A stretch of 64,000 nt of DNA from Tsukamurella ocularis. Lineage in GTDB: Bacteria > Actinomycetota > Actinomycetes > Mycobacteriales > Mycobacteriaceae. The position numbers and the translations under genes are program-made. Location: assembly GCF_024807615.1 (NCBI RefSeq), contig NZ_JANUCJ010000002.1, positions 1 to 64,000 of the forward strand, given 5' to 3'. A model generated the notes under the pieces. It was not told where the DNA came from. It saw nothing but the letters and a program-made list of their open reading frames with translations, and searched no databases. This document shows, in pieces, positions 1 through 64,000 of the stretch; position 1 is the stretch's first letter; every line of letters begins with the position of its first letter.

Positions 1-78
1 CCGAACCCGGAAGCTAAGCCCTCCAGCGCCGATGGTACTGCACTCGCGAGGGTGTGGGAGAGTAGGACACCGCCGGAC
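1..78 (+). rRNA. rrf: 5S ribosomal RNA, 3' part
   Basis: The first 78 bases match the 3' two thirds of an actinobacterial 5S rRNA. The CCGAACCCGGAAGCTAAG block, the GATGGTACTGCA block and the terminal GGGAGAGTAGGACACCGCC segment are all present in the right order. The 5' end, and presumably the 16S and 23S genes, lie before the window. An rRNA operon directly upstream of the Rv1691-like gene fits the layout of several Mycobacteriales. Confidence 0.93.
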
Positions 79-93
79 TAAAATTAGATACAG

Positions 94-158
94 GATGAAG
101 GCCCTTGGGGATCGTGTCGAACACTTCGCAGTGTTCCACCTCCCCAGGGGCCTTCGTC
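94..158 (+). terminator. Long stem with nested hairpin after the 5S rRNA
   Basis: Bases 94–111 pair with 141–158 as an 18-base stem, allowing two G·T pairs. Inside it, GAACACT (119–125) pairs with AGTGTTC (130–136) around a TCGC loop. The structure starts 15 bases after the 5S gene, so it most likely ends the rRNA transcript. It has no run of T after the stem, so it is not a textbook intrinsic terminator. A further short palindrome (184–200) follows before the next start codon. Confidence 0.55.
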
Positions 159-216
159 ATGTCCAAGTACAGTAATAGCGTGGGTCGCCTCAGAGGCGAC
201 GGGAAGCGGGTGCAAC

Positions 217-1614
217 GTGGCGGCTGAGTCGAACGGCGACCGCCGGCAGCGTGCGGGGTTCACCAATCCCGCCGACCGGACCGACCGCAGCAGCGGCGGA
301 GATTCGTCACGTGGCGCGAGCCGAGGGGCCGATCGTGGCGCCGGGCGCTCCGACGACCGGCGCGGTGGTGGCGAGCGCTCCGGCGGCGGCCAGCGCGGCG
401 GCTACCAGGGACGATCCGGTGGCGAACGGCGCTCCGAGGGCGGCCGCGGCGAGCGTCGCGACTTCGGCGGCAATCGTGGCGGTGACTCCCGCGGTGGAGA
501 CCGTCGGGACAGCCGCGGTGGTGACTTCCGCGGTGGAGATTCCCGCGGCGGCGACCGCCGGGACAGCCGTGGTGGTGACTTCCGCGGTGGAGATTCCCGC
601 GGCGGTGACCGTCGCGACAGCCGCGGTGGGGATTCCCGGGGCGGCGATCGGCGTGAGTTCGGTGGCCGCCCGTCGGCTGATCGCCGGTCCTCGGGCCGGG
701 GCGATCGCCGCGACTTCGGCGGCAGGCCGTCCGGCGACCGTCGTACCGGTGGGGGCTCCGCGGACCGTCGGGGCTCAGGTCCCGGCGGCGACCGCCGTGG
801 CGGCAGCGGCGATCGCCGCTCCGGCGGGGGCTCCTACGGTTCCCGCAACGGATCCGGCTCGCGTCCCGCGGGCCAGGGCGGACGTTCCGGCGGCTTCCAG
901 CGCGACGAGCGCTCGGACCGCCCGCGGACCCGGGCCGGCGAACCGTCGATCCCGAAGGACGTCGATCCCAAGGAGCTCGATCCGGCGATCCGGCGTGACC
1001 TGCTGAGCCTCGACAAGAACAATGCCGAGCTCGTCTCCTCGCACCTCGTGCTTGCGGGACGCCTGCTCGACTCCGACCCGGTTGCGGCGCTGGCGCACGC
1101 CCGGGCCGCCCGCGAACGCGCCGGGCGCATCGCCGCCGTACGCGAGGCGTGCGGTATCGCCGCCTACATGAACGGCGAATGGTCCGAGGCCCTCAGCGAG
1201 CTGCGAGCTGCCAAGCGGATGGGCGGCACCGTCAATCTGCTCCCCATGATCGCCGACAGTGAGCGTGGCCTCGGCCGGCCCGAGAAGGCCATCGAGACCG
1301 CCCGCGGCGACGAGGCCGCTCAGCTCATCGGGGACGACCGCACCGAGCTGCGCATGGTCGAGGCCGGCGCTCGCATGGACCTGGGGGAGTACGACAAGGC
1401 CGTTGTGACGCTGCAGGCCGAGGACCTCGACCCCGCGCGCCGCGGCTTCCACGCCGCCCGCCTGTTCTACGTCTACGCCGACGCGCTCCTCGGGGCGGAG
1501 CGTCGCGACGACGCGCTGACCTGGTTCCTCAATGCGGCGGCCGCGGACGAGGACGAGGTCACGGACGCCGAAGAGCGCGTCGCCGAGCTGTCCGCGGACG
1601 ACTCCGCCGAATGA
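217..1614 (+). CDS. TPR-like protein with arginine/glycine-rich N-terminal tail (Rv1691-like)
   Basis: Two parts are visible. Residues 1 to about 245 are almost wholly Gly, Arg, Asp and Ser, with many RGG and RGGD units, and should be disordered and strongly charged. Residues 246–465 are a helical, alanine-rich domain with tetratricopeptide-like spacing. This second part matches M. tuberculosis Rv1691 in length and in position before the phosphatase gene. RGG tails commonly bind RNA or drive condensation, but that role is inferred here. The GTG start at 217 is the first in frame and has only a weak purine-rich leader. The stop overlaps the next start. The helical domain is well supported; the function is unknown. 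Confidence 0.8.
   Translation: MAAESNGDRRQRAGFTNPADRTDRSSGGDSSRGASRGADRGAGRSDDRRGGGERSGGGQRGGYQGRSGGERRSEGGRGERRDFGGNRGGDSRGGDRRDSRGGDFRGGDSRGGDRRDSRGGDFRGGDSRGGDRRDSRGGDSRGGDRREFGGRPSADRRSSGRGDRRDFGGRPSGDRRTGGGSADRRGSGPGGDRRGGSGDRRSGGGSYGSRNGSGSRPAGQGGRSGGFQRDERSDRPRTRAGEPSIPKDVDPKELDPAIRRDLLSLDKNNAELVSSHLVLAGRLLDSDPVAALAHARAARERAGRIAAVREACGIAAYMNGEWSEALSELRAAKRMGGTVNLLPMIADSERGLGRPEKAIETARGDEAAQLIGDDRTELRMVEAGARMDLGEYDKAVVTLQAEDLDPARRGFHAARLFYVYADALLGAERRDDALTWFLNAAAADEDEVTDAEERVAELSADDSAE
499..606 (+). repeat. Two tandem 54-bp repeat units encoding RGGD-rich 18-mers
   Basis: A 54-base unit beginning GACCG.CGGGACAGCC starts at 499 and 553, and a shortened third unit begins at 607. Each unit encodes 18 residues of the type DRRDSRGGDFRGGDSRGG. 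The unit length is a multiple of three, so a gain or loss of units would keep the reading frame. Confidence 0.8.
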
Positions 1615-2561
1615 CGGCCCCGCTGGCGGCGGCGTACGACCGGCTGCTGGTCGATCTCGACGGGACCGCCTACGCGGGCGCCGTTGCGATACCCGGCGCC
1701 GCCGAGGCCCTCGACGGTTTCCCCGTCACCTACGTGACGAACAACGCCAGCCGCGGACCCGGCGACGTTGCGCAACACCTTCGCGACCTCGGCTTCGCGG
1801 CGCCCGACGACACCGTCGTCACCAGCGCCCAGGCCGGCGCCGGGCTGCTCGCGTCCCTCGTGCCTGCCGGCACGCCGGTCCTCGTGGTCGGCGCCCCCGC
1901 GCTGCGTGCCGAGGTCGAGGCCCGTGGCCTCACCCTGGTGGAGAAGGCCGAGGACGCCCGCGCCGTCATTCAGGGGCACAGCCCCGAGACCGGCTGGGCG
2001 CGACTGTCCGAGGCCGCGCTCGCGATCCGCGCCGGCGCCGTCTGGGTCGCCACCAACACCGATGCGACGCTCCCCACCGAGCGCGGGTTCGTCGTCGGCA
2101 ACGGCTCGATGGTCGCCGCCGTGCGTAACGCCACTGAGCAGGAGCCCCAGGTCGCGGGTAAGCCCTACACTCCGATCTTCGTCGACGCGATGCGCGCGGC
2201 CGGGGCCACCACAGCCCTTGTCGTGGGGGACCGCCTCGACACCGACATCGAGGGCGGCAATGCCTTCGGCGCCGACACCTATCTCGTGCTCACCGGCGTC
2301 AACGACGTGCAGGACGTGGTCGCCGCGCCGGATCTGCACCAGCCGACGTACGTCGCCGAAACGCTCGCGGGCCTGCGCCTGCCGGGCGAGGCGACGCTGC
2401 CCGGACCGCGAGACGGGTGGACCGTCACCGTCGACGGCGATGACCTGACCGTGACCGGCGCCCCCGGCGCGGACCCCGCCGACGCGAAATACGCGGCCAT
2501 CGCCGCCGCCCGCGAACTCTCCGAGGAGCGCCGGTCGGGCCTGAAGCTGACCATCCGATAG
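1611..2561 (+). CDS. HAD-IIA family phosphatase, Rv1692-like glycerol-3-phosphate phosphatase
   Basis: This is a haloacid-dehalogenase phosphatase. Motif I is DLDGTAYAG near residue 16, motif II is VTNNAS near residue 42, and the late acidic motif is VVGDRLDTDIEGG. Length and neighbours match Rv1692, shown to dephosphorylate glycerol 3-phosphate during recycling of phospholipid head groups. The last 70 or so residues form the extra C-terminal domain seen in that orthologue. The ATG overlaps the upstream stop (ATGA), so the two genes are probably translationally coupled. Substrate assignment comes from orthology. Confidence 0.88.
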   Translation: MTAPLAAAYDRLLVDLDGTAYAGAVAIPGAAEALDGFPVTYVTNNASRGPGDVAQHLRDLGFAAPDDTVVTSAQAGAGLLASLVPAGTPVLVVGAPALRAEVEARGLTLVEKAEDARAVIQGHSPETGWARLSEAALAIRAGAVWVATNTDATLPTERGFVVGNGSMVAAVRNATEQEPQVAGKPYTPIFVDAMRAAGATTALVVGDRLDTDIEGGNAFGADTYLVLTGVNDVQDVVAAPDLHQPTYVAETLAGLRLPGEATLPGPRDGWTVTVDGDDLTVTGAPGADPADAKYAAIAAARELSEERRSGLKLTIR

Positions 2562-2562
2562 C

Positions 2563-2790
2563 GTGGACACCGTGGAGCCAGCAGTGTTTCGATCCGGCGA
2601 TCCGGCCGACGTGCGCACGGCCGTCGAGGACCTGATGCACCGCGTCGACGAGCTCGAGGCCGCGCCCGTCGTCGACCCCGGCGCGGTGGCCGGCGTCGGC
2701 GAGCTCGCGACTCTCGGCCGGCAGGCGGCCCTGTTCGAGCAGGCGCACCAATTGCTGGTCGGCGCCCTCGACTCCGTGGATCGCGCCTGA
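2563..2790 (+). CDS. Small conserved protein, Rv1693-like
   Basis: A 75-residue, acidic, mostly helical protein lies one base after the phosphatase stop, and its stop overlaps the tlyA start (TGATG). M. tuberculosis has a similar small gene of unknown function, Rv1693, in the same slot. No signal peptide, membrane segment or catalytic motif is visible. The GTG at 2563 is the start used; a second in-frame GTG lies three codons later. It is real by position and coupling, but no function can be assigned. Confidence 0.72.
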   Translation: MDTVEPAVFRSGDPADVRTAVEDLMHRVDELEAAPVVDPGAVAGVGELATLGRQAALFEQAHQLLVGALDSVDRA

Positions 2791-3614
2791 TGGCTCGGAG
2801 GGTACGGCTCGACGCCGAGCTGGTCCGCCGCGGTATGGCCCGATCCCGCGACCATGCTCGCGAGCTGATCGAGGCGGGCCGGGTCACAGTCAACAAGCAG
2901 GTCGCGCGCAAGGCCGCGAACCAGATCGACCCCGCCGATCCCGTGCACGTCACCGCCGTCGCCGGCGAGATCGAATGGGCCTCTCGTGGCGCGCACAAGC
3001 TGATCGGGGCGCTCGACGCCTTCCCGGACGTCGCGGTCGGAGGCCGACGGTGCCTCGACGCCGGCGCGTCGACAGGCGGCTTCACCGATGTGCTGCTGCA
3101 CCGCGGCGCCGAGCGTGTGTACGCCGTCGACGTGGGCTACGGGGAACTCATCTGGCGGCTCCGCGACGACGACCGCGTGACGGTCCTCGACCGCACGAAC
3201 GTTCGCTTCCTCGAGCCGGATGCCCTCGACGGCGCTGTCGACCTCGTCGTCGGCGACCTGTCGTTCATCTCGCTGGGCCTCGTGCTGCCGGCGCTCGCGC
3301 TCTGCGCGGCGCCCGGTGCGGATCTGCTGCCCATGGTCAAACCCCAGTTCGAGGTCGGGAAGGACCGCCTCGGTTCCGGTGGCGTGGTCCGGGAGCCCGA
3401 ACTGCGCGCGAGCGCCGTGCGCGGCGTCGCCGAGGCTGCGGCCTCGGCGGGCCTGACGACCCGCGGCGTCACCTTCAGCCCGCTGCCCGGCCCGTCGGGC
3501 AACGTCGAGTACTTCCTGTGGCTGCGCAGGGAATCCGACGGGGACGGCCCCGTCGCGCTCCCCGACGAGGTGGACGACATGATCGACACGGCAGTGACGG
3601 AGGGACCGCAGTGA
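2790..3614 (+). CDS. tlyA: 16S/23S rRNA (cytidine-2'-O)-methyltransferase TlyA
   Basis: TlyA methylates the 2'-OH of one cytidine in 16S rRNA and one in 23S rRNA. Its loss causes capreomycin resistance in mycobacteria. Residues 4–60 are an S4 RNA-binding domain. Residues 85 onward are an FtsJ-type Rossmann fold with the SAM-binding stretch LDAGASTGGFTD (89–100), an acidic site at GDLSF (D155) and VKPQFE (K184). The 274-residue length is normal. It sits in the conserved tlyA–nadK–recN order, and its stop overlaps the nadK start. Confidence 0.95.
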   Translation: MARRVRLDAELVRRGMARSRDHARELIEAGRVTVNKQVARKAANQIDPADPVHVTAVAGEIEWASRGAHKLIGALDAFPDVAVGGRRCLDAGASTGGFTDVLLHRGAERVYAVDVGYGELIWRLRDDDRVTVLDRTNVRFLEPDALDGAVDLVVGDLSFISLGLVLPALALCAAPGADLLPMVKPQFEVGKDRLGSGGVVREPELRASAVRGVAEAAASAGLTTRGVTFSPLPGPSGNVEYFLWLRRESDGDGPVALPDEVDDMIDTAVTEGPQ

Positions 3615-4516
3615 CCGCACCGCACGACCGCACCTTCCTGGTGGTGGTCCACACGCTCCGTAGCGACGTTGACCGCACCGTCGAGGACATCCGTCGCCGG
3701 CTCGACGAGGCCGGCGTGCGGATGAAGCTCCAGAGCGACGTCCGCGAGGCGCCCGACGACGCCGCGGTCGGCTGCGAGGTCGTCGTCGTGCTCGGCGGCG
3801 ACGGCGGCTTCCTCCGCGGCGCCGAACTCGCTCGCCGCGCCGACGTCCCCATCATCGGCATCAATCTCGGGCACGTCGGCTTCCTCGCCGAGTCCGAGGT
3901 CGACACGGTGCCCGATACCATCGACGACCTCGTGCACCGCCGGTACGCCGTGCACCCGCGGATGACGCTGGATGTCGAGATCCATGACGGCGACGGCCTG
4001 GTCTCCCAGGGCTGGGCACTCAACGAGGTCTCCGTCGAGAACCGCTCCCGCCAGGGTCTTCTGGAGCTGGTCACCGAGGTCGACGGCCGCCCAGTCTCCC
4101 GCTTCGCCTGCGACGGACTGCTCGTCGCGACGCCCACCGGCTCCACCGCGTACGCCTTCTCGGCGGGCGGGCCCGTCATGTGGCCCGACCTCGAGGCCCT
4201 GCTCATCGTGCCCAGCAACGCCCACGCCCTGTTCGCGCGCCCCATGGTCACCAGTCCGCGGTCGGTGATCGCGATCGAGGTCGAGGGCAGCCGGCACGAG
4301 GCGATCGCCTTCTGCGACGGGCGTCGCACCCTCGAGGTGCCCGAGCGCGGGCGCATCGAGATCCGGCGCGGTGAGGAGCCGGTGCGGTTCATCAAGCTGG
4401 GCGCCGGTCCCTTCACGGACCGCCTGGTAACGAAGTTCCAGCTGCCCATCAGCGGCTGGCGTGGCCGCCGCGACGGCGACGGCGTCGCGGACATCAGCAC
4501 GGGAATCGGGGGATAA
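3611..4516 (+). CDS. nadK: NAD kinase
   Basis: NAD kinase phosphorylates NAD to NADP in the cytoplasm. The hallmark GGDGG motif is at residues 62–66. The NLGHVGFLAE segment, the NE pair at 138–139 and PTGSTAYAFSAGGP follow as in the family. The frame stays open far upstream inside tlyA. The GTG at 3611, overlapping the tlyA stop, gives the usual length of about 301 residues and begins MTAPHDRTF. It is coupled to tlyA and four bases ahead of recN. Confidence 0.95.
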   Translation: MTAPHDRTFLVVVHTLRSDVDRTVEDIRRRLDEAGVRMKLQSDVREAPDDAAVGCEVVVVLGGDGGFLRGAELARRADVPIIGINLGHVGFLAESEVDTVPDTIDDLVHRRYAVHPRMTLDVEIHDGDGLVSQGWALNEVSVENRSRQGLLELVTEVDGRPVSRFACDGLLVATPTGSTAYAFSAGGPVMWPDLEALLIVPSNAHALFARPMVTSPRSVIAIEVEGSRHEAIAFCDGRRTLEVPERGRIEIRRGEEPVRFIKLGAGPFTDRLVTKFQLPISGWRGRRDGDGVADISTGIGG

Positions 4517-4520
4517 CAAC

Positions 4521-6302
4521 GTGCTCGAAGAGATCCGCATCTCGTCGCTCGGCGTCATCGAGCAGGCCGCGGCGGAGTTCGCGCCCGGCCTCACGGTGCT
4601 CACCGGCGAGACCGGCGCGGGCAAGACGATGGTCGTCACGAGCCTGCACCTGCTCGCGGGCGCGCGTGCCGATCCGGGCCGCATCCGAGCCGGGGCCGAC
4701 AAGGCCGTGGTCGAGGGCCGGTTCTCGCTCGCGGGCGCCAGCTCCGCGGACCTGGTCCGCGCGACCGTCGACGACGCCGGCGGCGAGCTCGATGACGATG
4801 CCGTGATCGCCGTCCGCAGCGTGGCCAGCGACGGTCGCTCGCGCGCCTACCTCGGCGGGCGCAGCGTCCCCGTCGGGACCCTGTCCGAGTTCGCCGGGCC
4901 ACTGCTCACGGTGCACGGGCAGAACGACCAGCTGCGGCTGCTGCGGCCGGAGCGGCAGCGCGACCTGCTCGACGCCTTCGCCGGCTCCCCGGCGACCAAG
5001 GCGCTGCGCGCCTACCAGGGCGTCCGCGAGGAGTGGCTCGCCGCGCGCGCCGAGCTCGCCGACCGCACCACCCGTTCCCGCGAGCTCGCCCTCGAACAGG
5101 ACCATCTGACCGCGTCGCTCGCCGAGATCGACGGCGTGGATCCGGTGTCGGGCGAGGACGTCGACACCGTCGAGAAGATCAAGCGGCTCTCCGATTTGGA
5201 CAGCCTGCGCGAGGCAGCCGACACCTCCTATGTCGCGCTCACCGGCGCGGGCTACGGCAGCGACGGCGAGGGCGCCGGCGCCGTGCTCGACCTGCTCGGC
5301 ACGGTCCGGGCCTCGCTCTCGGGCTCCGACGATGCGGCGCTGCGCGCGCTCGCCGAGCGGATCGAGGAGGCGGCCACCGTCGCGGGCGACGTGGCGACGG
5401 AGCTGGGCGCCTACCTCACGGACCTGCCGAGCGACCCGTCGGAGCTGGAGTCGCTGCTCCTGCGCCAGTCCGAGCTCAAGACCCTCACTCGCAAGTACGC
5501 GCCCGACATCGACGGCGTCATCGCGTGGGCCGACGAGGCGCGTGCCCGGCTCGAGGGCATCGACACCTCCGCCGAGGGACTCGCCGCGCTGCAGGCCCGG
5601 GTCACGTCGCTCGAAGCGGACCTCGCCGGGGCCGCGGCGACCTTGACCGCCGCGCGGGTGAAGGCCGCGGGGTCCCTGGGCAAGAAGGTGACTGGCGAGC
5701 TGCGCAAGCTCGCGATGGGCGGGGCGTCGATCACCGTCGACGTGGCGCCGGACGCCGTCGCGCCCGATGCCGACGGGGTCGTCGTCGACGGTGCGCCGCG
5801 GCGGGCCGGCACGCACGGCACCGACGTGGTCGAGTTCCGGCTGGTCGCGCACGACGGCGCGAACCCGCTGCCCATCGGCAAGTCCGCGTCGGGCGGCGAG
5901 CTCTCCCGTGTGATGCTTGCGCTCGAGGTCGTCCTCGCGGCCACCGAGCACGGCCTGACCATGGTCTTCGACGAGGTCGACGCCGGCGTCGGAGGCAAGG
6001 CCGCCGTCGAGATCGGCCGGCGGCTCGCCGCGCTCGCACAGCGGCACCAGGTGATCGTCGTGACGCACCTGCCGCAGGTCGCCGCGTTCGCGGACACGCA
6101 CCTGACGGTGGGCAAGCAGACCGGCAAGGGCTCGGTCACGTCGACGCTGACCGCACTGTCGCGCGACGAGCGGATCGCCGAGCTGGCGCGCATGCTCGCC
6201 GGCCTGGGCGATTCCGACACCGGTCGCGCGCACGCGGAGGAGTTGCTCGAGGCGGCCGACTCGGACAAGGTCGCGCAGTCGGGGGCACACGCGAGCGCAT
6301 AG
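4521..6302 (+). CDS. recN: DNA repair protein RecN
   Basis: RecN is an SMC-like ATPase used in recombinational repair of double-strand breaks. The Walker A motif GETGAGKT is at residues 29–36. A long central coiled coil, rich in Ala, Glu, Leu and Arg, separates it from the ABC signature SGGELS (457–462) and the Walker B region MVFDEVDAGVGG. The frame is open before the true start. The GTG at 4521 was chosen because it begins MLEEIRISSLGVI, where the family's first beta strand sits. No SOS-type LexA box is visible just upstream, so expression probably follows the operon. Confidence 0.95.
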   Translation: MLEEIRISSLGVIEQAAAEFAPGLTVLTGETGAGKTMVVTSLHLLAGARADPGRIRAGADKAVVEGRFSLAGASSADLVRATVDDAGGELDDDAVIAVRSVASDGRSRAYLGGRSVPVGTLSEFAGPLLTVHGQNDQLRLLRPERQRDLLDAFAGSPATKALRAYQGVREEWLAARAELADRTTRSRELALEQDHLTASLAEIDGVDPVSGEDVDTVEKIKRLSDLDSLREAADTSYVALTGAGYGSDGEGAGAVLDLLGTVRASLSGSDDAALRALAERIEEAATVAGDVATELGAYLTDLPSDPSELESLLLRQSELKTLTRKYAPDIDGVIAWADEARARLEGIDTSAEGLAALQARVTSLEADLAGAAATLTAARVKAAGSLGKKVTGELRKLAMGGASITVDVAPDAVAPDADGVVVDGAPRRAGTHGTDVVEFRLVAHDGANPLPIGKSASGGELSRVMLALEVVLAATEHGLTMVFDEVDAGVGGKAAVEIGRRLAALAQRHQVIVVTHLPQVAAFADTHLTVGKQTGKGSVTSTLTALSRDERIAELARMLAGLGDSDTGRAHAEELLEAADSDKVAQSGAHASA

Positions 6303-6476
6303 CTCGGAGAATCCGCCGATTTCGGCGTGGCGACGGCATATACCGGGGCCGTGCCGATTTCGGCTGAATCGTCGACGGCAGGGCACAGCACCAGTGCGGT
6401 GGAAGTCACTCAAAGTTTCCAGTGGTGTCGGCGCGCCTCACGGGACTTGTGTGACTCACGGGGCAGTATGTGCGGC

Positions 6477-7667
6477 ATGAAGCTCACTGGCCTGCTGTCC
6501 CGCAACACGTCGAACCTGCCCGGCGTCACCGGCACCGCCCGGGTCGACAAGGACACCACGCGTCTGCTCGGCCGGATCGGCCGCGGCGACATCGTGGTGT
6601 GCGACGAGCTGGACCTCGACCGCACCACCGCCGACCTCATGGTCGAGGCGGGGGTCGCGGCGGTGGTCAACGCGTCGCCGTTCATCTCCGGCCGCTACCC
6701 GAACCTCGGACCCGAGGTGCTGGCGGCCGCCGGGATCGAGCTCGTCGACGACGCGGGCAAAGAGGTCTTCTCCCGCGTCAAGGACGGCGCGAAGATCCGC
6801 GTCCACGAGGGCGTCGTCTACACCGGCGAGCGCGAGCTGGCCCAGGGCGAGCCGCTCACCGATACCGACGTGACCTCCCGCATGCTGGCCGCCCGCTCGG
6901 GTGTCGTCGACCATCTGGAGGCCTTCGCCGGCAACACCGTCGAGTTCATCCGCGTCGAGTCGCCGCTGCTCATCGACGGTGTCGGCATCCCGGACGTCGA
7001 GGTCAACCTCAACAACCGGCACGTTCTCGTCGTCTCCGACGGCGCCGACCACGTCGAGGATCTCAAGCGCCTCAAGCCCTTCATCAAGGAGTACGCCCCG
7101 GTCCTCATCGGCGTGAACCGCGGCGCGGACGCGCTCGTCAAGGCCGGCTACCGCCCCGACCTCATCGTCGGCGACCCGGAGATGATCACGACCAACACGC
7201 TGCGCTCCGGTGCACAGGTCGTACTGCCCGCCGCGCCTGACGGCCACGCCCCGGGCCTGGAGCGCATCCAGGACCTCGGCATCGGCGCGATGACTTTCCC
7301 GGCCACAGGCTCGGCCGCCGACCTCGCGCTGATCATCGCGGACCACCATGGCGCCTCGCTCATCGTCTCCGTCGGCCACTCCGCGTCGCTGGAGGAGTTC
7401 TTCGACGCGGGCCGCCGCGAGTCGAACCCGTCGACCTTCCTCACTCGGCTCAAGGTGGGCACCAAGCTGGTCGATGGCAAGGCCGTCGCCACCCTGTACC
7501 GCAGCCGCGGCCACGGCGGCGCGATTGCGCTGTTCATCCTCGCCGCGCTGGTCGCCGTCGTCGCGGCGGTGCTGGTCTCCAACCAGGGTCATGACCTGCT
7601 GCAGTGGGTCATCGACCAGTGGAACCGCTTCGCGCTCTGGGTCCAGGGCCAGTTCCGGGCACTCTAG
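6477..7667 (+). CDS. steA: SteA-like cell-separation protein (Rv1697)
   Basis: SteA works with SteB in Corynebacterium glutamicum to activate the RipA peptidoglycan hydrolase at the septum. The protein is a cytoplasmic thiamin-pyrophosphokinase-like domain of roughly 330 residues, then one membrane helix (GGAIALFILAALVAVVAAV) and a short C-terminal tail rich in Trp. The ATG at 6477 (MKLTGLLSRNTS) was taken because orthologues begin there; an in-frame ATG nine bases earlier is possible. The next gene starts immediately after the stop, as expected for the steA–steB pair. Confidence 0.9.
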   Translation: MKLTGLLSRNTSNLPGVTGTARVDKDTTRLLGRIGRGDIVVCDELDLDRTTADLMVEAGVAAVVNASPFISGRYPNLGPEVLAAAGIELVDDAGKEVFSRVKDGAKIRVHEGVVYTGERELAQGEPLTDTDVTSRMLAARSGVVDHLEAFAGNTVEFIRVESPLLIDGVGIPDVEVNLNNRHVLVVSDGADHVEDLKRLKPFIKEYAPVLIGVNRGADALVKAGYRPDLIVGDPEMITTNTLRSGAQVVLPAAPDGHAPGLERIQDLGIGAMTFPATGSAADLALIIADHHGASLIVSVGHSASLEEFFDAGRRESNPSTFLTRLKVGTKLVDGKAVATLYRSRGHGGAIALFILAALVAVVAAVLVSNQGHDLLQWVIDQWNRFALWVQGQFRAL

Positions 7668-8588
7668 GTGCCCGGCCCGTCGCGCCGCCTCCGTTCGTCC
7701 GGCGCCCGCCGCCCCGCGCTCGTCTGGGCGGCGGTGCTGCTCGCCTTCGCCGTCGGTGTCGCGCTGGGCGGGGGAGTCCTCGCCCGGTTCACCACCGACG
7801 GTGACCTCAAGGACTTGCGCGCGCAGGTCGAGCAGCTCGAGGGCACCAATGCCGCGCTGACCGACCGCGCCCGTGCTGCGGACGCCTTCGCCGACGCGGC
7901 GGCACCGTCGACGCTGGGCCGGAGCCTGGCCGGCATCCCGGTCCTCATGGTCGTCGCGCCGTCGGCCGACCGCGGCGACGCCGGGCAGATCGGTCGGCGG
8001 GTCACGCAGGGTGGCGGCACGGTCGCGGGCACGCTGACGCTGACCGACGATCTCTACGCCGAGGACAAGGCCGAGCGCCTGCGCGGCGTCGTCGACAACG
8101 CCGTCCCCAATGGCGTCACCCTCGACGCCTCGCTCGTCGACCCCCGCGCCCGCGCCGGCGACCTGCTCGGCACTGTCCTTCTCTCCGAGGGCGCGGTGAA
8201 GCCGCCGTCGAACGGCCGGACCGACGCCCTGGCCGCCCTGAAGCAGGCCGGCTTCATCGATTTCTCCGGCCCGACGGTGCCCGGCGCGCGCGCCGCGGTG
8301 ATCGTGACGGGCGGAACAGTTCCGGGTGAGCGCGCGGGCGAGGGGCAGGGGATCGGACGCCTCGCGGCCGCGCTGTCACGGCACGGCGAGGGCTCCGTGC
8401 TCGCCGGCCGCACCGGATCGCCGCAGGGTGCGGGCCCGATCGTAGTGGTCCGACAGGACAAGGGGCTCGCCGCGGGCCTCGGCACCGTCGACGATGTCGA
8501 CACCGTCGTCGGGCAGGTCTCCGCTGCGCTGGCGCTCGCGCAGGCGACGCGCGGCGACGTCCGGGCCTATGGATCGGGCGTCCGCTGA
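7668..8588 (+). CDS. steB: SteB/MctB-like membrane-anchored protein (Rv1698)
   Basis: A short basic N-terminus is followed by one transmembrane helix (residues 17–39), a coiled-coil stretch (about 40–65) and a large extracytoplasmic domain. Orthologues are C. glutamicum SteB, which binds SteA in cell separation, and M. tuberculosis Rv1698, reported as the copper-related channel MctB. Direct adjacency to steA favours the cell-separation role; the copper role is not testable here. The GTG start follows the steA TAG with no gap, so translation is coupled. Confidence 0.86.
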   Translation: MPGPSRRLRSSGARRPALVWAAVLLAFAVGVALGGGVLARFTTDGDLKDLRAQVEQLEGTNAALTDRARAADAFADAAAPSTLGRSLAGIPVLMVVAPSADRGDAGQIGRRVTQGGGTVAGTLTLTDDLYAEDKAERLRGVVDNAVPNGVTLDASLVDPRARAGDLLGTVLLSEGAVKPPSNGRTDALAALKQAGFIDFSGPTVPGARAAVIVTGGTVPGERAGEGQGIGRLAAALSRHGEGSVLAGRTGSPQGAGPIVVVRQDKGLAAGLGTVDDVDTVVGQVSAALALAQATRGDVRAYGSGVR

Positions 8589-11052
<2,464 letters not shown>

Positions 11053-11054
11053 CT

Positions 11055-11999
11055 GTGTCGGTCGGGGTGGCACTCGACGATCAGCTGCGCGCGTACGTCG
11101 ACCACCTCACCGTCGAGCGGGGCGCCGCGGCGAACACGCTGAGCAGCTACCGGCGTGACCTCGGCCGGTACCGCGAGTACCTGGCTGCGCTCGGCGTGGG
11201 CGATCTCGCCGATGTCACGCAGAACCAGGTCAGCGGGTTCCTCGTCGCCCTGCGCGAGGGCGGCGACGATCATCCGCCGCTCGCGGCGAGTTCCGCCGCG
11301 CGGTCGCTGATCGCCGTCCGCGGGCTGCACCGGTTCGCCGCCGCCGAGGGCATGACGCCGGTCGACGTCGCGCGCGAGGTGCGCCCGCCCGCGCCCGCGA
11401 AGCGCCTGCCCAAGGCGCTTCCCGTCGAGCAGGTCATCGCGCTGCTCGAGGCGGCCGGCGGGGAGTCGGACGCGGACACCCCCTCACGCCTGCGCGACCG
11501 CGCGATGCTCGAGCTCCTGTACTCGTGCGGCGCTCGTATCTCCGAGGTCACGGCGCTCGACGTCGACGACATCGACGCGGAGTCGCGCTCGGTGGTGCTG
11601 CTCGGTAAGGGCGGCAAGCAGCGGGTGGTGCCGATCGGCAGGCCCGCGCTGGCGGCTCTGGACGCGTACCTCGTGCGCGGGCGCCCCGCGCTGGTGAAGC
11701 GCTCGAATCCGGCGCTGTTCCTCAACGTCCGCGGCGGCCGGCTGTCCCGGCAGTCCGCCTGGCAGGTGCTCGCGGCGGCGGCGGAGCGTGCCGGGATCGA
11801 CACCGCGACCACGCACGTCTCGCCACACACCCTGCGGCACTCCTTCGCCACCCACCTGCTCGAGGGCGGCGCCGATGTGCGCGTAGTGCAGGAACTGCTC
11901 GGCCACGCCTCCGTCACCACGACGCAGGTGTACACGCTGGTGACGGTGAGTGCGCTCCGCGAGGTGTACGCGCAGGCCCACCCGCGCGCGTTGGGCTGA
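11055..11999 (+). CDS. xerD: Tyrosine recombinase XerD
   Basis: XerD acts with XerC at dif to resolve chromosome dimers. The N-terminal SAM-like DNA-binding domain spans roughly residues 8–105. The catalytic domain carries R161 (CGARISE), a Lys in LGKGGKQR, H258 and R261 (HTLRH), H284 (LLGHAS) and the nucleophile Y293 (TTQVYTL). The length of 314 residues is normal. The frame is open upstream inside the Nudix gene, but the GTG at 11055, two bases after that stop, gives the standard N-terminus. It is placed before parA/scpAB as in M. tuberculosis (Rv1701), so it is the host enzyme, not a phage integrase. Confidence 0.92.
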
Positions 12000-12467
12000 G
12001 GGCCGATGGTGCGCGGGGCCGGGTGTGCCCTTCGGGGCTTGGCGCGCCCGGCGCCGGGGTGGATCCGAGGCGATCACTCGGTCGATCAGCTATGCGTTTC
12101 ACGCATACCCCTTCTGAACTAGGCTTATGTTCCACGCGTGATGCTTCCCGCGCAGACCCTGGCGTGCCCGAACATGCGCTGGAAGGGCGCTGCTGGCGCA
12201 GGGGGCATCGCGAATGCGGACCAGTGGGCAGAACAGGTGCGGTCACCCATCTGCACCCGTTCCGCGCCTACGCACCCGGCACGCCGGGTGCGACGGGGTG
12301 CCGCGGGTGCGGGAAACCATCCGCACCCGATCCGCCCGCCCATCGGCGAGCTGTGGGGGCTTCGATCCGGACTGGCCCACGCAGCTGCGGGGCTGACCCG
12401 CGTGCCGCTGCGGCGGCACGCGCGTCGCGCGCATTAGGGTGGGTGTGGACTTATCTGGAGGTGGACA
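12000..12467. other. Long intergenic region between xerD and parA
   Basis: No credible gene is seen in these 468 bases. Small open frames exist on both strands, but they have no ribosome-binding site or recognisable protein. The notable content is a cluster of inverted GGGTGCG/CGCACCC motifs in the middle (given separately). Near the right end, CATTAGGGT (about 12432–12440) could be the parA -10 region, followed by CTGGAGG before the TTG start. Confidence 0.6.
12271..12329. promoter_or_regulatory. Two adjacent perfect hairpins made from one shared core
   Basis: CGCACCCGG (12271–12279) pairs with CCGGGTGCG (12284–12292) around a 4-base loop. Directly after it, CGGGTGCGG (12304–12312) pairs with CCGCACCCG (12321–12329) around an 8-base loop. 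The four arms share the core GGGTGCG or its complement, so arms one with three, and two with four, could also pair. Neither hairpin is followed by a T-run. It lies 139 bases before parA. Confidence 0.55.
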
Positions 12468-13388
12468 TTGGCGGCAGCGCCGGACGCGGAGAACCCGGGC
12501 CTGGACCTGGGTGAGCTCGCGCACCACCCCGCAGCGCGGGACCCGCACGACGACTCGCTGGACTCCACCGGCCGGCCGCGCGTCGAGTTCCCCGAGCCGA
12601 CGCCCAAGACCACGCACGGCCCGGCCCGCGTGATCGCGGTGTGCAACCAGAAGGGCGGCGTCGGCAAGACGACGACGACCATCAACCTCGGCGCCTCGCT
12701 CGCCTCATACGGGCGACGGGTGCTGCTCGTCGACCTGGATCCGCAGGGCGCGCTCTCCGCAGGCCTCGGCGTCGCGCACCACGAGCTCGAGCTCACGGTG
12801 CACAACCTGCTCATGGAGTCCCGCATCTCCGCGGACGACGTGCTGTTGCGCACCCGAGTGGACGGCCTGGACCTGCTGCCGTCGAACATCGACCTCTCGG
12901 CGGCAGAGATCCAACTGGTCAACGAGGTGGGCCGCGAGCAGACCCTCGGTCGCGCGCTGTACCCGGTGCTGGACCGCTACGACTACATCCTCATCGACTG
13001 CCAGCCCTCCCTGGGCCTGCTGACGGTGAACGCGCTGGCGTGCGCGGATCAGGTGCTGATCCCGATGGAGTGCGAGTACTTCGCGCTGCGTGGCCTGGCG
13101 CTGCTCACGGACACCGTCGACAAGGTCAAGGACCGCCTGAACCCCCGGCTGGGCATGGCGGGGATCGTGGTCACGATGTTCGACTCCCGCACGCTGCACT
13201 CGCGCGACGTGATGGCCCGCGTCGTCGAGGTCTTCGGCGATGCCGTCTACCACTCCGTGATCTCGCGCACCGTGCGCTTCCCGGAGACCTCCGTCGCCGG
13301 TGAGCCGATCATCTCGTGGGCGCCGAAGTCGTCCGGCGCCACCGCCTATCGCGCCCTCGCGCGCGAGGTCATCGCGCAGGAGAAGTGA
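12468..13388 (+). CDS. ParA-family ATPase (Rv1708-like)
   Basis: A MinD/ParA-type P-loop ATPase. The deviant Walker A motif QKGGVGKTTT is at residues 61–70, DLDPQG follows for Mg binding, and the IDCQPSLGLLTVNAL and MECEYFALRGL blocks are typical of ParA/Soj. The first 50 residues are an acidic, Pro-rich extension. It is not the oriC-linked parA (no parB follows). Its partners here are scpA and scpB, so a role in chromosome organisation is likely. The TTG start has GGAGG upstream at 12456–12460. Its stop overlaps the scpA start. Confidence 0.92.
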   Translation: MAAAPDAENPGLDLGELAHHPAARDPHDDSLDSTGRPRVEFPEPTPKTTHGPARVIAVCNQKGGVGKTTTTINLGASLASYGRRVLLVDLDPQGALSAGLGVAHHELELTVHNLLMESRISADDVLLRTRVDGLDLLPSNIDLSAAEIQLVNEVGREQTLGRALYPVLDRYDYILIDCQPSLGLLTVNALACADQVLIPMECEYFALRGLALLTDTVDKVKDRLNPRLGMAGIVVTMFDSRTLHSRDVMARVVEVFGDAVYHSVISRTVRFPETSVAGEPIISWAPKSSGATAYRALAREVIAQEK

Positions 13389-14290
13389 CCGACACCGCGG
13401 CGGCCCCCGAGCCGATCGAAGCCGAGGTCCCCCTCGACCCCGCCCCCGAGGCACCGTCGGACGCGGAAGCGCCACAGGCCGGCTTCACGGTCAAGCTCGC
13501 AAACTTCGAGGGCCCCTTCGACCTGCTGCTGCAGCTGATCGGTGGGCGCCGCCTGGACGTCACCGAGGTGGCGCTGCACGTGGTGACCGACGAGTTCATC
13601 GCCTATACCAAGCAGCTCGGCGCCGAGGCCGACCTCGACCAGACCACCGAGTTCCTGGTCGTCGCCGCGACGCTCCTCGACCTCAAGGCCGCGCGGCTGC
13701 TGCCCGCGGGCGAGGTCGAGGACGCGGAGGACTTGGCGCTGCTCGAGGCCCGCGACCTGCTGTTCGCCCGCCTGCTCCAGTACCGCGCGTACAAGCAGGT
13801 GGCCGAGCTGATGGCCCAGCTAGAGGCGAAGGCGAACCGTCGGTACCCCCGGGCCGTGGGCCTGGAGCCCCGGTTCGAGGAGCTCGTGCCCCCGGTCCAG
13901 CTGGGCGTCACGCCCGAGCAGTTCGCGCTCGTCGCCGCGTCCGCGTTCACGCCGAAGCCCAAACCGACCGTCGGCCTTGGGCACCTGCACGTGCCCAAGG
14001 TCTCGGTGCCGGAACAGGCCCGGCTCATCGCGGCGCGGCTGCGGGAGCGGCCCGACCACTGGTCCGGGTTCTCCGAGATCGTCGCCGACTGCGACTCCGG
14101 CATCGCCGTGATCGCCCGCTTCCTCGCGCTGCTCGAGCTGTACCGCGAGCGGGCCGTGCTGTTCGACCAGCCCGAGGCGCTCGGCGACCTCAAGGTGCGC
14201 TGGTCGGGAGAGAACGAGAACCTGGTCGTGGGCGGCACCCGCGACGAGTACGACGAGACACCCGGCGACGACTGGCAGGAGGAACAATGA
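13385..14290 (+). CDS. scpA: Segregation and condensation protein A
   Basis: ScpA is the kleisin that bridges the SMC dimer. The family entry motif FTVKLANFEGPFDLLLQLI is at residues 34–52, followed by the EFLVVAATLLDLKAARLLP helix. The C-terminal winged helix ends with GDLKVRW. An acidic, Pro/Ala-rich N-tail of about 33 residues precedes the domain. The GTG overlaps the parA TGA, giving MTDTAAAPEP; earlier in-frame codons would run inside parA. Four-base overlaps on both sides indicate one parA–scpA–scpB transcript. Confidence 0.94.
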   Translation: MTDTAAAPEPIEAEVPLDPAPEAPSDAEAPQAGFTVKLANFEGPFDLLLQLIGGRRLDVTEVALHVVTDEFIAYTKQLGAEADLDQTTEFLVVAATLLDLKAARLLPAGEVEDAEDLALLEARDLLFARLLQYRAYKQVAELMAQLEAKANRRYPRAVGLEPRFEELVPPVQLGVTPEQFALVAASAFTPKPKPTVGLGHLHVPKVSVPEQARLIAARLRERPDHWSGFSEIVADCDSGIAVIARFLALLELYRERAVLFDQPEALGDLKVRWSGENENLVVGGTRDEYDETPGDDWQEEQ

Positions 14291-14940
14291 GCGAGCAGGC
14301 CGAGGACTTCGCCCTCGTAGAGGGCATGGAACCCGACGAGCTGCGGTCGTCGTTGGAGGCGCTGCTGCTGGTGGTGGACGCGCCCGCGACCGCGGAGCAG
14401 CTGGGCACCGCCCTGGAGGAGCCGGAGGAACGGATCACCGCCGACCTGCGCGCCTGGGCCGGGGAGCTCGCCGAGCGGCGGTCGGGCATGGAGCTGCGCG
14501 AGTCCGCGGAGGGCTGGCGACTCTACAGCCGCGCCGAGTACGCGCCCTACGTCGAGCGGCTGCTGCTCGACGGGGTGCGGTCCAAGCTGACCCGCGCAGC
14601 GCTCGAGACCCTCGCGGTGATCGCGTACAAACAGCCCGTGAGCCGGTCCCAGGTCGGCGCGGTGCGCGGCGTCAACGTCGACGGGGTGATGCGCACGCTC
14701 GCCGCCCGCGGCCTCATCGTGGAGGCCGGCACCGACTCCGGCGCCACGACCTACGCGACCACCGAGCTCTTCCTCGAGCGCCTCGGCCTGAGCTCGCTCG
14801 ACGAGCTGCCGCCGCTCGCGCCCCTGCTGCCCGAGATCGACGTCATCGAGGACCTCAGCTCCCACCTCGACGAGGAGCCGCGCTTCGCCAAGCTCGGCCG
14901 CAAGAGCGCCGACGTGATCGGATTCGATCCCGATGCCTGA
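14287..14940 (+). CDS. scpB: Segregation and condensation protein B
   Basis: ScpB is the second SMC accessory subunit, a tandem winged-helix protein. The first domain opens with DELRSSLEALLLVVDAPATAEQL, and the second contains RAALETLAVIAYKQPVSRSQV and VDGVMRTLAARGLI, both characteristic. The 217-residue length is normal. It starts with ATG inside the scpA stop (ATGA), and its own last codons overlap the following membrane-protein gene by eight bases. Confidence 0.94.
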   Translation: MSEQAEDFALVEGMEPDELRSSLEALLLVVDAPATAEQLGTALEEPEERITADLRAWAGELAERRSGMELRESAEGWRLYSRAEYAPYVERLLLDGVRSKLTRAALETLAVIAYKQPVSRSQVGAVRGVNVDGVMRTLAARGLIVEAGTDSGATTYATTELFLERLGLSSLDELPPLAPLLPEIDVIEDLSSHLDEEPRFAKLGRKSADVIGFDPDA

Positions 14941-15526
14941 CCTCTCCGCCGTCCTCCGCGAGGCCTTCCCGCTCGGCGCCGCTGGCCCGACGGTGCGCCG
15001 CTGGTGGCCGCTCGTCCTCACCGGGGCCGTCGCCGCGCTGAGCGGGTGGGCCGCGACCGCGACCTGGTTCGGGCTGACCATCGGCCGCGTCGGCGTGCCG
15101 TTCGGATTCACGGGTACGGGACGGGCCGTCGTCACCGGTCCCGAATCGGAGGGCGGGCCGGCTCGCGGCGCGACGACCGACGGGGTGCTCCCGTGGGGCT
15201 ACGCCACGGCGGGCCTCGCGATCGCCGCCCTGATCCTGGTGATCGTCGCCACGGTGCGGCCGTCCTTCGCCGCCCGCGGCCGCGCCCTCGCGAGCGGGCT
15301 CCTCGGACTGGCCGCGGTGCTGTCGATCCTGGTGTGGATCTTCCCAGCGATGATGATGAGCGGACTCGAGGACCTGACCGGCGGCGACGCGGGCGGTGAC
15401 CCGCTGTTCTTCCCGCCGAAGGGCGGGCTGGTGAGCACGATCGTGGTCACGTCCACCGGGGCGTCGGTGCTGTTCATGGGCCGCCGGAACCGTCCGCTGA
15501 GCGCCGCCCGCGCCGCGCCGCGCTGA
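14933..15526 (+). CDS. Four-helix membrane protein of unknown function
   Basis: A 197-residue protein with four likely transmembrane helices (about residues 25–47, 88–108, 117–139 and 163–180). An extracytoplasmic loop between the first two contains a Gly-rich PFGFTGTGRAVVTG stretch. No conserved catalytic motif is recognised. The ATG lies inside the end of scpB, so it is co-translated with the condensin genes and ahead of rluB. Whether it helps that machinery or simply rides in the operon cannot be told. Confidence 0.72.
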   Translation: MPDLSAVLREAFPLGAAGPTVRRWWPLVLTGAVAALSGWAATATWFGLTIGRVGVPFGFTGTGRAVVTGPESEGGPARGATTDGVLPWGYATAGLAIAALILVIVATVRPSFAARGRALASGLLGLAAVLSILVWIFPAMMMSGLEDLTGGDAGGDPLFFPPKGGLVSTIVVTSTGASVLFMGRRNRPLSAARAAPR

Positions 15527-15568
15527 CGAATACCGATTTCGGTCGCGACCTGCGATCATGGAGTGATC

Positions 15569-16513
15569 ATGAACAGACCCGCTCGCCGTGATGGCACACC
15601 GGACCGAAGCAGAACCAGCAAGCCGAAACAGGGTGCGAAGCCGCCGCAGGAGCAGGCGGGGCGCCAGGGCGGCGTCCCCCGGCTGTCGAACGCCAAACCC
15701 GCACGTACGCAGAACGTCCCCACTCGCGACGTCGACGATTGGGACGCGCCGGAGAAGACCCCGCATCCCGGTGGCGACAGCGACAAGATCCGCCTGCAGA
15801 AGGTGCTGGCCCAGGCCGGCGTCGCGTCGCGGCGGGTGGCCGAGGACATGATCGCCGACGGACGCGTCGAGGTCGACGGCGAGATCGTGACGGAGCAGGG
15901 CCGCCGCGTGGACCCGAACGTCGCGGTCGTCCGCGTCGACGGCGTGCGCGTTCTGGTCAACGAGAACCTCGTGCATCTCGCGCTGAACAAGCCCCGCGGC
16001 TGGCAGTCGACGATGAGCGACGACATGGGCCGCCCCTGCGTGGGCGACATCGTGGCCGAGCGCGTCGCGGCCGGCCAGCGGCTCTTCCACGTCGGTCGCC
16101 TCGACGCCGACACCGAGGGCTTGCTGCTCATCACCAACGACGGCGATCTCGCGCACCGGCTCATGCACCCCTCCTACGAGGTGCCGAAGACGTACCTCGC
16201 GTGGGTGCAGGGCGAGGTACAGCGCCGGCTCGGCAACACGCTGCGCTCCGGCGTCGAGCTCGAGGACGGCCCCGCGAAGGTGGACAAGTTCTCCGTCCTC
16301 GAGGCATCTGAGGGCCGCTCGATGGTCCGCGTCGTGCTGCACGAGGGCCGCAAGCACATCGTCCGGCGGCTACTGGCCGAGGTCGGGCACCCCGTCGAGC
16401 GCCTGGTGCGCACGCACGTCGGGTCGGTGGCCCTGGGCGATCAGCGCCCGGGCTCGCTGCGCGTCCTCGGCCGCGACGAGGTCTCGGCGCTGTACCAGGC
16501 GGTGGGACTGTGA
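15569..16513 (+). CDS. rluB: 23S rRNA pseudouridine synthase RluB (Rv1711-like)
   Basis: The enzyme isomerises a uridine in helix 80–90 of 23S rRNA. A basic, Gln/Lys/Arg-rich, disordered N-tail of about 75 residues is followed by an S4 domain (IRLQKVLAQAGVASRRVAEDMI) and the pseudouridine synthase core, whose catalytic Asp is in VGRLDADTEGLLLITNDG. ATG 15569 was preferred to the GTG six bases earlier because GGAG (15560–15563) is well spaced for it. The stop overlaps the cmk start. RsuA/RluE-type relatives are the alternative, but gene order supports RluB. Confidence 0.9.
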   Translation: MNRPARRDGTPDRSRTSKPKQGAKPPQEQAGRQGGVPRLSNAKPARTQNVPTRDVDDWDAPEKTPHPGGDSDKIRLQKVLAQAGVASRRVAEDMIADGRVEVDGEIVTEQGRRVDPNVAVVRVDGVRVLVNENLVHLALNKPRGWQSTMSDDMGRPCVGDIVAERVAAGQRLFHVGRLDADTEGLLLITNDGDLAHRLMHPSYEVPKTYLAWVQGEVQRRLGNTLRSGVELEDGPAKVDKFSVLEASEGRSMVRVVLHEGRKHIVRRLLAEVGHPVERLVRTHVGSVALGDQRPGSLRVLGRDEVSALYQAVGL

Positions 16514-17211
16514 CCCTCGTGATCGCCATGGACGGCCCCTCGGGGACCGGCAAGTCGACGGTGGCCCGGCGCATCGCCGAGAACCTCGGCGCGCGCTACC
16601 TGGACACCGGTGCGATGTACCGCGCCGCGACCGTCTGGGCGCTGGAGCGGGAGGTTGACCTCACCGACCCGGCTGCGATCGCCGCGGCCACGGCGGACCT
16701 GCCGCTGGCAATGGGCTGCGACCCCCTGTCGGAGCAGGTGGAGCTGGACGGGATCTCGATCACCCGTCGGATCCGCGAGGACGACGTGACCGCCGCCGTG
16801 TCGGCCGTGTCCGCGGTGCCCGAGGTGCGCGAGCAGCTCGTGGGCTACCAGCGGGCCATCGCCGCCGACGACGACTCGCCGATCGTGGTGGAGGGCCGGG
16901 ACATCGGCACCGTCGTCTTCCCCGACTCGCCGGTGAAGATCTACCTGACTGCCTCGGCGCAGGCGCGGGCGCAGCGCCGCCACGCGCAGAACATCGAGCT
17001 GGGACTGCCCAGCGACTACGATGCGGTGCTGGCGTCAGTGCAGCGCCGCGACGGCCTGGATTCGACGCGGAAGATCTCGCCGCTGCGCCCGGCCGAGGAC
17101 GCGATCGAGCTGGACTCGTCGGACATGAACCTGGAGGAGACCGTCGCCGCGGTGGCCGAGACGGCCGACCGCGCGCTCAGCGCCTCCCGCGATAAGGAGG
17201 TCACGCGATGA
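16510..17211 (+). CDS. cmk: Cytidylate kinase
   Basis: CMP kinase transfers phosphate from ATP to CMP and dCMP. The P-loop GPSGTGKST is at residues 9–17. The [17 protein letters not shown] lid region and the [13 protein letters not shown] motif are diagnostic. The GTG overlaps the rluB stop and the cmk stop overlaps the der ATG (ATGA), a conserved rluB–cmk–der coupling. Confidence 0.95.
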
Positions 17212-18650
17212 GTGACAACGAGTTCGAGTACGCCGGCTCCGATGCAGGCGACGGCGTGTGGGAGGACGAGGGCGACTTCGCCGAGTACGAGGGTGATTTC
17301 GCCGACCTCGAGGCGGAGGCCGCGCAGGAGGCCATGCGCCTGCCGACGGTCGCCATCGTGGGACGCCCCAACGTGGGCAAGTCGACGCTGGTCAACCGCA
17401 TCCTCGGCCGCCGCGAGGCCGTGGTTGAGGACATCCCGGGCGTGACCCGCGACCGGATCAGCTACGAGGCCAACTGGGCTGGCCGACGGTTCCTGGTGCA
17501 GGACACCGGCGGCTGGGAGCCGGACGCCAAGGGGATGCAGCAGTCCATTGCCGCGCAGGCCGAGGTCGCCATGCGCACGGCGGATGCGATCGTCGTGGTG
17601 GTGGACGCGACCGTCGGCGCCACGTCGACCGACGAGGCCGTCGCCCGCGTGCTGCGCCGCTCGAAGGCCCCCGTCATCCTGGCGGCGAACAAGGTCGACG
17701 ACCAGCGCACGGAGGCCGAGGCCGCGACCTTGTGGTCGCTGGGGCTCGGTGAGCCGCACACGATCTCGGCCGCGCACGGCCGGGGGACGGGCGACCTGCT
17801 CGACGTCATTCTGGAGAAGCTGCCGGAGACGCCGCGCGAGGGCACCGGCGGCACCGGGCCACGCCGCATCGCGCTGATCGGCAAGCCGAACGTCGGAAAG
17901 AGCTCACTGCTGAACAAGCTGACCGGCGAGAACCGGTCGGTCGTCGATAACGTGGCGGGCACCACCGTCGACCCGGTGGACTCGCTCGTCGAGCTCGGCG
18001 GCAAGACGTGGAAGTTCATCGACACCGCGGGCCTGCGCAAGAAGGTCAATCAGGCCAGCGGGCACGAGTTCTACGCCTCGCTGCGCACCAAGGGCGCGAT
18101 CGAGGCCGCCGAGGTCGCGATCGTGCTCATCGACGCCTCCCAGCCGATCACCGAGCAGGACCTGCGGGTGCTGTCGATGGTCATCGAGTCGGGCCGCGCG
18201 CTGGTCATCGCCTACAACAAATGGGATCTCGTCGACGAGGACCGCCGGTACATGCTCGAGAAGGAGATCGACCGGGAGCTCGTGCAGATCCCGTGGGCGC
18301 TGCGCGTGAACATCTCTGCGCAGACCGGCCGCGCACTGCAGAAGCTGGTGCCCGCGATCGAGACCTCGCTCGAGTCGTGGGACAAGCGCATCCCGACGGG
18401 CCGCCTCAACAACTGGCTTCGCGACGTCATGGCCGCGACGCCGCCGCCCCTGCGCGGCGGCAAGCTGCCGAAGGTGCTGTTCGCCACCCAGGCCGCGACG
18501 CGCCCTCCGACGTTCGTGCTGTTCAGCTCCGGGTTCCTGGAGGCGGGCTACCGGCGGTTCCTGGAGCGCAGGCTCCGCGAGGAGTTCGGCTTCGACGGTT
18601 CGCCCGTGCGGGTGAACGTCCGGGTCCGCGAGAAGCGCGCGAAGAAGTAG
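17208..18650 (+). CDS. der: Ribosome-assembly GTPase Der (EngA)
   Basis: Der has two G domains in tandem and matures the 50S subunit. P-loop one is GRPNVGKST (52–60), with the switch DTGGW and the specificity motif NKVD. P-loop two is GKPNVGKSS (225–233), with DTAGLRKK and NKWD. The C-terminal KH-like domain ends in basic residues. An acidic extension of about 45 residues (many Asp/Glu/Tyr) precedes the first G domain, as in other actinobacteria. Confidence 0.95.
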
Positions 18651-18654
18651 CGCC

Positions 18655-19971
18655 ATGACGGCGGTGGAGGTGCCGACGGCGCCCGTGCCGCGCCGCCAGG
18701 TGGCGGCGTGGTGCGCGTGGGACTGGGGGAGCGCCGCGTTCAACGCGGTGATGACCACGTTCATCTTCACCGTGTACCTGACCGGTGCCGTCGGCGAGGA
18801 CCTCCCCGGCTCGATCAGCGCCACCAGCTGGCTGTCGTGGGCGATGGCCGCCGCGGGCGTGGTCGTCGCGCTGACGGCGCCGGTTCTCGGCGGGCGCGCC
18901 GATGCCGCGGGCCGGCGGAGGTTCTCCCTCGCCGTGTGGAGCGCGGTCGTCACGGTGTGCACCGCCGCGTGCTTCTTCGTGCGGGACGAGTACCAGTACC
19001 TGTGGTTGGGGCTCGTGTTGCTCGCGGTCGGAACCGCAGCCTTCGAGCTGGCGAACGTGCCCTACTACGCGATGCTGCGGCAGGTGTCGACGCCGGCGAC
19101 GATCGGCCGGGTCTCCGGGATCGGTTGGGCCTGCGGCTACTTCGGCGGCATCGCGCTGCTGCTGATCTGCAACTTCGGCTTCATCGCGGGAGACGGCCCG
19201 ACCCGCGGCTTCCTCGATGTGCCCACCGAAGGCGGGATGAACATCCGGCTCGTGGCGCTGTTCGCCGCCGCGTGGTTCGCGATCTCCGCGCTGCCGGCAC
19301 TGTTCCTCGTGCCCGAGCTGCCCGCGGACCCGTCGGCCGAGCAGCGACGTGGAGTCGTCGGCGCGTACCGGGACCTGTTTGCGACCATCCGATCGCTGTG
19401 GCGCGAGGACCGGAACGTGGTGTGGTTCCTGGTCTCGTCCGCGGTCTTCCGCGACGGGCTCGCCGCGACCTTTACCTTCGGAGCGGTGCTTGCGCACAGC
19501 GTCTACGGGATGAGTGCGTCGACGGTGCTCCTGTTCGGCGTGGCCGCCAACGTCGTGGCCGCGCTGGGCGCGGTGATCGCCGGGCGGTTCGACGACCGGA
19601 TCGGCCCGAAGCCTGTGATCGTCACGTGCCTCGTGGGGATGCTGATCGCCGGCACAGTGCTGCTCGTTGTGAGCGGCGAGACCATGTTCTGGATCTTCGG
19701 GCTGATGCTCACGGTGTTCGTGGGGCCGGCCCAGTCGTCGGCGCGCAGCATGCTGGCGCGGATGACGGTGCCCGGCCGCGAGGGCCGGATGTTCGGGCTC
19801 TACCAGACCACTGGCCGCGCGGCCTCGTTCCTCGGGCCCGCGTTGTTCGGTCTCTTCGTCTGGATCTTCGGCACCGACCGCGCGGGGATCGGCGGGATCA
19901 TCCTGGTCCTCGCGCTGGGGCTGGGGCTGCTCACGCAGGTGCGGCCCGCCCGCGACCGCGCTCTCGCGTGA
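18655..19971 (+). CDS. MFS transporter, UMF1/Atg22-like
   Basis: A 438-residue integral membrane protein with about 12 predicted helices. The opening WCAWDWGSAAFNAVMTTFIF motif is typical of the UMF1 (Atg22-like) branch of the major facilitator superfamily. Members in fungi export amino acids from the vacuole; bacterial substrates are mostly unknown. It starts four bases after der and probably shares its transcript, although this gene is not part of the conserved operon elsewhere. The following gene is convergent, with only 25 bases between them. Confidence 0.85.
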   Translation: MTAVEVPTAPVPRRQVAAWCAWDWGSAAFNAVMTTFIFTVYLTGAVGEDLPGSISATSWLSWAMAAAGVVVALTAPVLGGRADAAGRRRFSLAVWSAVVTVCTAACFFVRDEYQYLWLGLVLLAVGTAAFELANVPYYAMLRQVSTPATIGRVSGIGWACGYFGGIALLLICNFGFIAGDGPTRGFLDVPTEGGMNIRLVALFAAAWFAISALPALFLVPELPADPSAEQRRGVVGAYRDLFATIRSLWREDRNVVWFLVSSAVFRDGLAATFTFGAVLAHSVYGMSASTVLLFGVAANVVAALGAVIAGRFDDRIGPKPVIVTCLVGMLIAGTVLLVVSGETMFWIFGLMLTVFVGPAQSSARSMLARMTVPGREGRMFGLYQTTGRAASFLGPALFGLFVWIFGTDRAGIGGIILVLALGLGLLTQVRPARDRALA

Positions 19972-19996
19972 GCGCTCACGTCGACCCCCCGGGGCG

Positions 19997-21130
19997 CTAG
20001 CGCGGAGTCGAGGTTGCGGAAGGCGTCGTTGACGGCGTTGCGGGTTTGCCGGGCGTGGGCTTCGCGCTCGACGCCGGTGTGCCCGGCTTCGCGGTGTCCA
20101 CGCCGGGCGGCAGCGCTGCGGCGACGGCGGGGTAGTCCACTGACAGACGCAGATTGAGCACGGGACCGTTCGGGGTGTTCGGCATGGCCTTGCGGACGTT
20201 GTCGAGCAGCTGCGAGAGCTGGATTCCGACGCCGCCGGCGCTGCCGTTCGGGAACGCGGCGAGGATCGGCTGGAGCAGGCTCAGCAGCATCGGCGAAGCA
20301 GTCTTGAGGCCGTCCACCGCCTGCGGCGTGAGGATCGCCTGAAGCCCCGCGATCAGGCCGGCGCGCTCGTCGTTGATCCCGTCGTCGAGGATGGCGATGG
20401 TCTTCTTGCTGTCGCCGTTGTGCAGCGGCGTGTGGTCGAGCGCGGACTGGAACGCCGGGATCATCGCGCCGAGTGCGGGATCGGCCGCCTTGAGTGCGGC
20501 GACCACCGTCGGGAAGGTCTCCGCGGTGGACAAGCGCTGCGTGTCCTGCATCGTCTGTGCCACGCTGCCGAGCGCCGTGAGCAACGGAAGCATCGCCTTC
20601 GAGGAGGCGTCGAAGTTCAGCAGCACCTGACCCATGTAAGGGCGCAGGGCGTCGTTGTTCACGTCACCGAGGGTCGCGATCATGTTCGAGACGGTGTTGT
20701 CGGTGATCGGACGCGTCGGGGCGAGTTCGGCGCCGTCCCGCAGCGCGCCACCGCCCTCGTGTGGGGTGAGGATGACTTCGGAGACACCGAACAGATTGCC
20801 CGCGGAGAAGGCCGCCTCCACGTTGTTGGTGAGGCTGCGACCCTGCGGGCCGTCGAGGCGCAGTGTCACGCCCTGCTGCGCATTGCCGAGTGATCGGATC
20901 CCACTCACGGAGCCCACGTCGAGTCCCTGGATCCGCACCTTGGCGCCCTCGACGATCCCGGCAGCCACCGTCGGTGTGCGGAGAGTGAGGGTGAAGACGT
21001 CCTGCGGCCGCAGCGCCTGCACGCCCCACACGGCAAAGGCGATCAGCGCCAGGCAGAGGCTGAACGCCACGCCGCGCCGCCGAAGCTGCGCGTGCGTCGG
21101 GGAGAAGCCGGGCACCGGTGCAAGATCCAC
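19997..21130 (-). CDS. Orphan MCE/MlaD-domain protein
   Basis: One membrane helix (about residues 20–41) is followed by an MCE domain (roughly 45–125) with the family strands VRIQGLDVGSVSGI and AGNLFGVSEVILTP. A helical region of the kind seen in mycobacterial Mce proteins comes next, then a Pro/Thr/Ser-rich tail of about 40 residues. MCE proteins form lipid-shuttling tubes with YrbE permeases, usually from six-gene operons. Here none of those partners flank the gene. The start is GTG at 21130, ten bases after a GATAAT hexamer. It may join a complex encoded elsewhere. Confidence 0.85.
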   Translation of the reverse strand: MDLAPVPGFSPTHAQLRRRGVAFSLCLALIAFAVWGVQALRPQDVFTLTLRTPTVAAGIVEGAKVRIQGLDVGSVSGIRSLGNAQQGVTLRLDGPQGRSLTNNVEAAFSAGNLFGVSEVILTPHEGGGALRDGAELAPTRPITDNTVSNMIATLGDVNNDALRPYMGQVLLNFDASSKAMLPLLTALGSVAQTMQDTQRLSTAETFPTVVAALKAADPALGAMIPAFQSALDHTPLHNGDSKKTIAILDDGINDERAGLIAGLQAILTPQAVDGLKTASPMLLSLLQPILAAFPNGSAGGVGIQLSQLLDNVRKAMPNTPNGPVLNLRLSVDYPAVAAALPPGVDTAKPGTPASSAKPTPGKPATPSTTPSATSTPR

Positions 21131-21157
21131 AGATAGACAAATTATCCGTTGTTGTCT
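21131..21157 (-). promoter_or_regulatory. -10 box flanked by an inverted repeat before the MCE gene
   Basis: On the minus strand, GATAAT (21146–21141) lies 10 bases before the GTG start. AGACAA (plus 21135–21140) and TTGTCT (plus 21152–21157) form a 6-base inverted repeat with an 11-base spacer across it. This is a good position for a dimeric repressor. The surrounding 50 bases are clearly AT-richer than the genome. Confidence 0.45.
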
Positions 21158-21256
21158 GAAATCAATGCTCCGACGAGGTGTATTGTGCCCACACTCACGT
21201 CCGGACGCACACTGTGACGGTTGCCACTGAGTCGGACCGCGCCGCTCCGAACGGCG

Positions 21257-22045
21257 CTAGTCGATCTGCCCGACCGGTGTGCGCTTCTCCGCCTGGAAGG
21301 CGTCCTCGGCCCGTCCGCGTGCCCAGTAGCCGGAGATGGAGAGCCGCTCCCGAGGGACCTTCAGCTCGCGAAGAACCTTCCTGATCGCCTTGATCGACTC
21401 GCGCTCGCCGTGCGCGAAGACATGGGTCGTGGCCCGATCTGCGGGCCAGTCCGCGACGGCCACCTGGCGGGCAAGGAAGTCGACGTCGGCCACGTCGGGG
21501 TTCACGGCCCACCGCACGTCCACGCCCGCCGGTGCGGTCAGCGCGATCCGGTCGGCATCGCTCTCGACCTCGAGGATCGCGGCTCCGCGGGCATCGGCCG
21601 GTAGTGCTTCCAGTGCTGCGGCGATCGCGGGCACCGCCGAGAGGTCGCCGGTCAGGAGGTGCCACGCGGCAGTGGGATCGGGGGAGTAGGCGCCGCCCGG
21701 TCCCATGATGGTGATGGCGTCGCCCGGCTGCGCGCGCTGCGCCCACGGGCCGGCCAGCCCCTCATCGCCGTGGACGACGAAGTCGATCGCGATCCGGCGT
21801 TCGGCACGGTCGAAGGACCGCACCGTGTAGGTGCGGGTTGCTTCGCCGAAGGCGAGCTTCACGTAGGAGTCCGTGCTGGGCAGTCCGGGGAGTTCGGGAT
21901 CGCCGAACGACGCGAGGGCCTCGCCCTCGGCGATCACGCGGACCAGGTGGTCGCCGATCGCCTCGGTGCGCACGACCGTGACCTCGAAGGTCGGCCGCGC
22001 GCGGCGAGCACGTGTGGGAGCTGTGTCGGTACGCGATTCAGTCAT
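21257..22045 (-). CDS. Siderophore-interacting FAD-binding reductase (SIP family)
   Basis: SIP proteins release iron from imported ferric siderophores by NAD(P)H-dependent reduction on FAD. The FAD-binding barrel has ATRTYTVRSFDRAERRIAIDF and HGDEGLAGPWAQRAQPGD, the RxYTxR and HG-x-GPAxxWA signatures of the family. The C-terminal domain ends with the SISGYWARGR motif. The ATG at 22045, with GGGAG just upstream, was preferred over a start seven codons earlier. An IdeR-type operator lies 24 bases upstream, so expression should rise under iron starvation. No siderophore synthesis or uptake gene is adjacent. Confidence 0.9.
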   Translation of the reverse strand: MTESRTDTAPTRARRARPTFEVTVVRTEAIGDHLVRVIAEGEALASFGDPELPGLPSTDSYVKLAFGEATRTYTVRSFDRAERRIAIDFVVHGDEGLAGPWAQRAQPGDAITIMGPGGAYSPDPTAAWHLLTGDLSAVPAIAAALEALPADARGAAILEVESDADRIALTAPAGVDVRWAVNPDVADVDFLARQVAVADWPADRATTHVFAHGERESIKAIRKVLRELKVPRERLSISGYWARGRAEDAFQAEKRTPVGQID

Positions 22046-22069
22046 GACTCCCACCGTACGCCTCAAAAA

Positions 22070-22088
22070 TTAGGGTCGCCTAATCGAA
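22070..22088 (-). promoter_or_regulatory. IdeR/DtxR iron box
   Basis: Read on the minus strand, TTCGATTAGGCGACCCTAA matches the IdeR/DtxR consensus TTAGGTTAGGCTAACCTAA at 15 of 19 positions, with the inner TTAGG...CCTAA half-sites intact. It ends 24 bases before the reductase ATG, where a bound repressor would block the promoter when iron is plentiful. Confidence 0.75.
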
Positions 22089-22140
22089 TGATCTCGGAGA
22101 GTTCGCTACTCAGAACGTCCGGTACCGGCGGCGCCGGGAC

Positions 22141-22146
22141 TAGCAT
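22141..22146 (+). promoter_or_regulatory. -10 element, probable leaderless start
   Basis: TAGCAT ends eight bases before the ATG of the DUF2252 gene, and no ribosome-binding site lies between. Transcription would start at or next to the start codon. Confidence 0.45.
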
Positions 22147-22154
22147 CTTTCACC

Positions 22155-23534
22155 ATGAGCGTCGACGCCCCGAATGGTAAGGATCTTCGCAAGCGCGTGT
22201 CCCGTTCCGCCCAAGCGGAATTCACTCCGGACGGCCGCGACCCCGTCGCAATCATTCGCGAGCAGAACAGCACCCGGATCCAGGAGCTGGTGCCGGAGCG
22301 GATCTCCCGGATGCTGCACTCCCCGTTCTCCTTCTACCGCGGCGGGGCCGCGCTCATGGCGCACGATCTCTCCGGGGAGGCGAACACCGGTCTCAGTGTG
22401 ATGAGCTGCGGCGACGCGCACATCTCCAACTTCGGCCTGTTCGCCTCGCCGGAGCGCCGGCTCTTATTCGACGTCAACGACTTCGACGAGGCCGGGATCG
22501 CACCGTGGGAGTGGGACGTCAAGCGGCTGGCCGCCAGCGTGATGATCTCCGCCAGGGAGAACGGGTACACCGAGGACCAGGCGAAGAGCGCGGTGACCGG
22601 CGCCGTCGGGGTGTACCGCACCACATTGGCGAAGCTCGTCCGACTCGGCGCGGTTGAGCGCTACTACGTCTCGGTCGATGTGGACACGCTGACGACGGCC
22701 GCGTCGGGCGACGAATCCCTCAAGGACCTCATCCAGCAGACCGCGAAGAAGGCGCGCAAGCGCACCTCCGCCCGCATGGTCGAGAAGATCACCGCTACCC
22801 GGGACGACGGCGAGCTACACATCGTCGCCGATCCGCCCACGTTGATTCCCGCTCCGGCGAAGCTGGTGGAGGGCTTCGAAGGTGTCTACGACCGCTACCT
22901 CGACACCCTTCGCCCCGACGCACGCGCGCTGCTTGCGCAGTTCCGCGTCATCGACTGGGCATTGCGCGTCGTCGGCGTCGGCAGTGTCGGTACCCGATGC
23001 TTCATCGTGCTGCTGGGGCGGGAGACCCCTGAGGGCGCCACCGAGACGCTGTTCCTCCAGGTCAAGGAGGCGACCCAGTCTGTGCTGCAGACCTACGGCA
23101 AGTTGGGGCCGTCGATCATGCCGCCCAGGGCGCCGGCTACCGGCACACAGGCGTGGCGAGTCGTGGCGGGTCAGCAGATCCTGCAGTCGCACGCCGATTC
23201 GTTCCTCGGCTTCACACCGACGTTGCGCGGTCACGACTTCTACTGGCGCCAGTTCCGCGACATGAAGGGGTCCGTGGCGACCGAGCTGCTGACCCACGAT
23301 CAGTTCGAGCGCTACGGCCAATCCTGCGCAGGTGTCCTGGCGCGCGCACACGCCCAGTCGCCGCAATCCGCCGTGGCATCCGCGTACCTGGGAAAGTCCA
23401 CCGAGTTCGACGAGGCCGTGGCCTCGTTCGCGACCGCCTATGCCGACCAGAACGAAAAGGACTACGCCGCAGTGGAGGCCGCCGTCAAGGCGGGTGTCCT
23501 GCCGTGCGCCGACGTGGCGTTCGCGGAGTCTTAG
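22155..23534 (+). CDS. DUF2252 family protein
   Basis: A 459-residue soluble protein of the DUF2252 family. Recognisable family blocks are SPFSFYRGGAALMAHDL, the SCGDAHISNFGLFASPE loop with a kinase-like HxxN, and LFDVNDFDEAGIAPWEWDVKRLAAS. These resemble the catalytic and Mg-binding loops of aminoglycoside-kinase folds, so an ATP-dependent small-molecule kinase is possible but unproven. It is a single-gene unit, divergent from the iron-regulated reductase, and the iron box sits nearer the reductase. Confidence 0.85.
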   Translation: MSVDAPNGKDLRKRVSRSAQAEFTPDGRDPVAIIREQNSTRIQELVPERISRMLHSPFSFYRGGAALMAHDLSGEANTGLSVMSCGDAHISNFGLFASPERRLLFDVNDFDEAGIAPWEWDVKRLAASVMISARENGYTEDQAKSAVTGAVGVYRTTLAKLVRLGAVERYYVSVDVDTLTTAASGDESLKDLIQQTAKKARKRTSARMVEKITATRDDGELHIVADPPTLIPAPAKLVEGFEGVYDRYLDTLRPDARALLAQFRVIDWALRVVGVGSVGTRCFIVLLGRETPEGATETLFLQVKEATQSVLQTYGKLGPSIMPPRAPATGTQAWRVVAGQQILQSHADSFLGFTPTLRGHDFYWRQFRDMKGSVATELLTHDQFERYGQSCAGVLARAHAQSPQSAVASAYLGKSTEFDEAVASFATAYADQNEKDYAAVEAAVKAGVLPCADVAFAES

Positions 23535-23580
23535 CGCGACCTTGACGGCGCCGGACCTTCCGCCCGTGCCGCGGCCCGCG

Positions 23581-23586
23581 TAGACC
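23581..23586 (+). promoter_or_regulatory. -10 element, probable leaderless start
   Basis: TAGACC lies seven bases before the GTG of the next gene, with no purine-rich ribosome-binding site in the gap. Confidence 0.35.
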
Positions 23587-23593
23587 GGTAAGC

Positions 23594-24076
23594 GTGACTC
23601 TGATGGAGGTTCTGCCCTCACTCGCCCGCGCCGGCATCGCCCGGACCTTCGATCCCACGATCTGGCCCGAAGGCACCGCGATGGACGGCGACGAGGTCCT
23701 CATCGCCGGCACCCCGGCGGCTTCCCTGGCCGACGGCGGACCGTCGGCCTACCCCGTCGTGGTGAGCCGTATCAGCCGGCTCGTGCGCTCCGGCCCCGTG
23801 GTCCTGTGCGACGTCGCGGGGCAGCTGCCGCCGCACGCGCGGCTCGCCGACGTCGCCTGGCCCGGTGCCCGGCTCGCCGGGGCCCGCATGCGGCAGCTCC
23901 TGGTGCGCGGAGCCGACGGTACGCGGCTCGCCGCTCGCGTCGAAGTTCCTGTCGACGTCCCGGTGAACGCGCCGATCGCCCTGGCGCTCGCGCTGCCGCA
24001 CGGCCTCGCGACCCCCGGTTCCCGGGCCTGGTGGCCCGCCGTGGACGCGCATCGCGGCCTCGGACGCCTGGCCTGA
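23594..24076 (+). CDS. Conserved protein of unknown function
   Basis: This is a 160-residue protein with no signal peptide or membrane helix. It is rich in Ala, Val, Pro and Arg with a predicted beta-strand pattern, including PVVVSRISRLVRSGPVVLCDVAGQLP. Codon use and GC match the neighbours and the frame is clean over 480 bases, so it is taken as real. It is not recognised. The GTG start is chosen because it directly follows a -10-like hexamer. The next gene, on the same strand, has its own -10. Confidence 0.6.
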   Translation: MTLMEVLPSLARAGIARTFDPTIWPEGTAMDGDEVLIAGTPAASLADGGPSAYPVVVSRISRLVRSGPVVLCDVAGQLPPHARLADVAWPGARLAGARMRQLLVRGADGTRLAARVEVPVDVPVNAPIALALALPHGLATPGSRAWWPAVDAHRGLGRLA

Positions 24077-24110
24077 GCGACGTCACTGTCGGGGGAGCGG
24101 CGCGGTCGAT

Positions 24111-24116
24111 TAGGCT
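24111..24116 (+). promoter_or_regulatory. -10 element, probable leaderless start
   Basis: TAGGCT ends six bases before the GTG of the phosphatase gene. This places the expected transcription start on the first base of the codon. Confidence 0.45.
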
Positions 24117-24122
24117 CGGTGC

Positions 24123-24857
24123 GTGCACAATTTCCGTGACGCAGCAGGTACTGACGGCTACCTCGCCGACGGGGGCCGGATGCGCCGGGGCCTGCTCTTC
24201 CGGTCCAGCGCCCTCGACGCCGACGCGATCGACCCTGCCCGCCTCGCGGAGGCCCGCCTGGCGGACGTCTTCGACCTCCGCATGACGGTGGAGGTGACCC
24301 CGAAGCCCGACGTCGTGCCCGATGGCGCGCGGTATGTGCGGCTCAACGTGATCGGCGACGACGTCGAGCTCGGAGCGCTGGATCCCACGTCGCTCAAGGA
24401 CGCCGCGGGTGCCCGCGAGCTGCTCTCCGACGTCTACCGGATGTTCGTCACCGAGGACAACGCCCGCGCGCAGTTCGCGGCGCTCGCGCGCGCGGTCGCC
24501 GGCGAGGAGCGTCCGCAGGTCTTCCACTGCACCGCCGGCAAGGACCGCACCGGCTGGGCGGCGGCGGTCGTGCAGCGGATCGTGGGCGTCTCGCCCGACG
24601 ACGTGATGGCCGACTACCTGCTGACCAATGAGTACTCCGCCGCCGTGATCGACAAGATCGCGGCCAGCGCCGCCGCCGAGCGGGGTGAGGCGGTCGGTGA
24701 GGCCGCGCGGGTGCTCGCCGGGGTCTTCCCCGAGGCCCTGACTGCGGCCTTCGATGAGGCCGACGCCCGATACGGCGACTTCGACGGGTACGTGCGCGAG
24801 GGGCTCGGAATAGATGGCGCCGTCATCGCCCGGCTGCGCGCGAAGCTCGTAGCGTAG
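24123..24857 (+). CDS. Tyrosine/lipid phosphatase, PtpB-like
   Basis: The P-loop HCTAGKDRTG (135–144) supplies the nucleophile C136 and phosphate-binding R142. The N-terminal HNFRDAAGTDGYLADGGRMRRGLLFRS is the usual lead of the Y_phosphatase3/PtpB family (Rv0153c-type), and an early Asp in the DLR motif fits. M. tuberculosis PtpB dephosphorylates phosphotyrosine, phosphoserine and phosphoinositides and is secreted. No signal peptide is visible here. It is a stand-alone gene, convergent with the next one, only nine bases apart. Confidence 0.88.
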   Translation: MHNFRDAAGTDGYLADGGRMRRGLLFRSSALDADAIDPARLAEARLADVFDLRMTVEVTPKPDVVPDGARYVRLNVIGDDVELGALDPTSLKDAAGARELLSDVYRMFVTEDNARAQFAALARAVAGEERPQVFHCTAGKDRTGWAAAVVQRIVGVSPDDVMADYLLTNEYSAAVIDKIAASAAAERGEAVGEAARVLAGVFPEALTAAFDEADARYGDFDGYVREGLGIDGAVIARLRAKLVA

Positions 24858-24866
24858 AGCGAACTT

Positions 24867-25322
24867 CTAGCCGAGCTTGCGGCCGCGGGTCGAGAAGCGC
24901 CCGTCGTCCTGCGTGAAGCCGGTGGAGTCGACGGAGCACTCCAGCCCGCCGTCGCGCAGGGCGGTGCACGAGGCGCCGTGCACCGACAGCCGGGCGCCCG
25001 CGGGAAGTTCGCGGGGGCGCTCCTGGACCGACAGCTTGTCGAGGTAGCGCCAGCCGCGTTCTGTGACCTCGACGGCCTCGGGCCGGACGGTGCGGTTCTT
25101 CACCGTGATCCGGGTGCCCGCCGGCGCGGAGATCCCGCACCGCAGGGTGGTGGGATCCGCCTCGATGGTGCACACCCGCTTGCCTCCGTCGTAGCGGTAG
25201 AGGAAGGCGTACCCGTCGTCGGCGCGGTAGCGATCCGCGTCCACTGCCGGTTCCGCGGCCGCGGGCAGCGCGACCGCGAACGAGGCGGCGACGATCGCCG
25301 ACACCAGGAGAGCACGCTTCAT
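24867..25322 (-). CDS. Secreted protein of unknown function
   Basis: A Sec signal peptide (MKRALLVSAIVAASFAVALPAAAEP) precedes a mature part of about 125 residues with four cysteines (in RVCTIEADPTTLRCG, GASCTAL and LECSV), probably forming two disulfides. It resembles small exported actinobacterial proteins, but no family is recognised. The ATG at 25322 was chosen over one three codons upstream because it opens the signal peptide and lies seven bases after a TACAGT -10. Confidence 0.72.
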   Translation of the reverse strand: MKRALLVSAIVAASFAVALPAAAEPAVDADRYRADDGYAFLYRYDGGKRVCTIEADPTTLRCGISAPAGTRITVKNRTVRPEAVEVTERGWRYLDKLSVQERPRELPAGARLSVHGASCTALRDGGLECSVDSTGFTQDDGRFSTRGRKLG

Positions 25323-25329
25323 GCACGCC

Positions 25330-25335
25330 ACTGTA
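25330..25335 (-). promoter_or_regulatory. -10 element, probable leaderless start
   Basis: On the minus strand TACAGT stands seven bases before the ATG of the secreted-protein gene, with no ribosome-binding site between. Confidence 0.45.
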
Positions 25336-25361
25336 CCGCGCGTACACCGCGACTAGCAGGG

Positions 25362-26423
25362 CTAACGTCCGGTCACCCGTACGATCCGGTCGTCACCGGG
25401 GCGCGGGTCGCCGCGCCCGTCGGTGTTGTTGGTGAGGATCCAGGCCGAGCCGTCCGGAGCGCGCACCACATCGCGCAGGCGGCCCAGGCTCTCGCGGTAC
25501 CGCTCTGTCGCCGTGCCGGTCGCGGCGAGCGGGACCGTCCGCAGCCGCTCACCGCGGAGGTTCGCGATGAGCAGGTCGTTGCCCACGATGGCGATCCCGC
25601 TCGGGCTCGCGGACGACGTCGACCACTGCTGCAGCGGGTCCACGAAGCCCTCGCGTCGCCCGATGCCCTCGACCTCCGGCCAGCCGTAGTTCGCGCCCGG
25701 ACGGATGAGATTGAGCTCGTCCCAAGTGTTCTGGCCGAACTCGCTGGCGTACAGCGCACCGTCGGGCCCCCAGGCCAGGCCCTGCGCGTTCCGGTGTCCC
25801 AGGCTGTAGACGAGGGAATCGGGGAACGGATTGTCCGCGGGCCGCGCCCCGTCCGGCGTCATCCGGAGGATCTTGCCGCCGAACTCCCGCGGGTTCTGCG
25901 CGTCGGAAGGCCGCCCCGCGTCGCCGACGGTGGCGTACAACATCCCGTCGGGCCCGAAGGCGATACGCCCGCCGTTGTGGATCGACGCCGCGGGCAGGCC
26001 CGTGAGGATCGCGCGGGCCGGACCGAGGGAGCGTGAACCCGCCGCGCCCAGCAATGGCATCCGGACGATCCGATTGTCCGTCGCGGTGGTGACGTAGGCG
26101 AACAGGTCGCCGTCGCGGACGGCGATCCCGAGCAGCCCGCCCTCGCCCCGCGCGGCGACGCCGTCGATCCGGCCGACCTCGCGCGGCTTCCCGTCGACGA
26201 TCTCCACGATCCTGCCGCGATCCCGTTCGCTGACCAGCGGCGCACCGTCGGTGAAGGCGATCGACCAGGGCGCGTCGAGGCCCGTCGCGATCGTGTCGTC
26301 GAGCGCGGGCCCGGCGCTCGCGCTCGGCGCCGCGGTCTCCGACGGTGCGCCGCCACAGCCCGCTAGGGCCAACGTCGCGAGCAGCGCGACAGCAACGCCT
26401 CGGTGCCGGATCGGGGTGCGCAT
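25362..26423 (-). CDS. Lipoprotein glucose/sorbosone dehydrogenase (PQQ-type six-bladed propeller)
   Basis: A lipobox (LALAGC, C23) marks an exported lipoprotein. The mature part is a six-bladed propeller of the GSDH family. Diagnostic segments are LDAPWSIAFTDGAPLVSERDRGRI, GGLLGIAVRDG, HNGGRIAFGPDGMLYATVGDAG, GHRNAQGLAWGPDGALYASEFG and NYGWPEVEG. Relatives oxidise aldoses or sorbosone, usually with PQQ and calcium, at the cell surface. No PQQ genes are nearby. The open frame runs far upstream, but the ATG at 26423 opens the signal peptide and follows a TACTGT -10. Confidence 0.88.
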   Translation of the reverse strand: MRTPIRHRGVAVALLATLALAGCGGAPSETAAPSASAGPALDDTIATGLDAPWSIAFTDGAPLVSERDRGRIVEIVDGKPREVGRIDGVAARGEGGLLGIAVRDGDLFAYVTTATDNRIVRMPLLGAAGSRSLGPARAILTGLPAASIHNGGRIAFGPDGMLYATVGDAGRPSDAQNPREFGGKILRMTPDGARPADNPFPDSLVYSLGHRNAQGLAWGPDGALYASEFGQNTWDELNLIRPGANYGWPEVEGIGRREGFVDPLQQWSTSSASPSGIAIVGNDLLIANLRGERLRTVPLAATGTATERYRESLGRLRDVVRAPDGSAWILTNNTDGRGDPRPGDDRIVRVTGR

Positions 26424-26429
26424 GCGTCC

Positions 26430-26435
26430 ACAGTA
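26430..26435 (-). promoter_or_regulatory. -10 element, probable leaderless start
   Basis: Minus-strand TACTGT ends six bases before the lipoprotein ATG, with no ribosome-binding site in the gap. Confidence 0.45.
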
Positions 26436-26492
26436 GGGCGGAACGTCCGATTCCACCGGCGTTGCGACTGCGATCGGTGCTTGACTGGGCGC

Positions 26493-26966
26493 GTGGACGC
26501 GCTGACCGGATTCGCGGGCTGGATCCCCTTCACCGAGCTGCCCTCGGCCGACGTGCCGCGCGGCCCGGGCGTCTACGTGGTCGTGCGGCCGTCCGACGCG
26601 CCGCCCGTCTTCCTGGACGTGTCGCCCGCCGGTCTCTGGAAAGGGAAGGATCCGACCGTGCCCGTCGCCGAGCTCGAGCGGCGCTGGGTCGCGGGGGAGC
26701 GGGTCGTGTACATCGGCAAGGCGGGTGCCGGCCGTCGCGGGCGTCGCGGGCTGCGCAAACGGCTCGACGAGTACCGCCGTTACGGAGCGGGCGAGCGCGT
26801 CGGGCACTCGGGCGGCCGCCGGATCTGGCAGCTCGCAGACCACGGCGACCTGCTCGTCGCATGGTGCGAGACCGCGGACGACGACGCCGCACCCACCGAG
26901 AGCTCCATGCTCGCCGCCTTCGCAGCGCAGCACGGGCGGCTTCCCTTCGCCAACATGCGGCGCTGA
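26493..26966 (+). CDS. GIY-YIG-like small protein
   Basis: The 157-residue protein shows a GIY-YIG-like core. GVYVVVR (26–32) stands for the GIY strand, VVYIGKAG (71–78) for YIG, then RRGLRKRLDEYRRYG with basic residues, and a late acidic residue in PTESSML (E136). The fold is a small nuclease module that in bacteria cuts or repairs DNA. The insertion between GVY and YIG is longer than in UvrC. The GTG at 26493 was chosen as it leads into the domain; upstream codons overlap the divergent lipoprotein gene. It may be a full nuclease or only a structural relative. Confidence 0.65.
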   Translation: MDALTGFAGWIPFTELPSADVPRGPGVYVVVRPSDAPPVFLDVSPAGLWKGKDPTVPVAELERRWVAGERVVYIGKAGAGRRGRRGLRKRLDEYRRYGAGERVGHSGGRRIWQLADHGDLLVAWCETADDDAAPTESSMLAAFAAQHGRLPFANMRR

Positions 26967-27038
26967 GCCCCGCGTGCAGGCGATTTCTCCTCCGCGCGAG
27001 GCATGGGGTAATCTCCTACAGCACCGCGAGTGCGGCCA

Positions 27039-27112
27039 CGGGCTGTGGCGCAGCTTGGTAGCGCACCTGACTGGGGGTCAGGTGGTCGCAGGTTCAAATC
27101 CTGTCAGCCCGA
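27039..27112 (+). tRNA. tRNA-Pro, anticodon GGG
   Basis: The 7-bp acceptor stem pairs CGGGCTG with CAGCCCG. The D arm (GCGCAGCTTGGTAGCGC), the anticodon arm CCTGA–CTGGGGG–TCAGG with anticodon GGG, and the T arm with GGTTCAAATCC are all in place. CCA is not encoded. The 74-base length is normal. It reads CCC codons. Its 3' end is imitated downstream at 28533–28560. Confidence 0.96.
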
Positions 27113-27121
27113 CAACGCAAG

Positions 27122-27152
27122 ACCTCTTCCGACCAGTTCGGAAGAGGTTTTC
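27122..27152 (+). terminator. Intrinsic terminator of tRNA-Pro
   Basis: ACCTCTTCCGA (27122–27132) pairs perfectly with TCGGAAGAGGT (27138–27148) around a 5-base loop, followed by TTTTCTTGTTT. This is a classical Rho-independent terminator ten bases after the tRNA. Confidence 0.88.
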
Positions 27153-27255
27153 TTGTTTCTCGGGCGGCTCGTCCCGGTTGTGGTTGAGCCTCCGGCTTGC
27201 CTAGAACTCGCCAAGCGCTTGCGGTGCGCCGACCGGGCGGAGGCATACTGAGCCG

Positions 27256-27957
27256 GTGGTGGACGGATCGCGTGGTTTGGTTGAGCTGCTCGCTGGGCCG
27301 CTAGCGGCCGCATCAGTCGGCGCGGCGGTTGCCCTTGCGTTGGCGCTCGCAGGCCCTGGGCGCTATTACGGTTGGAAGTTGCAGAAGACCTTAGATCTGC
27401 TCGATAAGATGAAGCAGGACACCTTGCCGAGGCTCGACGCGCCGCGCCGCGAGCTACAAGCGGAGGCCGAACGGCTGTCGAAACGAGTCGCCGCGTACCA
27501 TCGCGTTCCCACCGAATGGATGATGATCCTCGTCCTATTTGTCGGTTATGGGTGGACCTATGGTGGCATGTTCGGCTTGCTTCATTGGAGACTGCGAGTC
27601 CTGCGCGACGTGGATTGGCCAAACTGGGGCGACGCCATCTTTTGGGTGGCCTTCGTCGTGTTTCTGTCGCCAGGATATGCCCTGACGAAGTGGGGACTGG
27701 AGGCTATCGGCTGGACTAGGCACGAGCGTCATCGCTTTGTAAGAGAAGGGCTTCCCAAGGACTTCGTGCAAAGGTACTCGCGCAGACCGAAGTCCCTCAT
27801 GCCGGAGCCCAGCGGGTGGGACAGAGCGCCGGTGCAACGCATTAGTCGACCGTTACCGCTGTGGATGCAGAACAAGGCCGCGCGCGCCGAACTAAGAAGA
27901 CGGCGAAGCGGGAACGCTGAGGAGTCACCCGGACGCTGCAGTGGAGGAGCGGCGTAG
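27256..27957 (+). CDS. Membrane protein of unknown function in the tRNA-Pro island
   Basis: The 233-residue product has three likely membrane helices (about residues 10–33, 88–110 and 125–148). A heptad-like cytoplasmic helix (40–80, rich in Leu, Lys, Glu, Arg) lies between the first two, and the last 80 residues are basic. No family is recognised. It is the first gene after the tRNA terminator. Its codon use is visibly less GC-biased than the housekeeping genes, suggesting acquisition. The GTG start has only a weak upstream purine run. Confidence 0.55.
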   Translation: MVDGSRGLVELLAGPLAAASVGAAVALALALAGPGRYYGWKLQKTLDLLDKMKQDTLPRLDAPRRELQAEAERLSKRVAAYHRVPTEWMMILVLFVGYGWTYGGMFGLLHWRLRVLRDVDWPNWGDAIFWVAFVVFLSPGYALTKWGLEAIGWTRHERHRFVREGLPKDFVQRYSRRPKSLMPEPSGWDRAPVQRISRPLPLWMQNKAARAELRRRRSGNAEESPGRCSGGAA

Positions 27958-28680
27958 ATCGTCGTCCTGGGTGCGAGCGAACCGCACCGGCGTCGCTGCC
28001 TCCAGCTTGGAGTGCCACATCGCTGAGACGCGTAGCGGGACGCCCCGCGAGCATGGCCAGGCGCGGAGCCCCTTGAGCGTGATCCGTCGCTGCCCGGCCG
28101 CGGCGTGCTGCCGGTCGAACTCGGCCCAGCCAACGCGTTGGTCTCGTCGTCCTAGCGCACATCGACCAGGCCGCGCTCGTCCCTGGGACGCCGAGCGCGA
28201 GCGCCTCGCGGCCGCGGGCCTCTTGAGTGCCACGGGCGGGCGTAGGGGAGGCGTCGATGAGCAGCGCGGCTTACCTCGCCAGGTGGCCGCATCTACGATT
28301 TCTCGGGACGCATTTGAAGGCCAAACTGCAGCGGTCAGGCGCAGTTGCGCTACCCGGCATGGAGCGGTCACAAGCGACCCATGGGTTTGCCGCCAGCCCG
28401 TCAAGACTCGGCTGTACCGGGCTGGACGGCCTGATCTTACTGAACGCCGTCCCTGGGCCCCGATTGCTACGCGAGCATGTTCAGTCTCGTTTGGGCTCAG
28501 GCTCTACTCCGACGGCGTAAGGAGGGCAGTTAGTCGCAGGTTCGAATCTTGTCAGCGCGATGTTCTGCCCAGCGCCTATGCGCTGGTCGTGGTCGCTTGT
28601 GTCGACTACGTGCCAAACATTGCGCTTCAATCAGCACTCTTCAGGGCCTGGATCCATGCTTTGATTACGTGGTGGACAAG
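27958..28680. other. Non-coding or decayed stretch of the island
   Basis: Several overlapping open frames exist on both strands, the longest about 260 codons, but none gives a plausible protein: they are Arg/Ser/Ala-rich, lack ribosome-binding sites and compete with each other. The stretch probably holds decayed genes. The clear signal inside it is the partial tRNA-Pro copy near its right end. Confidence 0.5.
28533..28560 (+). repeat. Degenerate copy of the tRNA-Pro 3' end (att-like)
   Basis: These 28 bases match the last 28 bases of the tRNA-Pro gene (27085–27112) at 25 positions, covering the T arm and the 3' acceptor strand. Integrases that insert at tRNA genes leave such copies at the far end of the element. 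The three mismatches suggest an old or imperfect site. No intact integrase is seen between the two copies. Confidence 0.7.
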
Positions 28681-30024
28681 ATGGTCGACGCGACTCTCAG
28701 CGGAACGATGGGGCATTTTTGGCTAGACCTGACGACCTACAATCGAGCAGACATCTCGTGGCAAGGGCATGCTGAGCAACGAGACGACTATCTTGCCATC
28801 CGGACTATCAAGCGACCCGACGAGGGACTCCCGCAGCCTGGGGCGACTCCTATGCCGGAGGCTGTTTACGGCGCTACCGAGGTCGGCGGTACGGTTGCCT
28901 ATGACATTCGAAGTGTTCCCGAGAACAGCGTGCTCGGGGGTAGCAAGATTTCTGTGCGCTCGTATCTCGCGCGAGGATTTGTCGTCGGGATTGATCCGGG
29001 CGAGCTAGCCAGCGCGAAAGTTGTCTCGATCACTGCGCAATTCTACGGGCTCGTCATGTGGAGCGGCGCGAAGGGGGCTCACATTGACTACGGCAAGCAG
29101 CCAGACGGTCGGGTTAACACGATGACCTACACGGTCCGGCGGGTTACTCCGGTTACTGCGAAGATAAGCGGCGGGCGGACCTTGGAGATTGGTGTCAGTT
29201 GGGAAGCAAGTGAGCGTCAGTTCGATCAGTTCTCCGCGTCTACGCCACTTACATTTACGATCACCAGGTCGAGGCCCGGGACTTGGTACGAGCTCATCCG
29301 ACCGGTGATTGCCTTTCAAGATTTGATCAACCTGGCCTACGACGCATTCGTTCCGTGCGTCGGCGGGTCGCTCGTTCCTCATTTCCGAAAGGATGTTGAG
29401 TCAAGCAAGGGTGCGCTCTGGAGTAATTCCCTAATGGATGTTCCCGACGGGGTAAAGCGTGCCTCCGAAAAGTCGGAGCGACCGGCATTCTCCCTGGGGG
29501 CAATTGGTGGGGCGCCGGGAGTGCGGCGCTGGCTGCTGTTGGCTGAGGCGCATCCCCGGGCGGTGGGGCCGTTGACCAGTGCCCGACGATTCGGCATGAC
29601 GACAGTCGAAGTCGAACTAATGAACATCGCAGTCGCGATCGAGTACTGGGTCGGAGCGTGCAAAAAGGAGTCGAGCAGTAGGCCGAAGTGGACCAAGGTC
29701 AGGAATAAGGGCTACGCCGAATTGCTGGCCATGCGCGTCGGCTCAGAGTTCCGGAGGTTTGTCGGCGGCGACGAGTGCAAGTGGGCGCGCCTGTTCTGGG
29801 ACCGCTACACCGCACTCAAACACAACCCGCTGGTGTCCTACGACTCATACGAGATTTCAACTTTGATGAGGGGCGGCCGGATCCTCCTTATGTGTGCTCT
29901 GCTGAACCGGGCGGCTGGCTCGAAAGCGCCCACTAGGTGGATCTGTCAGTCCGCCCAGTTCTATCATCTAGGCGAGCGGACTCGGGACCTCATGGCGAGC
30001 AACCCGAGGCTATACAAGCGATAA
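28681..30024 (+). CDS. ApeA-like protein with C-terminal HEPN domain, candidate phage-defence ribonuclease
   Basis: The N-terminal half opens with GTMGHFWL, like the G-x-FWL start of ApeA N-terminal domains, and continues as beta-rich sequence to about residue 260. The C-terminal third is helical and holds DRYTALKHNP, where R375 and H381 form an R-x5-H motif of HEPN ribonucleases. ApeA proteins are single-gene abortive-infection systems. The GC content is well below that of the surroundings, and the gene sits just beyond the partial tRNA copy. The frame is open from 28549. The ATG at 28681 was chosen as it precedes GHFWL, but two GTGs just upstream are possible. Family assignment rests on motif reading only. 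Confidence 0.55.
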   Translation: MVDATLSGTMGHFWLDLTTYNRADISWQGHAEQRDDYLAIRTIKRPDEGLPQPGATPMPEAVYGATEVGGTVAYDIRSVPENSVLGGSKISVRSYLARGFVVGIDPGELASAKVVSITAQFYGLVMWSGAKGAHIDYGKQPDGRVNTMTYTVRRVTPVTAKISGGRTLEIGVSWEASERQFDQFSASTPLTFTITRSRPGTWYELIRPVIAFQDLINLAYDAFVPCVGGSLVPHFRKDVESSKGALWSNSLMDVPDGVKRASEKSERPAFSLGAIGGAPGVRRWLLLAEAHPRAVGPLTSARRFGMTTVEVELMNIAVAIEYWVGACKKESSSRPKWTKVRNKGYAELLAMRVGSEFRRFVGGDECKWARLFWDRYTALKHNPLVSYDSYEISTLMRGGRILLMCALLNRAAGSKAPTRWICQSAQFYHLGERTRDLMASNPRLYKR

Positions 30025-30607
30025 CGGACAGTTGTTGCGACCCCGCCCGAAGAAGTAAACCGGCGAGGCGTTTGGCCGACGCACGGGACGGTAGTGGTCG
30101 TTCGGAGTACGGAGTCCTTGCGCTCTGGTGATCCATGTAGAGGTCCTGACGGTCGAACTGAGTTGACCGGCGTCGTGGGTCCTCTCGCACAGTTTTGGCA
30201 GACGATGCGGGAGCGGTTCCCCGCGGTATCCGCTGGATCACGGCCGAACGCTCCCCGTACTGTGGTGGGACCGCGGGCGCCGACGCTGCGCACCAGCCCG
30301 CAGACCGTCTGAATCCATGAAGCCGGCATGCCAGCGTCTGGTGGGGCAGCCCTCTCCGTTGAGGGTTCAGCAACGGACTCGACGGCGTGGTTGGAGATAT
30401 CGCCCACGAGACCGATGGCTCCTCCGGTGACGTCACCGGCGCCCGTGGCTATCTCGAATCGGCCCTTGACACAGGCGCAGGTCTGGTTGCGCGAGCCGTC
30501 CTAAAGTTTCTCGGTCTCCCATTGGACGCGGAGGCCGCGCCTGGGTTCGAGTAGAGCAGGGACACGTCGCGGCGGGGCTGGCGGGAGCGCCGGCGCACCG
30601 GCACCGG
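30025..30607. other. Region between the HEPN gene and the DJ-1 gene, no confident gene
   Basis: Open frames on both strands are short and mutually overlapping. The only stretch with protein-like composition is a 55-codon frame at the right side (listed separately). Base composition returns to the genomic norm towards the right end, so the island boundary is probably here. No second tRNA-like repeat was found. Confidence 0.45.
30387..30554 (+). pseudogene. Possible short gene or gene tail
   Basis: From a GTG, 55 codons translate to a balanced sequence starting MVGDIAHETDGSSGDVTGA and ending in a helical GLVARAVLKFLGLPLD segment. This is unlike the Arg/Ser-rich noise of other frames here. A stop lies eight codons upstream of the GTG. 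It may be a small protein or the 3' remnant of a frameshifted gene. It has no recognisable family. Confidence 0.25.
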
Positions 30608-31219
30608 TCATAGGCCGTGCAGCGCCGCGAACGGGTCCTGCGTGGAGTCCGTCCGGTGGTCGAGCTCGGCCATGGTCACGGCGACGCCGGCGAACTCGTC
30701 GCCGCAGAGCGCTCGGATGAGGGCGACCGTCATGTCCATCCCCGCTGCCACGCCGGACGAGGTCCAGCGGTCGCGGTCCTCGACCCAGCGAGCGTGCGGC
30801 ACCCACTCGACGGTGCTGCCGAAGGTCTCGACCCAGCGGAAGGCGTACTTGTTCGACGTCGCGCGGTAGCCCTCGAGCAAGCCCGCCGCCGCGAGCAGCG
30901 CGGAGCCCGTGCAGACGGACGTCACCAGCCGGGCGGCCGTGCCGTGGTCGCGCAGCCAGGCGAGGAAGGCACCGTCGGTGATGATCTCGCGCGTGGCGAG
31001 GCCGCCCGGGACCAGGATGATGTCCGGCGCGGGCGCCGCGGCGTAGGTGTGGTCGGCGTTGACGGTCACGCCCTGCGAGCTGGGCACGGGAGCGTCGCCG
31101 GGGGCGAGGAAGGTGACCGAGAAGTGCTCCGGCAGCAGGCCGAACAACTCGACGGGGCCGAAGACGTCGAGCAGCTCGAAGCCGTCGAACAGGACGATCT
31201 GCACGGAGCGCGGGGCCAT
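30608..31219 (-). CDS. DJ-1/PfpI family protein (isonitrile-hydratase-like)
   Basis: A 203-residue GATase-1-like fold. The nucleophile elbow SVCTGSALLAAAGLLEG carries C103. The opening VQIVLFDGFELLDVFGPVELF and the ILVPGG segment are those of the DJ-1/PfpI group, whose members include isonitrile hydratases, glyoxalases and the ligand domains of GlxA-type regulators. There is no AraC-type DNA-binding domain, so an enzyme is more likely. The ATG at 31219 follows a TACCGT -10 by six bases; an upstream extension overlaps the divergent gene. Confidence 0.85.
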   Translation of the reverse strand: MAPRSVQIVLFDGFELLDVFGPVELFGLLPEHFSVTFLAPGDAPVPSSQGVTVNADHTYAAAPAPDIILVPGGLATREIITDGAFLAWLRDHGTAARLVTSVCTGSALLAAAGLLEGYRATSNKYAFRWVETFGSTVEWVPHARWVEDRDRWTSSGVAAGMDMTVALIRALCGDEFAGVAVTMAELDHRTDSTQDPFAALHGL

Positions 31220-31225
31220 GACCCG

Positions 31226-31231
31226 ACGGTA
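31226..31231 (-). promoter_or_regulatory. -10 element, probable leaderless start
   Basis: Minus-strand TACCGT ends six bases before the DJ-1 gene ATG, with no ribosome-binding site between. Confidence 0.45.
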
Positions 31232-31280
31232 CGGGAACCACAGGCGGGCGCCCCGAGGGCCGACCGGGCATGATGACCCC

Positions 31281-31721
31281 ATGAGTCTTTCCGACAAGGT
31301 CACCGAGCTCGGCGCGTGGGGTCTCGAGAACGGGCACCGCGCCCTGCTCGCGATCACGGGCGGCCGCTTCCCGAAGCGCGTGCTCGGCATGCAGACTCTG
31401 GAACTGCACACCATCGGCAGGAAGTCCGGGCAGCGTCGCTCGACGATGCTCACGGCGCCGATCTACGGGCCCGACCGCGTCGTGGTGGTCGCGTCCAAGG
31501 GCGGGCACTCGGACAACCCGGACTGGTTCAAGAATCTGGCGGCGAATCCCGACGTGGAGATCACCGTCGACGAGGTCACGAGCCCGTGGACCGCCAAGGC
31601 CGCCGACCCGGGCGAGAAGTCGCAGATCTGGCCGCAGATCACCAAGGCCTACAGCGGCTATGAGGGCTATCAGAAACGCACCGACCGCGACATCCCCGTG
31701 GTGGTTCTGACCCCGCGCTGA
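31281..31721 (+). CDS. F420-dependent deazaflavin oxidoreductase (Ddn/FDOR-A type)
   Basis: A 146-residue split-barrel protein of the nitroreductase/deazaflavin family. Family segments are LELHTIGRKSGQRRSTMLTAPIYG, VVVASKGGHSDNPDWFKNLAANPDVEI and the late WPQITKAYSGYEGYQKRTDRDIPVV. M. tuberculosis Ddn uses F420H2 to reduce quinones and nitroimidazoles such as pretomanid. The physiological substrate here is unknown. The ATG at 31281 is six bases after a CATGAT hexamer; upstream codons overlap the divergent gene. Confidence 0.9.
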   Translation: MSLSDKVTELGAWGLENGHRALLAITGGRFPKRVLGMQTLELHTIGRKSGQRRSTMLTAPIYGPDRVVVVASKGGHSDNPDWFKNLAANPDVEITVDEVTSPWTAKAADPGEKSQIWPQITKAYSGYEGYQKRTDRDIPVVVLTPR

Positions 31722-31760
31722 CGCATCGCCGATTCACCCGTATCGATTCGAGGCGCGGGC

Positions 31761-31766
31761 TACCGT
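31761..31766 (+). promoter_or_regulatory. -10 element, probable leaderless start
   Basis: TACCGT ends seven bases before the ATG of the LpqN-like lipoprotein gene, with no ribosome-binding site. Confidence 0.45.
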
Positions 31767-31773
31767 TCCGGAC

Positions 31774-32445
31774 ATGACGAATCAGCGTGTGAAGAAGTTC
31801 GCCACTGCGTTCGCGGTGCCCGCGGTCGTGGTCCTCGGCGTCACCGGGTGCTCCCAGTCGACGGGCGGCGAGCCGGTCGCGGCGGGCACATCCTCCGCGA
31901 CGGCGACGGCAGCAGCGACATCGGCCACCTCGGCAGCGGCAAGGCCCGGTGAGTGCGCGCCGGTATCCGGCCGGGTGCTGACGCTGCCGACGAAGGCGGC
32001 GGGGGAGCCCACGCTCGGCTTGCCGCAGCCGACCGGATGGGAGAGGGAGACCTCCCAGGACTCCGACGTGATCCGCGGCGCCATCGTCAACAAGGACCTG
32101 GTCAGCGACGCCTTCGCCGCGAACGCGGTGATCACGCTGGAGAACGCCAAGGGCATGACCGCCCAGCAGGCGCTGGACTCCCAGGTGGACTCGCTGCGCC
32201 AGGGCCTCAAGGTCACGGGCCTGCAGCCCGTGCCGGGTAGCCTCTGCGGCTACCCGAGTACCATCGTCACGTACACGATGCCCGGTAGCACGCCGAACCA
32301 TAAATCGACCACACTCGCGGTCTCCATCCCCGACGGTGTAACCCTGTGGTCGGTCACCATCACCGTGCAGTCCAAGATGCCCGACGATCCGATCTACCGG
32401 CGCGACTCGCAGGCGATCCTGACGGGGCTGCAGATCACGAAGTGA
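31774..32445 (+). CDS. LpqN/LpqT-family lipoprotein
   Basis: The signal peptide ends in a lipobox (GVTGC, C26), followed by a Ser/Thr/Ala-rich linker and an LpqN-type domain. Segments such as PQPTGWERETSQDSDVIRGAIVN and FAANAVITLENAKGMTAQQALD fit the family, as does the last strand VTLWSVTITVQS. LpqN in mycobacteria binds mycolate-ester precursors and contacts the MmpL3 export route. Two cysteines after C26 may form a disulfide. It is a stand-alone gene facing a convergent neighbour. Confidence 0.85.
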   Translation: MTNQRVKKFATAFAVPAVVVLGVTGCSQSTGGEPVAAGTSSATATAAATSATSAAARPGECAPVSGRVLTLPTKAAGEPTLGLPQPTGWERETSQDSDVIRGAIVNKDLVSDAFAANAVITLENAKGMTAQQALDSQVDSLRQGLKVTGLQPVPGSLCGYPSTIVTYTMPGSTPNHKSTTLAVSIPDGVTLWSVTITVQSKMPDDPIYRRDSQAILTGLQITK

Positions 32446-32454
32446 CGACCCGGC

Positions 32455-32476
32455 GTGGCGCCGGGCGCGGCGCCAC
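32455..32476. terminator. Hairpin between convergent genes
   Basis: GTGGCGCC (32455–32462) pairs with GGCGCCAC (32469–32476) around a 6-base loop in the 37-base gap between two convergent genes. There is no T-run, so it is a candidate bidirectional terminator only. Confidence 0.4.
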
Positions 32477-32482
32477 CCACTG

Positions 32483-33052
32483 TCACTCGCCGAACGCCGG
32501 ATCCCGGCCGATGAAGGCCATCAGCGAGGTCACCTCATCGGTCCCGGCCGGGACGGGGATCGGGGCGCCGAACTGCCCCGACTCCTCCAGCATCGGCCCC
32601 ATCGACTCGAGCCCGCCGTGCAGCGCCTTCGCGAACGCCGGATCGAGATCCGGGGTGATGCCGTTCGAGCGGCCCAGGTCCCAGGAGTGCATGAAGACGT
32701 CCGCGGTGTAGAACTGGTCGACCAGAGCATCCAGCGGCTTCTCCCCGAACATCTGTGTGGTGAGCACCCGCGACGCGTCCGGGGCGTCGAGCAGGGCCTG
32801 TACCGCCTCGGTCAGCTGGCCGAAGGCGGCCGCGGGCTCCGCCGCGTCCGAGGGGGCGCCGGGCAGTTCCACGCCATTCATCGCGAGGAACCCGGGCAGC
32901 CACTCGACGAGGTGGCCGACCACCTCGCGGGCCTTCCACTCGGGGACGGGCGTCTGCGCGTCCCAGTCGGTGATCGCGCCGGCGACACCGGCGAAGGTGG
33001 CCGCCGCGGCGCGGTGCCGATCGGCGGGGGAGAGCGTGCTGAGTTCGGTCAT
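32483..33052 (-). CDS. TIGR03086/mycothiol-dependent maleylpyruvate isomerase-like protein
   Basis: A four-helix DinB-like protein of 189 residues. Family marks are WKAREVVGHLVEWLPGF, with a metal-binding His, and the helix FYTADVFMHSWDLGRSNG with the second His. Relatives bind a divalent metal and often use mycothiol; exact reactions are mostly unknown. The ATG at 33052 gives the standard N-terminus; upstream codons would run into the divergent hydrolase promoter. Confidence 0.82.
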   Translation of the reverse strand: MTELSTLSPADRHRAAAATFAGVAGAITDWDAQTPVPEWKAREVVGHLVEWLPGFLAMNGVELPGAPSDAAEPAAAFGQLTEAVQALLDAPDASRVLTTQMFGEKPLDALVDQFYTADVFMHSWDLGRSNGITPDLDPAFAKALHGGLESMGPMLEESGQFGAPIPVPAGTDEVTSLMAFIGRDPAFGE

Positions 33053-33091
33053 GGCGCCACTCTGGCACGGGCCACCGACAGGCGCGTGGCC

Positions 33092-33097
33092 TACCGT
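33092..33097 (+). promoter_or_regulatory. -10 element, probable leaderless start
   Basis: TACCGT ends eight bases before the GTG of the alpha/beta hydrolase gene, and no ribosome-binding site intervenes. Confidence 0.45.
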
Positions 33098-33105
33098 GAA
33101 CATCC

Positions 33106-33939
33106 GTGACCGAACACCTGAGCATCCCCACCGCCGCGGGCTCCTTCGACGCGATCGCCGCCGGCCCCGAGGACGGGCGACCGGTGCTGTTGCTGCACGG
33201 CTTCCCGGAGGCCGCCATCGCCTGGCGGTATCAGGTCGCGGTGTTGGGGGAGCGCGGATTCCGGGCCGTCGCCGTCGATCAGCGCGGCTACTCGCCGGGT
33301 GTGCGGCCCGAACGGCCGGCCGAGTACGGGCTCTCCGAGCTGATCGGCGACGTGGTGGCGATCGCCGACGCCCTCGGTTGGGAGCGGTTCGACCTCGTCG
33401 GGCACGACTGGGGCGGCGCGGTGGCCTGGTGGACCGCCACCGAGCACCCGGACCGGCTGCGGTCGCTCGCCGTCGTCTCCACGCCCCACCCGGCCGCCCT
33501 CGCCGTCGCTGTGAAGACGGACGAGGACCAGGCCAGCCGTTCCCGCTACATGACGGAGTGGCGCGCCATCCCGGCCACGGAGAACGCCATGCTCGCCGAC
33601 GACGCCCGCGCGCTGCGGCAGATCTTCGGGCGCGACGTGCCGCGCGATTCCGTCGACGACTACGTCCAGCGCCTGCAGGAGCCGGGTGCCCTCACGGCCG
33701 CGCTGAACTGGTACCGCAGCGGCCGACCGCCGGCGGCGCTCGGCACCGTCGACACCCCGGTCCTGTACGTCTGGCCGACCGAGGACGTGGCATTCGGCGA
33801 CGTCGCCGCCCTCGGAACAGCCGCGCACTGCGGCGGGCCGTACCGGTTCGAGATGCTCGAGGACGTCTCGCACTGGGCGCCCGAGCAGGCGCCCGAGGCG
33901 ATCACCACGATGCTGCTCGAGCACCTGGACGCGACCTGA
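33106..33939 (+). CDS. Alpha/beta hydrolase, epoxide-hydrolase-like
   Basis: The oxyanion motif HGFPE follows the first strand. The nucleophile elbow is GHDWGG with D101, and the catalytic His is H256 in VSHWAPEQ. An Asp in the PTEDVAFG loop completes the triad. An Asp nucleophile with HGFP and HDWGG points to soluble epoxide hydrolases or haloalkane dehalogenases, and HGFPE favours the former. The cap segment is short. It is a single gene, divergent from the DinB-like gene. Confidence 0.88.
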   Translation: MTEHLSIPTAAGSFDAIAAGPEDGRPVLLLHGFPEAAIAWRYQVAVLGERGFRAVAVDQRGYSPGVRPERPAEYGLSELIGDVVAIADALGWERFDLVGHDWGGAVAWWTATEHPDRLRSLAVVSTPHPAALAVAVKTDEDQASRSRYMTEWRAIPATENAMLADDARALRQIFGRDVPRDSVDDYVQRLQEPGALTAALNWYRSGRPPAALGTVDTPVLYVWPTEDVAFGDVAALGTAAHCGGPYRFEMLEDVSHWAPEQAPEAITTMLLEHLDAT

Positions 33940-33946
33940 GGTCGGC

Positions 33947-34408
33947 CTATCCGGGGATGATCTCCGGGGCGTGCGTCACCGGACAACTGAGCGACGCCGC
34001 GATGTAACACTGCTCGCCGGCCTCGTGGTGCAACGCCCGCGCCACCTCGGCGTCGGCGCCCGGCGCGAGGACCACCCGCGGCCGCAGGTCGATGGAGGTG
34101 AACCGCCCACCGGCGCCGGGCCTCTCGACCATGGTGCCGACGGCCGCATCCACGTAGTCGACCACCACGACGCCCCGCAGTGCGCACAGCGCCAGGTAGG
34201 AGAGCATGTGGCAGTTCGCGGCTGCCGCGACGAGCAACTGCTCGGGGTTCCAGAGAGCGGGGTCGCCGCGGAAGTGCGGGTCCGCCGAGGCGGTGATCGA
34301 GGCCGCCGCCGCGGAGCTGAGCCGGTGTTCCCGCTGGTAGGAGCGGTAGTCGGTCGTGCCCTCGGCCGAGGACCATTCGACTTCGACGGAAAAAGTGTGC
34401 TCGTTCAC
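33947..34408 (-). CDS. OsmC-family peroxiredoxin
   Basis: OsmC/Ohr proteins reduce organic hydroperoxides with two conserved cysteines, seen here as C66 (ANCHMLSYLALC) and C134 (EAGEQCYIAASLSCPV). The DPALWNPEQLLVAAAANC helix is diagnostic. At 153 residues it is typical, and the sequence is closer to the OsmC-like branch than to Ohr. The start is GTG. It lies convergent to the hydrolase and divergent from the peptidase gene. Confidence 0.9.
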   Translation of the reverse strand: MNEHTFSVEVEWSSAEGTTDYRSYQREHRLSSAAAASITASADPHFRGDPALWNPEQLLVAAAANCHMLSYLALCALRGVVVVDYVDAAVGTMVERPGAGGRFTSIDLRPRVVLAPGADAEVARALHHEAGEQCYIAASLSCPVTHAPEIIPG

Positions 34409-34431
34409 CCCGCAATCGTCCCCCTGTTGTG

Positions 34432-34437
34432 TATCTA
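34432..34437 (+). promoter_or_regulatory. -10 element for the M28 peptidase gene
   Basis: TATCTA lies nine bases before the ATG at 34447. The GGGGAG between them abuts that ATG with only one spacer base, so a leaderless transcript beginning at the ATG is more likely than ribosome-site initiation. Confidence 0.45.
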
Positions 34438-34446
34438 ATGGGGAGC

Positions 34447-35928
34447 ATGTTGCACAGGCGAAAGAAGTCCACCACCGTCCGGGTCGCCAGCGTGCTGGCG
34501 GCCGTGAGCCTCGTCGCGGCGGGCTGTGGCACGTCGGGCGACGGCGCGGCGTCGTCGAGCACGGCCGCCGGCTCGTCGTCGAAGTCCGCCCCCAGCAGCG
34601 TCGACCGCCCCGCGCCTCCCGGCGCGGCCGACGACGCCGGCGCTACCGAGAAGGCGCGCGCGCTCGCCGATGCGGTCACCCTCGACGGCGCTATCAAGCA
34701 CCTCGAGGCCTTCCAGGACATCGCGAACCGCAACGGCGGCAACCGTGCACTCGGCTCGCCGGGCTACGAGCAGAGCGTCGAGTACGCCGAGAAGGTTCTC
34801 CGCGACGCCGGCTACACCCCGCAGCGCCAGGAGTTCTCGACGGCCGTCTGGTCCGCGTCCAAGGTCGACGTGCAGGCCGGGGGCGCCCCCGTGAAGGCCG
34901 CGGCCCTCTCGTTCTCCGGCGCCACTGAGGGCACCGTCACCGCCAAGGCCGTGGTCACCGCTACGAAGGGCTGCAGCGACGCCGACCTCGCCAAGGTCAC
35001 CGCGGGCTCGATCGCGGTCGTGCAGCGCGGCACGTGCACCTTCGGCGAGAAGTACAAGGCCGCCGCTGCGAAGGGCGCGAAGGCCCTCGTCATCACCAAC
35101 AACCAGGCAGGGGACTGGAAGGGCGGCACACTGGGCCTCGACGACGGTGCCTCGATCGCCGTCGTCGGCGTCGCCCAGGACGCACCGATCACCGACGGCC
35201 AGGACATCACGCTCACCGTCGAAGCCAAGACCCAGAAGGCGAAGACCTGGAACATCATCGCGGAGACCGCGAAGGGCGACGACGCGAACGTGCAGATGGT
35301 CGGCGCGCACCTCGACAGCGTCACCGAGGGGCCCGGCATCAACGACAACGGTTCGGGCTCGGCCGCGGTCCTGGAGACCGCCGCCAAGCTCGGCGCGGGC
35401 GCCGATGTCAAGAACAAGGTCCGCTTCGCGTTGTGGGGTGCCGAGGAGGAGGGCTTGGTCGGCTCGGAGCACTACGTCAAAGAGCTGAGCGAGGAGCAGG
35501 CGTCGAAGATCAAGCGCTACCTCAATTTCGACATGCTCGGCTCGCCCAACGGCGGCTACTTCACCTTTGACGGCGACGGCTCGTCCAAGCTCGACGGTGG
35601 TGCCGGCCCGGCCGGATCGGGCGTGATCGAGCAGGTCTTCCGCAACTACTTCGCTTGGCGGGGCGTGCCGGTCGAGGCCTCCGCCTTCGACGGCCGCTCG
35701 GACTACGGCCCCTTCAAGGAGGTCGGCATCGCCTCGGGCGGCATGGATACCGGCGCGGACGGCGAGAAGACCGCGGAGCAGCAGCGGCAGTGGGGCGGCA
35801 CGGCCGGAGACATCTTCGACCCGAACTACCACAGTCCGCGCGACACGATCGAGAACGTCAACCGGGAGATGTACCGCATCTCGCTCGGTTCGGTCGGCTT
35901 CTCCACGGCGTACTTCGCGGCGCTCTGA
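34447..35928 (+). CDS. Lipoprotein aminopeptidase, M28 family with PA domain (LpqL-like)
   Basis: A lipobox (LVAAGC, C27) anchors the protein outside the membrane. A Ser/Ala-rich linker is followed by a protease-associated domain inserted in a zinc aminopeptidase. Metal and catalytic motifs are HLDSVTEGPGINDNGSG, WGAEEEGLVGSEHY with the EE pair, FDMLG, and the late NYHSPRDT His. Streptomyces aminopeptidase S and mycobacterial LpqL are relatives; it should release N-terminal amino acids from peptides at the cell surface. Two further start codons lie upstream (34429, 34438); 34447 best opens the signal peptide. Confidence 0.88.
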   Translation: MLHRRKKSTTVRVASVLAAVSLVAAGCGTSGDGAASSSTAAGSSSKSAPSSVDRPAPPGAADDAGATEKARALADAVTLDGAIKHLEAFQDIANRNGGNRALGSPGYEQSVEYAEKVLRDAGYTPQRQEFSTAVWSASKVDVQAGGAPVKAAALSFSGATEGTVTAKAVVTATKGCSDADLAKVTAGSIAVVQRGTCTFGEKYKAAAAKGAKALVITNNQAGDWKGGTLGLDDGASIAVVGVAQDAPITDGQDITLTVEAKTQKAKTWNIIAETAKGDDANVQMVGAHLDSVTEGPGINDNGSGSAAVLETAAKLGAGADVKNKVRFALWGAEEEGLVGSEHYVKELSEEQASKIKRYLNFDMLGSPNGGYFTFDGDGSSKLDGGAGPAGSGVIEQVFRNYFAWRGVPVEASAFDGRSDYGPFKEVGIASGGMDTGADGEKTAEQQRQWGGTAGDIFDPNYHSPRDTIENVNREMYRISLGSVGFSTAYFAAL

Positions 35929-35997
35929 TGCACCGGTAGTCTCGACTGCGCAAGCGGTCGAGTGATTCACAGTGCGTGATGTCAGTGCGGAGGTCCG

Positions 35998-38304
35998 GTG
36001 GGCAGGTTCAGCAACAAGATGTGGAAGGTGCTCGGCGCGCAGAGCACACGGAACCAGACCCGGTCCGTCGCGCTGATCGAGCAGTCCGCCGCATTCGACG
36101 AGTGGGCGCAGGGACTCTCCGACGACGAGTTCCCCGACGCCGCGCTGGCGCTGGACGTCTACGCCGCCAAGTCGGACGATCGCGCGAAGTTCATCGCGAT
36201 CGCCCGCGAGGGCGCCGACCGCGCGCTCGGGCTGCGGCCCTTCGACGTCCAGCTGCAGGGCGCCGACCGGCTTCTCGAGGGCGACGTCATCGAGATGGCC
36301 ACCGGCGAGGGCAAGACCCTCGCCGGGGCCGTCGCCGCCGCGGGCATGGCGCTCGCCGGCCGTTCCGTGCACGTGATCTCGCCGAACGACTACCTCGCCC
36401 GGCGCGACGCGGAGTGGATGACGCCCTTCTTCGACCTGCTCGACGTCACTGTCGGCTACGTCGCCGAGTCGTCCACCCGCGAGGAGCGGCGTGAGGCCTA
36501 CGCCAAGGACGTCGTCTACGGCTCGGTCAACGAGATCGGCTTCGACGTGCTCCGCGACCAACTCGCCACCCGCGCCGAGGACCTGCTGTCCCCGAAGCCG
36601 GACGTGGCGATCGTCGACGAGGCCGACTCGGTGCTGGTCGACGAGGCCCTGATACCGCTGGTGCTGGCAGGTTCCGTCAAGGGCGACGTGCCGCAGGCGG
36701 CGATCATGGAGGTCGTGGCCCGGCTGCGTGAAGGCAAGCACTTCGAGATCGATTCCGACGGCAAGTCCGCCTTCCTCACCGACGACGGCGCGAAGCTGGT
36801 CGAGGAGGAGCTCGGCGGCATCGACCTGTACTCCGACGCGCACGTCGCGTCGACACTGCCGCAGGTCAACATCGCGCTACACGCCTACTCGCTCGTCGAG
36901 CGCGACGTGCACTACATCGTGCGCGACGGCCAGGTGAAGCTCATCAACTCCTCCCGCGGCCGCGTCGCCGAGCTGCAGCGCTGGCCCGACGGCCTGCAGG
37001 CGGCGGTCGAGGCCAAGGAGGGCCTGTCGCAGACCGACTCCGGCGAGGTGATCGACACGATCACGGTGCAGGCGCTGCTGCAGCGCTACGCCCTGGTGTG
37101 CGGCATGACCGGCACCGCGATCGCGGCCGGCGAGCAGCTGCGCCAGTTCTACGACCTGGGCGTCTCGCAGATCCCGCCGAACACCCCGACCGTCCGCGTC
37201 GACCAGCCCATGCGGGTCTACGACAACAAGGGCAACAAGGTCGCGGGCATCGTCGACTACGTGCGCGAGGTGCACGAGACCGGCCAGCCGGTGCTCATCG
37301 GCACGCACGACGTGGCCGAGTCCGAAGAACTCGCGCACATGCTCAAGATCTCGGGCGTGATCGCGACGGTGCTCAACGCCAAGAACGACGCCGACGAGGC
37401 GCGAATCATCGCCGATGCCGGCACCAAGGGGGCGGTCACCGTCTCGACGCAGATGGCGGGTCGCGGCACCGACATCAAGCTCGGCGGCCATGACGCCGGC
37501 GACGAGAGCCCGGAGCACGACGAGGTGGCCGAGCTCGGCGGCCTCGCCGTCGTGGGCACCGGCCTGCACGACACCGAGCGCCTGGACCAGCAGCTGCGCG
37601 GCCGCGCCGGCCGTCAGGGCGATCCCGGCACGTCGGTGATCTTCGCGTCCGTCGAGGACCCGATCGTGGAGCGGCACCTGCCGCGCGGGCGCCCGCCGGG
37701 CGGCGCGGACCCCGAGACCGGCGAGTTCCCGGGAACCAAGGCCGCCGACCTCCTCGACTCGGCGCAACGCGTCGCCGAGGGCGGGATGCTCGAGACCCAC
37801 GCCAACACCTGGCGCTACAACCAGCTCGTCAACCAGCAGCGCGACCTCGTGATGGCGCGGCGGCACACGCTGCTCACCAGCGATCGGCCGCTGACGGATT
37901 TCGCCGAGCTGGAGCCGGAGCGGCTCGCCGAGCTGCGCGAGACGGGGATCTCCGACGAGGTGCTCGAGCAGGCGGCCCGCGAGGCCTTCCTCTACCACCT
38001 CGACCGCACCTGGGCCGAGCACCTCGCCTTCGTCTCCGAGGTGCAGACCACGATCCACCTGCGCGCGTTGGGCCGCCAGTCGCCGCTCGACGAGTTCCAC
38101 CGCCTCGTGATCGAGGAGTTCCGCAAGCTCCCGGACGAGGCTGTGGGCCGCGCCCGGGAGACGCTGCGGGAGGCCGAGATCACCGACGACGGCATCGACC
38201 TCGACGGTGCCGACCTCGGTCGCAACACCCTGACCTGGACCTACATGGTCCACGACAATCCGTTCGCCACCAAGGGTATGGCGAACATGTTCGGGATGAT
38301 CTGA
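35998..38304 (+). CDS. secA2: Accessory preprotein translocase ATPase SecA2
   Basis: SecA2 drives export of a subset of proteins in mycobacteria alongside SecA1. The ATP site has GEGKT (103–107) and DEAD-type VDEAD (206–210). The second helicase lobe has [15 protein letters not shown] and [12 protein letters not shown]. The 768-residue length, the absence of the SecA1 zinc-binding C-tail and the following pgsA2 gene identify the accessory paralogue (Rv1821). The GTG start is preceded by GGAGG. An AT-richer gap of 69 bases before it may hold the promoter. Confidence 0.94.
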
Positions 38305-38311
38305 GCCGGTC

Positions 38312-38938
38312 GTGAGCGAACCCGGGCGGTCCGCAGCCGGGGCCGACGGCGCACCGTCGGCCCCGGGGAAGCCGCCGAGCCCGCTGAACGTGCCCAACGC
38401 TCTGAGTGCGCTCCGGCTGCTCGGCGTGCCGCTGTTCCTGTGGCTGGTGCTGGTGGAGCACGCCGACGTGTGGGCGCTGGCGGTGCTGATGGTCTCGGGA
38501 TTCACCGATTGGCTCGACGGCAAGCTCGCGCGGTTGCTGAACCAGCAAACGCGACTGGGGGAGTTGCTCGATCCTGCCGCGGACAGGCTCTACATGATCG
38601 CAGTTCCGATCGCCTTCGGCATCCGCGGGATCCTGCCGTGGTGGGTGATAGGGCTGCTGATCGGCCGCGAGGTGGTACTCGCCGGGACGGTGCCCTTCCT
38701 GCGGAGCCGCGGCATCACCGCTCTACCGACGCTGTACCTCGGCAAGGCCGCGACCTTCGCGCTGATGTACGCGCTGCCGATGCTGCTGGCCGGCACCTTC
38801 GACAACATGCTCGGCGCGATCATGCACCCGCTGGGCTGGGCGTTCCTCATCTGGGGCTTGGGGATGTACTGGTGGACCCTGGTGCTCTACTGGTGGCAGA
38901 CGGTGCTCGTGGTGCGTGACCTGCCCCGGGTGGGGTAA
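38312..38938 (+). CDS. pgsA2: CDP-alcohol phosphatidyltransferase PgsA2-like
   Basis: Membrane enzyme of phospholipid synthesis that swaps CMP for an alcohol, probably glycerol-phosphate- or cardiolipin-related (Rv1822 neighbourhood). The signature D-x2-DG-x2-AR-x8-G-x3-D-x3-D is complete: it begins at DWLDGKLARLL and ends at GELLDPAADRLYM. Four to six membrane helices follow. A disordered tail of about 25 residues precedes the first helix. It begins seven bases after secA2, and the two are probably co-transcribed. Confidence 0.9.
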   Translation: MSEPGRSAAGADGAPSAPGKPPSPLNVPNALSALRLLGVPLFLWLVLVEHADVWALAVLMVSGFTDWLDGKLARLLNQQTRLGELLDPAADRLYMIAVPIAFGIRGILPWWVIGLLIGREVVLAGTVPFLRSRGITALPTLYLGKAATFALMYALPMLLAGTFDNMLGAIMHPLGWAFLIWGLGMYWWTLVLYWWQTVLVVRDLPRVG

Positions 38939-38950
38939 CCGGGGGCTGTG

Positions 38951-38980
38951 TTGCTCAATCATCGTGTCGCCCACTAAGTT
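38951..38980 (+). promoter_or_regulatory. Candidate promoter of gcvH
   Basis: TTGCTC (38951–38956) and TAAGTT (38975–38980) are spaced by 18 bases in the 89-base gap after pgsA2. They fit -35 and -10 boxes with a leader of roughly 40 bases to the gcvH start. Confidence 0.4.
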
Positions 38981-39027
38981 GTAACCCGCTGCGCGGCCCC
39001 GCTCAGCCCTCGCGAAAGGACATCACG

Positions 39028-39432
39028 TTGAGTGCCAGCTTCCCCGGAGAACTGCTGTACACCCCCGATCACGAGTGGCTGCTGAAGAAGAGCGAGACCG
39101 TGGTGCGGATCGGGATCACCGATTTCGCGCAGGATCAGTTGGGTGACGTGGTCTTCGTGCAGCTGCCCGAGGACGACGCCGAGGTGGCCTCCGGCGATTC
39201 GTTCGCCGAGGTGGAGTCCACCAAGAGCGTCTCCGACATCTACGCACCGCTGTCGGGCACCGTCGTCGCGATCAACGGCGAGCTGGACTCGAGCCCCGAC
39301 CTGATCAACTCGGATCCCTATGGCGAGGGCTGGATCGTGGAGATCGAGGCCGCGTCTCCCGAGGACCTGGAGACCGCCCTGGGGGAGCTGCTCGACGCGG
39401 ATGCGTACAAGGCGCTGACCGCCGAGGCGTGA
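39028..39432 (+). CDS. gcvH: Glycine cleavage system H protein
   Basis: GcvH carries the lipoyl arm that shuttles the aminomethyl group from P to T protein. The lipoylated Lys is K66 in VESTKSVSDIYAP, and the C-terminal SDPYGEGWIVEIE is typical. The TTG start gives a standard N-terminus and follows AAAGGA. In M. tuberculosis three genes (Rv1823–Rv1825) separate pgsA2 from gcvH; here they are absent. Its partner gcvP lies 3 kb downstream, and gcvT is not in the window. Confidence 0.95.
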   Translation: MSASFPGELLYTPDHEWLLKKSETVVRIGITDFAQDQLGDVVFVQLPEDDAEVASGDSFAEVESTKSVSDIYAPLSGTVVAINGELDSSPDLINSDPYGEGWIVEIEAASPEDLETALGELLDADAYKALTAEA

Positions 39433-39569
39433 TCGCCTTTCCTTAGAACGGCTTTAGAGCCGACGAATCCGGCCGCCTCCGAGGCGCCGGGCGCGGTACC
39501 GTGGACCCGTACGTCCATCAGGTGTCGTGAACTACAGACCTGTGCAGTAATCACTGACGAAGGAGCGAT

Positions 39570-40010
39570 GTGAGCGAGAACGACAAGGGCAACGAATCGG
39601 CCCCCGTTGAGACCACTTCGGTGTTCCGCGCCGACATCATCCGCGAGATGGACGCCACCGGCGGATCCGAGAGCGATGCGCCCGTCCAGGGCCTCGACAA
39701 CCTCCCGGCCGGCGCGGCTCTGCTCGTGGTGAAGCGCGGCCCGAATGCGGGTTCCCGCTTCCTGCTGGATCAGGAGACCACCTCCGCGGGTCGTCATCCC
39801 GACAGCGACATCTTCCTCGACGACGTGACCGTGTCGCGTCGCCACGCGGAGTTCCGCTCCGTCGAGGGCGGCTTCACCGTCGTCGACGTGGGCAGTCTCA
39901 ACGGCACGTACGTCAACCGCGAGCCGGTCGACGCGTCGCCGCTGGCCCACGGCGACGAGGTCCAGATCGGCAAGTTCCGCCTGGTCTTCTTCGTCCCGGC
40001 GGCCGGCTGA
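39570..40010 (+). CDS. garA: FHA-domain regulator GarA/OdhI
   Basis: GarA inhibits 2-oxoglutarate dehydrogenase and glutamate dehydrogenase and activates glutamate synthase when unphosphorylated. PknB or PknG phosphorylate its N-terminal Thr pair. The pair is T15–T16 in the ETTSVFRAD motif, and the FHA domain has the SAGRHPDSDIFLDDVTVSRRH core. The GTG start has AAGGAG four to five bases upstream. The 137-base gap before it probably holds the promoter. Confidence 0.95.
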   Translation: MSENDKGNESAPVETTSVFRADIIREMDATGGSESDAPVQGLDNLPAGAALLVVKRGPNAGSRFLLDQETTSAGRHPDSDIFLDDVTVSRRHAEFRSVEGGFTVVDVGSLNGTYVNREPVDASPLAHGDEVQIGKFRLVFFVPAAG

Positions 40011-40015
40011 CACCT

Positions 40016-40750
40016 GTGACGGCCCCACGCCAGGAATCGGCGGCCCCGAGCGCGATGTCGATCGGGGCCGTCCTCGAACGTCTTCGTGACGAGTTCCCGG
40101 ACGTGACCATCTCCAAGATCCGATTCCTCGAGTCGGAGGGGCTGGTCACGCCCGACCGGTCCCCGTCGGGATATCGGCGGTTCTCGCCGAAGGATTGTGA
40201 GCGGCTCAAGTACGTGCTCACCGCGCAACGCGACTACTACCTGCCGCTGAAGATCATCAAGGAGCAGCTGGACGCGCACGATCGGGGTGAGGCCGTCGAG
40301 GGCCCCGCTCCGCGTGCGCCCCGCGTGCTCGCGGCGGTGTCGTCGAAGACGGCGCCCGCCACCGACTTCTCGGCGCGCCGGCAGACCAGGATCAGTCGCG
40401 CCGACCTTCTCGCCCGGTCCGGAGCCGACGAGGCCTTCCTGCGGGAGTTGGAGCGCTCGGCGTTGCTCACCTCTGGCAAGGCCGGCTTCTTCGACGAGGA
40501 CGCGGTCGCGCTGGTGCAGGCGGCCAAGGCCCTCGCCGAGTACGGCCTCGAGGCGCGGCATCTGCGCGCCTTCAAGACCTCGGCCGACCGCGAGGCCGGC
40601 CTCATCGCCCAGATCGCCAATCCCATCGCCCGTGGCGGCGACGCGGGTGCCGCCGAGCGCGCGGCCGAGCTGGTGCGCGAACTGGCCGCCCTGTCGGTCA
40701 CCTTCCACACACAGCTGGTCAAGGCCGCCGTGAAGGATGCGGTGCGCTGA
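40016..40750 (+). CDS. ftsR: MerR-family regulator FtsR (Rv1828-like)
   Basis: The N-terminal MerR helix-turn-helix (SIGAVLERLRDEFPDVTISKIRFLESEGLVTP, then PSGYRRFSPKDCERLKYVL) is followed by a coiled coil and an alpha-helical C-terminal domain. The C. glutamicum orthologue FtsR activates ftsZ. It starts five bases after garA, in the garA–ftsR order conserved across the Mycobacteriales. Confidence 0.9.
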   Translation: MTAPRQESAAPSAMSIGAVLERLRDEFPDVTISKIRFLESEGLVTPDRSPSGYRRFSPKDCERLKYVLTAQRDYYLPLKIIKEQLDAHDRGEAVEGPAPRAPRVLAAVSSKTAPATDFSARRQTRISRADLLARSGADEAFLRELERSALLTSGKAGFFDEDAVALVQAAKALAEYGLEARHLRAFKTSADREAGLIAQIANPIARGGDAGAAERAAELVRELAALSVTFHTQLVKAAVKDAVR

Positions 40751-40821
40751 CGCCGTCCCGCGAGCGTCTCGCTGGACTCCCCGAACCGGGCGTCGGCGCT
40801 GGATCCCGCCTGCCGCGCCGG

Positions 40822-40827
40822 TAAGCT
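40822..40827 (+). promoter_or_regulatory. -10 element, probable leaderless start
   Basis: TAAGCT ends six bases before the ATG of the bifunctional-nuclease gene, with only GGAACC between. Confidence 0.45.
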
Positions 40828-40833
40828 GGAACC

Positions 40834-41352
40834 ATGATCGAGATGACCGTCGCGGGCATCCGGATGGACCCGCCGCAGAACGATCCCGTCCTGCTCCTGC
40901 GGGAGGTCTCCGGCCTCCGGTACCTGCCCATCTGGATCGGCCAGGGCGAGGCGACCGCGATCGCGATCAAGCTGCAGGGCGTCGAGCCGCGCCGCCCACT
41001 CACGCACGACCTCATCGTCGACCTGCTCGAGACCCTGGGACGCTCGGTTACCGAGGTGCGCATCACGGGGCTCCAGGAGGGCACGTACTTCGCGGACCTC
41101 GTGCTCGACGGTGACCAGACCGTCTCGGCCCGGCCATCGGACTCCATTGCCATGGCCGTGCGGCTCGAGGTCCCGATCTTCGCGGAGGAGGAGGTACTCG
41201 CCGAGGCGGGCCTCCTGCTGCCCGACGAGGAGGTCGCCACGGAGGCAAGCGAATCCGGCGAGGAGCCGCCCGCCGACGAGGAGGTCGAGGCGTTCAAGGA
41301 ATTCCTCGATTCGATCTCCGCGGACGACTTCAAGGCGCCGGGCGACTCTTGA
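40834..41352 (+). CDS. Bifunctional nuclease family protein (Rv1829-like)
   Basis: A 172-residue BFN (DUF151) protein. The core LPIWIGQGEATAIAIKLQGVEPRRPLTHDLI and the RPSDSIAMAVRLEVPIF segment are the conserved blocks. Relatives are described as DNase/RNase enzymes, though the mycobacterial member's role is unclear. An acidic tail of about 40 residues follows the domain. It is placed between two MerR-type regulator genes as in M. tuberculosis. Confidence 0.88.
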   Translation: MIEMTVAGIRMDPPQNDPVLLLREVSGLRYLPIWIGQGEATAIAIKLQGVEPRRPLTHDLIVDLLETLGRSVTEVRITGLQEGTYFADLVLDGDQTVSARPSDSIAMAVRLEVPIFAEEEVLAEAGLLLPDEEVATEASESGEEPPADEEVEAFKEFLDSISADDFKAPGDS

Positions 41353-41398
41353 CACCGGTGCGGATCCGGGGTCGCCGCGAGGTCACGATTCGATCTCG

Positions 41399-41420
41399 AC
41401 CTCAACTTCAACTTGAGGGT
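41399..41420. promoter_or_regulatory. SoxR-box-like palindrome, candidate MerR-family operator
   Basis: ACCTCAA (41399–41405) and TTGAGGGT (41413–41420) form an inverted repeat with a 7-base centre, CTTCAAC. The arms are those of the enterobacterial SoxR site (CCTCAAG...CTTGAGG), with one extra base in the middle. It lies upstream of a MerR-family gene, so autoregulation by that protein or by FtsR is likely. Confidence 0.55.
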
Positions 41421-41567
41421 GTCGGTGTGTCGCGTTGATTCGTCGCCCTGCGGGCCCTAGCGTTCACGCCGAACACCGCGGAATGGCACCGAGGGAATTA
41501 CACCGACGGCCTCCACGCGGGAGGCGTACTCTCAGGAGTGCGCACGGACCTCATGAGGGAGACGGCA

Positions 41568-42182
41568 GTGACCGATCAGGACGGCACCGGGCAGAACATG
41601 CCGCAGGCGGATAACGCCGTGGGCACCCAGGGCTCGCTCGACGACATCGCCCCGGGCCTGTTCCCGAACGACACCATCCCGGACGAGTTGCTCGGCTACC
41701 GCGGCCCCAGCGCCTGCCAGATCGCCGGCATCACCTACCGCCAGCTCGACTACTGGGCCCGCACCTCGCTCGTGGTGCCCTCCATCCGCAGCGCGGGCGG
41801 CTCGGGCACCCAGCGCCTGTATTCCTTCAAGGACGTGCTCGTCCTGAAGATCGTCAAGCGCCTGCTCGACACGGGCATCTCACTGCAGAACATCCGCGTC
41901 GCCGTCGATCACCTCCGCCAGCGCGGTGTCGAGGACCTGGCCCGCATCACCCTCTTCTCCGACGGCACCACCGTCTACGAGTGCACCAGCGCCGAGGAGG
42001 TCGTCGACCTCCTGCAGCACGGTCAGGGTGTCTTCGGCATCGCCGTCTCCGGCGCGATGCGCGAGCTCACCGGCACCATCGCCGACTTCCCCGGTGAGCG
42101 CGCCGATGGCGTGGCCGCCGAGGCCGCCCCCGAGGACGAGCTGGCCTCGCGCCGTCGCAACCGCGCCCGCGCCACCGGATAG
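41568..42182 (+). CDS. MerR-family cell-division regulator, McdR-like (Rv1830)
   Basis: A MerR helix-turn-helix (YRGPSACQIAGITYRQLDYWARTSLVVPS, then GTQRLYSFKDVLVLKIVKRLL) is followed by a 100-residue effector or dimerisation part. The Rv1830 orthologue (McdR) influences mycobacterial cell division. The frame opens at 41538, but AGGGAG at 41553–41558 sits nine bases before the GTG at 41568, which was therefore chosen. It stands between the nuclease gene and gcvP, as in M. tuberculosis. Confidence 0.87.
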   Translation: MTDQDGTGQNMPQADNAVGTQGSLDDIAPGLFPNDTIPDELLGYRGPSACQIAGITYRQLDYWARTSLVVPSIRSAGGSGTQRLYSFKDVLVLKIVKRLLDTGISLQNIRVAVDHLRQRGVEDLARITLFSDGTTVYECTSAEEVVDLLQHGQGVFGIAVSGAMRELTGTIADFPGERADGVAAEAAPEDELASRRRNRARATG

Positions 42183-42236
42183 ATCGCATCCCGCGCACCG
42201 GGCGGGTCACCGTACGGGCGTCCTGCTGAAATGCGT

Positions 42237-42242
42237 TAGAAT
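42237..42242 (+). promoter_or_regulatory. -10 element of the gcvP transcript
   Basis: TAGAAT lies about 20 bases before the glycine riboswitch and 180 bases before gcvP. It is a close match to the -10 consensus in the right place to start the riboswitch RNA. Confidence 0.5.
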
Positions 42243-42260
42243 CTTCGTGCGTCGCAACAC

Positions 42261-42376
42261 CGCGTGGGAGAGCCCAGCGGGCACCGTCGAGCACGGGCCC
42301 ACGGGCGCCGAAGGAGCAACACCTCTCCGTCAATCTCTCAGGCACCAGGACCACGTGGGTTGGGCGCCTCTGGAGC
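42261..42376 (+). ncRNA. Glycine riboswitch upstream of gcvP
   Basis: The conserved glycine-aptamer strings occur in order: GTGGGAGAGC (42264–42273), GCGCCGAAGGAGCAA (42305–42319), AATCTCTCAGGCA (42332–42344), AGGACC and GCCTCTGGAGC (42366–42376). Only one full aptamer is visible, and the rest of the leader (42377–42419) is too short for a second. Glycine binding should raise GcvP expression, probably by freeing the GGAGG ribosome site at 42409–42413. Confidence 0.9.
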
Positions 42377-42419
42377 CGCCGGCGACTGAGGGAGAGGGCA
42401 CCCGGCCCGGAGGTCCCCA

Positions 42420-45251
<2,832 letters not shown>

Positions 45252-45263
45252 TCCCGAAGCCGA

Positions 45264-45297
45264 CCGTGCCCACCCCCGCTCGCGGGGGTGGGCACGG
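45264..45297. terminator. Strong bidirectional hairpin after gcvP
   Basis: CCGTGCCCACCCCCGC (45264–45279) is perfectly complementary to GCGGGGGTGGGCACGG (45282–45297). It lies between the convergent gcvP and the antitoxin-like gene and can end transcription from both sides. Confidence 0.75.
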
Positions 45298-45315
45298 CTG
45301 TTCGTGGGGTCGGTG

Positions 45316-45543
45316 TCAGCCCTGGGGGTTCGGGGGCGGGGTGTCGGGGGTCGGAGCCGCGCCGCCGGCAGGCGGCGTCGTGCCGCCGCCGGTCACGTCC
45401 TTGACCTTGTTCACCGCCTGGTCGATCGTGTCCTCGTGCCCGGCGAACTTGCCCTTCGCCGCACTGCCCGCCTTGTCGATCACCTTGTTGACCTGGTCGG
45501 GGTTCTTGCCGAGCAGTTCCTTGATCTTGTCGAGAAGCGCCAT
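45316..45543 (-). CDS. MT0933-like antitoxin family protein
   Basis: A 75-residue protein. The helical part MALLDKIKELLGKNPDQVNKV, the AKGKFAGHEDTIDQAVNKVKD segment and the Pro/Thr-rich tail are those of the MT0933-like (Rv0909-type) family, named as antitoxins in type II systems. No toxin gene with a typical start-stop overlap is adjacent, so it may act alone or differently. The ATG at 45543 has GGAAGG upstream; the longer frame above it is composition noise. Confidence 0.75.
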   Translation of the reverse strand: MALLDKIKELLGKNPDQVNKVIDKAGSAAKGKFAGHEDTIDQAVNKVKDVTGGGTTPPAGGAAPTPDTPPPNPQG

Positions 45544-45719
45544 GGTGCAACCTTCCGGTGGACTCGTCCGCGGTCGCCGTCGCCGTCTGCTTCGCCGCGA
45601 CATCCCGCGCCTGTGCTCCTCGTTCACCGTAACCGAGATCGGGGGTGCTGCCGAGGTCTCGCTCGTACCGATTCCAGCCGGTGCTGGCCGATTGCGATGA
45701 CACATGCTGTTCAGTTAGG

Positions 45720-45725
45720 TAAATT
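45720..45725 (+). promoter_or_regulatory. -10 element, probable leaderless start
   Basis: TAAATT in an AT-rich patch ends seven bases before the GTG at 45733, where no ribosome-binding site is present. Confidence 0.4.
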
Positions 45726-45732
45726 TGTAATC

Positions 45733-46992
45733 GTGAGCTACTGGATCGCGTTTGTCGCGGGGTGGATGGTCGCGCTCGCGGTGTTGATCCCGGGCGCCGC
45801 CCGGCTGGAGCGGCGGTGTCCGACGGCCCGGACCTGGCCGGATCGGGTCCTCGGGGGCGTGGCAGCGCTCGCAGTGCTCGTCGTCGTCACGCTCATCGCG
45901 AATCAGCTTTGGCCGCATCGGCCGACCTTCGTTCGCGGCGCGCTGTCCGGCACCGTCGTCGGCGCGGTGGCCTTCCTGCCCGACGTCGTCGCGGCGCTCC
46001 GTCATCGCAGGCGTCCGACGCCGGGCCCGCCGCGCCCTGTCGTGGCGGGGCGCCCCACCGTTCTACCTGCCGGGTTTGCGGACGCGGTACACCGTCATTT
46101 CGCGGAGCCGACGGTGCGCGCTCGCTACGTGATCGCCGCGTACCGTCGTGGCCTGATCGCGCCCGGCTTCGTGCCCGGCCTCGCCGCGGATCTCGCGCCG
46201 CTCCTGCCCGACGGTGCCGCCTGGGCAGGGCTGGCGCGGTGGCAGGGCGGCGAGGGGCTGGACGACGCCGTCGACCGCGCGGCGAGGGAGATCGGCTACG
46301 CACCCTCGGACCAGGAGGAGTGCGACGAGGTCGTCGAGCGCCTCGTCTACTGGGCCTTGTGCAGCGACGACCCGCGGCTGCGGCGCGACGTTCTCGAGGT
46401 GCTCGGTGAGACCGTCGAGCCGCGGACGACGTTCGAGGACATCGGTTTCCGTGCTGCGCGCGTCAGTGGACTTCGGGAGTTGCTGCGGAGTCGCTTCGAT
46501 TCGACCTATGCGATTCCGCTGAGCGAGGGCGTGCACCGCCGATTCACGGGGCCGACCGGGAGGGCCGTCGACCTGATCAGCGGCTATCGCACCGGTGTGA
46601 TCTCCTCGGCCGATGTGCCGCGGCTCGCGGCTCTGGTCATCGCCGATCTGCCGGGCGCGGGGCAGGCCTGGGCCGAGCTCGCCATGGCGTCCGCTGACGA
46701 GTCGCGCTCGGAGTTGCTCCCGATCCTCGATCGGGCCGCGCAGGAGATCGGGTACGCGCGCACCCCGCAGGAGGTCGAGATCGACGCGCTCGAGGGTGCC
46801 GCGTACCGGGCGGTGGTGAACGGTTCGGAGGTGGAGGAATCCAGACGTCTGCATCGGATCGAGTTCGACTTCGATCACGCCCGAGAGCTCGAGGAACTGC
46901 GCTATGCCTGGTATCTACCGGTAGCGGACGACACCCGGCTCGCGCGCGTGCGCGGCGACCTCGCGGCGTACCTCTCGCGGAGGTACGGCTGA
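45733..46992 (+). CDS. Membrane protein with a duplicated cytoplasmic domain
   Basis: Three membrane helices (about residues 2–22, 38–57 and 66–88) precede a soluble part with two related modules at residues 111–208 and 260–360. Both modules run as LP/IP...VHR.F..PT.RA, then a YR.G.I strand, a DVP..A or FVPGLA helix, and end with DRAA.EIGYA..... No known family was recognised. An in-frame ATG 36 bases upstream exists, but the GTG at 45733 directly opens the first helix and follows a -10 hexamer. Confidence 0.68.
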   Translation: MSYWIAFVAGWMVALAVLIPGAARLERRCPTARTWPDRVLGGVAALAVLVVVTLIANQLWPHRPTFVRGALSGTVVGAVAFLPDVVAALRHRRRPTPGPPRPVVAGRPTVLPAGFADAVHRHFAEPTVRARYVIAAYRRGLIAPGFVPGLAADLAPLLPDGAAWAGLARWQGGEGLDDAVDRAAREIGYAPSDQEECDEVVERLVYWALCSDDPRLRRDVLEVLGETVEPRTTFEDIGFRAARVSGLRELLRSRFDSTYAIPLSEGVHRRFTGPTGRAVDLISGYRTGVISSADVPRLAALVIADLPGAGQAWAELAMASADESRSELLPILDRAAQEIGYARTPQEVEIDALEGAAYRAVVNGSEVEESRRLHRIEFDFDHARELEELRYAWYLPVADDTRLARVRGDLAAYLSRRYG

Positions 46993-47095
46993 ACGGCGAT
47001 CTGTTCGATCAGTGTTCGAGTAACTGTGGCGTAATCGCTCGGACGGGCCTGGAGGTGATCGCCGCCGTTAGGAGGGACGCGGGCCCCACCGAGGT

Positions 47096-48199
47096 TCAGC
47101 GGCGGTTCACGGCATCCGCGAGGGAGATGACGGCGGCGTTGGAAGCGGGCGCCAGGGGCTCGACGGTGCCGAACTCGACCGACGGGGTCTTCGCCGGCGC
47201 GGGCTCGCCGACGACCCGGAATCCGGCCTCGGCCAGCGGCTTCGCGTTGCCGCCCTGGGTGAGGAAGGAGACGAAGTCGGCGGCCGCGCGATCGTGGGCG
47301 TCGGTCGTGTCCTCGCGGTCGAGAACCGCCGCGGGGTACGTCGCCGAGGCGGTCGGCCCCGACGGGTACACCGCGACCGGGGCGGCGTTGCCGCGACCCC
47401 GTGCGAAGGCAGCGAGCTGCTGCTCGGTCACGGGCACAGCGCGCACCGAGTCGCCGGGCTTGGTCAGCGCGTCGAGGGCGGCACCCGCGGTGGTGGACTT
47501 CGGGGCGTCCTTCGCCCACCGCGACAGCGAGCCCGTGACCACGGGGCTCTGGGCGGCCTCGTCGGACAGGGCGGCGCCCGCGGTGCGGGCGACCGCAGCG
47601 GCCATGGACTGCGCCGCGAGATACGTACCGTCGGCCTCGGCTCCCGTCGGCAGCGCGATCCGGAGCTGTTCCTGGCGCGCGGAGAGATCGAGCCAGCGGA
47701 CACCGTCGAAGGTCGAACGCGCCGACCTGCGCACGGCCAGCACCACCGGCGACGAGGCGATCGACGTCGGCTGTCCGGATACCTCCGCCGGCTTGGCGGC
47801 CGCGAGCCGCGCCGTCCACTGCGTGCTCTCCGGAATCCACAGCGACGGCGCCGCGCCGAGCTTCGGGTCCCACGTTCCGATCAATGCCTCCAGTGCGACG
47901 GGGGAGTCGATCCCCGACACCTCGATCTTCGGGCAGTAGTCCGCCGACACGGTGCCGCTCGCGTTGAAGCTCTCCGCGACCCGACGCAGCGGGCCGACCA
48001 GGGCGGGAGCGGCTGCCACCTGCACCGTGAGGTCGCCGCGCACGCACGAGGCCGCCGCATCGCGGCCCTCCTGCTCGGAGCGCCCCGACAGCCAGACCAT
48101 GGCGGCCGCGACGGCGGCGATCACGACGACGACGACCACCGCAGCGATCAGCCAGCGCGCGACGCCACGGGAACCGGTTCCAGAACGATGTGATCCCAT
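47096..48199 (-). CDS. Anchored substrate-binding-like protein, Rv1836c homologue without VWA domain
   Basis: A membrane helix (about residues 15–38) is followed by an extracellular solute-binding-like domain. Segments such as SCVRGDLTVQVAAAPALVG, LGAAPSLWIPESTQW and TSIASSPVVLAVRR line up with M. tuberculosis Rv1836c. That protein continues with a von Willebrand factor A domain; here the frame stops at SLADAVNRR, just before it would start. The ATG at 48199 was chosen over a TTG nine bases earlier. It lies in a minus-strand series with glcB, as in M. tuberculosis. Confidence 0.75.
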   Translation of the reverse strand: MGSHRSGTGSRGVARWLIAAVVVVVVIAAVAAAMVWLSGRSEQEGRDAAASCVRGDLTVQVAAAPALVGPLRRVAESFNASGTVSADYCPKIEVSGIDSPVALEALIGTWDPKLGAAPSLWIPESTQWTARLAAAKPAEVSGQPTSIASSPVVLAVRRSARSTFDGVRWLDLSARQEQLRIALPTGAEADGTYLAAQSMAAAVARTAGAALSDEAAQSPVVTGSLSRWAKDAPKSTTAGAALDALTKPGDSVRAVPVTEQQLAAFARGRGNAAPVAVYPSGPTASATYPAAVLDREDTTDAHDRAAADFVSFLTQGGNAKPLAEAGFRVVGEPAPAKTPSVEFGTVEPLAPASNAAVISLADAVNRR

Positions 48200-48209
48200 C
48201 GAGAGCAAC

Positions 48210-49013
48210 CTACCCGAAGAGCCCGCGCGGAGGCATAGGAGACTCCTGTGCGTTCGCGCTGGTGAAAGGCTTCGCCCCGGCGACGAAGCGGGTCACCTCG
48301 GCCCCCGCCAGCAGCGTTCCCGGGAACGGGTCGCCGGCCAGGCGGCGGCCCAGCCCGCGTTCCAGCAGATCTGGCACGGCGCCCGCCACCAGCACCAGGT
48401 TCCCGAATCGGCGGCCCTTCAGCACCGCCGGCTCGGCCGCGATCGCCACGTCGCCGAAGACCCGCGCGACTGTCGCCGTCACGGACCTGGCGAAGGCGAG
48501 CGGCGCACCGTCGGCGATGTTGAGCGCGACCACCGCGCCGGGGCCGAGCAGGGGGACGAGCGATGCGAAGAACTCGCGCGTGGTGAGCGACGCCGGGGTG
48601 CGGGCCCCGGCGAAGACGTCCAGGACAAGCAGGTCGACGGTGCCGAGCATGCCCGGGGGCAGAGCGGTGGCGGCGACCGCGGCGTCGGCGCAGCGGATCT
48701 TGATCTGCTCGCGCTTGGGCAGCGGCGCGGCGGCGCGCACCGCGTCGATCAGCGCGCGATCGTTCTCCAGCACCTGCTGGCGCGAGCCGGGACGGGTGGC
48801 GGCGACGTAGCGAGGCAACGTGAAGCCGCCGCCTCCCAGGTGGACGGCGGTGACGGCCTCACCCGCCGGACGCACCAGGTCCACGACGTGCCCGATGCGC
48901 CGGACGTACTCGAAGACGAGGTTCGTCGGGTCACCGGTGTCGACGTAGCTCTGGGGCGTCCCGTCGAGGAGCACCGTGAACGCACCGGGCCGGTCGCGAT
49001 CGGCGTCGATCAC
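48210..49013 (-). CDS. Spermidine-synthase-like methyltransferase-fold protein
   Basis: The Rossmann-type fold carries AVHLGGGGFTLPRYVAATRPGS, an acidic ribose-binding pair, ADAAV, and DLLVLDVFAGARTPASLTTREFF, which align with the spermidine synthase family (SpeE-like). The usual aminopropyl-acceptor DAYxP site reads DVFAG, so true polyamine synthesis is doubtful. Many actinobacterial members are uncharacterised. The GTG start is the first in frame after the glcB stop, and the next gene starts 10 bases downstream. Confidence 0.8.
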   Translation of the reverse strand: MIDADRDRPGAFTVLLDGTPQSYVDTGDPTNLVFEYVRRIGHVVDLVRPAGEAVTAVHLGGGGFTLPRYVAATRPGSRQQVLENDRALIDAVRAAAPLPKREQIKIRCADAAVAATALPPGMLGTVDLLVLDVFAGARTPASLTTREFFASLVPLLGPGAVVALNIADGAPLAFARSVTATVARVFGDVAIAAEPAVLKGRRFGNLVLVAGAVPDLLERGLGRRLAGDPFPGTLLAGAEVTRFVAGAKPFTSANAQESPMPPRGLFG

Positions 49014-49057
49014 GACCGGCCCGGAATCCGACGCAGTGTCGGTCTCGGCTGCGCTGC

Positions 49058-51247
49058 TCAGCTGTTCGCGGCCTTGAACTCGCGACGGCGCGCATGCAGG
49101 ATCGGCTCGGTGTAGCCGTTCGGCTGCGTGCCACCGAGCAGGATCAGGTCCTTGGCGGCCTGGAAGGCGATGTTGGTGTCGAAGTCCGGCGCCAGCGGGC
49201 GGTAGTCCGGGTCACCGGCGTTCTGCTGGTCAACGACCGGCGCCATGCGCTGGAGCGCCTCGATGACCTCGTCCTCGGTGACGACGCCGTGGCGCAGCCA
49301 GTTCGCGAGCAGCTGCGAGGAGATGCGCAGGGTGGCGCGGTCCTCCATGAGGGCGACGTCGTGGATGTCCGGCACCTTCGAGCAGCCGACGCCCGAGTCG
49401 ACCCAGCGGACGACGTAGCCGAGGATCGACTGGGCGCTCTCGTCGAGCTCCTCGCGCTTCTCCTCCTCCGACCAGTTCGCGTTCGGCGCGAGCGGGATGG
49501 TGAGGATGTCGTCGACCGACGCGGGATCGCGCTTGGCGATCTCGTTCTGCACCTCGAAGACGTCCACCAGGTGGTAGTGCAGGGCGTGCAGGGTCGCGGC
49601 GGTGGGCGAGGGCACCCACGCGGTGGTCGCGCCGGCCTTGGGCTGGGCGATCTTCTGCTCGAGCATCGCGGCCATCAGGTCGGGCATGGCCCACATGCCC
49701 TTGCCGACCTGCGCCTTGTGCTGCAGGCCCGCATGCAGGCCGATGTCGACGTTGCTGTCCTCGTACGCGGGGTACCAGGTCTGTCCCTTGAGCTGGCCCT
49801 TGCGGACGATCGGACCCGCGACCATCGAGGTGTGGATCTCGTCGCCGGTGCGGTCCAGGAAGCCGGTGTTGATGAACACCACGCGATCGTTCGCGGCGGC
49901 GATCGAGGCCTTGAGGTTCACCGACGTGCGGCGCTCCTCGTCCATGATGCCGACCTTGAGCGTCAGCGCGGGCAGGCCCAGCAGCTGCTCGACGCGGGCG
50001 AAGATCTCCGCGGCGAAGGCCACCTCCTCGGGGCCGTGCATCTTGGGCTTGACGATGTACACCGAGCCACTGCGCGAGTTGCGGATGTCGCCCGACAGGC
50101 CGTGGATCGCGATGAGCGAGGTGACGATGCCGTCGAGGATGCCCTCGCCGATCTCCTCGCCGTTCAGCAGGATCGCGTCGGTGGTCATGAGGTGGCCCAC
50201 GTTGCGGACGAACAGCAGCGAGCGGCCGTGCAGCACCAGCTCGGAGCCGTCGACGGCGGTGTAGACGCGGTCCGGGTTCAACGTGCGAGTGAAGGTCTTG
50301 CCGCCCTTGCTGACCTCCTCCGCGAGGTCACCCTTGTTCAGGCCCAGCCAGTTGCGGTAGCCCACGACCTTGTCGTCGGCGTCGACGGCCGCGACCGAGT
50401 CCTCGAAGTCCATGATCGTGGTGACCGCGGACTCGACGAGCACGTCCTTGACGCCGGCGCGGTCGGTCGAGCCGATCGGGGAGGTGGCGTCGATCTGGAT
50501 CTCCAGGTGGAGGCCGTTGTGGCGCAGCAGGATGCCCGATGGGGCGCCCTTCTCGCCGGAGTACCCGACGAACGCCGCCGGGTCCGCCAGGCAGACCGAG
50601 GCGTCCTCGCTGGAGCCCGACGCACCCTTGACGGTGGCCAGCAGCTCGGTGCCGTTGATCCGGTACTCGACGACGTCGGCGTGCGAGCCGGACTCGAGCG
50701 GCACTGCCTTGTCGAGGAAGTCCTTGGCGAAGGCGATCACCTTGTCGCCACGGACCTTGTTGTAGCCCTTCCCCTTCTCCGCGCCGTCGGCCTCGGAGAT
50801 GGCGTCGGTGCCGTAGAGGGCGTCGTACAGCGAGCCCCAACGAGCGTTCGCGGCGTTGATCGCGAAGCGGGCGTTGAGGATCGGCACCACCAGCTGCGGG
50901 CCGGCGGTCGAGGTGATCTCGGTGTCCACGCCTCCGGTGGTGATCTCGCGGTCCTCGGGGACCGGCACCAGGTAGCCGATATCGGTGAGGAACTGCTTGT
51001 ACGCGGGGAAGTCGGTGATCTCACCGGGCGCGGCGGCGTGGTACTCATCGATCTTCGCCTGCAGCTCGTCGCGGGTGGACAGCAGCGCCCGGTTCTTCGG
51101 GACCAGATCTCCGATCAGTTGCGCGGCGCCCGCCCAGAAGGCGGTCTGGTCTACACCGGTGCCCGGAAGTGCCTCGTTATTGATGAAGTCGTAGAGGACC
51201 GTTGCGACCTCGAGGCCGGCGACGGATGTCCGGGCGGTGTCAACCAT
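49058..51247 (-). CDS. glcB: Malate synthase G
   Basis: Condenses glyoxylate and acetyl-CoA to malate in the glyoxylate bypass. The 729-residue length and TIM-barrel motifs fit isoform G. They include the glyoxylate-binding [14 protein letters not shown], the metal-binding [14 protein letters not shown] and [13 protein letters not shown] stretches, the [15 protein letters not shown] segment, and [23 protein letters not shown] near the catalytic Asp. The ATG at 51247 was preferred over a TTG four codons earlier because AAGGGG lies upstream and the protein then begins [14 protein letters not shown]. It faces the conserved Rv1837c position. Confidence 0.96.
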
Positions 51248-51288
51248 GAAGTACTTCAACCCCTTCGTAGCACGTGACTAGGTACGGA

Positions 51289-53013
51289 TCAGGTTACTCC
51301 GCGCGTGATCGCCGCCGACGTCGGGACCACCTGGCCGAAGTCCAGTTTCACGAGCTGGTCGGCGCGGTCGAAGTACCGGTCGTCGTGGGTGATCACCACC
51401 ACCGTCTTCCCGCGCGCCTTGAGGTCGGCGACGATCCGGTCGTAGAAGACGGCGCGGAAGCGGGGGTCCTGATCGGCGGCCCACTCGTCGAACAGGTACA
51501 CGGGCCGGTCCTCGAGCAGCGCGGTCAGCAGCGCGAGCCGCTTGCGCTGCCCCGTCGAGAGGGCGAGCGTCGAGAGCTTCCCGTCCTGCACCGTGACCGC
51601 GTGCGCCAGCTCCAGGTCGTGCAGCAGCCCGCGCACCCGGTCGTCCAGGTCGTCGGCCGACAGGCCCAGATAGTCGTCGAACAGGTGGAAGTCCGAGAAG
51701 ACCGCCGTGGTGTGCTGTCGGAACCACTCCAGGTTCTGCGGGCCGATCGGCTCGCCGCCGGCGCGGATCTCGCCGATCCGCGGCGCGTACAGCCCGCAGA
51801 TGAGCTTCGCCAGCGTCGACTTGCCGCTGCCGTTGCCGCCGACCACGAAGGTCACCTCGCCCGGGCGGAGTGTCAGGTCGACGGGACCGAGGCGGAAGCC
51901 GTGCGGCACGCCCGGTGGCGGACCCTGGGGAGGGTGCGGCGGCGGGCCGCCGGGACCGCCGCGCGGCGGGTGCCCGGGTCCGTGCGGGCCGGGAGGGGAT
52001 TCGGGGAGGTACTCGTAGCCGACGCCCCGCAGTTCGACGGTGCCGTCGCCGACGGGCCGCCCGTCGTAGGGGAGCACCGACTCGTCGCGCGGGGTTTCCA
52101 GCGAGAGGTCGAGGCCGCGGATCTTCGCCAGCGCGACATCGCCGCGCAGCAGGTCGGGGATGCGGTGCATCAGGCTCTGCATGGGCATCGACAGGAAGGT
52201 AGTGACCAGCACGTAGCCGATCATCGTCTCCCGCGGCAACTCCATCGCCCGGGCGAGGACGAACAGGATGACCACCATGGTGCCCAGCTGCAGCACCTGG
52301 CCCAGGGCTTGGCCGCCGGCGAACCGCGTGCCCGCGGCGACGTGCTGACCGCGCAGGTCCTCGGCCGTGCCCAACAGCTTGCGATCCAGGAAGTCGGTGC
52401 GCCGCGCGCGGTGCAGCTTCAGCTCCTTGACGCCGTGCGTGACCTCCTGGAAGGAGCCGATGAGGGCGTCGTCGAGCTCGCGGGCCCGGCGGTAGGTCTC
52501 CCGGACCCGGCGCAGGACAGTCTCCACACAGGCGATGCCGATGAGCGTGCCCGCCACGGAGACCGCGAACAACGTGCCGGACACCGTCGCGAGATAGGCC
52601 AGGGCGCCGATGATCGTCGCCAAGTCGATGCACAGTCCGGGAATGCCGGAAACGGCCATCGACAGCGACCGGACGTCCTCGGTGAGGGTCGCCAGCAGCC
52701 GGTGATCGCCGAGCCGCTCGATGTGCTCGAGCGGCGCGGCCAGCACCCGCTGGGAGAGCCGCGCCCGCAGCCGGTACACGGCGGCCTGCGCGAGGTGCAG
52801 CAGGATCAGCTGTGAGGTGACGCCCGCGATGACCACGACGACCGCGGTCAACACGAATTGGGTGACCGTCACCGTCGGCATCGGGCCCGGAGCCACCAGG
52901 CCGTTGATGAGCGTCAGGAGGTAGGCGTTCGCGCCGCCCGCGACCAGGCCCGCGATGACCGCCGCAGCGATCGCCGCGGGCGAGATCGAGAGCAGGAACT
53001 TGAAGAGCTTCAT
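51289..53013 (-). CDS. Cyclic-peptide-type ABC exporter (fused TMD–NBD)
   Basis: Six membrane helices (residues 1–310) are fused to an ATPase with Walker A GGNGSGKST (K398) and Walker B VYLFDEWAADQDP. The signature is replaced by LSTGQRKRLALLTALLE. That STGQRKR and DEWAADQDP pairing marks the PvdE/SyrD branch, which exports cyclic peptides, siderophore precursors or lipopeptides. A Pro/Gly/His-rich insertion of about 30 residues (near 345–375) sits at the start of the ATPase domain. It begins seven bases after the polyketide synthase stop, so it is the last gene of that operon and probably exports its product. Confidence 0.85.
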   Translation of the reverse strand: MKLFKFLLSISPAAIAAAVIAGLVAGGANAYLLTLINGLVAPGPMPTVTVTQFVLTAVVVVIAGVTSQLILLHLAQAAVYRLRARLSQRVLAAPLEHIERLGDHRLLATLTEDVRSLSMAVSGIPGLCIDLATIIGALAYLATVSGTLFAVSVAGTLIGIACVETVLRRVRETYRRARELDDALIGSFQEVTHGVKELKLHRARRTDFLDRKLLGTAEDLRGQHVAAGTRFAGGQALGQVLQLGTMVVILFVLARAMELPRETMIGYVLVTTFLSMPMQSLMHRIPDLLRGDVALAKIRGLDLSLETPRDESVLPYDGRPVGDGTVELRGVGYEYLPESPPGPHGPGHPPRGGPGGPPPHPPQGPPPGVPHGFRLGPVDLTLRPGEVTFVVGGNGSGKSTLAKLICGLYAPRIGEIRAGGEPIGPQNLEWFRQHTTAVFSDFHLFDDYLGLSADDLDDRVRGLLHDLELAHAVTVQDGKLSTLALSTGQRKRLALLTALLEDRPVYLFDEWAADQDPRFRAVFYDRIVADLKARGKTVVVITHDDRYFDRADQLVKLDFGQVVPTSAAITRGVT

Positions 53014-53020
53014 GGCGCGC

Positions 53021-54238
53021 TCATTCGCCGGCGGTCACGACGTCGAACAGGAAACCCTCCACGGTCACGCCGGGTGCGAAGGAGAAGGCCATGCCGGTCG
53101 ACGGTGCCCCGTCGGGCCCGGCACCGTCGGAGACCTGCACCAGGAGGCGTTCAAGGACGAACAGCAGCGAGACGCTGAGCATGTTGCCGTGCTCGGCGAG
53201 CACGTCCCAGCTCGTGCGCGACGCCTCGCCGGGCAGGCCCAGCGCCGCGGATGCGGACTCGATGATCTTCGGCCCGCCGGGGTGGATCGCCCAGTGCGCG
53301 ATGGCCTCCCGGCCCAGTCCGTTGCGGTCCAGCACCTCGTCGACTACCGGCGCGACGCCGTTCACGATGTACTGCGGCAGGGCCTCGGCCAGTTCGCACG
53401 TGATGCCGTTGGCGTTGACCCCGAGCACGATCCCGTCCTCGGCACCGTCGAGCAGGTGGGTGAAGGTGTCGCGCACGACGATCCGGCCGCCGGGGAGCGG
53501 GTGTCCGACCTCGCTGGCGCCGATGACGGCGGCGCCGCAACCGTCGGCGAAGAGGCTGGAGATCACCACGTCGTTCGGGTCACCCGAGAAGACGGCGTTC
53601 ACCGAGCTCAGCTCCAGGCAGATCATCAGCGACTTGCGGTCCGGGTGGGCACGCACGTAGTCGGTGGAGACACGCAGCGCGTTCATCGCTGCGGCGCAGC
53701 CCATGAAGTTGATGACCACGCGGCTGGTCTGCGGCGCGAGGCCGAGCGCGCGGATCACCGCGACGTCGACGCCGGGGGCGAGGAAGCCGGTGCTGGTGAC
53801 GAAGACCAACTGGCCGACGTCCTCGGGGGAGACCTCGTTCTCGGTACCGACGCGTAGGGCGCGGCGGGCGGTCTCGATCGCCAGCGGCGCGGCGTGCTCG
53901 TAGAACAAGTCCATGCGCTCGCGGATGGTGTCCGGGCGGGTGCTGAACTCCGCGAACTCCGGCGTGAGCGGGTCGATGGCGAGGTGCCGCTCGGCGACCT
54001 TCGTCTTGGCGTAGACGCGTCGGATCCGCTCGGCCTGCTTCGGGTCGTCGACCCGCGCGGCCACCCGGTCTGCGGACTCGGCCTGACCGTAGGTCTGCGC
54101 GGGCGAGCCGGTCGCGAGCGACTCGATCACCGCGACCGAGGTCGGCGGCGCGGGCGGGGCGCCCAGCCAGGTGCCGGGTGCGGGAAGCAGGGGGGCTGCG
54201 CCGTCGAGGGCAGGGGCGCCCTGGGGGGTGGCGTTCAT
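53021..54238 (-). CDS. Type III polyketide synthase
   Basis: A homodimeric chalcone-synthase-like enzyme that extends an acyl-CoA with malonyl-CoA units and cyclises it. The triad is C181 (INFMGCAAAMNALR), H319 (HWAIHPGGPKIIES) and N352 (EHGNMLS). The length of 405 residues is normal. The first 30 residues are Pro/Ala-rich. ATG 54238 was chosen because the AAGGAG overlapping the upstream TAA is six bases before it; the ATG at 54244 touches the site. The starter is unknown: the linked desaturase suggests an unsaturated fatty acyl chain, giving an alkyl-resorcinol or alkyl-pyrone. Confidence 0.9.
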   Translation of the reverse strand: MNATPQGAPALDGAAPLLPAPGTWLGAPPAPPTSVAVIESLATGSPAQTYGQAESADRVAARVDDPKQAERIRRVYAKTKVAERHLAIDPLTPEFAEFSTRPDTIRERMDLFYEHAAPLAIETARRALRVGTENEVSPEDVGQLVFVTSTGFLAPGVDVAVIRALGLAPQTSRVVINFMGCAAAMNALRVSTDYVRAHPDRKSLMICLELSSVNAVFSGDPNDVVISSLFADGCGAAVIGASEVGHPLPGGRIVVRDTFTHLLDGAEDGIVLGVNANGITCELAEALPQYIVNGVAPVVDEVLDRNGLGREAIAHWAIHPGGPKIIESASAALGLPGEASRTSWDVLAEHGNMLSVSLLFVLERLLVQVSDGAGPDGAPSTGMAFSFAPGVTVEGFLFDVVTAGE

Positions 54239-54244
54239 GGTCAT

Positions 54245-54250
54245 CTCCTT
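54245..54250 (-). promoter_or_regulatory. Ribosome site overlapping the desaturase stop
   Basis: AAGGAG on the minus strand begins inside the TAA stop of the desaturase gene and lies six bases before the polyketide synthase ATG at 54238. This decides the start and ties translation of the two genes together. Confidence 0.6.
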
Positions 54251-55895
54251 AAACCGTGCCGATGCCGGTGAAGCCCGCGACGACGTACGAACCGGACGTC
54301 TTGAGGGCCGCCGGCGAGAAGTGCTCGCGGAAGAAGCCGTGGCCCTGCTCCTGCGCGGGCCGGGCCTTACTGCCGAGGAAGGTGCTGACCTGGTCGGGCA
54401 GGCGATCGAAGAAGAAGCTGCGCCGGGGCAGCCACTCGACGCCGAACTTGGCGGCCTCCTCGGCCATCAGCTCCTCGGTGGCGATGTTGGCGAAGCCGCT
54501 GCGCTGGTAGGGCAGGACGTGGTGCACGCGGTGGCTCGACAGGCCGGCCGAGAGGAAGCAGTCGACGTACCGGTTGCCCGAGATCCACAGGTCGTAGGCC
54601 TGGTTGAGCTGGTTGACAGCCCAGTCCTCGGTCTCGACCTCGGGCAGGTCGTCGACATCGGTCTCGAAGTCGTGGCTCGCGACCACCAGGAAGGTACTCA
54701 CCCACAGCACGGCGACGAACTGCGCGACCCAGGCCCACACGTCGCCGAGGAACAGGAACAGGAGGAACTCGCCGATGAGCAGCGCGCGCATCGCGAAAGC
54801 GCCGATGAAGTGGGGGAGCGCGCCACGCAGCGAGCCGTACATGTCGGCGACGCCCACCTGGCGGGTGAGCTTGACGATCTCGAACAGCCGCATCGTCATG
54901 CCCGTCGCGGTGTGCCCGAACTTGTGCAGTGTGTGGATCGGGATCCGGTACCAGCGCGGGATGTCCATCATCATGGTGAAGACGTTCTTCTTGATGTCCA
55001 CCTCGCTCTGCGTGTGCGGGTGGTGCAGCAGTGCGTGGCCGTCGGCCGTCACGAAGGACAGCGCGACGTAGTTGATGTCGAAGGCGTTGACCAGCACCTT
55101 CGTCGCACCCTTCTGCTTGCGATGGATCGCGTAGTGGCCGAAACCCGCCAGCGAGCTGCGCAGGACGACCATGAGCAGCACGAACAGCCAGATCGGCATC
55201 CACGACGGGACGCTCAGGCGGGTGGCGATGACCGCGACGTAGGCGACGGCCAGTGCCGCCGCGACGACGTTGAACCAGCGGTCCATACGCTTCACGCGCG
55301 CCCTCATCGCCGGCTCGCGCAGCCGCGCCTTCACGGCGTGCAGCAGATCCGTCGGGTCGTCGAACCGATAGCGCGGGGTGTCGCGCCAACTGTCGAATCC
55401 ATCCTTGAAGAGGAAGGCGGGCGCATTGTTCTTGGGATGGACGTCTTCGACGCGGGCATCGCGATCGAGGGCGAACCGTTCCAGCATCTTTTCGACCTTT
55501 TCGGGATTCGCGTGATACGAACCGATGATCGACGTGATGTCACGATTCTTCGAGCGGCCGATGAAGAATTCCCCGCCCGGATGCTTGTTGATCCATTCCG
55601 AGAGATCGTAGGCACGGCCCTTATAGACCCACACGTTCGACAACTGCGGCCCCCCGCCGGGGCCGGGTTCCCGCCCCAGATCGCGGGGTCCGGGGTCGCC
55701 GCCCTCGGTATCGAAGTCGCGGCCGCGTGGGCCGGCAGGACGACGCCCGGGGTCGCGCTCATCGGAGCTGGAAGCACCGTCATGACCTGCGCCACCTCCG
55801 CGACCCGGGTCCGTGCCGCGCACGAGATCGCGGGGGCCAGGGTCAGCCGCACCGCGCTCCGACGGCACCGGTGGCGGGGTGGAATTGATCGACAC
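54249..55895 (-). CDS. Cytochrome-b5/fatty acid desaturase fusion
   Basis: A disordered Pro/Gly/Asp-rich tail (1–84) leads to a cytochrome-b5-like haem domain with H105 (KHPGGEF) and H128. The membrane desaturase part follows, with His boxes GHYAIH (H254, H258), HALLHHPH (287–294) and SSHRVHH (H455, H458, H459). The b5 fusion is the layout of front-end and sphingolipid desaturases, which take electrons through the attached haem. The substrate is probably an acyl lipid or acyl-CoA. The GTG start has AGGAGGAG eight bases upstream. It is the first gene of the three-gene operon. Confidence 0.88.
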   Translation of the reverse strand: MSINSTPPPVPSERGAADPGPRDLVRGTDPGRGGGAGHDGASSSDERDPGRRPAGPRGRDFDTEGGDPGPRDLGREPGPGGGPQLSNVWVYKGRAYDLSEWINKHPGGEFFIGRSKNRDITSIIGSYHANPEKVEKMLERFALDRDARVEDVHPKNNAPAFLFKDGFDSWRDTPRYRFDDPTDLLHAVKARLREPAMRARVKRMDRWFNVVAAALAVAYVAVIATRLSVPSWMPIWLFVLLMVVLRSSLAGFGHYAIHRKQKGATKVLVNAFDINYVALSFVTADGHALLHHPHTQSEVDIKKNVFTMMMDIPRWYRIPIHTLHKFGHTATGMTMRLFEIVKLTRQVGVADMYGSLRGALPHFIGAFAMRALLIGEFLLFLFLGDVWAWVAQFVAVLWVSTFLVVASHDFETDVDDLPEVETEDWAVNQLNQAYDLWISGNRYVDCFLSAGLSSHRVHHVLPYQRSGFANIATEELMAEEAAKFGVEWLPRRSFFFDRLPDQVSTFLGSKARPAQEQGHGFFREHFSPAALKTSGSYVVAGFTGIGTV

Positions 55896-55916
55896 TTCTG
55901 GCTCCTCCTGAACACT

Positions 55917-55928
55917 GCCGGATCCGGC
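55917..55928. promoter_or_regulatory. 12-bp perfect palindrome in the desaturase leader
   Basis: GCCGGATCCGGC is a perfect 12-base palindrome 22 bases before the desaturase start codon. It could be an operator or a small leader hairpin; nothing else in the 242-base divergent gap stands out as clearly. Confidence 0.35.
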
Positions 55929-56137
55929 GGTTGTGTAGACCTTCTCCGGTCACGCTAATCGATCACTGAAGGTGCGCTTGCCGCTACCGCCCAGTGTCTG
56001 ATTTGCCCGGAAGTGACGCCGGGGAATGCTTCGATCGACTCCGGAATTCATGCATACTTCATGGTGAGGGCGGGGCTTCCGCCCTTTTCATTCGGCCCCG
56101 GGCGGTTCCGCCCGGACAGATTCCAGGGGGGAACCCT

Positions 56138-56959
56138 ATGAACCTCAAGGCATCGCGGGCGGCTGTAGCGCTGCTCGCCGCCGGCGCGCTGGTACTCACC
56201 GGTTGCGCGGACAAGAAGACCGACGACACCGGACCTACGACCGGCACCGCCGCAGTGGCGAGCGGCGCCTCTGGCTCGCCGACGGCCGCACCCTCGGTCG
56301 ACGCGAGCGGCTTGCCGACCGTCCAGATCGTGCAGGACGCGGCCCTGGCCACCCGGGAGACCTACTCGGAGCACCTGACGCTCGCCGTCGACAAGGGGAT
56401 CCAGGGCCTGCCCGTCACCAGTGTCACCGGCGATATCATCTCGTTCAAGGACACCAAGCGCGTGGCCGCGCAGGGCGACGCCAACGTCCGCGTTCAGGAC
56501 AACTACGTGCAGACGAAGTTCGTCGTCATCGACGGCGTGATGTACGCCAACCTCGGCGGCGCCAAGTACCAGCCGATGGGCAAGACCGGTGAGAAGGGCG
56601 TCTACGACCCGGCGATCATCCTGGACCTGGAGAAGGGGCTCGCGAAGATCCTCGATTCGGTGCAGAACCCGAAGGTCGACGGCAAGGACACCGCGAACGG
56701 CCTCAAGACCGTCAAGGTCACCGGCACCGTCGCCACGCAGGTCCTCGACCCGCTGCTGCCGCAGATCACCGACATCGCCACCCGTGGCAACGCCGGAACC
56801 GCGCTGCCCATCACCCTGTGGATCGTCTTCGACCCGTCGGCGAACCCGCAGCCCAAGCCGAACGTCACGCGCATGGAGGTCAAGCTGAAGGAGCTGCCCA
56901 TCACGCTGAACCTCACCGAGTTCGGTAAGGACGTGAAGATCACCAAGCCCGCCACGTAA
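56138..56959 (+). CDS. LppX/LprAFG-family lipoprotein
   Basis: A lipobox (LVLTGC, C23) and a Ser/Thr/Ala-rich linker precede an LppX_LprAFG fold. Segments such as GDIISFKDTKRVAAQGDANVRV, VIDGVMYANLGGAKY and LPITLWIVFDPSANPQP fit that family. These proteins hold lipids in a hydrophobic cavity; LprG carries triacylated glycolipids and LppX carries phthiocerol dimycocerosates to the outer membrane. GGGGGGAA is a strong ribosome site. The gene is divergent from the desaturase–polyketide synthase operon. It may carry that system's lipid, but no direct proof is in the sequence. Confidence 0.88.
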   Translation: MNLKASRAAVALLAAGALVLTGCADKKTDDTGPTTGTAAVASGASGSPTAAPSVDASGLPTVQIVQDAALATRETYSEHLTLAVDKGIQGLPVTSVTGDIISFKDTKRVAAQGDANVRVQDNYVQTKFVVIDGVMYANLGGAKYQPMGKTGEKGVYDPAIILDLEKGLAKILDSVQNPKVDGKDTANGLKTVKVTGTVATQVLDPLLPQITDIATRGNAGTALPITLWIVFDPSANPQPKPNVTRMEVKLKELPITLNLTEFGKDVKITKPAT

Positions 56960-56971
56960 CGAGTGCTCCAC

Positions 56972-57005
56972 GAAAGCCGGACCTTCGGGGGGAGGTCCGG
57001 CTTTC
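56972..57005. terminator. Bidirectional hairpin between lipoprotein and B12-transport genes
   Basis: GAAAGCCGGACCT (56972–56984) pairs perfectly with AGGTCCGGCTTTC (56993–57005) around an 8-base loop. Both flanking genes converge on it, and the AAA/TTT ends give a short T-run in each direction. Confidence 0.75.
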
Positions 57006-57010
57006 CGCTG

Positions 57011-58009
57011 TCAGAAGCCCTTCGAGCGCAGGTACGCGCCCAGCGTCTCGACGCTGCCCGGCGTGCGCGGACCCTCGACCCAGCCCGCGTACGGGATCAC
57101 GACGACGTTGCCCTCGCGCACGGCGGTGGTGTTTGCCATCAGCGGCTGCGAGCGCAGCTGCGCGATCTTCGCGTCCGGGGTGTTCTCGGGGCCCACGCCG
57201 TAGTCGACGATCGCGATCACCTCCGGGTCGCGCTGCGCCGCCGCCTCCCAGGACGCGGTCGTCCACGAGTCGTCGAGGTCGGCGAAGACGTTCTCGCCGC
57301 CCGCGTTCTCGATGATCGCCTGCGGCGTGCCGGTCCGGCCGGACGTGAACGGGTCCGGGGAGGCGCTGTCGAACAGGAAGACCCGTGCCTTCTTCCCCGC
57401 CGGCGCGGAGGTCCGGACCCTGTCGATCCGGGCGCGGTACTCGGCGACCAGCTTCTCGGCGCGCTCCGGCACCCCGAACAGGGTCCCGAGATTCGTCAGG
57501 TCCGCGAACAGCGCGTCGAGCGGCGGCATGATGCCTCGCTTTGTGCTCCCGGTCTGGCGGCAGGCCTCGGTGAGCTGGTACGGCACCGCGCCGATCTCGC
57601 GGATCCAGTCCGGCGTCACGCCGGTCGTCTCCTTGAAGCCGTAGTTCCAGCCCGCAAAGACGAAATCGGGCCGCGCCGCCTGGATCGTCTCGCGGGTGAA
57701 GGCGGTGCCCAGGCTGGGGGCGCGGTCGAAGTCCGCCTTCCACGGCGAGGTGTTGTAGTCGACGTGCTTGCCGTCGTAGGTCGTGTACCCGACGATGCGG
57801 TCGGTCAGGCCCAGCGCGAACAGGATCTCCGCGGTTCCGGTGTCGTTGACCACCACCCGGCTGGGCGGGCCCGGCACCGTCAGCGGAGCACCGCAGTTGG
57901 TGACGGTGGCGGGCGCACCCGAGGACGCCGACGGTGCCGCCTCCTCGACAGTCGCACCGCAACCGGCGAGCAGGACGCCCGCGAGCAACACCAGGGGGAG
58001 TCGTTTCAT
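57011..58009 (-). CDS. btuF: B12/metal-chelate ABC transporter binding lipoprotein (BtuF-like)
   Basis: A lipobox (VLLAGC, C17) marks a surface lipoprotein. The mature part is a class III binding protein (FecB/BtuF fold) with SRVVVNDTGTAEILFALGLTDRIVGYTTYDG and the long backbone helix between the lobes. It starts one base after the ATPase stop and is the last gene of the set. The family serves iron siderophores or cobalamin; the cobalamin riboswitch ahead of the operon favours vitamin B12. Confidence 0.85.
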   Translation of the reverse strand: MKRLPLVLLAGVLLAGCGATVEEAAPSASSGAPATVTNCGAPLTVPGPPSRVVVNDTGTAEILFALGLTDRIVGYTTYDGKHVDYNTSPWKADFDRAPSLGTAFTRETIQAARPDFVFAGWNYGFKETTGVTPDWIREIGAVPYQLTEACRQTGSTKRGIMPPLDALFADLTNLGTLFGVPERAEKLVAEYRARIDRVRTSAPAGKKARVFLFDSASPDPFTSGRTGTPQAIIENAGGENVFADLDDSWTTASWEAAAQRDPEVIAIVDYGVGPENTPDAKIAQLRSQPLMANTTAVREGNVVVIPYAGWVEGPRTPGSVETLGAYLRSKGF

Positions 58010-58010
58010 G

Positions 58011-58787
58011 TCAGGTCCCTTCCGTCAGACCACTGTCGAAGATCACCTGGGGCACGCCCAGGCGCGGGTGGGGCAGCACGTGCGCCCCGATGTCGAAGTA
58101 GCGCCGCAGCATTGCGGGCGTGAGGATCTCCTCCGGAGTGCCGGAGCAGGCCAGCGCGCCCTCGGACAGCACGTACAGGCGGTCGCAGTACTGCGCCGCG
58201 AGATTGAGGTCGTGCAGCACCGCGATCACGGTGACGCCCAGGTCCCGGGCGGCGCCGAGCACCGCGAACTGGTGCCGCACGTCGAGGTGGTTGGTGGGCT
58301 CGTCGAGCACCAGCACCCGCGGCTCCTGCGCGAAAGCCCGGGCGATGAGCACACGCTGCGCCTCGCCGCCCGAGAGCGTGCCGAAGTCTCGCCGGGCCAG
58401 GTCCGCGGCGCCGGCGGCGGCGAGCGCACCGTCGACCGCCCGACGGTGCGCGGCGAGCGGGACGCCCCGGCGGCGGTGCGGCAGTCGACCGGTCTCGACG
58501 ATCTCGCGGGCGGTGAAGCCGATGTCGAAGGGAGCGTGCTGCATCACGGCCGCGACCTGCCGCGCGTTCTCCCCGAGGCTGATGGCTGTGACGTCCCGCT
58601 CGTCGACGGTGACGGTGCCCGTCGCCGGTCGCAGCGCCCGGTACGCGCACCGGAGCAGCGTCGACTTGCCGCTGCCGTTGGGGCCGACGACGCCGATGAA
58701 CTCGCCCGTGCCCGCGGTCAGCGAGATATCGTCGACGATCCGCTGTCCGCCCAGTTCGACGGAGACACCGCGGTACTCGACCCGCAT
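58011..58787 (-). CDS. btuD: ABC transporter ATPase for B12 uptake (BtuD-like)
   Basis: Walker A is GPNGSGKST, the signature is LSGGEAQRVLIARA, and Walker B is VLVLDEPTNHLD followed by the LHDLNLAAQYCDR His-loop, all typical of FecE/BtuD. The ATG overlaps the stop of the permease gene (TGATG), and the stop is one base from the binding-protein ATG. The frame is open far upstream inside the permease gene, but the ATG at 58787 opens the canonical N-terminal strand MRVEYRGVSVELGG. Confidence 0.92.
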   Translation of the reverse strand: MRVEYRGVSVELGGQRIVDDISLTAGTGEFIGVVGPNGSGKSTLLRCAYRALRPATGTVTVDERDVTAISLGENARQVAAVMQHAPFDIGFTAREIVETGRLPHRRRGVPLAAHRRAVDGALAAAGAADLARRDFGTLSGGEAQRVLIARAFAQEPRVLVLDEPTNHLDVRHQFAVLGAARDLGVTVIAVLHDLNLAAQYCDRLYVLSEGALACSGTPEEILTPAMLRRYFDIGAHVLPHPRLGVPQVIFDSGLTEGT

Positions 58788-59827
58788 CACGCGCTCCCGA
58801 CTGACCTGCGGCGCATGAGCGAGATGAACACCGGCACGCCGACCGCGGCGGTGATCGCGCCGAGCGGTAGCTCCTGCGGCGGCGCGACAGTGCGGGCCGC
58901 GATGTCGGCGAGCACGAGGAAGACCGCGCCCAACGCGGGCGCGATCACGAGGACCCGGCGGTGGTCGGCGCCCACCAGCAGCCGGGCGACGTGCGGTACC
59001 ACGAGCCCGACGAAGCCGATGGCGCCGCAGACCGAGACGATGATCCCGGTCATCGCTGCGGTGAGAACGAACAGAGCGGACCGGTAGCCGGAGGCCGAGA
59101 GTCCGACGGAGATCGCCACCTCGTCGCCGAGGGCCAGCGCGTTGAGCTTGCGCGCGCCGTACCGCAGCGTCACCAGCCCAAAAGCGACAGTGACTGCGAG
59201 CAGGGCCGTGGTGCGCCACGTCGAGGGGGAGAGGCTGCCGAACAGCCAGAACATGACGGTGCGGGCGGCGTCGCCGCGCGGCGCGAGGAAGACCAGGACC
59301 GTGGTTACCGCCGAGAAGCCGTAGGCGAGGGCGGTCCCGGTGAGGACGAGCCGCAGCGGGGTGAGCCCGCCTCCGCGATAGGCGACGAGGTAGACCAGCG
59401 CGGTCGCGGCGAGCGCGCCGAGAAAGGCCGCGGCGGGCAGCGCGTACAGGCCGAGGGTGCCGAAGACGCCGAACAGGGCCACCGTCGTCGCGCCGACCGA
59501 CGCTCCGGAGGAGATGCCGAGTACGTACGGGTCCGCGAGGGCGTTGCGGACCATCGCCTGCACCGCGACGCCGATCGCGCTCAGCCCCGCACCCACGATC
59601 GCGGCGCTGAGGACCCGCGGGATCCGCGAATCCGCGACGATCCGATAATGCGTGCCGTGCTCGGCGTCGATGGTGCCGCCCGTGAGGAAGGCCCAGACGT
59701 ACCGGGTCGAGTCCTGCCACGGGATGCGCACGGTGCCCAGCAACACGCCCAGCCACATCGCGGCGATCAGCGCGATCAACAGGCAGGCCAACAGCACTGC
59801 CACACGGCGCGACGAGACCACTCGCAC
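58787..59827 (-). CDS. btuC: FecCD-family permease for B12 uptake (BtuC-like)
   Basis: A 346-residue permease with about ten helices. Family stretches are RIPRVLSAAIVGAGLSAIGVAVQAMVRNALADPYVLGISSGAS and GAIGFVGLVVPHVARLLVG, where the ATPase docks. The GTG at 59827 was chosen because GGGGAG lies seven bases before it, within the riboswitch leader. It is the first gene of the permease–ATPase–binding-protein operon. Confidence 0.9.
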   Translation of the reverse strand: MRVVSSRRVAVLLACLLIALIAAMWLGVLLGTVRIPWQDSTRYVWAFLTGGTIDAEHGTHYRIVADSRIPRVLSAAIVGAGLSAIGVAVQAMVRNALADPYVLGISSGASVGATTVALFGVFGTLGLYALPAAAFLGALAATALVYLVAYRGGGLTPLRLVLTGTALAYGFSAVTTVLVFLAPRGDAARTVMFWLFGSLSPSTWRTTALLAVTVAFGLVTLRYGARKLNALALGDEVAISVGLSASGYRSALFVLTAAMTGIIVSVCGAIGFVGLVVPHVARLLVGADHRRVLVIAPALGAVFLVLADIAARTVAPPQELPLGAITAAVGVPVFISLMRRRSVGSA

Positions 59828-59854
59828 TCCGCGACTCCCCTCGGGTCGGTGAGC

Positions 59855-59874
59855 ACCGCCCGGCTCCGGGCGGT
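59855..59874 (-). promoter_or_regulatory. Expression-platform hairpin of the cobalamin riboswitch
   Basis: ACCGCCCGG (plus 59855–59863) pairs with CCGGGCGGT (59866–59874). It lies between the aptamer and the ribosome site of the permease gene, where a B12-dependent switch in pairing would control translation. Confidence 0.5.
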
Positions 59875-59880
59875 CGCGAG

Positions 59881-59995
59881 GGCAGGTATCGGGCTCGCAC
59901 GCATTGCGCGTGTCACCGTTGCGGGGCAGCCCCGGATTCGGACCGGGTTCCCTCTTACGCCGTGAGCTCGCGCTCACGGACCGTCGCTGGGTGGG
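59881..59995 (-). ncRNA. Cobalamin (AdoCbl) riboswitch
   Basis: Read on the minus strand, the core strings of the B12 element occur in order: AGAGGGAACCCGGT, GAATCCGGGGCTG, CCCCGCAACGGT, then GAGCCCGATACCTGCC at the 3' end. A GTGAGC...GCTCAC hairpin forms the 5' side. B12 binding should lower expression of the transporter that follows. The 5' boundary is approximate. Confidence 0.9.
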
Positions 59996-59999
59996 AAGT

Positions 60000-60896
60000 C
60001 TAGGCGGGGGATGCGGACATATCGGCGGCGGGGCGTCCGGCGGGCCAGGCGCGCACCACGGCGAGCAGGCGCTCGCGGATCGGGGTCGCCCGCTCGGCCA
60101 GCCCGATCTGCTGCCGCACGTACTCGCGGCGGCCCTCGGCCGTCTCGATCGCGATGGGCTCGAAGCCGTAGTCCGCGAGGTCGTACGGGCTCGCCCGCAT
60201 GTCCAGCTCTCGCGCGTCCCGGGCCACGTCGAAGGCGTCCGCCACCAGGTCCGACGGGGTGCCGGGCACCAGCTTGAACGCCCACTTGTAGAGGTCCATG
60301 CCGGCGTGCAGGCAGCCGGGCTGCTCGGAGCCGACCTGGGTCTCGCGAGTGAGTTCGACGGCATTCCGGGGCGCCGCGTCGGGGGTGAAGAAGCGGAAGG
60401 CGTCGTAGTGCGTGCACGTCAGCTGCCCCGCGCGGACCACCTCGTCGGTTCCGGCCGGGCCCAGACGAAGCGGCACCGGATGCCGCGCCTGATCGGCCTC
60501 GCGGTAGACCATCGCCCACTCGTGCAGGCCGAAACAGCCGAACACGGGCCGGCGCGCGGCCGTGGCCTCCAGGAGCCGCGCGACGTACTGCGCGGTGCCG
60601 GCGCGCTTGGCCAGCGCCGCCGGGTCCGGCCGGACCCGCGTGCCCTCGACGAGGTAGCCGCGCGCGCCGCTGAACTCGTCCGCCGCGCGCGGGCCGTCGA
60701 GCTCGGTCCCGAGGCCCGGGTGCCAGCGGAGCAGGTGTGCGGGGCGGTGCCCGTAGTAGGTGAACAGGAAGTCCCAGACGGGGTGCTTGTCGCCGCGCGC
60801 GGCCCGGCTGCGGTGCGCGTCGACGAACGGAGTCAGGCGATTACGGTGGGCTTCGGCGCGGGCCACCCACTCCGTGTCGGAGAGGATCACCGTCAT
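60000..60896 (-). CDS. Conserved protein, often annotated 3-methyladenine DNA glycosylase
   Basis: A 298-residue soluble protein with no membrane segment. Conserved-looking blocks are HPVWDFLFTYYGHRPAHLLRWHPGLG, FGCFGLHEWAMVYRE, THYDAFRFFTPDA and QPGCLHAGMDLYKWAFKLVPGTPSDLVADAF. Actinobacterial relatives are commonly labelled 3-methyladenine DNA glycosylase, but no AlkA or Tag catalytic motif can be seen, so the label is weak. The ATG overlaps the stop of the GGDEF gene by four bases, so the two are coupled. Confidence 0.75.
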   Translation of the reverse strand: MTVILSDTEWVARAEAHRNRLTPFVDAHRSRAARGDKHPVWDFLFTYYGHRPAHLLRWHPGLGTELDGPRAADEFSGARGYLVEGTRVRPDPAALAKRAGTAQYVARLLEATAARRPVFGCFGLHEWAMVYREADQARHPVPLRLGPAGTDEVVRAGQLTCTHYDAFRFFTPDAAPRNAVELTRETQVGSEQPGCLHAGMDLYKWAFKLVPGTPSDLVADAFDVARDARELDMRASPYDLADYGFEPIAIETAEGRREYVRQQIGLAERATPIRERLLAVVRAWPAGRPAADMSASPA

Positions 60897-62047
60897 GGGC
60901 GGGGTGTCCCGGGCGGCACTGCGGGGATGTAGTCGTCGCTGCGAGGAGCGGACCGACCGGAGAGGGCCACCCCGTCACCGGTCCGTTTGGCTTGGTACAT
61001 GGCGGAATCGGCGTCGGCGAGGATGCGGTCGAGGAGAGTCGTGCCGAGCCGAGGGCTCTCGTGCACGCTCACGCCGATGCTGGCCGCTACTCGGACGCCG
61101 TCGACCAGGGAGATCTCGGTGATCGCCACTCGGATCCGCTCCGCGAGTGCGAGGCAGTCCGCCGCAGGACGTCCGAGGACCAGCAATGCGAACTCGTCTC
61201 CGCCGAGTCGAGCGACGGTGGCGTCGTATTCGGCGCCGATGGCACGGAGTACTCGCGTCACGCGGATGAGTATGTCGTCGCCGGCGGCGTGGCCGTAGGT
61301 GTCGTTGACAGGTTTGAACCCGTCGAGGTCGATGACGAGGGCGCAGACCTGTTCTGCCGCGGATGCGCGCCGCATCACCCATGCCGCCCACGTAGTCCGG
61401 AGTCCTCGGCGGTTGAGCGCTCCAGTCAGCAGGTCGGTGCCCACTTCCGTGGTGTCCTGCCATGAGATGCAGAGTGAGAACTGCAGGGTCGTCGGCGCCC
61501 CGACGGTGGTGCAGGCCAGCACAGTCGCGGTCAGGGCGGCTGTGACGACGCCGTGCTCACCGCCGATCGCGACGACGACGGTGACGAGTGCGGCGAGGAT
61601 GAGGGCCGCGTTGAGCAGGAACGCCTGTGTGGTCAGCACGAGTGCCGCGAAGGTCGCGATCAAGGCGAAGCTGGCGAGACAGATCGCGGCGGTGAGCGGC
61701 TCGCAGAAGGCGGCGACCGAGTAGATCGCGGCGATCGACGAGGTGACGAACAGCACGGCCTCGCGCCGGCTGAGAGCGCCACCGAATTGCCACCGGATCA
61801 CCCAGTAGAGGGCGGTCACGGCTGCAGCGACGTGTGCTCCGACGAAGGCCGCACTGAGCGGACCGGATGCCAACATTCCCACGAAGATCAGGCAGAGCAG
61901 CAGTGCGCACGCGCTCACCACCGTCCGCACGACGCGCAACAGGGATCGGTTCTCTAGGTAGGTGATCCGCTCATCGTAGGTAGGGCCTCCGCGCCACCAT
62001 TCGGACGCGAGCTGCGCGAGCAACGTCCGGCCGTCGTCTCCTTCCAT
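60893..62047 (-). CDS. Membrane diguanylate cyclase (GGDEF protein)
   Basis: Makes cyclic di-GMP from two GTP. About six membrane helices (residues 40–195) are followed by a GGDEF domain. It starts with DLLTGALNRRGL, has the metal-binding DLDGFKPVNDTYGHAAGD, the signature GGDEF (282–286) intact, and a typical ADSAMYQAKRTG end. The product-inhibition RxxD site five residues before GGDEF is missing. ATG 62047 was preferred over a GTG three bases earlier. The membrane part should sense an unknown signal. Confidence 0.9.
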   Translation of the reverse strand: MEGDDGRTLLAQLASEWWRGGPTYDERITYLENRSLLRVVRTVVSACALLLCLIFVGMLASGPLSAAFVGAHVAAAVTALYWVIRWQFGGALSRREAVLFVTSSIAAIYSVAAFCEPLTAAICLASFALIATFAALVLTTQAFLLNAALILAALVTVVVAIGGEHGVVTAALTATVLACTTVGAPTTLQFSLCISWQDTTEVGTDLLTGALNRRGLRTTWAAWVMRRASAAEQVCALVIDLDGFKPVNDTYGHAAGDDILIRVTRVLRAIGAEYDATVARLGGDEFALLVLGRPAADCLALAERIRVAITEISLVDGVRVAASIGVSVHESPRLGTTLLDRILADADSAMYQAKRTGDGVALSGRSAPRSDDYIPAVPPGTPRP

Positions 62048-62152
62048 CACTGCACCCCCGATCCTTGGAGCGGAGCGTCCGCCGTGTGGTCCATCACTGC
62101 CGCCCTGGTATCGAGATCGGGCGCGTGTCGTCCTCTCGGCGACCAGGAGCGC

Positions 62153-62160
62153 ATTCTATA
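62153..62160 (-). promoter_or_regulatory. -10 element for the GGDEF operon
   Basis: TATAGAAT on the minus strand is a near-consensus -10 about 106 bases before the GGDEF start, in the gap after the CNNM gene. Confidence 0.45.
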
Positions 62161-62202
62161 CCGTCCGGTCGGTCGCGTGGCCGCCACCGGGTGGGTGCGT
62201 GG

Positions 62203-63276
62203 TTACACCCGGTGCGTCCCGTCGCGGACGGTGCCGACGAACTCTTCGACCACGTCCTCCAGGGCGACTATGCCGATCGTCCGGCCGTGGTCGTCGGCGA
62301 CGGCGGCGAGATGCCCGCCGAGGCGGCGCAGGTCACCCGCGGCCTGATCCAGCGACAGGCTGCCGTCGACCACCGGCAGCGGGCGGATGCGGCTCGCGCC
62401 GATCACCGACTCGGGGCCGACGGCGGCGTCCATGATGTCCGGCAGCACGTCCTTGACGTGCAGGTAGCCGGTGAAGGCGCCGGCGCTGCTGCGTACCGGG
62501 TAGCGGGAGTAGCCGGTCTCGGCGACGGCGGACTCGATGTCGCCGAGCGTCGGGCCCCAGGCGCCGCTGGTGCTTTGCACCGCCTGCAGCCCGCGGATCT
62601 CGGTCAGCGGGATCGCCACGTCGGCGACGGTGCGGCGCGAGGTCTGCAGCGCGCGGGTCAGGCGGACCCGCTCCTCGGCGTCGATGAGACCCTCGTCGTG
62701 CGACTCGGCGATGAGCACGCTCAGTTCGCCGGCGGAGACGGTGCTGTCCAGCTCGTCGCGCGGCTCCACCCCACCCGTGCGCAGCACCAGCGTCGCCAGC
62801 CAGTTGTAGACCGCGATCAGCGGCCGCACCAGGCGGACGAACGCGACGTGCGGTGGCACGAGCAGCATCGCCGCGGCCTCGGGGCCGGCGAGCGCGATGT
62901 TCTTCGGCACCATCTCGCCGAGCAGGATGTGCAGCACCACGACCAGGCCCAGGGAGACCGTGAAGGAGATCGGGTGCAGCAGCGCGTCGGGGACGTGTGC
63001 CCAGGCCAGAGGCTTCTCCAGCAGGTGCGCGATGGCAGGCTCGCCGACCTTACCGAGCAGGATCGAGCAGATCGTGATGCCCAGCTGACAGCCCGCCAGC
63101 ATGAGCGAGAGGTTCTCCGAAGCCTTGATCACGGCCTTCGCGCTCGACCGGCCCTGCTCGACGAGGGCCTCGAGCCGGTCGCGCCGGGCCGCGATGAGGG
63201 CGAACTCGGCCGCGACGAAGAAGGCGTTCGCGGCCAGGAGCAGCACGGTCAGGGCGACGCCCAGGAGATCATTCAT
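62203..63276 (-). CDS. CNNM/CorC-type membrane protein with CBS pair (Rv1841c-like)
   Basis: A DUF21 transmembrane domain (residues 1–160; AANAFFVAAEFALIAARRDRLEALVEQG and LLGEMVPKNIALAGPE are the marks) is followed by a Bateman pair of CBS domains. The C-terminal CorC_HlyC domain of the longer relatives is missing. These proteins are linked to Mg and other divalent-cation export, though often still labelled hemolysin. The stop lies inside a possible hairpin. It overlaps the upstream paralogue by eight bases. Confidence 0.88.
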   Translation of the reverse strand: MNDLLGVALTVLLLAANAFFVAAEFALIAARRDRLEALVEQGRSSAKAVIKASENLSLMLAGCQLGITICSILLGKVGEPAIAHLLEKPLAWAHVPDALLHPISFTVSLGLVVVLHILLGEMVPKNIALAGPEAAAMLLVPPHVAFVRLVRPLIAVYNWLATLVLRTGGVEPRDELDSTVSAGELSVLIAESHDEGLIDAEERVRLTRALQTSRRTVADVAIPLTEIRGLQAVQSTSGAWGPTLGDIESAVAETGYSRYPVRSSAGAFTGYLHVKDVLPDIMDAAVGPESVIGASRIRPLPVVDGSLSLDQAAGDLRRLGGHLAAVADDHGRTIGIVALEDVVEEFVGTVRDGTHRV

Positions 63277-64000
63277 GGGTCACCTCCACGAGGTCGACGC
63301 GGCGGCCGTCCATCCTGGCGACGCGGGCCGACCACTGCGGGACCTGCACCTCGTCGTCGACTGACGGGTGGTTCGGCAGCGAGACGCGGTCGCCGGCCGT
63401 GGGAATCCGGCCGAGCAGGAACATCACCAGTCCGCCGAGGGTGTCGTAGTCGCCTTCGGGGGCGCGGTAGCCGGTGTCGCGTTCGAGCTCATCAATGCGG
63501 AGCAGGCCGGCGCAGAGGAAGCCATCGTCGGTGCGCTGCACGTCGACCGGCTCGTTCGCGTCGTGCTCGTCGCGCACGTCGCCCACGATCTCCTCGATGA
63601 GGTCCTCGACCGTGACGATGCCGGCGGAGCCGCCGTACTCGTCGACGACGAGCGCCATCTGCAGGCCGTTGGCGCGCAGCTGCTCCATCAGGGCGTCGCC
63701 GTCGAGCGTCGCGGGCACGACAGGGGCGGTGGTGGCGATCTGCGCGACGGTCACCGTCGCGCGACGGTCCGCCGGCACCGTCAGCGCCTGCTTCACGTGC
63801 ACCAGGCCGATGGTGTCGTCCAGGTCGCCCCGGACCACCGGGAACCGGGAGCGACCGGACTCGATCGACAGCGCCACCAGGTCGGCGACGGTGTCGTCCG
63901 CGTCCAGCGAGTGGATCCGCTGCCGCGGGGTCATGAGTTCCTCCGCGGTGAGCTCGCCGAACTCGAGGCTGCGGCCCACGAGCTCGGCGGTCATCTCGTC
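63269..64000 (-). CDS. CNNM/CorC-type membrane protein, C-terminal part (Rv1842c-like, cut by the window)
   Basis: The visible 240 residues are CBS domains (ELMTPRQRIHSLDADDTVADLVALS and VVDEYGGSAGIVTVEDLIEEIVGDV) and a CorC_HlyC transporter-associated domain ending in RVDLVEVTHE. The frame stays open at the window edge, so the DUF21 membrane part lies outside. The stop overlaps the start of the shorter paralogue, and the pair is the conserved Rv1842c–Rv1841c arrangement. It likely acts in divalent-cation export. Confidence 0.88.
   Translation of the reverse strand, partial: DEMTAELVGRSLEFGELTAEELMTPRQRIHSLDADDTVADLVALSIESGRSRFPVVRGDLDDTIGLVHVKQALTVPADRRATVTVAQIATTAPVVPATLDGDALMEQLRANGLQMALVVDEYGGSAGIVTVEDLIEEIVGDVRDEHDANEPVDVQRTDDGFLCAGLLRIDELERDTGYRAPEGDYDTLGGLVMFLLGRIPTAGDRVSLPNHPSVDDEVQVPQWSARVARMDGRRVDLVEVTHE

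What the first reader, a model, noticed from the sequence alone, without database searches (positions are those of the whole stretch)
51289..55895. Desaturase–type III PKS–cyclic-peptide-type exporter operon
Three minus-strand genes are packed with a stop/ribosome-site overlap and a 7-base gap. They encode a cytochrome-b5-fused desaturase, a type III polyketide synthase with an intact Cys-His-Asn triad, and a PvdE/SyrD-type fused ABC exporter. Neighbouring M. tuberculosis genes have no equivalent. The set could make and export an unsaturated alkyl-resorcinol or -pyrone lipid. The pairing of a type III PKS with an exporter of this peptide-linked class is unexpected.
Basis: partly seen in the sequence, partly recalled or inferred. 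Interest (0 to 1): 0.75.

Follow-up and report, generated by a model that had tools for sequence, protein, structure and literature searches.

The report
Exporter-bearing relative of mycobacterial Pks18 operon
A relative of the mycobacteria carries a conserved gene set that appears to build an unusual polyketide lipid, pump it across the inner membrane and hand it to a lipid-carrying lipoprotein; it matters because mycobacteria have a sister version of the same locus whose product is unknown.

Summary
The three genes are real, correctly placed and tightly packed: cytochrome-b5 desaturase, type III PKS with intact Cys-His-Asn, and an ABC exporter of the TIGR01194 ("cyclic peptide") class. They belong together. 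Among 401 family genomes, 49 of 50 with the exporter also have the PKS; the 50th has a contig break there. In 80 named loci the PKS is followed by the exporter (64), a sulfotransferase (15) or both (1, Mycolicibacterium arenosum). The claim that M. tuberculosis has no equivalent is wrong for two of the three genes: desaturase and PKS match Rv1371-Rv1372 (pks18), published as one operon with a sulfotransferase, Rv1373, and lprF lies beside it. What is unusual is the exporter in the sulfotransferase slot. It carries a Pro/Gly/His-rich insert absent from E. coli YojI, and no fifth gene family is shared by more than 4 of 20 loci. Best explanation: a long-chain alkyl-pyrone or -resorcinol lipid is made, exported by the ABC protein and received by the LprF-type lipoprotein. 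Product and transport are inferred, not shown. New variant of a known locus.

The parts
54249..55895 (-). Cytochrome-b5-fused membrane fatty-acid desaturase (548 aa, GTG start), Rv1371-type. Heme HPGG and the three histidine clusters HX3H, HX3HH and HX2HH are present. The first ~85 residues are a variable Pro/Gly/Asp-rich leader.
   Evidence: Pfam. In the 18-sequence alignment A4 these residues are invariant: H105/P106/G107/G108, H254, H258, H287, H291, H292, H455, H458, H459. AGGAGGAG precedes the GTG. 16 of 16 Tsukamurella genomes have it.
53021..54244 (-). Type III polyketide synthase of the Pks18 (Rv1372) group; the true start is probably the ATG at 54238.
   Evidence: Best PDB matches 7cb3 (5.6e-145) and 1ted pks18 (3.2e-138); triad C183/H321/N354 invariant.
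51289..53013 (-). Fused permease-ATPase ABC exporter of class TIGR01194, the Pks18-linked subfamily.
   Evidence: TIGR01194 380.3 bits against cut-off 286.2; 33% identical to E. coli YojI over 537 columns; Walker A GGNGSGKST, LSTGQR, FDEWAADQD.
51901..52008 (-). Pro/Gly/His-rich insert in the exporter's ATPase domain, just after the YEY that aligns with YojI FAY (about residues 336-371).
   Evidence: Absent from YojI; 24-176 residues in 81 distinct exporters, Pro 9-47, His 0-15; pLDDT below 50 at residues 339-371.
56138..56959 (+). LprF-type lipoprotein of the LppX_LprAFG family (273 aa, lipobox LVLTGC), transcribed divergently from the desaturase.
   Evidence: PF07161 140.8 bits; best PDB sequence match 4qa8 LprF, 8.8e-34, against LprG 1.3e-20 and LppX 0.009; best fold match LprF 4qa8, TM 0.84 by target length; found beside 76 of 80 named loci.
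55952..55970 (-). Conserved island TTCAGTGATCGATTAGCGT upstream of the desaturase; candidate promoter or regulatory element.
   Evidence: Alignment of the divergent intergenic region of 14 Tsukamurella sequences; one row (L079) was misplaced by its start and did not align there.
56044..56060 (-). Conserved island GAAGTATGCATGAATTC between the two divergent genes; candidate promoter element for the lipoprotein.
   Evidence: Same alignment.
49058..51259 (-). Malate synthase-like gene right downstream (neighbour, probably not part of the set).
   Evidence: Translation recognised by eye as malate synthase G (no family search). Matches at the same place in 13 of the fetched Tsukamurella loci (L067-L079) but not in L080 nor in the fetched loci of other genera.

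Best explanation
This is the Tsukamurella form of the Pks18 locus of mycobacteria, with a dedicated exporter. Proposed working: (1) the Pks18-type synthase extends a long-chain acyl-CoA with malonyl-CoA units to an alkyl alpha-pyrone or resorcinol; (2) the cytochrome-b5 desaturase puts a double bond into the starter chain or the product; (3) the ABC exporter moves this amphiphile across or out of the inner membrane at the cost of ATP; (4) the LprF-type lipoprotein takes it up on the outer face and carries it toward the mycomembrane, much as LprG works with Rv1410 for triacylglycerides. In Mycobacterium the exporter was replaced by a sulfotransferase. Shown here: gene identities, order, co-inheritance, replacement pattern, lipid-carrier fold. 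Inferred: product, substrate of the exporter, hand-over to the lipoprotein.
For: Order and spacing in the window. Exporter start lies -13 to +65 bases from the PKS stop, same strand, in 59 of 65 named loci that could be measured. Of 401 family genomes, 58 have the PKS (E<=1e-90), 50 the exporter (E<=1e-50), 53 the desaturase (E<=1e-60); 49 of 50 exporter genomes have the PKS, and the 50th (G003) has a contig end right after the desaturase and another inside the exporter. Outside the genus 34 of 34. In 345 other genomes of the phylum sample no exporter relative at E<=1e-45. Beyond the four gene types no family was shared by more than 4 of 20 loci. Lipoprotein in 76 of 80 loci; best match LprF by sequence and by fold. 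M. arenosum (L147) has lipoprotein-desaturase-PKS-exporter-sulfotransferase in one direction. In the PKS tree the sulfotransferase loci are one clade (17 rows, 100/99) beside exporter-bearing mycobacterial rows. Pks18 makes long-chain pyrones and the Rv1371/2/3 operon is co-transcribed (PMC13141999); O-methylated alkyl pyrones were seen in M. marinum biofilms (PMC8730385).
Against: TIGR01194 relatives with known cargo export peptides (YojI is annotated as microcin J25 efflux). The exporter model (mean pLDDT 72.8) matches general ABC exporters, lipid and peptide types alike, so the fold does not choose a cargo. The lipoprotein is divergent here and in 23 of 76 loci, so it is not on the same transcript. 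L126 and L057 have exporter copies without it. No metabolite or expression data. Five family genomes have a PKS relative (about 55%) alone.
Confidence: 0.6

Rival explanations
1. The exporter is a self-protection or detoxification pump: it removes reactive or membrane-damaging intermediates or by-products of the PKS rather than delivering the finished lipid, and the lipoprotein works separately.
For: The exporter is co-inherited with the PKS, and the related YojI is annotated as a microcin efflux protein. In most Mycobacterium loci a sulfotransferase stands in its place; conjugation and efflux can be alternative ways to deal with a phenolic compound.
Against: The lipid-carrier lipoprotein is conserved beside the set in 76 of 80 loci, which fits delivery better. 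M. arenosum keeps both sulfotransferase and exporter.
Confidence: 0.2
2. The exporter moves a peptide or another unrelated molecule and is only co-transcribed with the lipid genes.
For: The family name and the known cargoes of YojI, PvdE and SyrD (the last two recalled; TIGR01194 membership).
Against: No gene type other than the four (with the sulfotransferase as alternative) is shared by more than 4 of 20 loci, and the family shared by 4 is a short-chain dehydrogenase. At E<=1e-50 the exporter subfamily was not seen without the PKS in 401 genomes, apart from the contig break in G003. The shared neighbours were not screened one by one for small peptide genes under 100 codons.
Confidence: 0.1
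3. The PKS and desaturase make an inner-membrane lipid; the ABC protein is a flippase that only balances it between the two leaflets, with no onward transport by the lipoprotein.
For: Type III PKS lipids replace membrane phospholipids in Azotobacter cysts (passage in PMC5916927); the best fold matches of the ABC model include the lipid flippase MsbA.
Against: The LprF-type lipoprotein has the fold of extracytoplasmic lipid carriers and is nearly always beside the set.
Confidence: 0.1

Closest known systems
rv1371/2/3 operon of M. tuberculosis/BCG, next to lprF (PMC13141999; lprF:Rv1371 interval in PMC9363015)
   Same: b5-desaturase followed directly by a Pks18-type synthase; an LprF-type lipoprotein beside it; tight gene spacing
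   Different: Third gene is a sulfotransferase (Rv1373) there and an ABC exporter here; lipoprotein divergent here; here the downstream neighbour is malate synthase-like
M. marinum mmar_2189-2193 cluster (PMC8730385)
   Same: desaturase then type III PKS (MMAR_2190, an ortholog of pks18 according to PMC5916927)
   Different: followed by two sulfotransferase genes and an O-methyltransferase; no exporter named in the passages seen
TIGR01194 exporters: E. coli YojI (compared here), PvdE, SyrD (recalled)
   Same: fused permease-ATPase, FDEWAADQ motif in the module exporters, above the TIGR01194 cut-off
   Different: 33% identical to YojI, below the YojI-type equivalog cut-off (374.3 of 604 bits), extra Pro/Gly/His-rich insert, linked to a PKS and not to a peptide locus
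LprG with Rv1410 (triacylglyceride transport; abstracts of PMC10576003, PMC4709180) and LppX with DrrABC/MmpL7 (PMC8427324)
   Same: an LppX_LprAFG lipoprotein encoded with, or needed together with, an inner-membrane transporter
   Different: the transporter here is a fused ABC exporter of another class, and the cargo would be a type III polyketide lipid

Membership tests
Pks18-type type III PKS | Cys-His-Asn catalytic triad | tested here: met
   C183, H321, N354 invariant in 15 sequences; aligned to 1ted and 7cb3
Pks18-type type III PKS | Acyl-tunnel residues T144 and A148 of Pks18 (roles recalled) | tested here: met
   Aligned T152 and A156: A156 invariant, T152 invariant; Pks18 C205 is Ser here, as in 7cb3
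Pks18-type type III PKS | Makes long-chain alkyl alpha-pyrones | not testable with these tools
   Needs an enzyme assay
rv1371/2/3-type operon | b5-desaturase directly upstream of the PKS | tested here: met
   79 of 80 named loci above 300 bits, the 80th (L091) cut by the contig end
rv1371/2/3-type operon | Sulfotransferase as third gene | tested here: not met
   Exporter instead; no match to the sulfotransferase query in the window stretch or in the Tsukamurella loci
rv1371/2/3-type operon | LprF-type lipoprotein beside it | tested here: met
rv1371/2/3-type operon | Co-transcription | not testable with these tools
   Gaps of 4 and 7 bases fit; no terminator-like site between the genes on the minus strand, one inside the desaturase at 54433-54416; sigma-70 scan found 0 promoters
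TIGR01194 cyclic peptide export ABC transporter | Score over the curated cut-off | tested here: met
   380.3 against 286.2 bits; six other module exporters tested 374.5-419.3 apart from YojI
TIGR01194 cyclic peptide export ABC transporter | Encoded with a peptide product gene | tested here: not met
   No fifth gene family in more than 4 of 20 loci, that one a short-chain dehydrogenase; ORFs under 100 codons not examined
YojI (NF007813 equivalog) | Score over cut-off 604 | tested here: not met
   374.3 bits; E. coli YojI itself 1053.5
LprF within LppX_LprAFG | Family score, lipobox and LprF as nearest solved member | tested here: met
   PF07161 140.8 against 24; LVLTGC; 4qa8 best by sequence and fold

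The most novel reading that the evidence does not exclude
A complete, dedicated export line for a type III polyketide lipid: a distinct subfamily of 'cyclic peptide' ABC exporters that has changed cargo to an alkyl-polyketide and works with an LprF-type lipid carrier. It would be the ABC counterpart of LprG-Rv1410. In the Mycobacterium lineage the exporter was exchanged for a sulfotransferase through an intermediate like M. arenosum that has both, so the exporter-bearing genera show what LprF, Rv1371 and Pks18 do together.
Probability: 0.45. Interest if true: 0.75.

Novelty: new variant of a known kind. Interest (0 to 1): 0.55.

Why it matters
LprF is called a lipoprotein of yet-unknown function (PMC8427324, passage), and the product of the Rv1371/2/3 operon could not be identified in a 2026 study (PMC13141999). 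A conserved set in easily handled genera that ties an LprF-type lipoprotein, a Pks18-type synthase, a desaturase and one exporter together makes a shared function directly testable there. It would also widen the cargo range of a transporter class named for peptides, and NCBI's name 'cyclic peptide export ABC transporter' would mislead annotation of these genes.

Tried and rejected
Rejected: 'no M. tuberculosis equivalent'. Rejected: chance adjacency. Rejected as informative: exporter fold search, which matches lipid and peptide exporters alike, and the sigma-70 scan (0 found, 0.3 expected; terminator-like sites 5 found, 2.0 expected). The exporter tree does not resolve the place of the two full-length mycobacterial exporters, so it neither supports nor contradicts co-inheritance; L131 and L152 were dropped as short, six loci (L088, L090, L096, L097, L128, L150) for lack of an N-terminal BLAST match, and duplicate sequences were merged. 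Conserved-motif counts: Walker A GGNGSGKST was found in 111 of 115 extracted exporters (named and unnamed loci overlap); the four without are L025 and L152 (short frames) and L079/L085 (Tsukamurella sp. PLM1, frame broken in that assembly). L079/L085 is nevertheless among the 81 used for the insert lengths. In the neighbour clustering exporter and sulfotransferase fell into one cluster of stop-to-stop frames; by tag it holds 17 exporters and 4 sulfotransferases (20 loci, one with both). Literature: ten searches of open-licence PMC papers; in the listings and passages seen no paper describes the exporter version. Subscription papers and preprints were not searchable.

What was seen of each paper: PMC13141999 parts 1-3 of 5; PMC5916927, PMC8730385, PMC9363015, PMC3087520 and PMC8427324 passages only; PMC10576003 and PMC4709180 search listing with start of abstract. 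Recalled, from no call: PvdE and SyrD cargoes, the roles of Pks18 T144/A148/C205.
Full report
WHAT IS THERE. The three minus-strand genes stand as described: desaturase 54249-55895, type III PKS 53021-54244, ABC exporter 51289-53013. The desaturase carries a cytochrome-b5 domain and a membrane desaturase domain; its heme motif HPGG and the histidine clusters H254-H258, H287-H291-H292 and H455-H458-H459 are invariant in 18 homologues. The PKS has an intact C183/H321/N354 triad and is nearest, among solved structures, to a mycobacterial enzyme (7cb3, 5.6e-145) and to Pks18 (1ted, 3.2e-138). The exporter is a fused permease-ATPase above the cut-off of TIGR01194 (380.3 against 286.2 bits), 33% identical to E. 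coli YojI. An AAGGAG overlaps the desaturase stop codon; it is best spaced for the second ATG of the PKS, 54238, so the PKS is probably 405 aa. Seven bases separate PKS and exporter. No terminator-like site lies between the genes on their strand; one lies inside the desaturase, and the sigma-70 scan found nothing.

A FOURTH MEMBER. On the + strand at 56138-56959, 242 bases from the desaturase, lies a lipoprotein gene (lipobox LVLTGC) of family LppX_LprAFG. By sequence its nearest solved relative is LprF (4qa8, 8.8e-34), then LprG (1.3e-20) and LppX (0.009). A predicted structure (mean pLDDT 83.9) also matches LprF best (TM 0.84 by target length), then LprG and LppX. LprG has been solved with a bound glycolipid (PIM) and with triacylglyceride (titles of 3mha and 4zra). 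Two blocks of the divergent intergenic region are conserved across Tsukamurella.

WHO HAS IT. The genus is Tsukamurella (names). Of 16 genomes of the genus, 16 have the desaturase, 16 the exporter (some in pieces) and 15 the PKS; in the 16th, G003, one contig ends right after the desaturase and another ends inside the exporter. In 401 genomes of the family, 58 have the PKS at E<=1e-90, 50 the exporter at E<=1e-50 and 53 the desaturase at E<=1e-60, each in 6 of 31 genera. The overlap exporter-PKS is 49 of 50 and 34 of 34 outside the genus; all three are in 48 genomes. The hypergeometric probability is about 1e-40 outside the genus, but genomes are related, so it is only a guide. Exceptions: G003 (contig break); G070, which has exporter and a PKS with an internal stop and no desaturase; five genomes with a PKS relative of about 55% identity alone; four with desaturase, PKS and no exporter. 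In a sample of 346 genomes of the phylum only the own genome had an exporter relative at E<=1e-45. TIGR01194 scored over its cut-off in 12 of 21 relatives, all of them Tsukamurella, in 0 of 8 genomes of other families, and in 1 of 14 control genomes.

THE THIRD SLOT. A scan of named genomes gave 113 relatives of the PKS, of which the best 80 were kept. All 80 have a gene of one of two kinds after the PKS: exporter only in 64, sulfotransferase only in 15, both in one. The script labelled ten of the sulfotransferase loci 'none' because the match overlapped the PKS end; one search gives the frames. The 15 sulfotransferase-only loci are all titled Mycobacterium. The exporter loci are titled Tsukamurella, Gordonia, Nocardia, Williamsia, Antrihabitans, Mycolicibacterium or Mycobacteriaceae, plus two titles that do not fit their place in the tree (a Kitasatospora record grouping with Williamsia, and a 4.7-kb 'Acidobacteriaceae' MAG contig grouping with Tsukamurella sp. 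8F). Mycolicibacterium arenosum (L147) reads lipoprotein, desaturase, PKS, exporter, sulfotransferase in one direction, the last two overlapping. In the PKS tree (89 rows) the 17 sulfotransferase rows form one clade (100/99), whose sister (98/86) is made of M. arenosum and two exporter-bearing mycobacterial rows, all inside one mycobacterial group (100/100). The simplest history is an exporter-bearing ancestor, one gain of the sulfotransferase and then loss of the exporter; the tree is midpoint-rooted and does not prove the direction. One genome (G282) has both kinds at two places (L056, L057).

SURROUNDINGS. The lipoprotein is within about 500 bases of the desaturase in 76 of 80 named loci, co-directional in 53 and divergent in 23. 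Of the four misses, L091, L142 and L144 are cut by contig ends; L126 (Antrihabitans) is a real miss, but that genome (G072) has a second copy of the set (L044) with the lipoprotein. Outside these genes nothing is widely shared: across 20 chosen loci the PKS and desaturase occur in 20, exporter or sulfotransferase in 20, the lipoprotein in 19, and the next family, a short-chain dehydrogenase, in 4. Frames under 100 codons were not included. In the core Tsukamurella loci a malate synthase-like gene follows the exporter, but not elsewhere in the fetched loci.

A MARK OF THE EXPORTER SUBFAMILY. Compared with YojI, the module exporters carry an insert after the first strand of the ATPase domain: 24 to 176 residues (median 86), with 9-47 Pro and 0-15 His, in 81 distinct sequences over 540 aa, one of them from a frame-broken assembly. 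In the window it is about 36 residues, predicted disordered. Its role is unknown.

WHAT IS KNOWN. In M. tuberculosis/BCG rv1371 (desaturase homologue), rv1372 (pks18) and rv1373 (sulfotransferase) are co-transcribed; a knock-out and complemented strains differ in some lipids, SDS survival and macrophage infection, and the molecule was not identified (PMC13141999, parts 1-3 of 5 seen). A GWAS paper lists the interval lprF:Rv1371 (passage), which places lprF beside the operon. M. marinum has desaturase, PKS, two sulfotransferase genes and an O-methyltransferase in a row, and O-methylated alkyl pyrones were found in its biofilms (passages). One paper listed Rv1371 to Rv1376 as possible horizontal transfer (passage). 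LprF is called of unknown function (passage). So the biosynthetic pair is known; the exporter version was not described in anything I saw.

INTERPRETATION. Shown: identities, order, co-inheritance, exchange of exporter and sulfotransferase, carrier-type fold of the lipoprotein. From published work on Pks18 and these families: a long-chain alkyl pyrone is the likeliest type of product. Inferred: that the desaturase acts on this lipid, that the exporter carries it, and that the lipoprotein receives it. The strongest argument for the export reading is that this exporter type was found nowhere without the PKS in the genomes searched, together with a lipid-carrier lipoprotein. The strongest caution is that exporters of this class with known cargo move peptides and that the predicted fold cannot tell cargoes apart.

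Noticed in passing
window 27256-30024 (GC 0.61-0.64 around 27-31 kb): A low-GC stretch in a ~70% GC window; the ORF 28549-30024 has ApeA N-terminal (44 bits) and ApeA-like HEPN (33 bits) domains, as in the ApeA anti-phage protein (function recalled). Possible acquired defence island.
   Followed up: partly
L130 494-3778 and L147 3070-6168: Gordonia amarae and Mycolicibacterium arenosum share the four-gene run upstream of the set (DUF2520 protein, pantoate ligase, aspartate decarboxylase, type III pantothenate kinase), i.e. the same insertion neighbourhood in two genera.
   Followed up: partly
L080 / L150 (Tsukamurella sp. 8F) and L142/G006: These copies are only about 61-63% identical in the PKS to the other Tsukamurella, group elsewhere in the PKS tree, and L080 has no malate synthase-like neighbour: a second lineage of the set in the genus.
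   Followed up: partly
L056 and L057 (genome G282): One mycobacterial-type genome holds both versions, one with sulfotransferase and lipoprotein, one with exporter and without lipoprotein.
   Followed up: no
L065 (genome G070): Apparently decaying copy: PKS with an internal TAG and short frame, no desaturase match, exporter intact.
   Followed up: no
L060-L064: A related PKS (55-57% identity) without desaturase, lipoprotein or exporter in five genomes; in L060 the neighbours are a short-chain dehydrogenase and an MFS protein.
   Followed up: partly
window 54249-55895, first ~85 codons: The desaturase has a long Pro/Gly/Asp-rich N-terminal leader whose length varies widely between genera.
   Followed up: no
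window 57011-60364, minus strand: Iron/F420-0-type ABC importer genes: periplasmic binding protein, FecCD permease and ATPase frames, followed by a GGDEF protein at 60893-62050.
   Followed up: no
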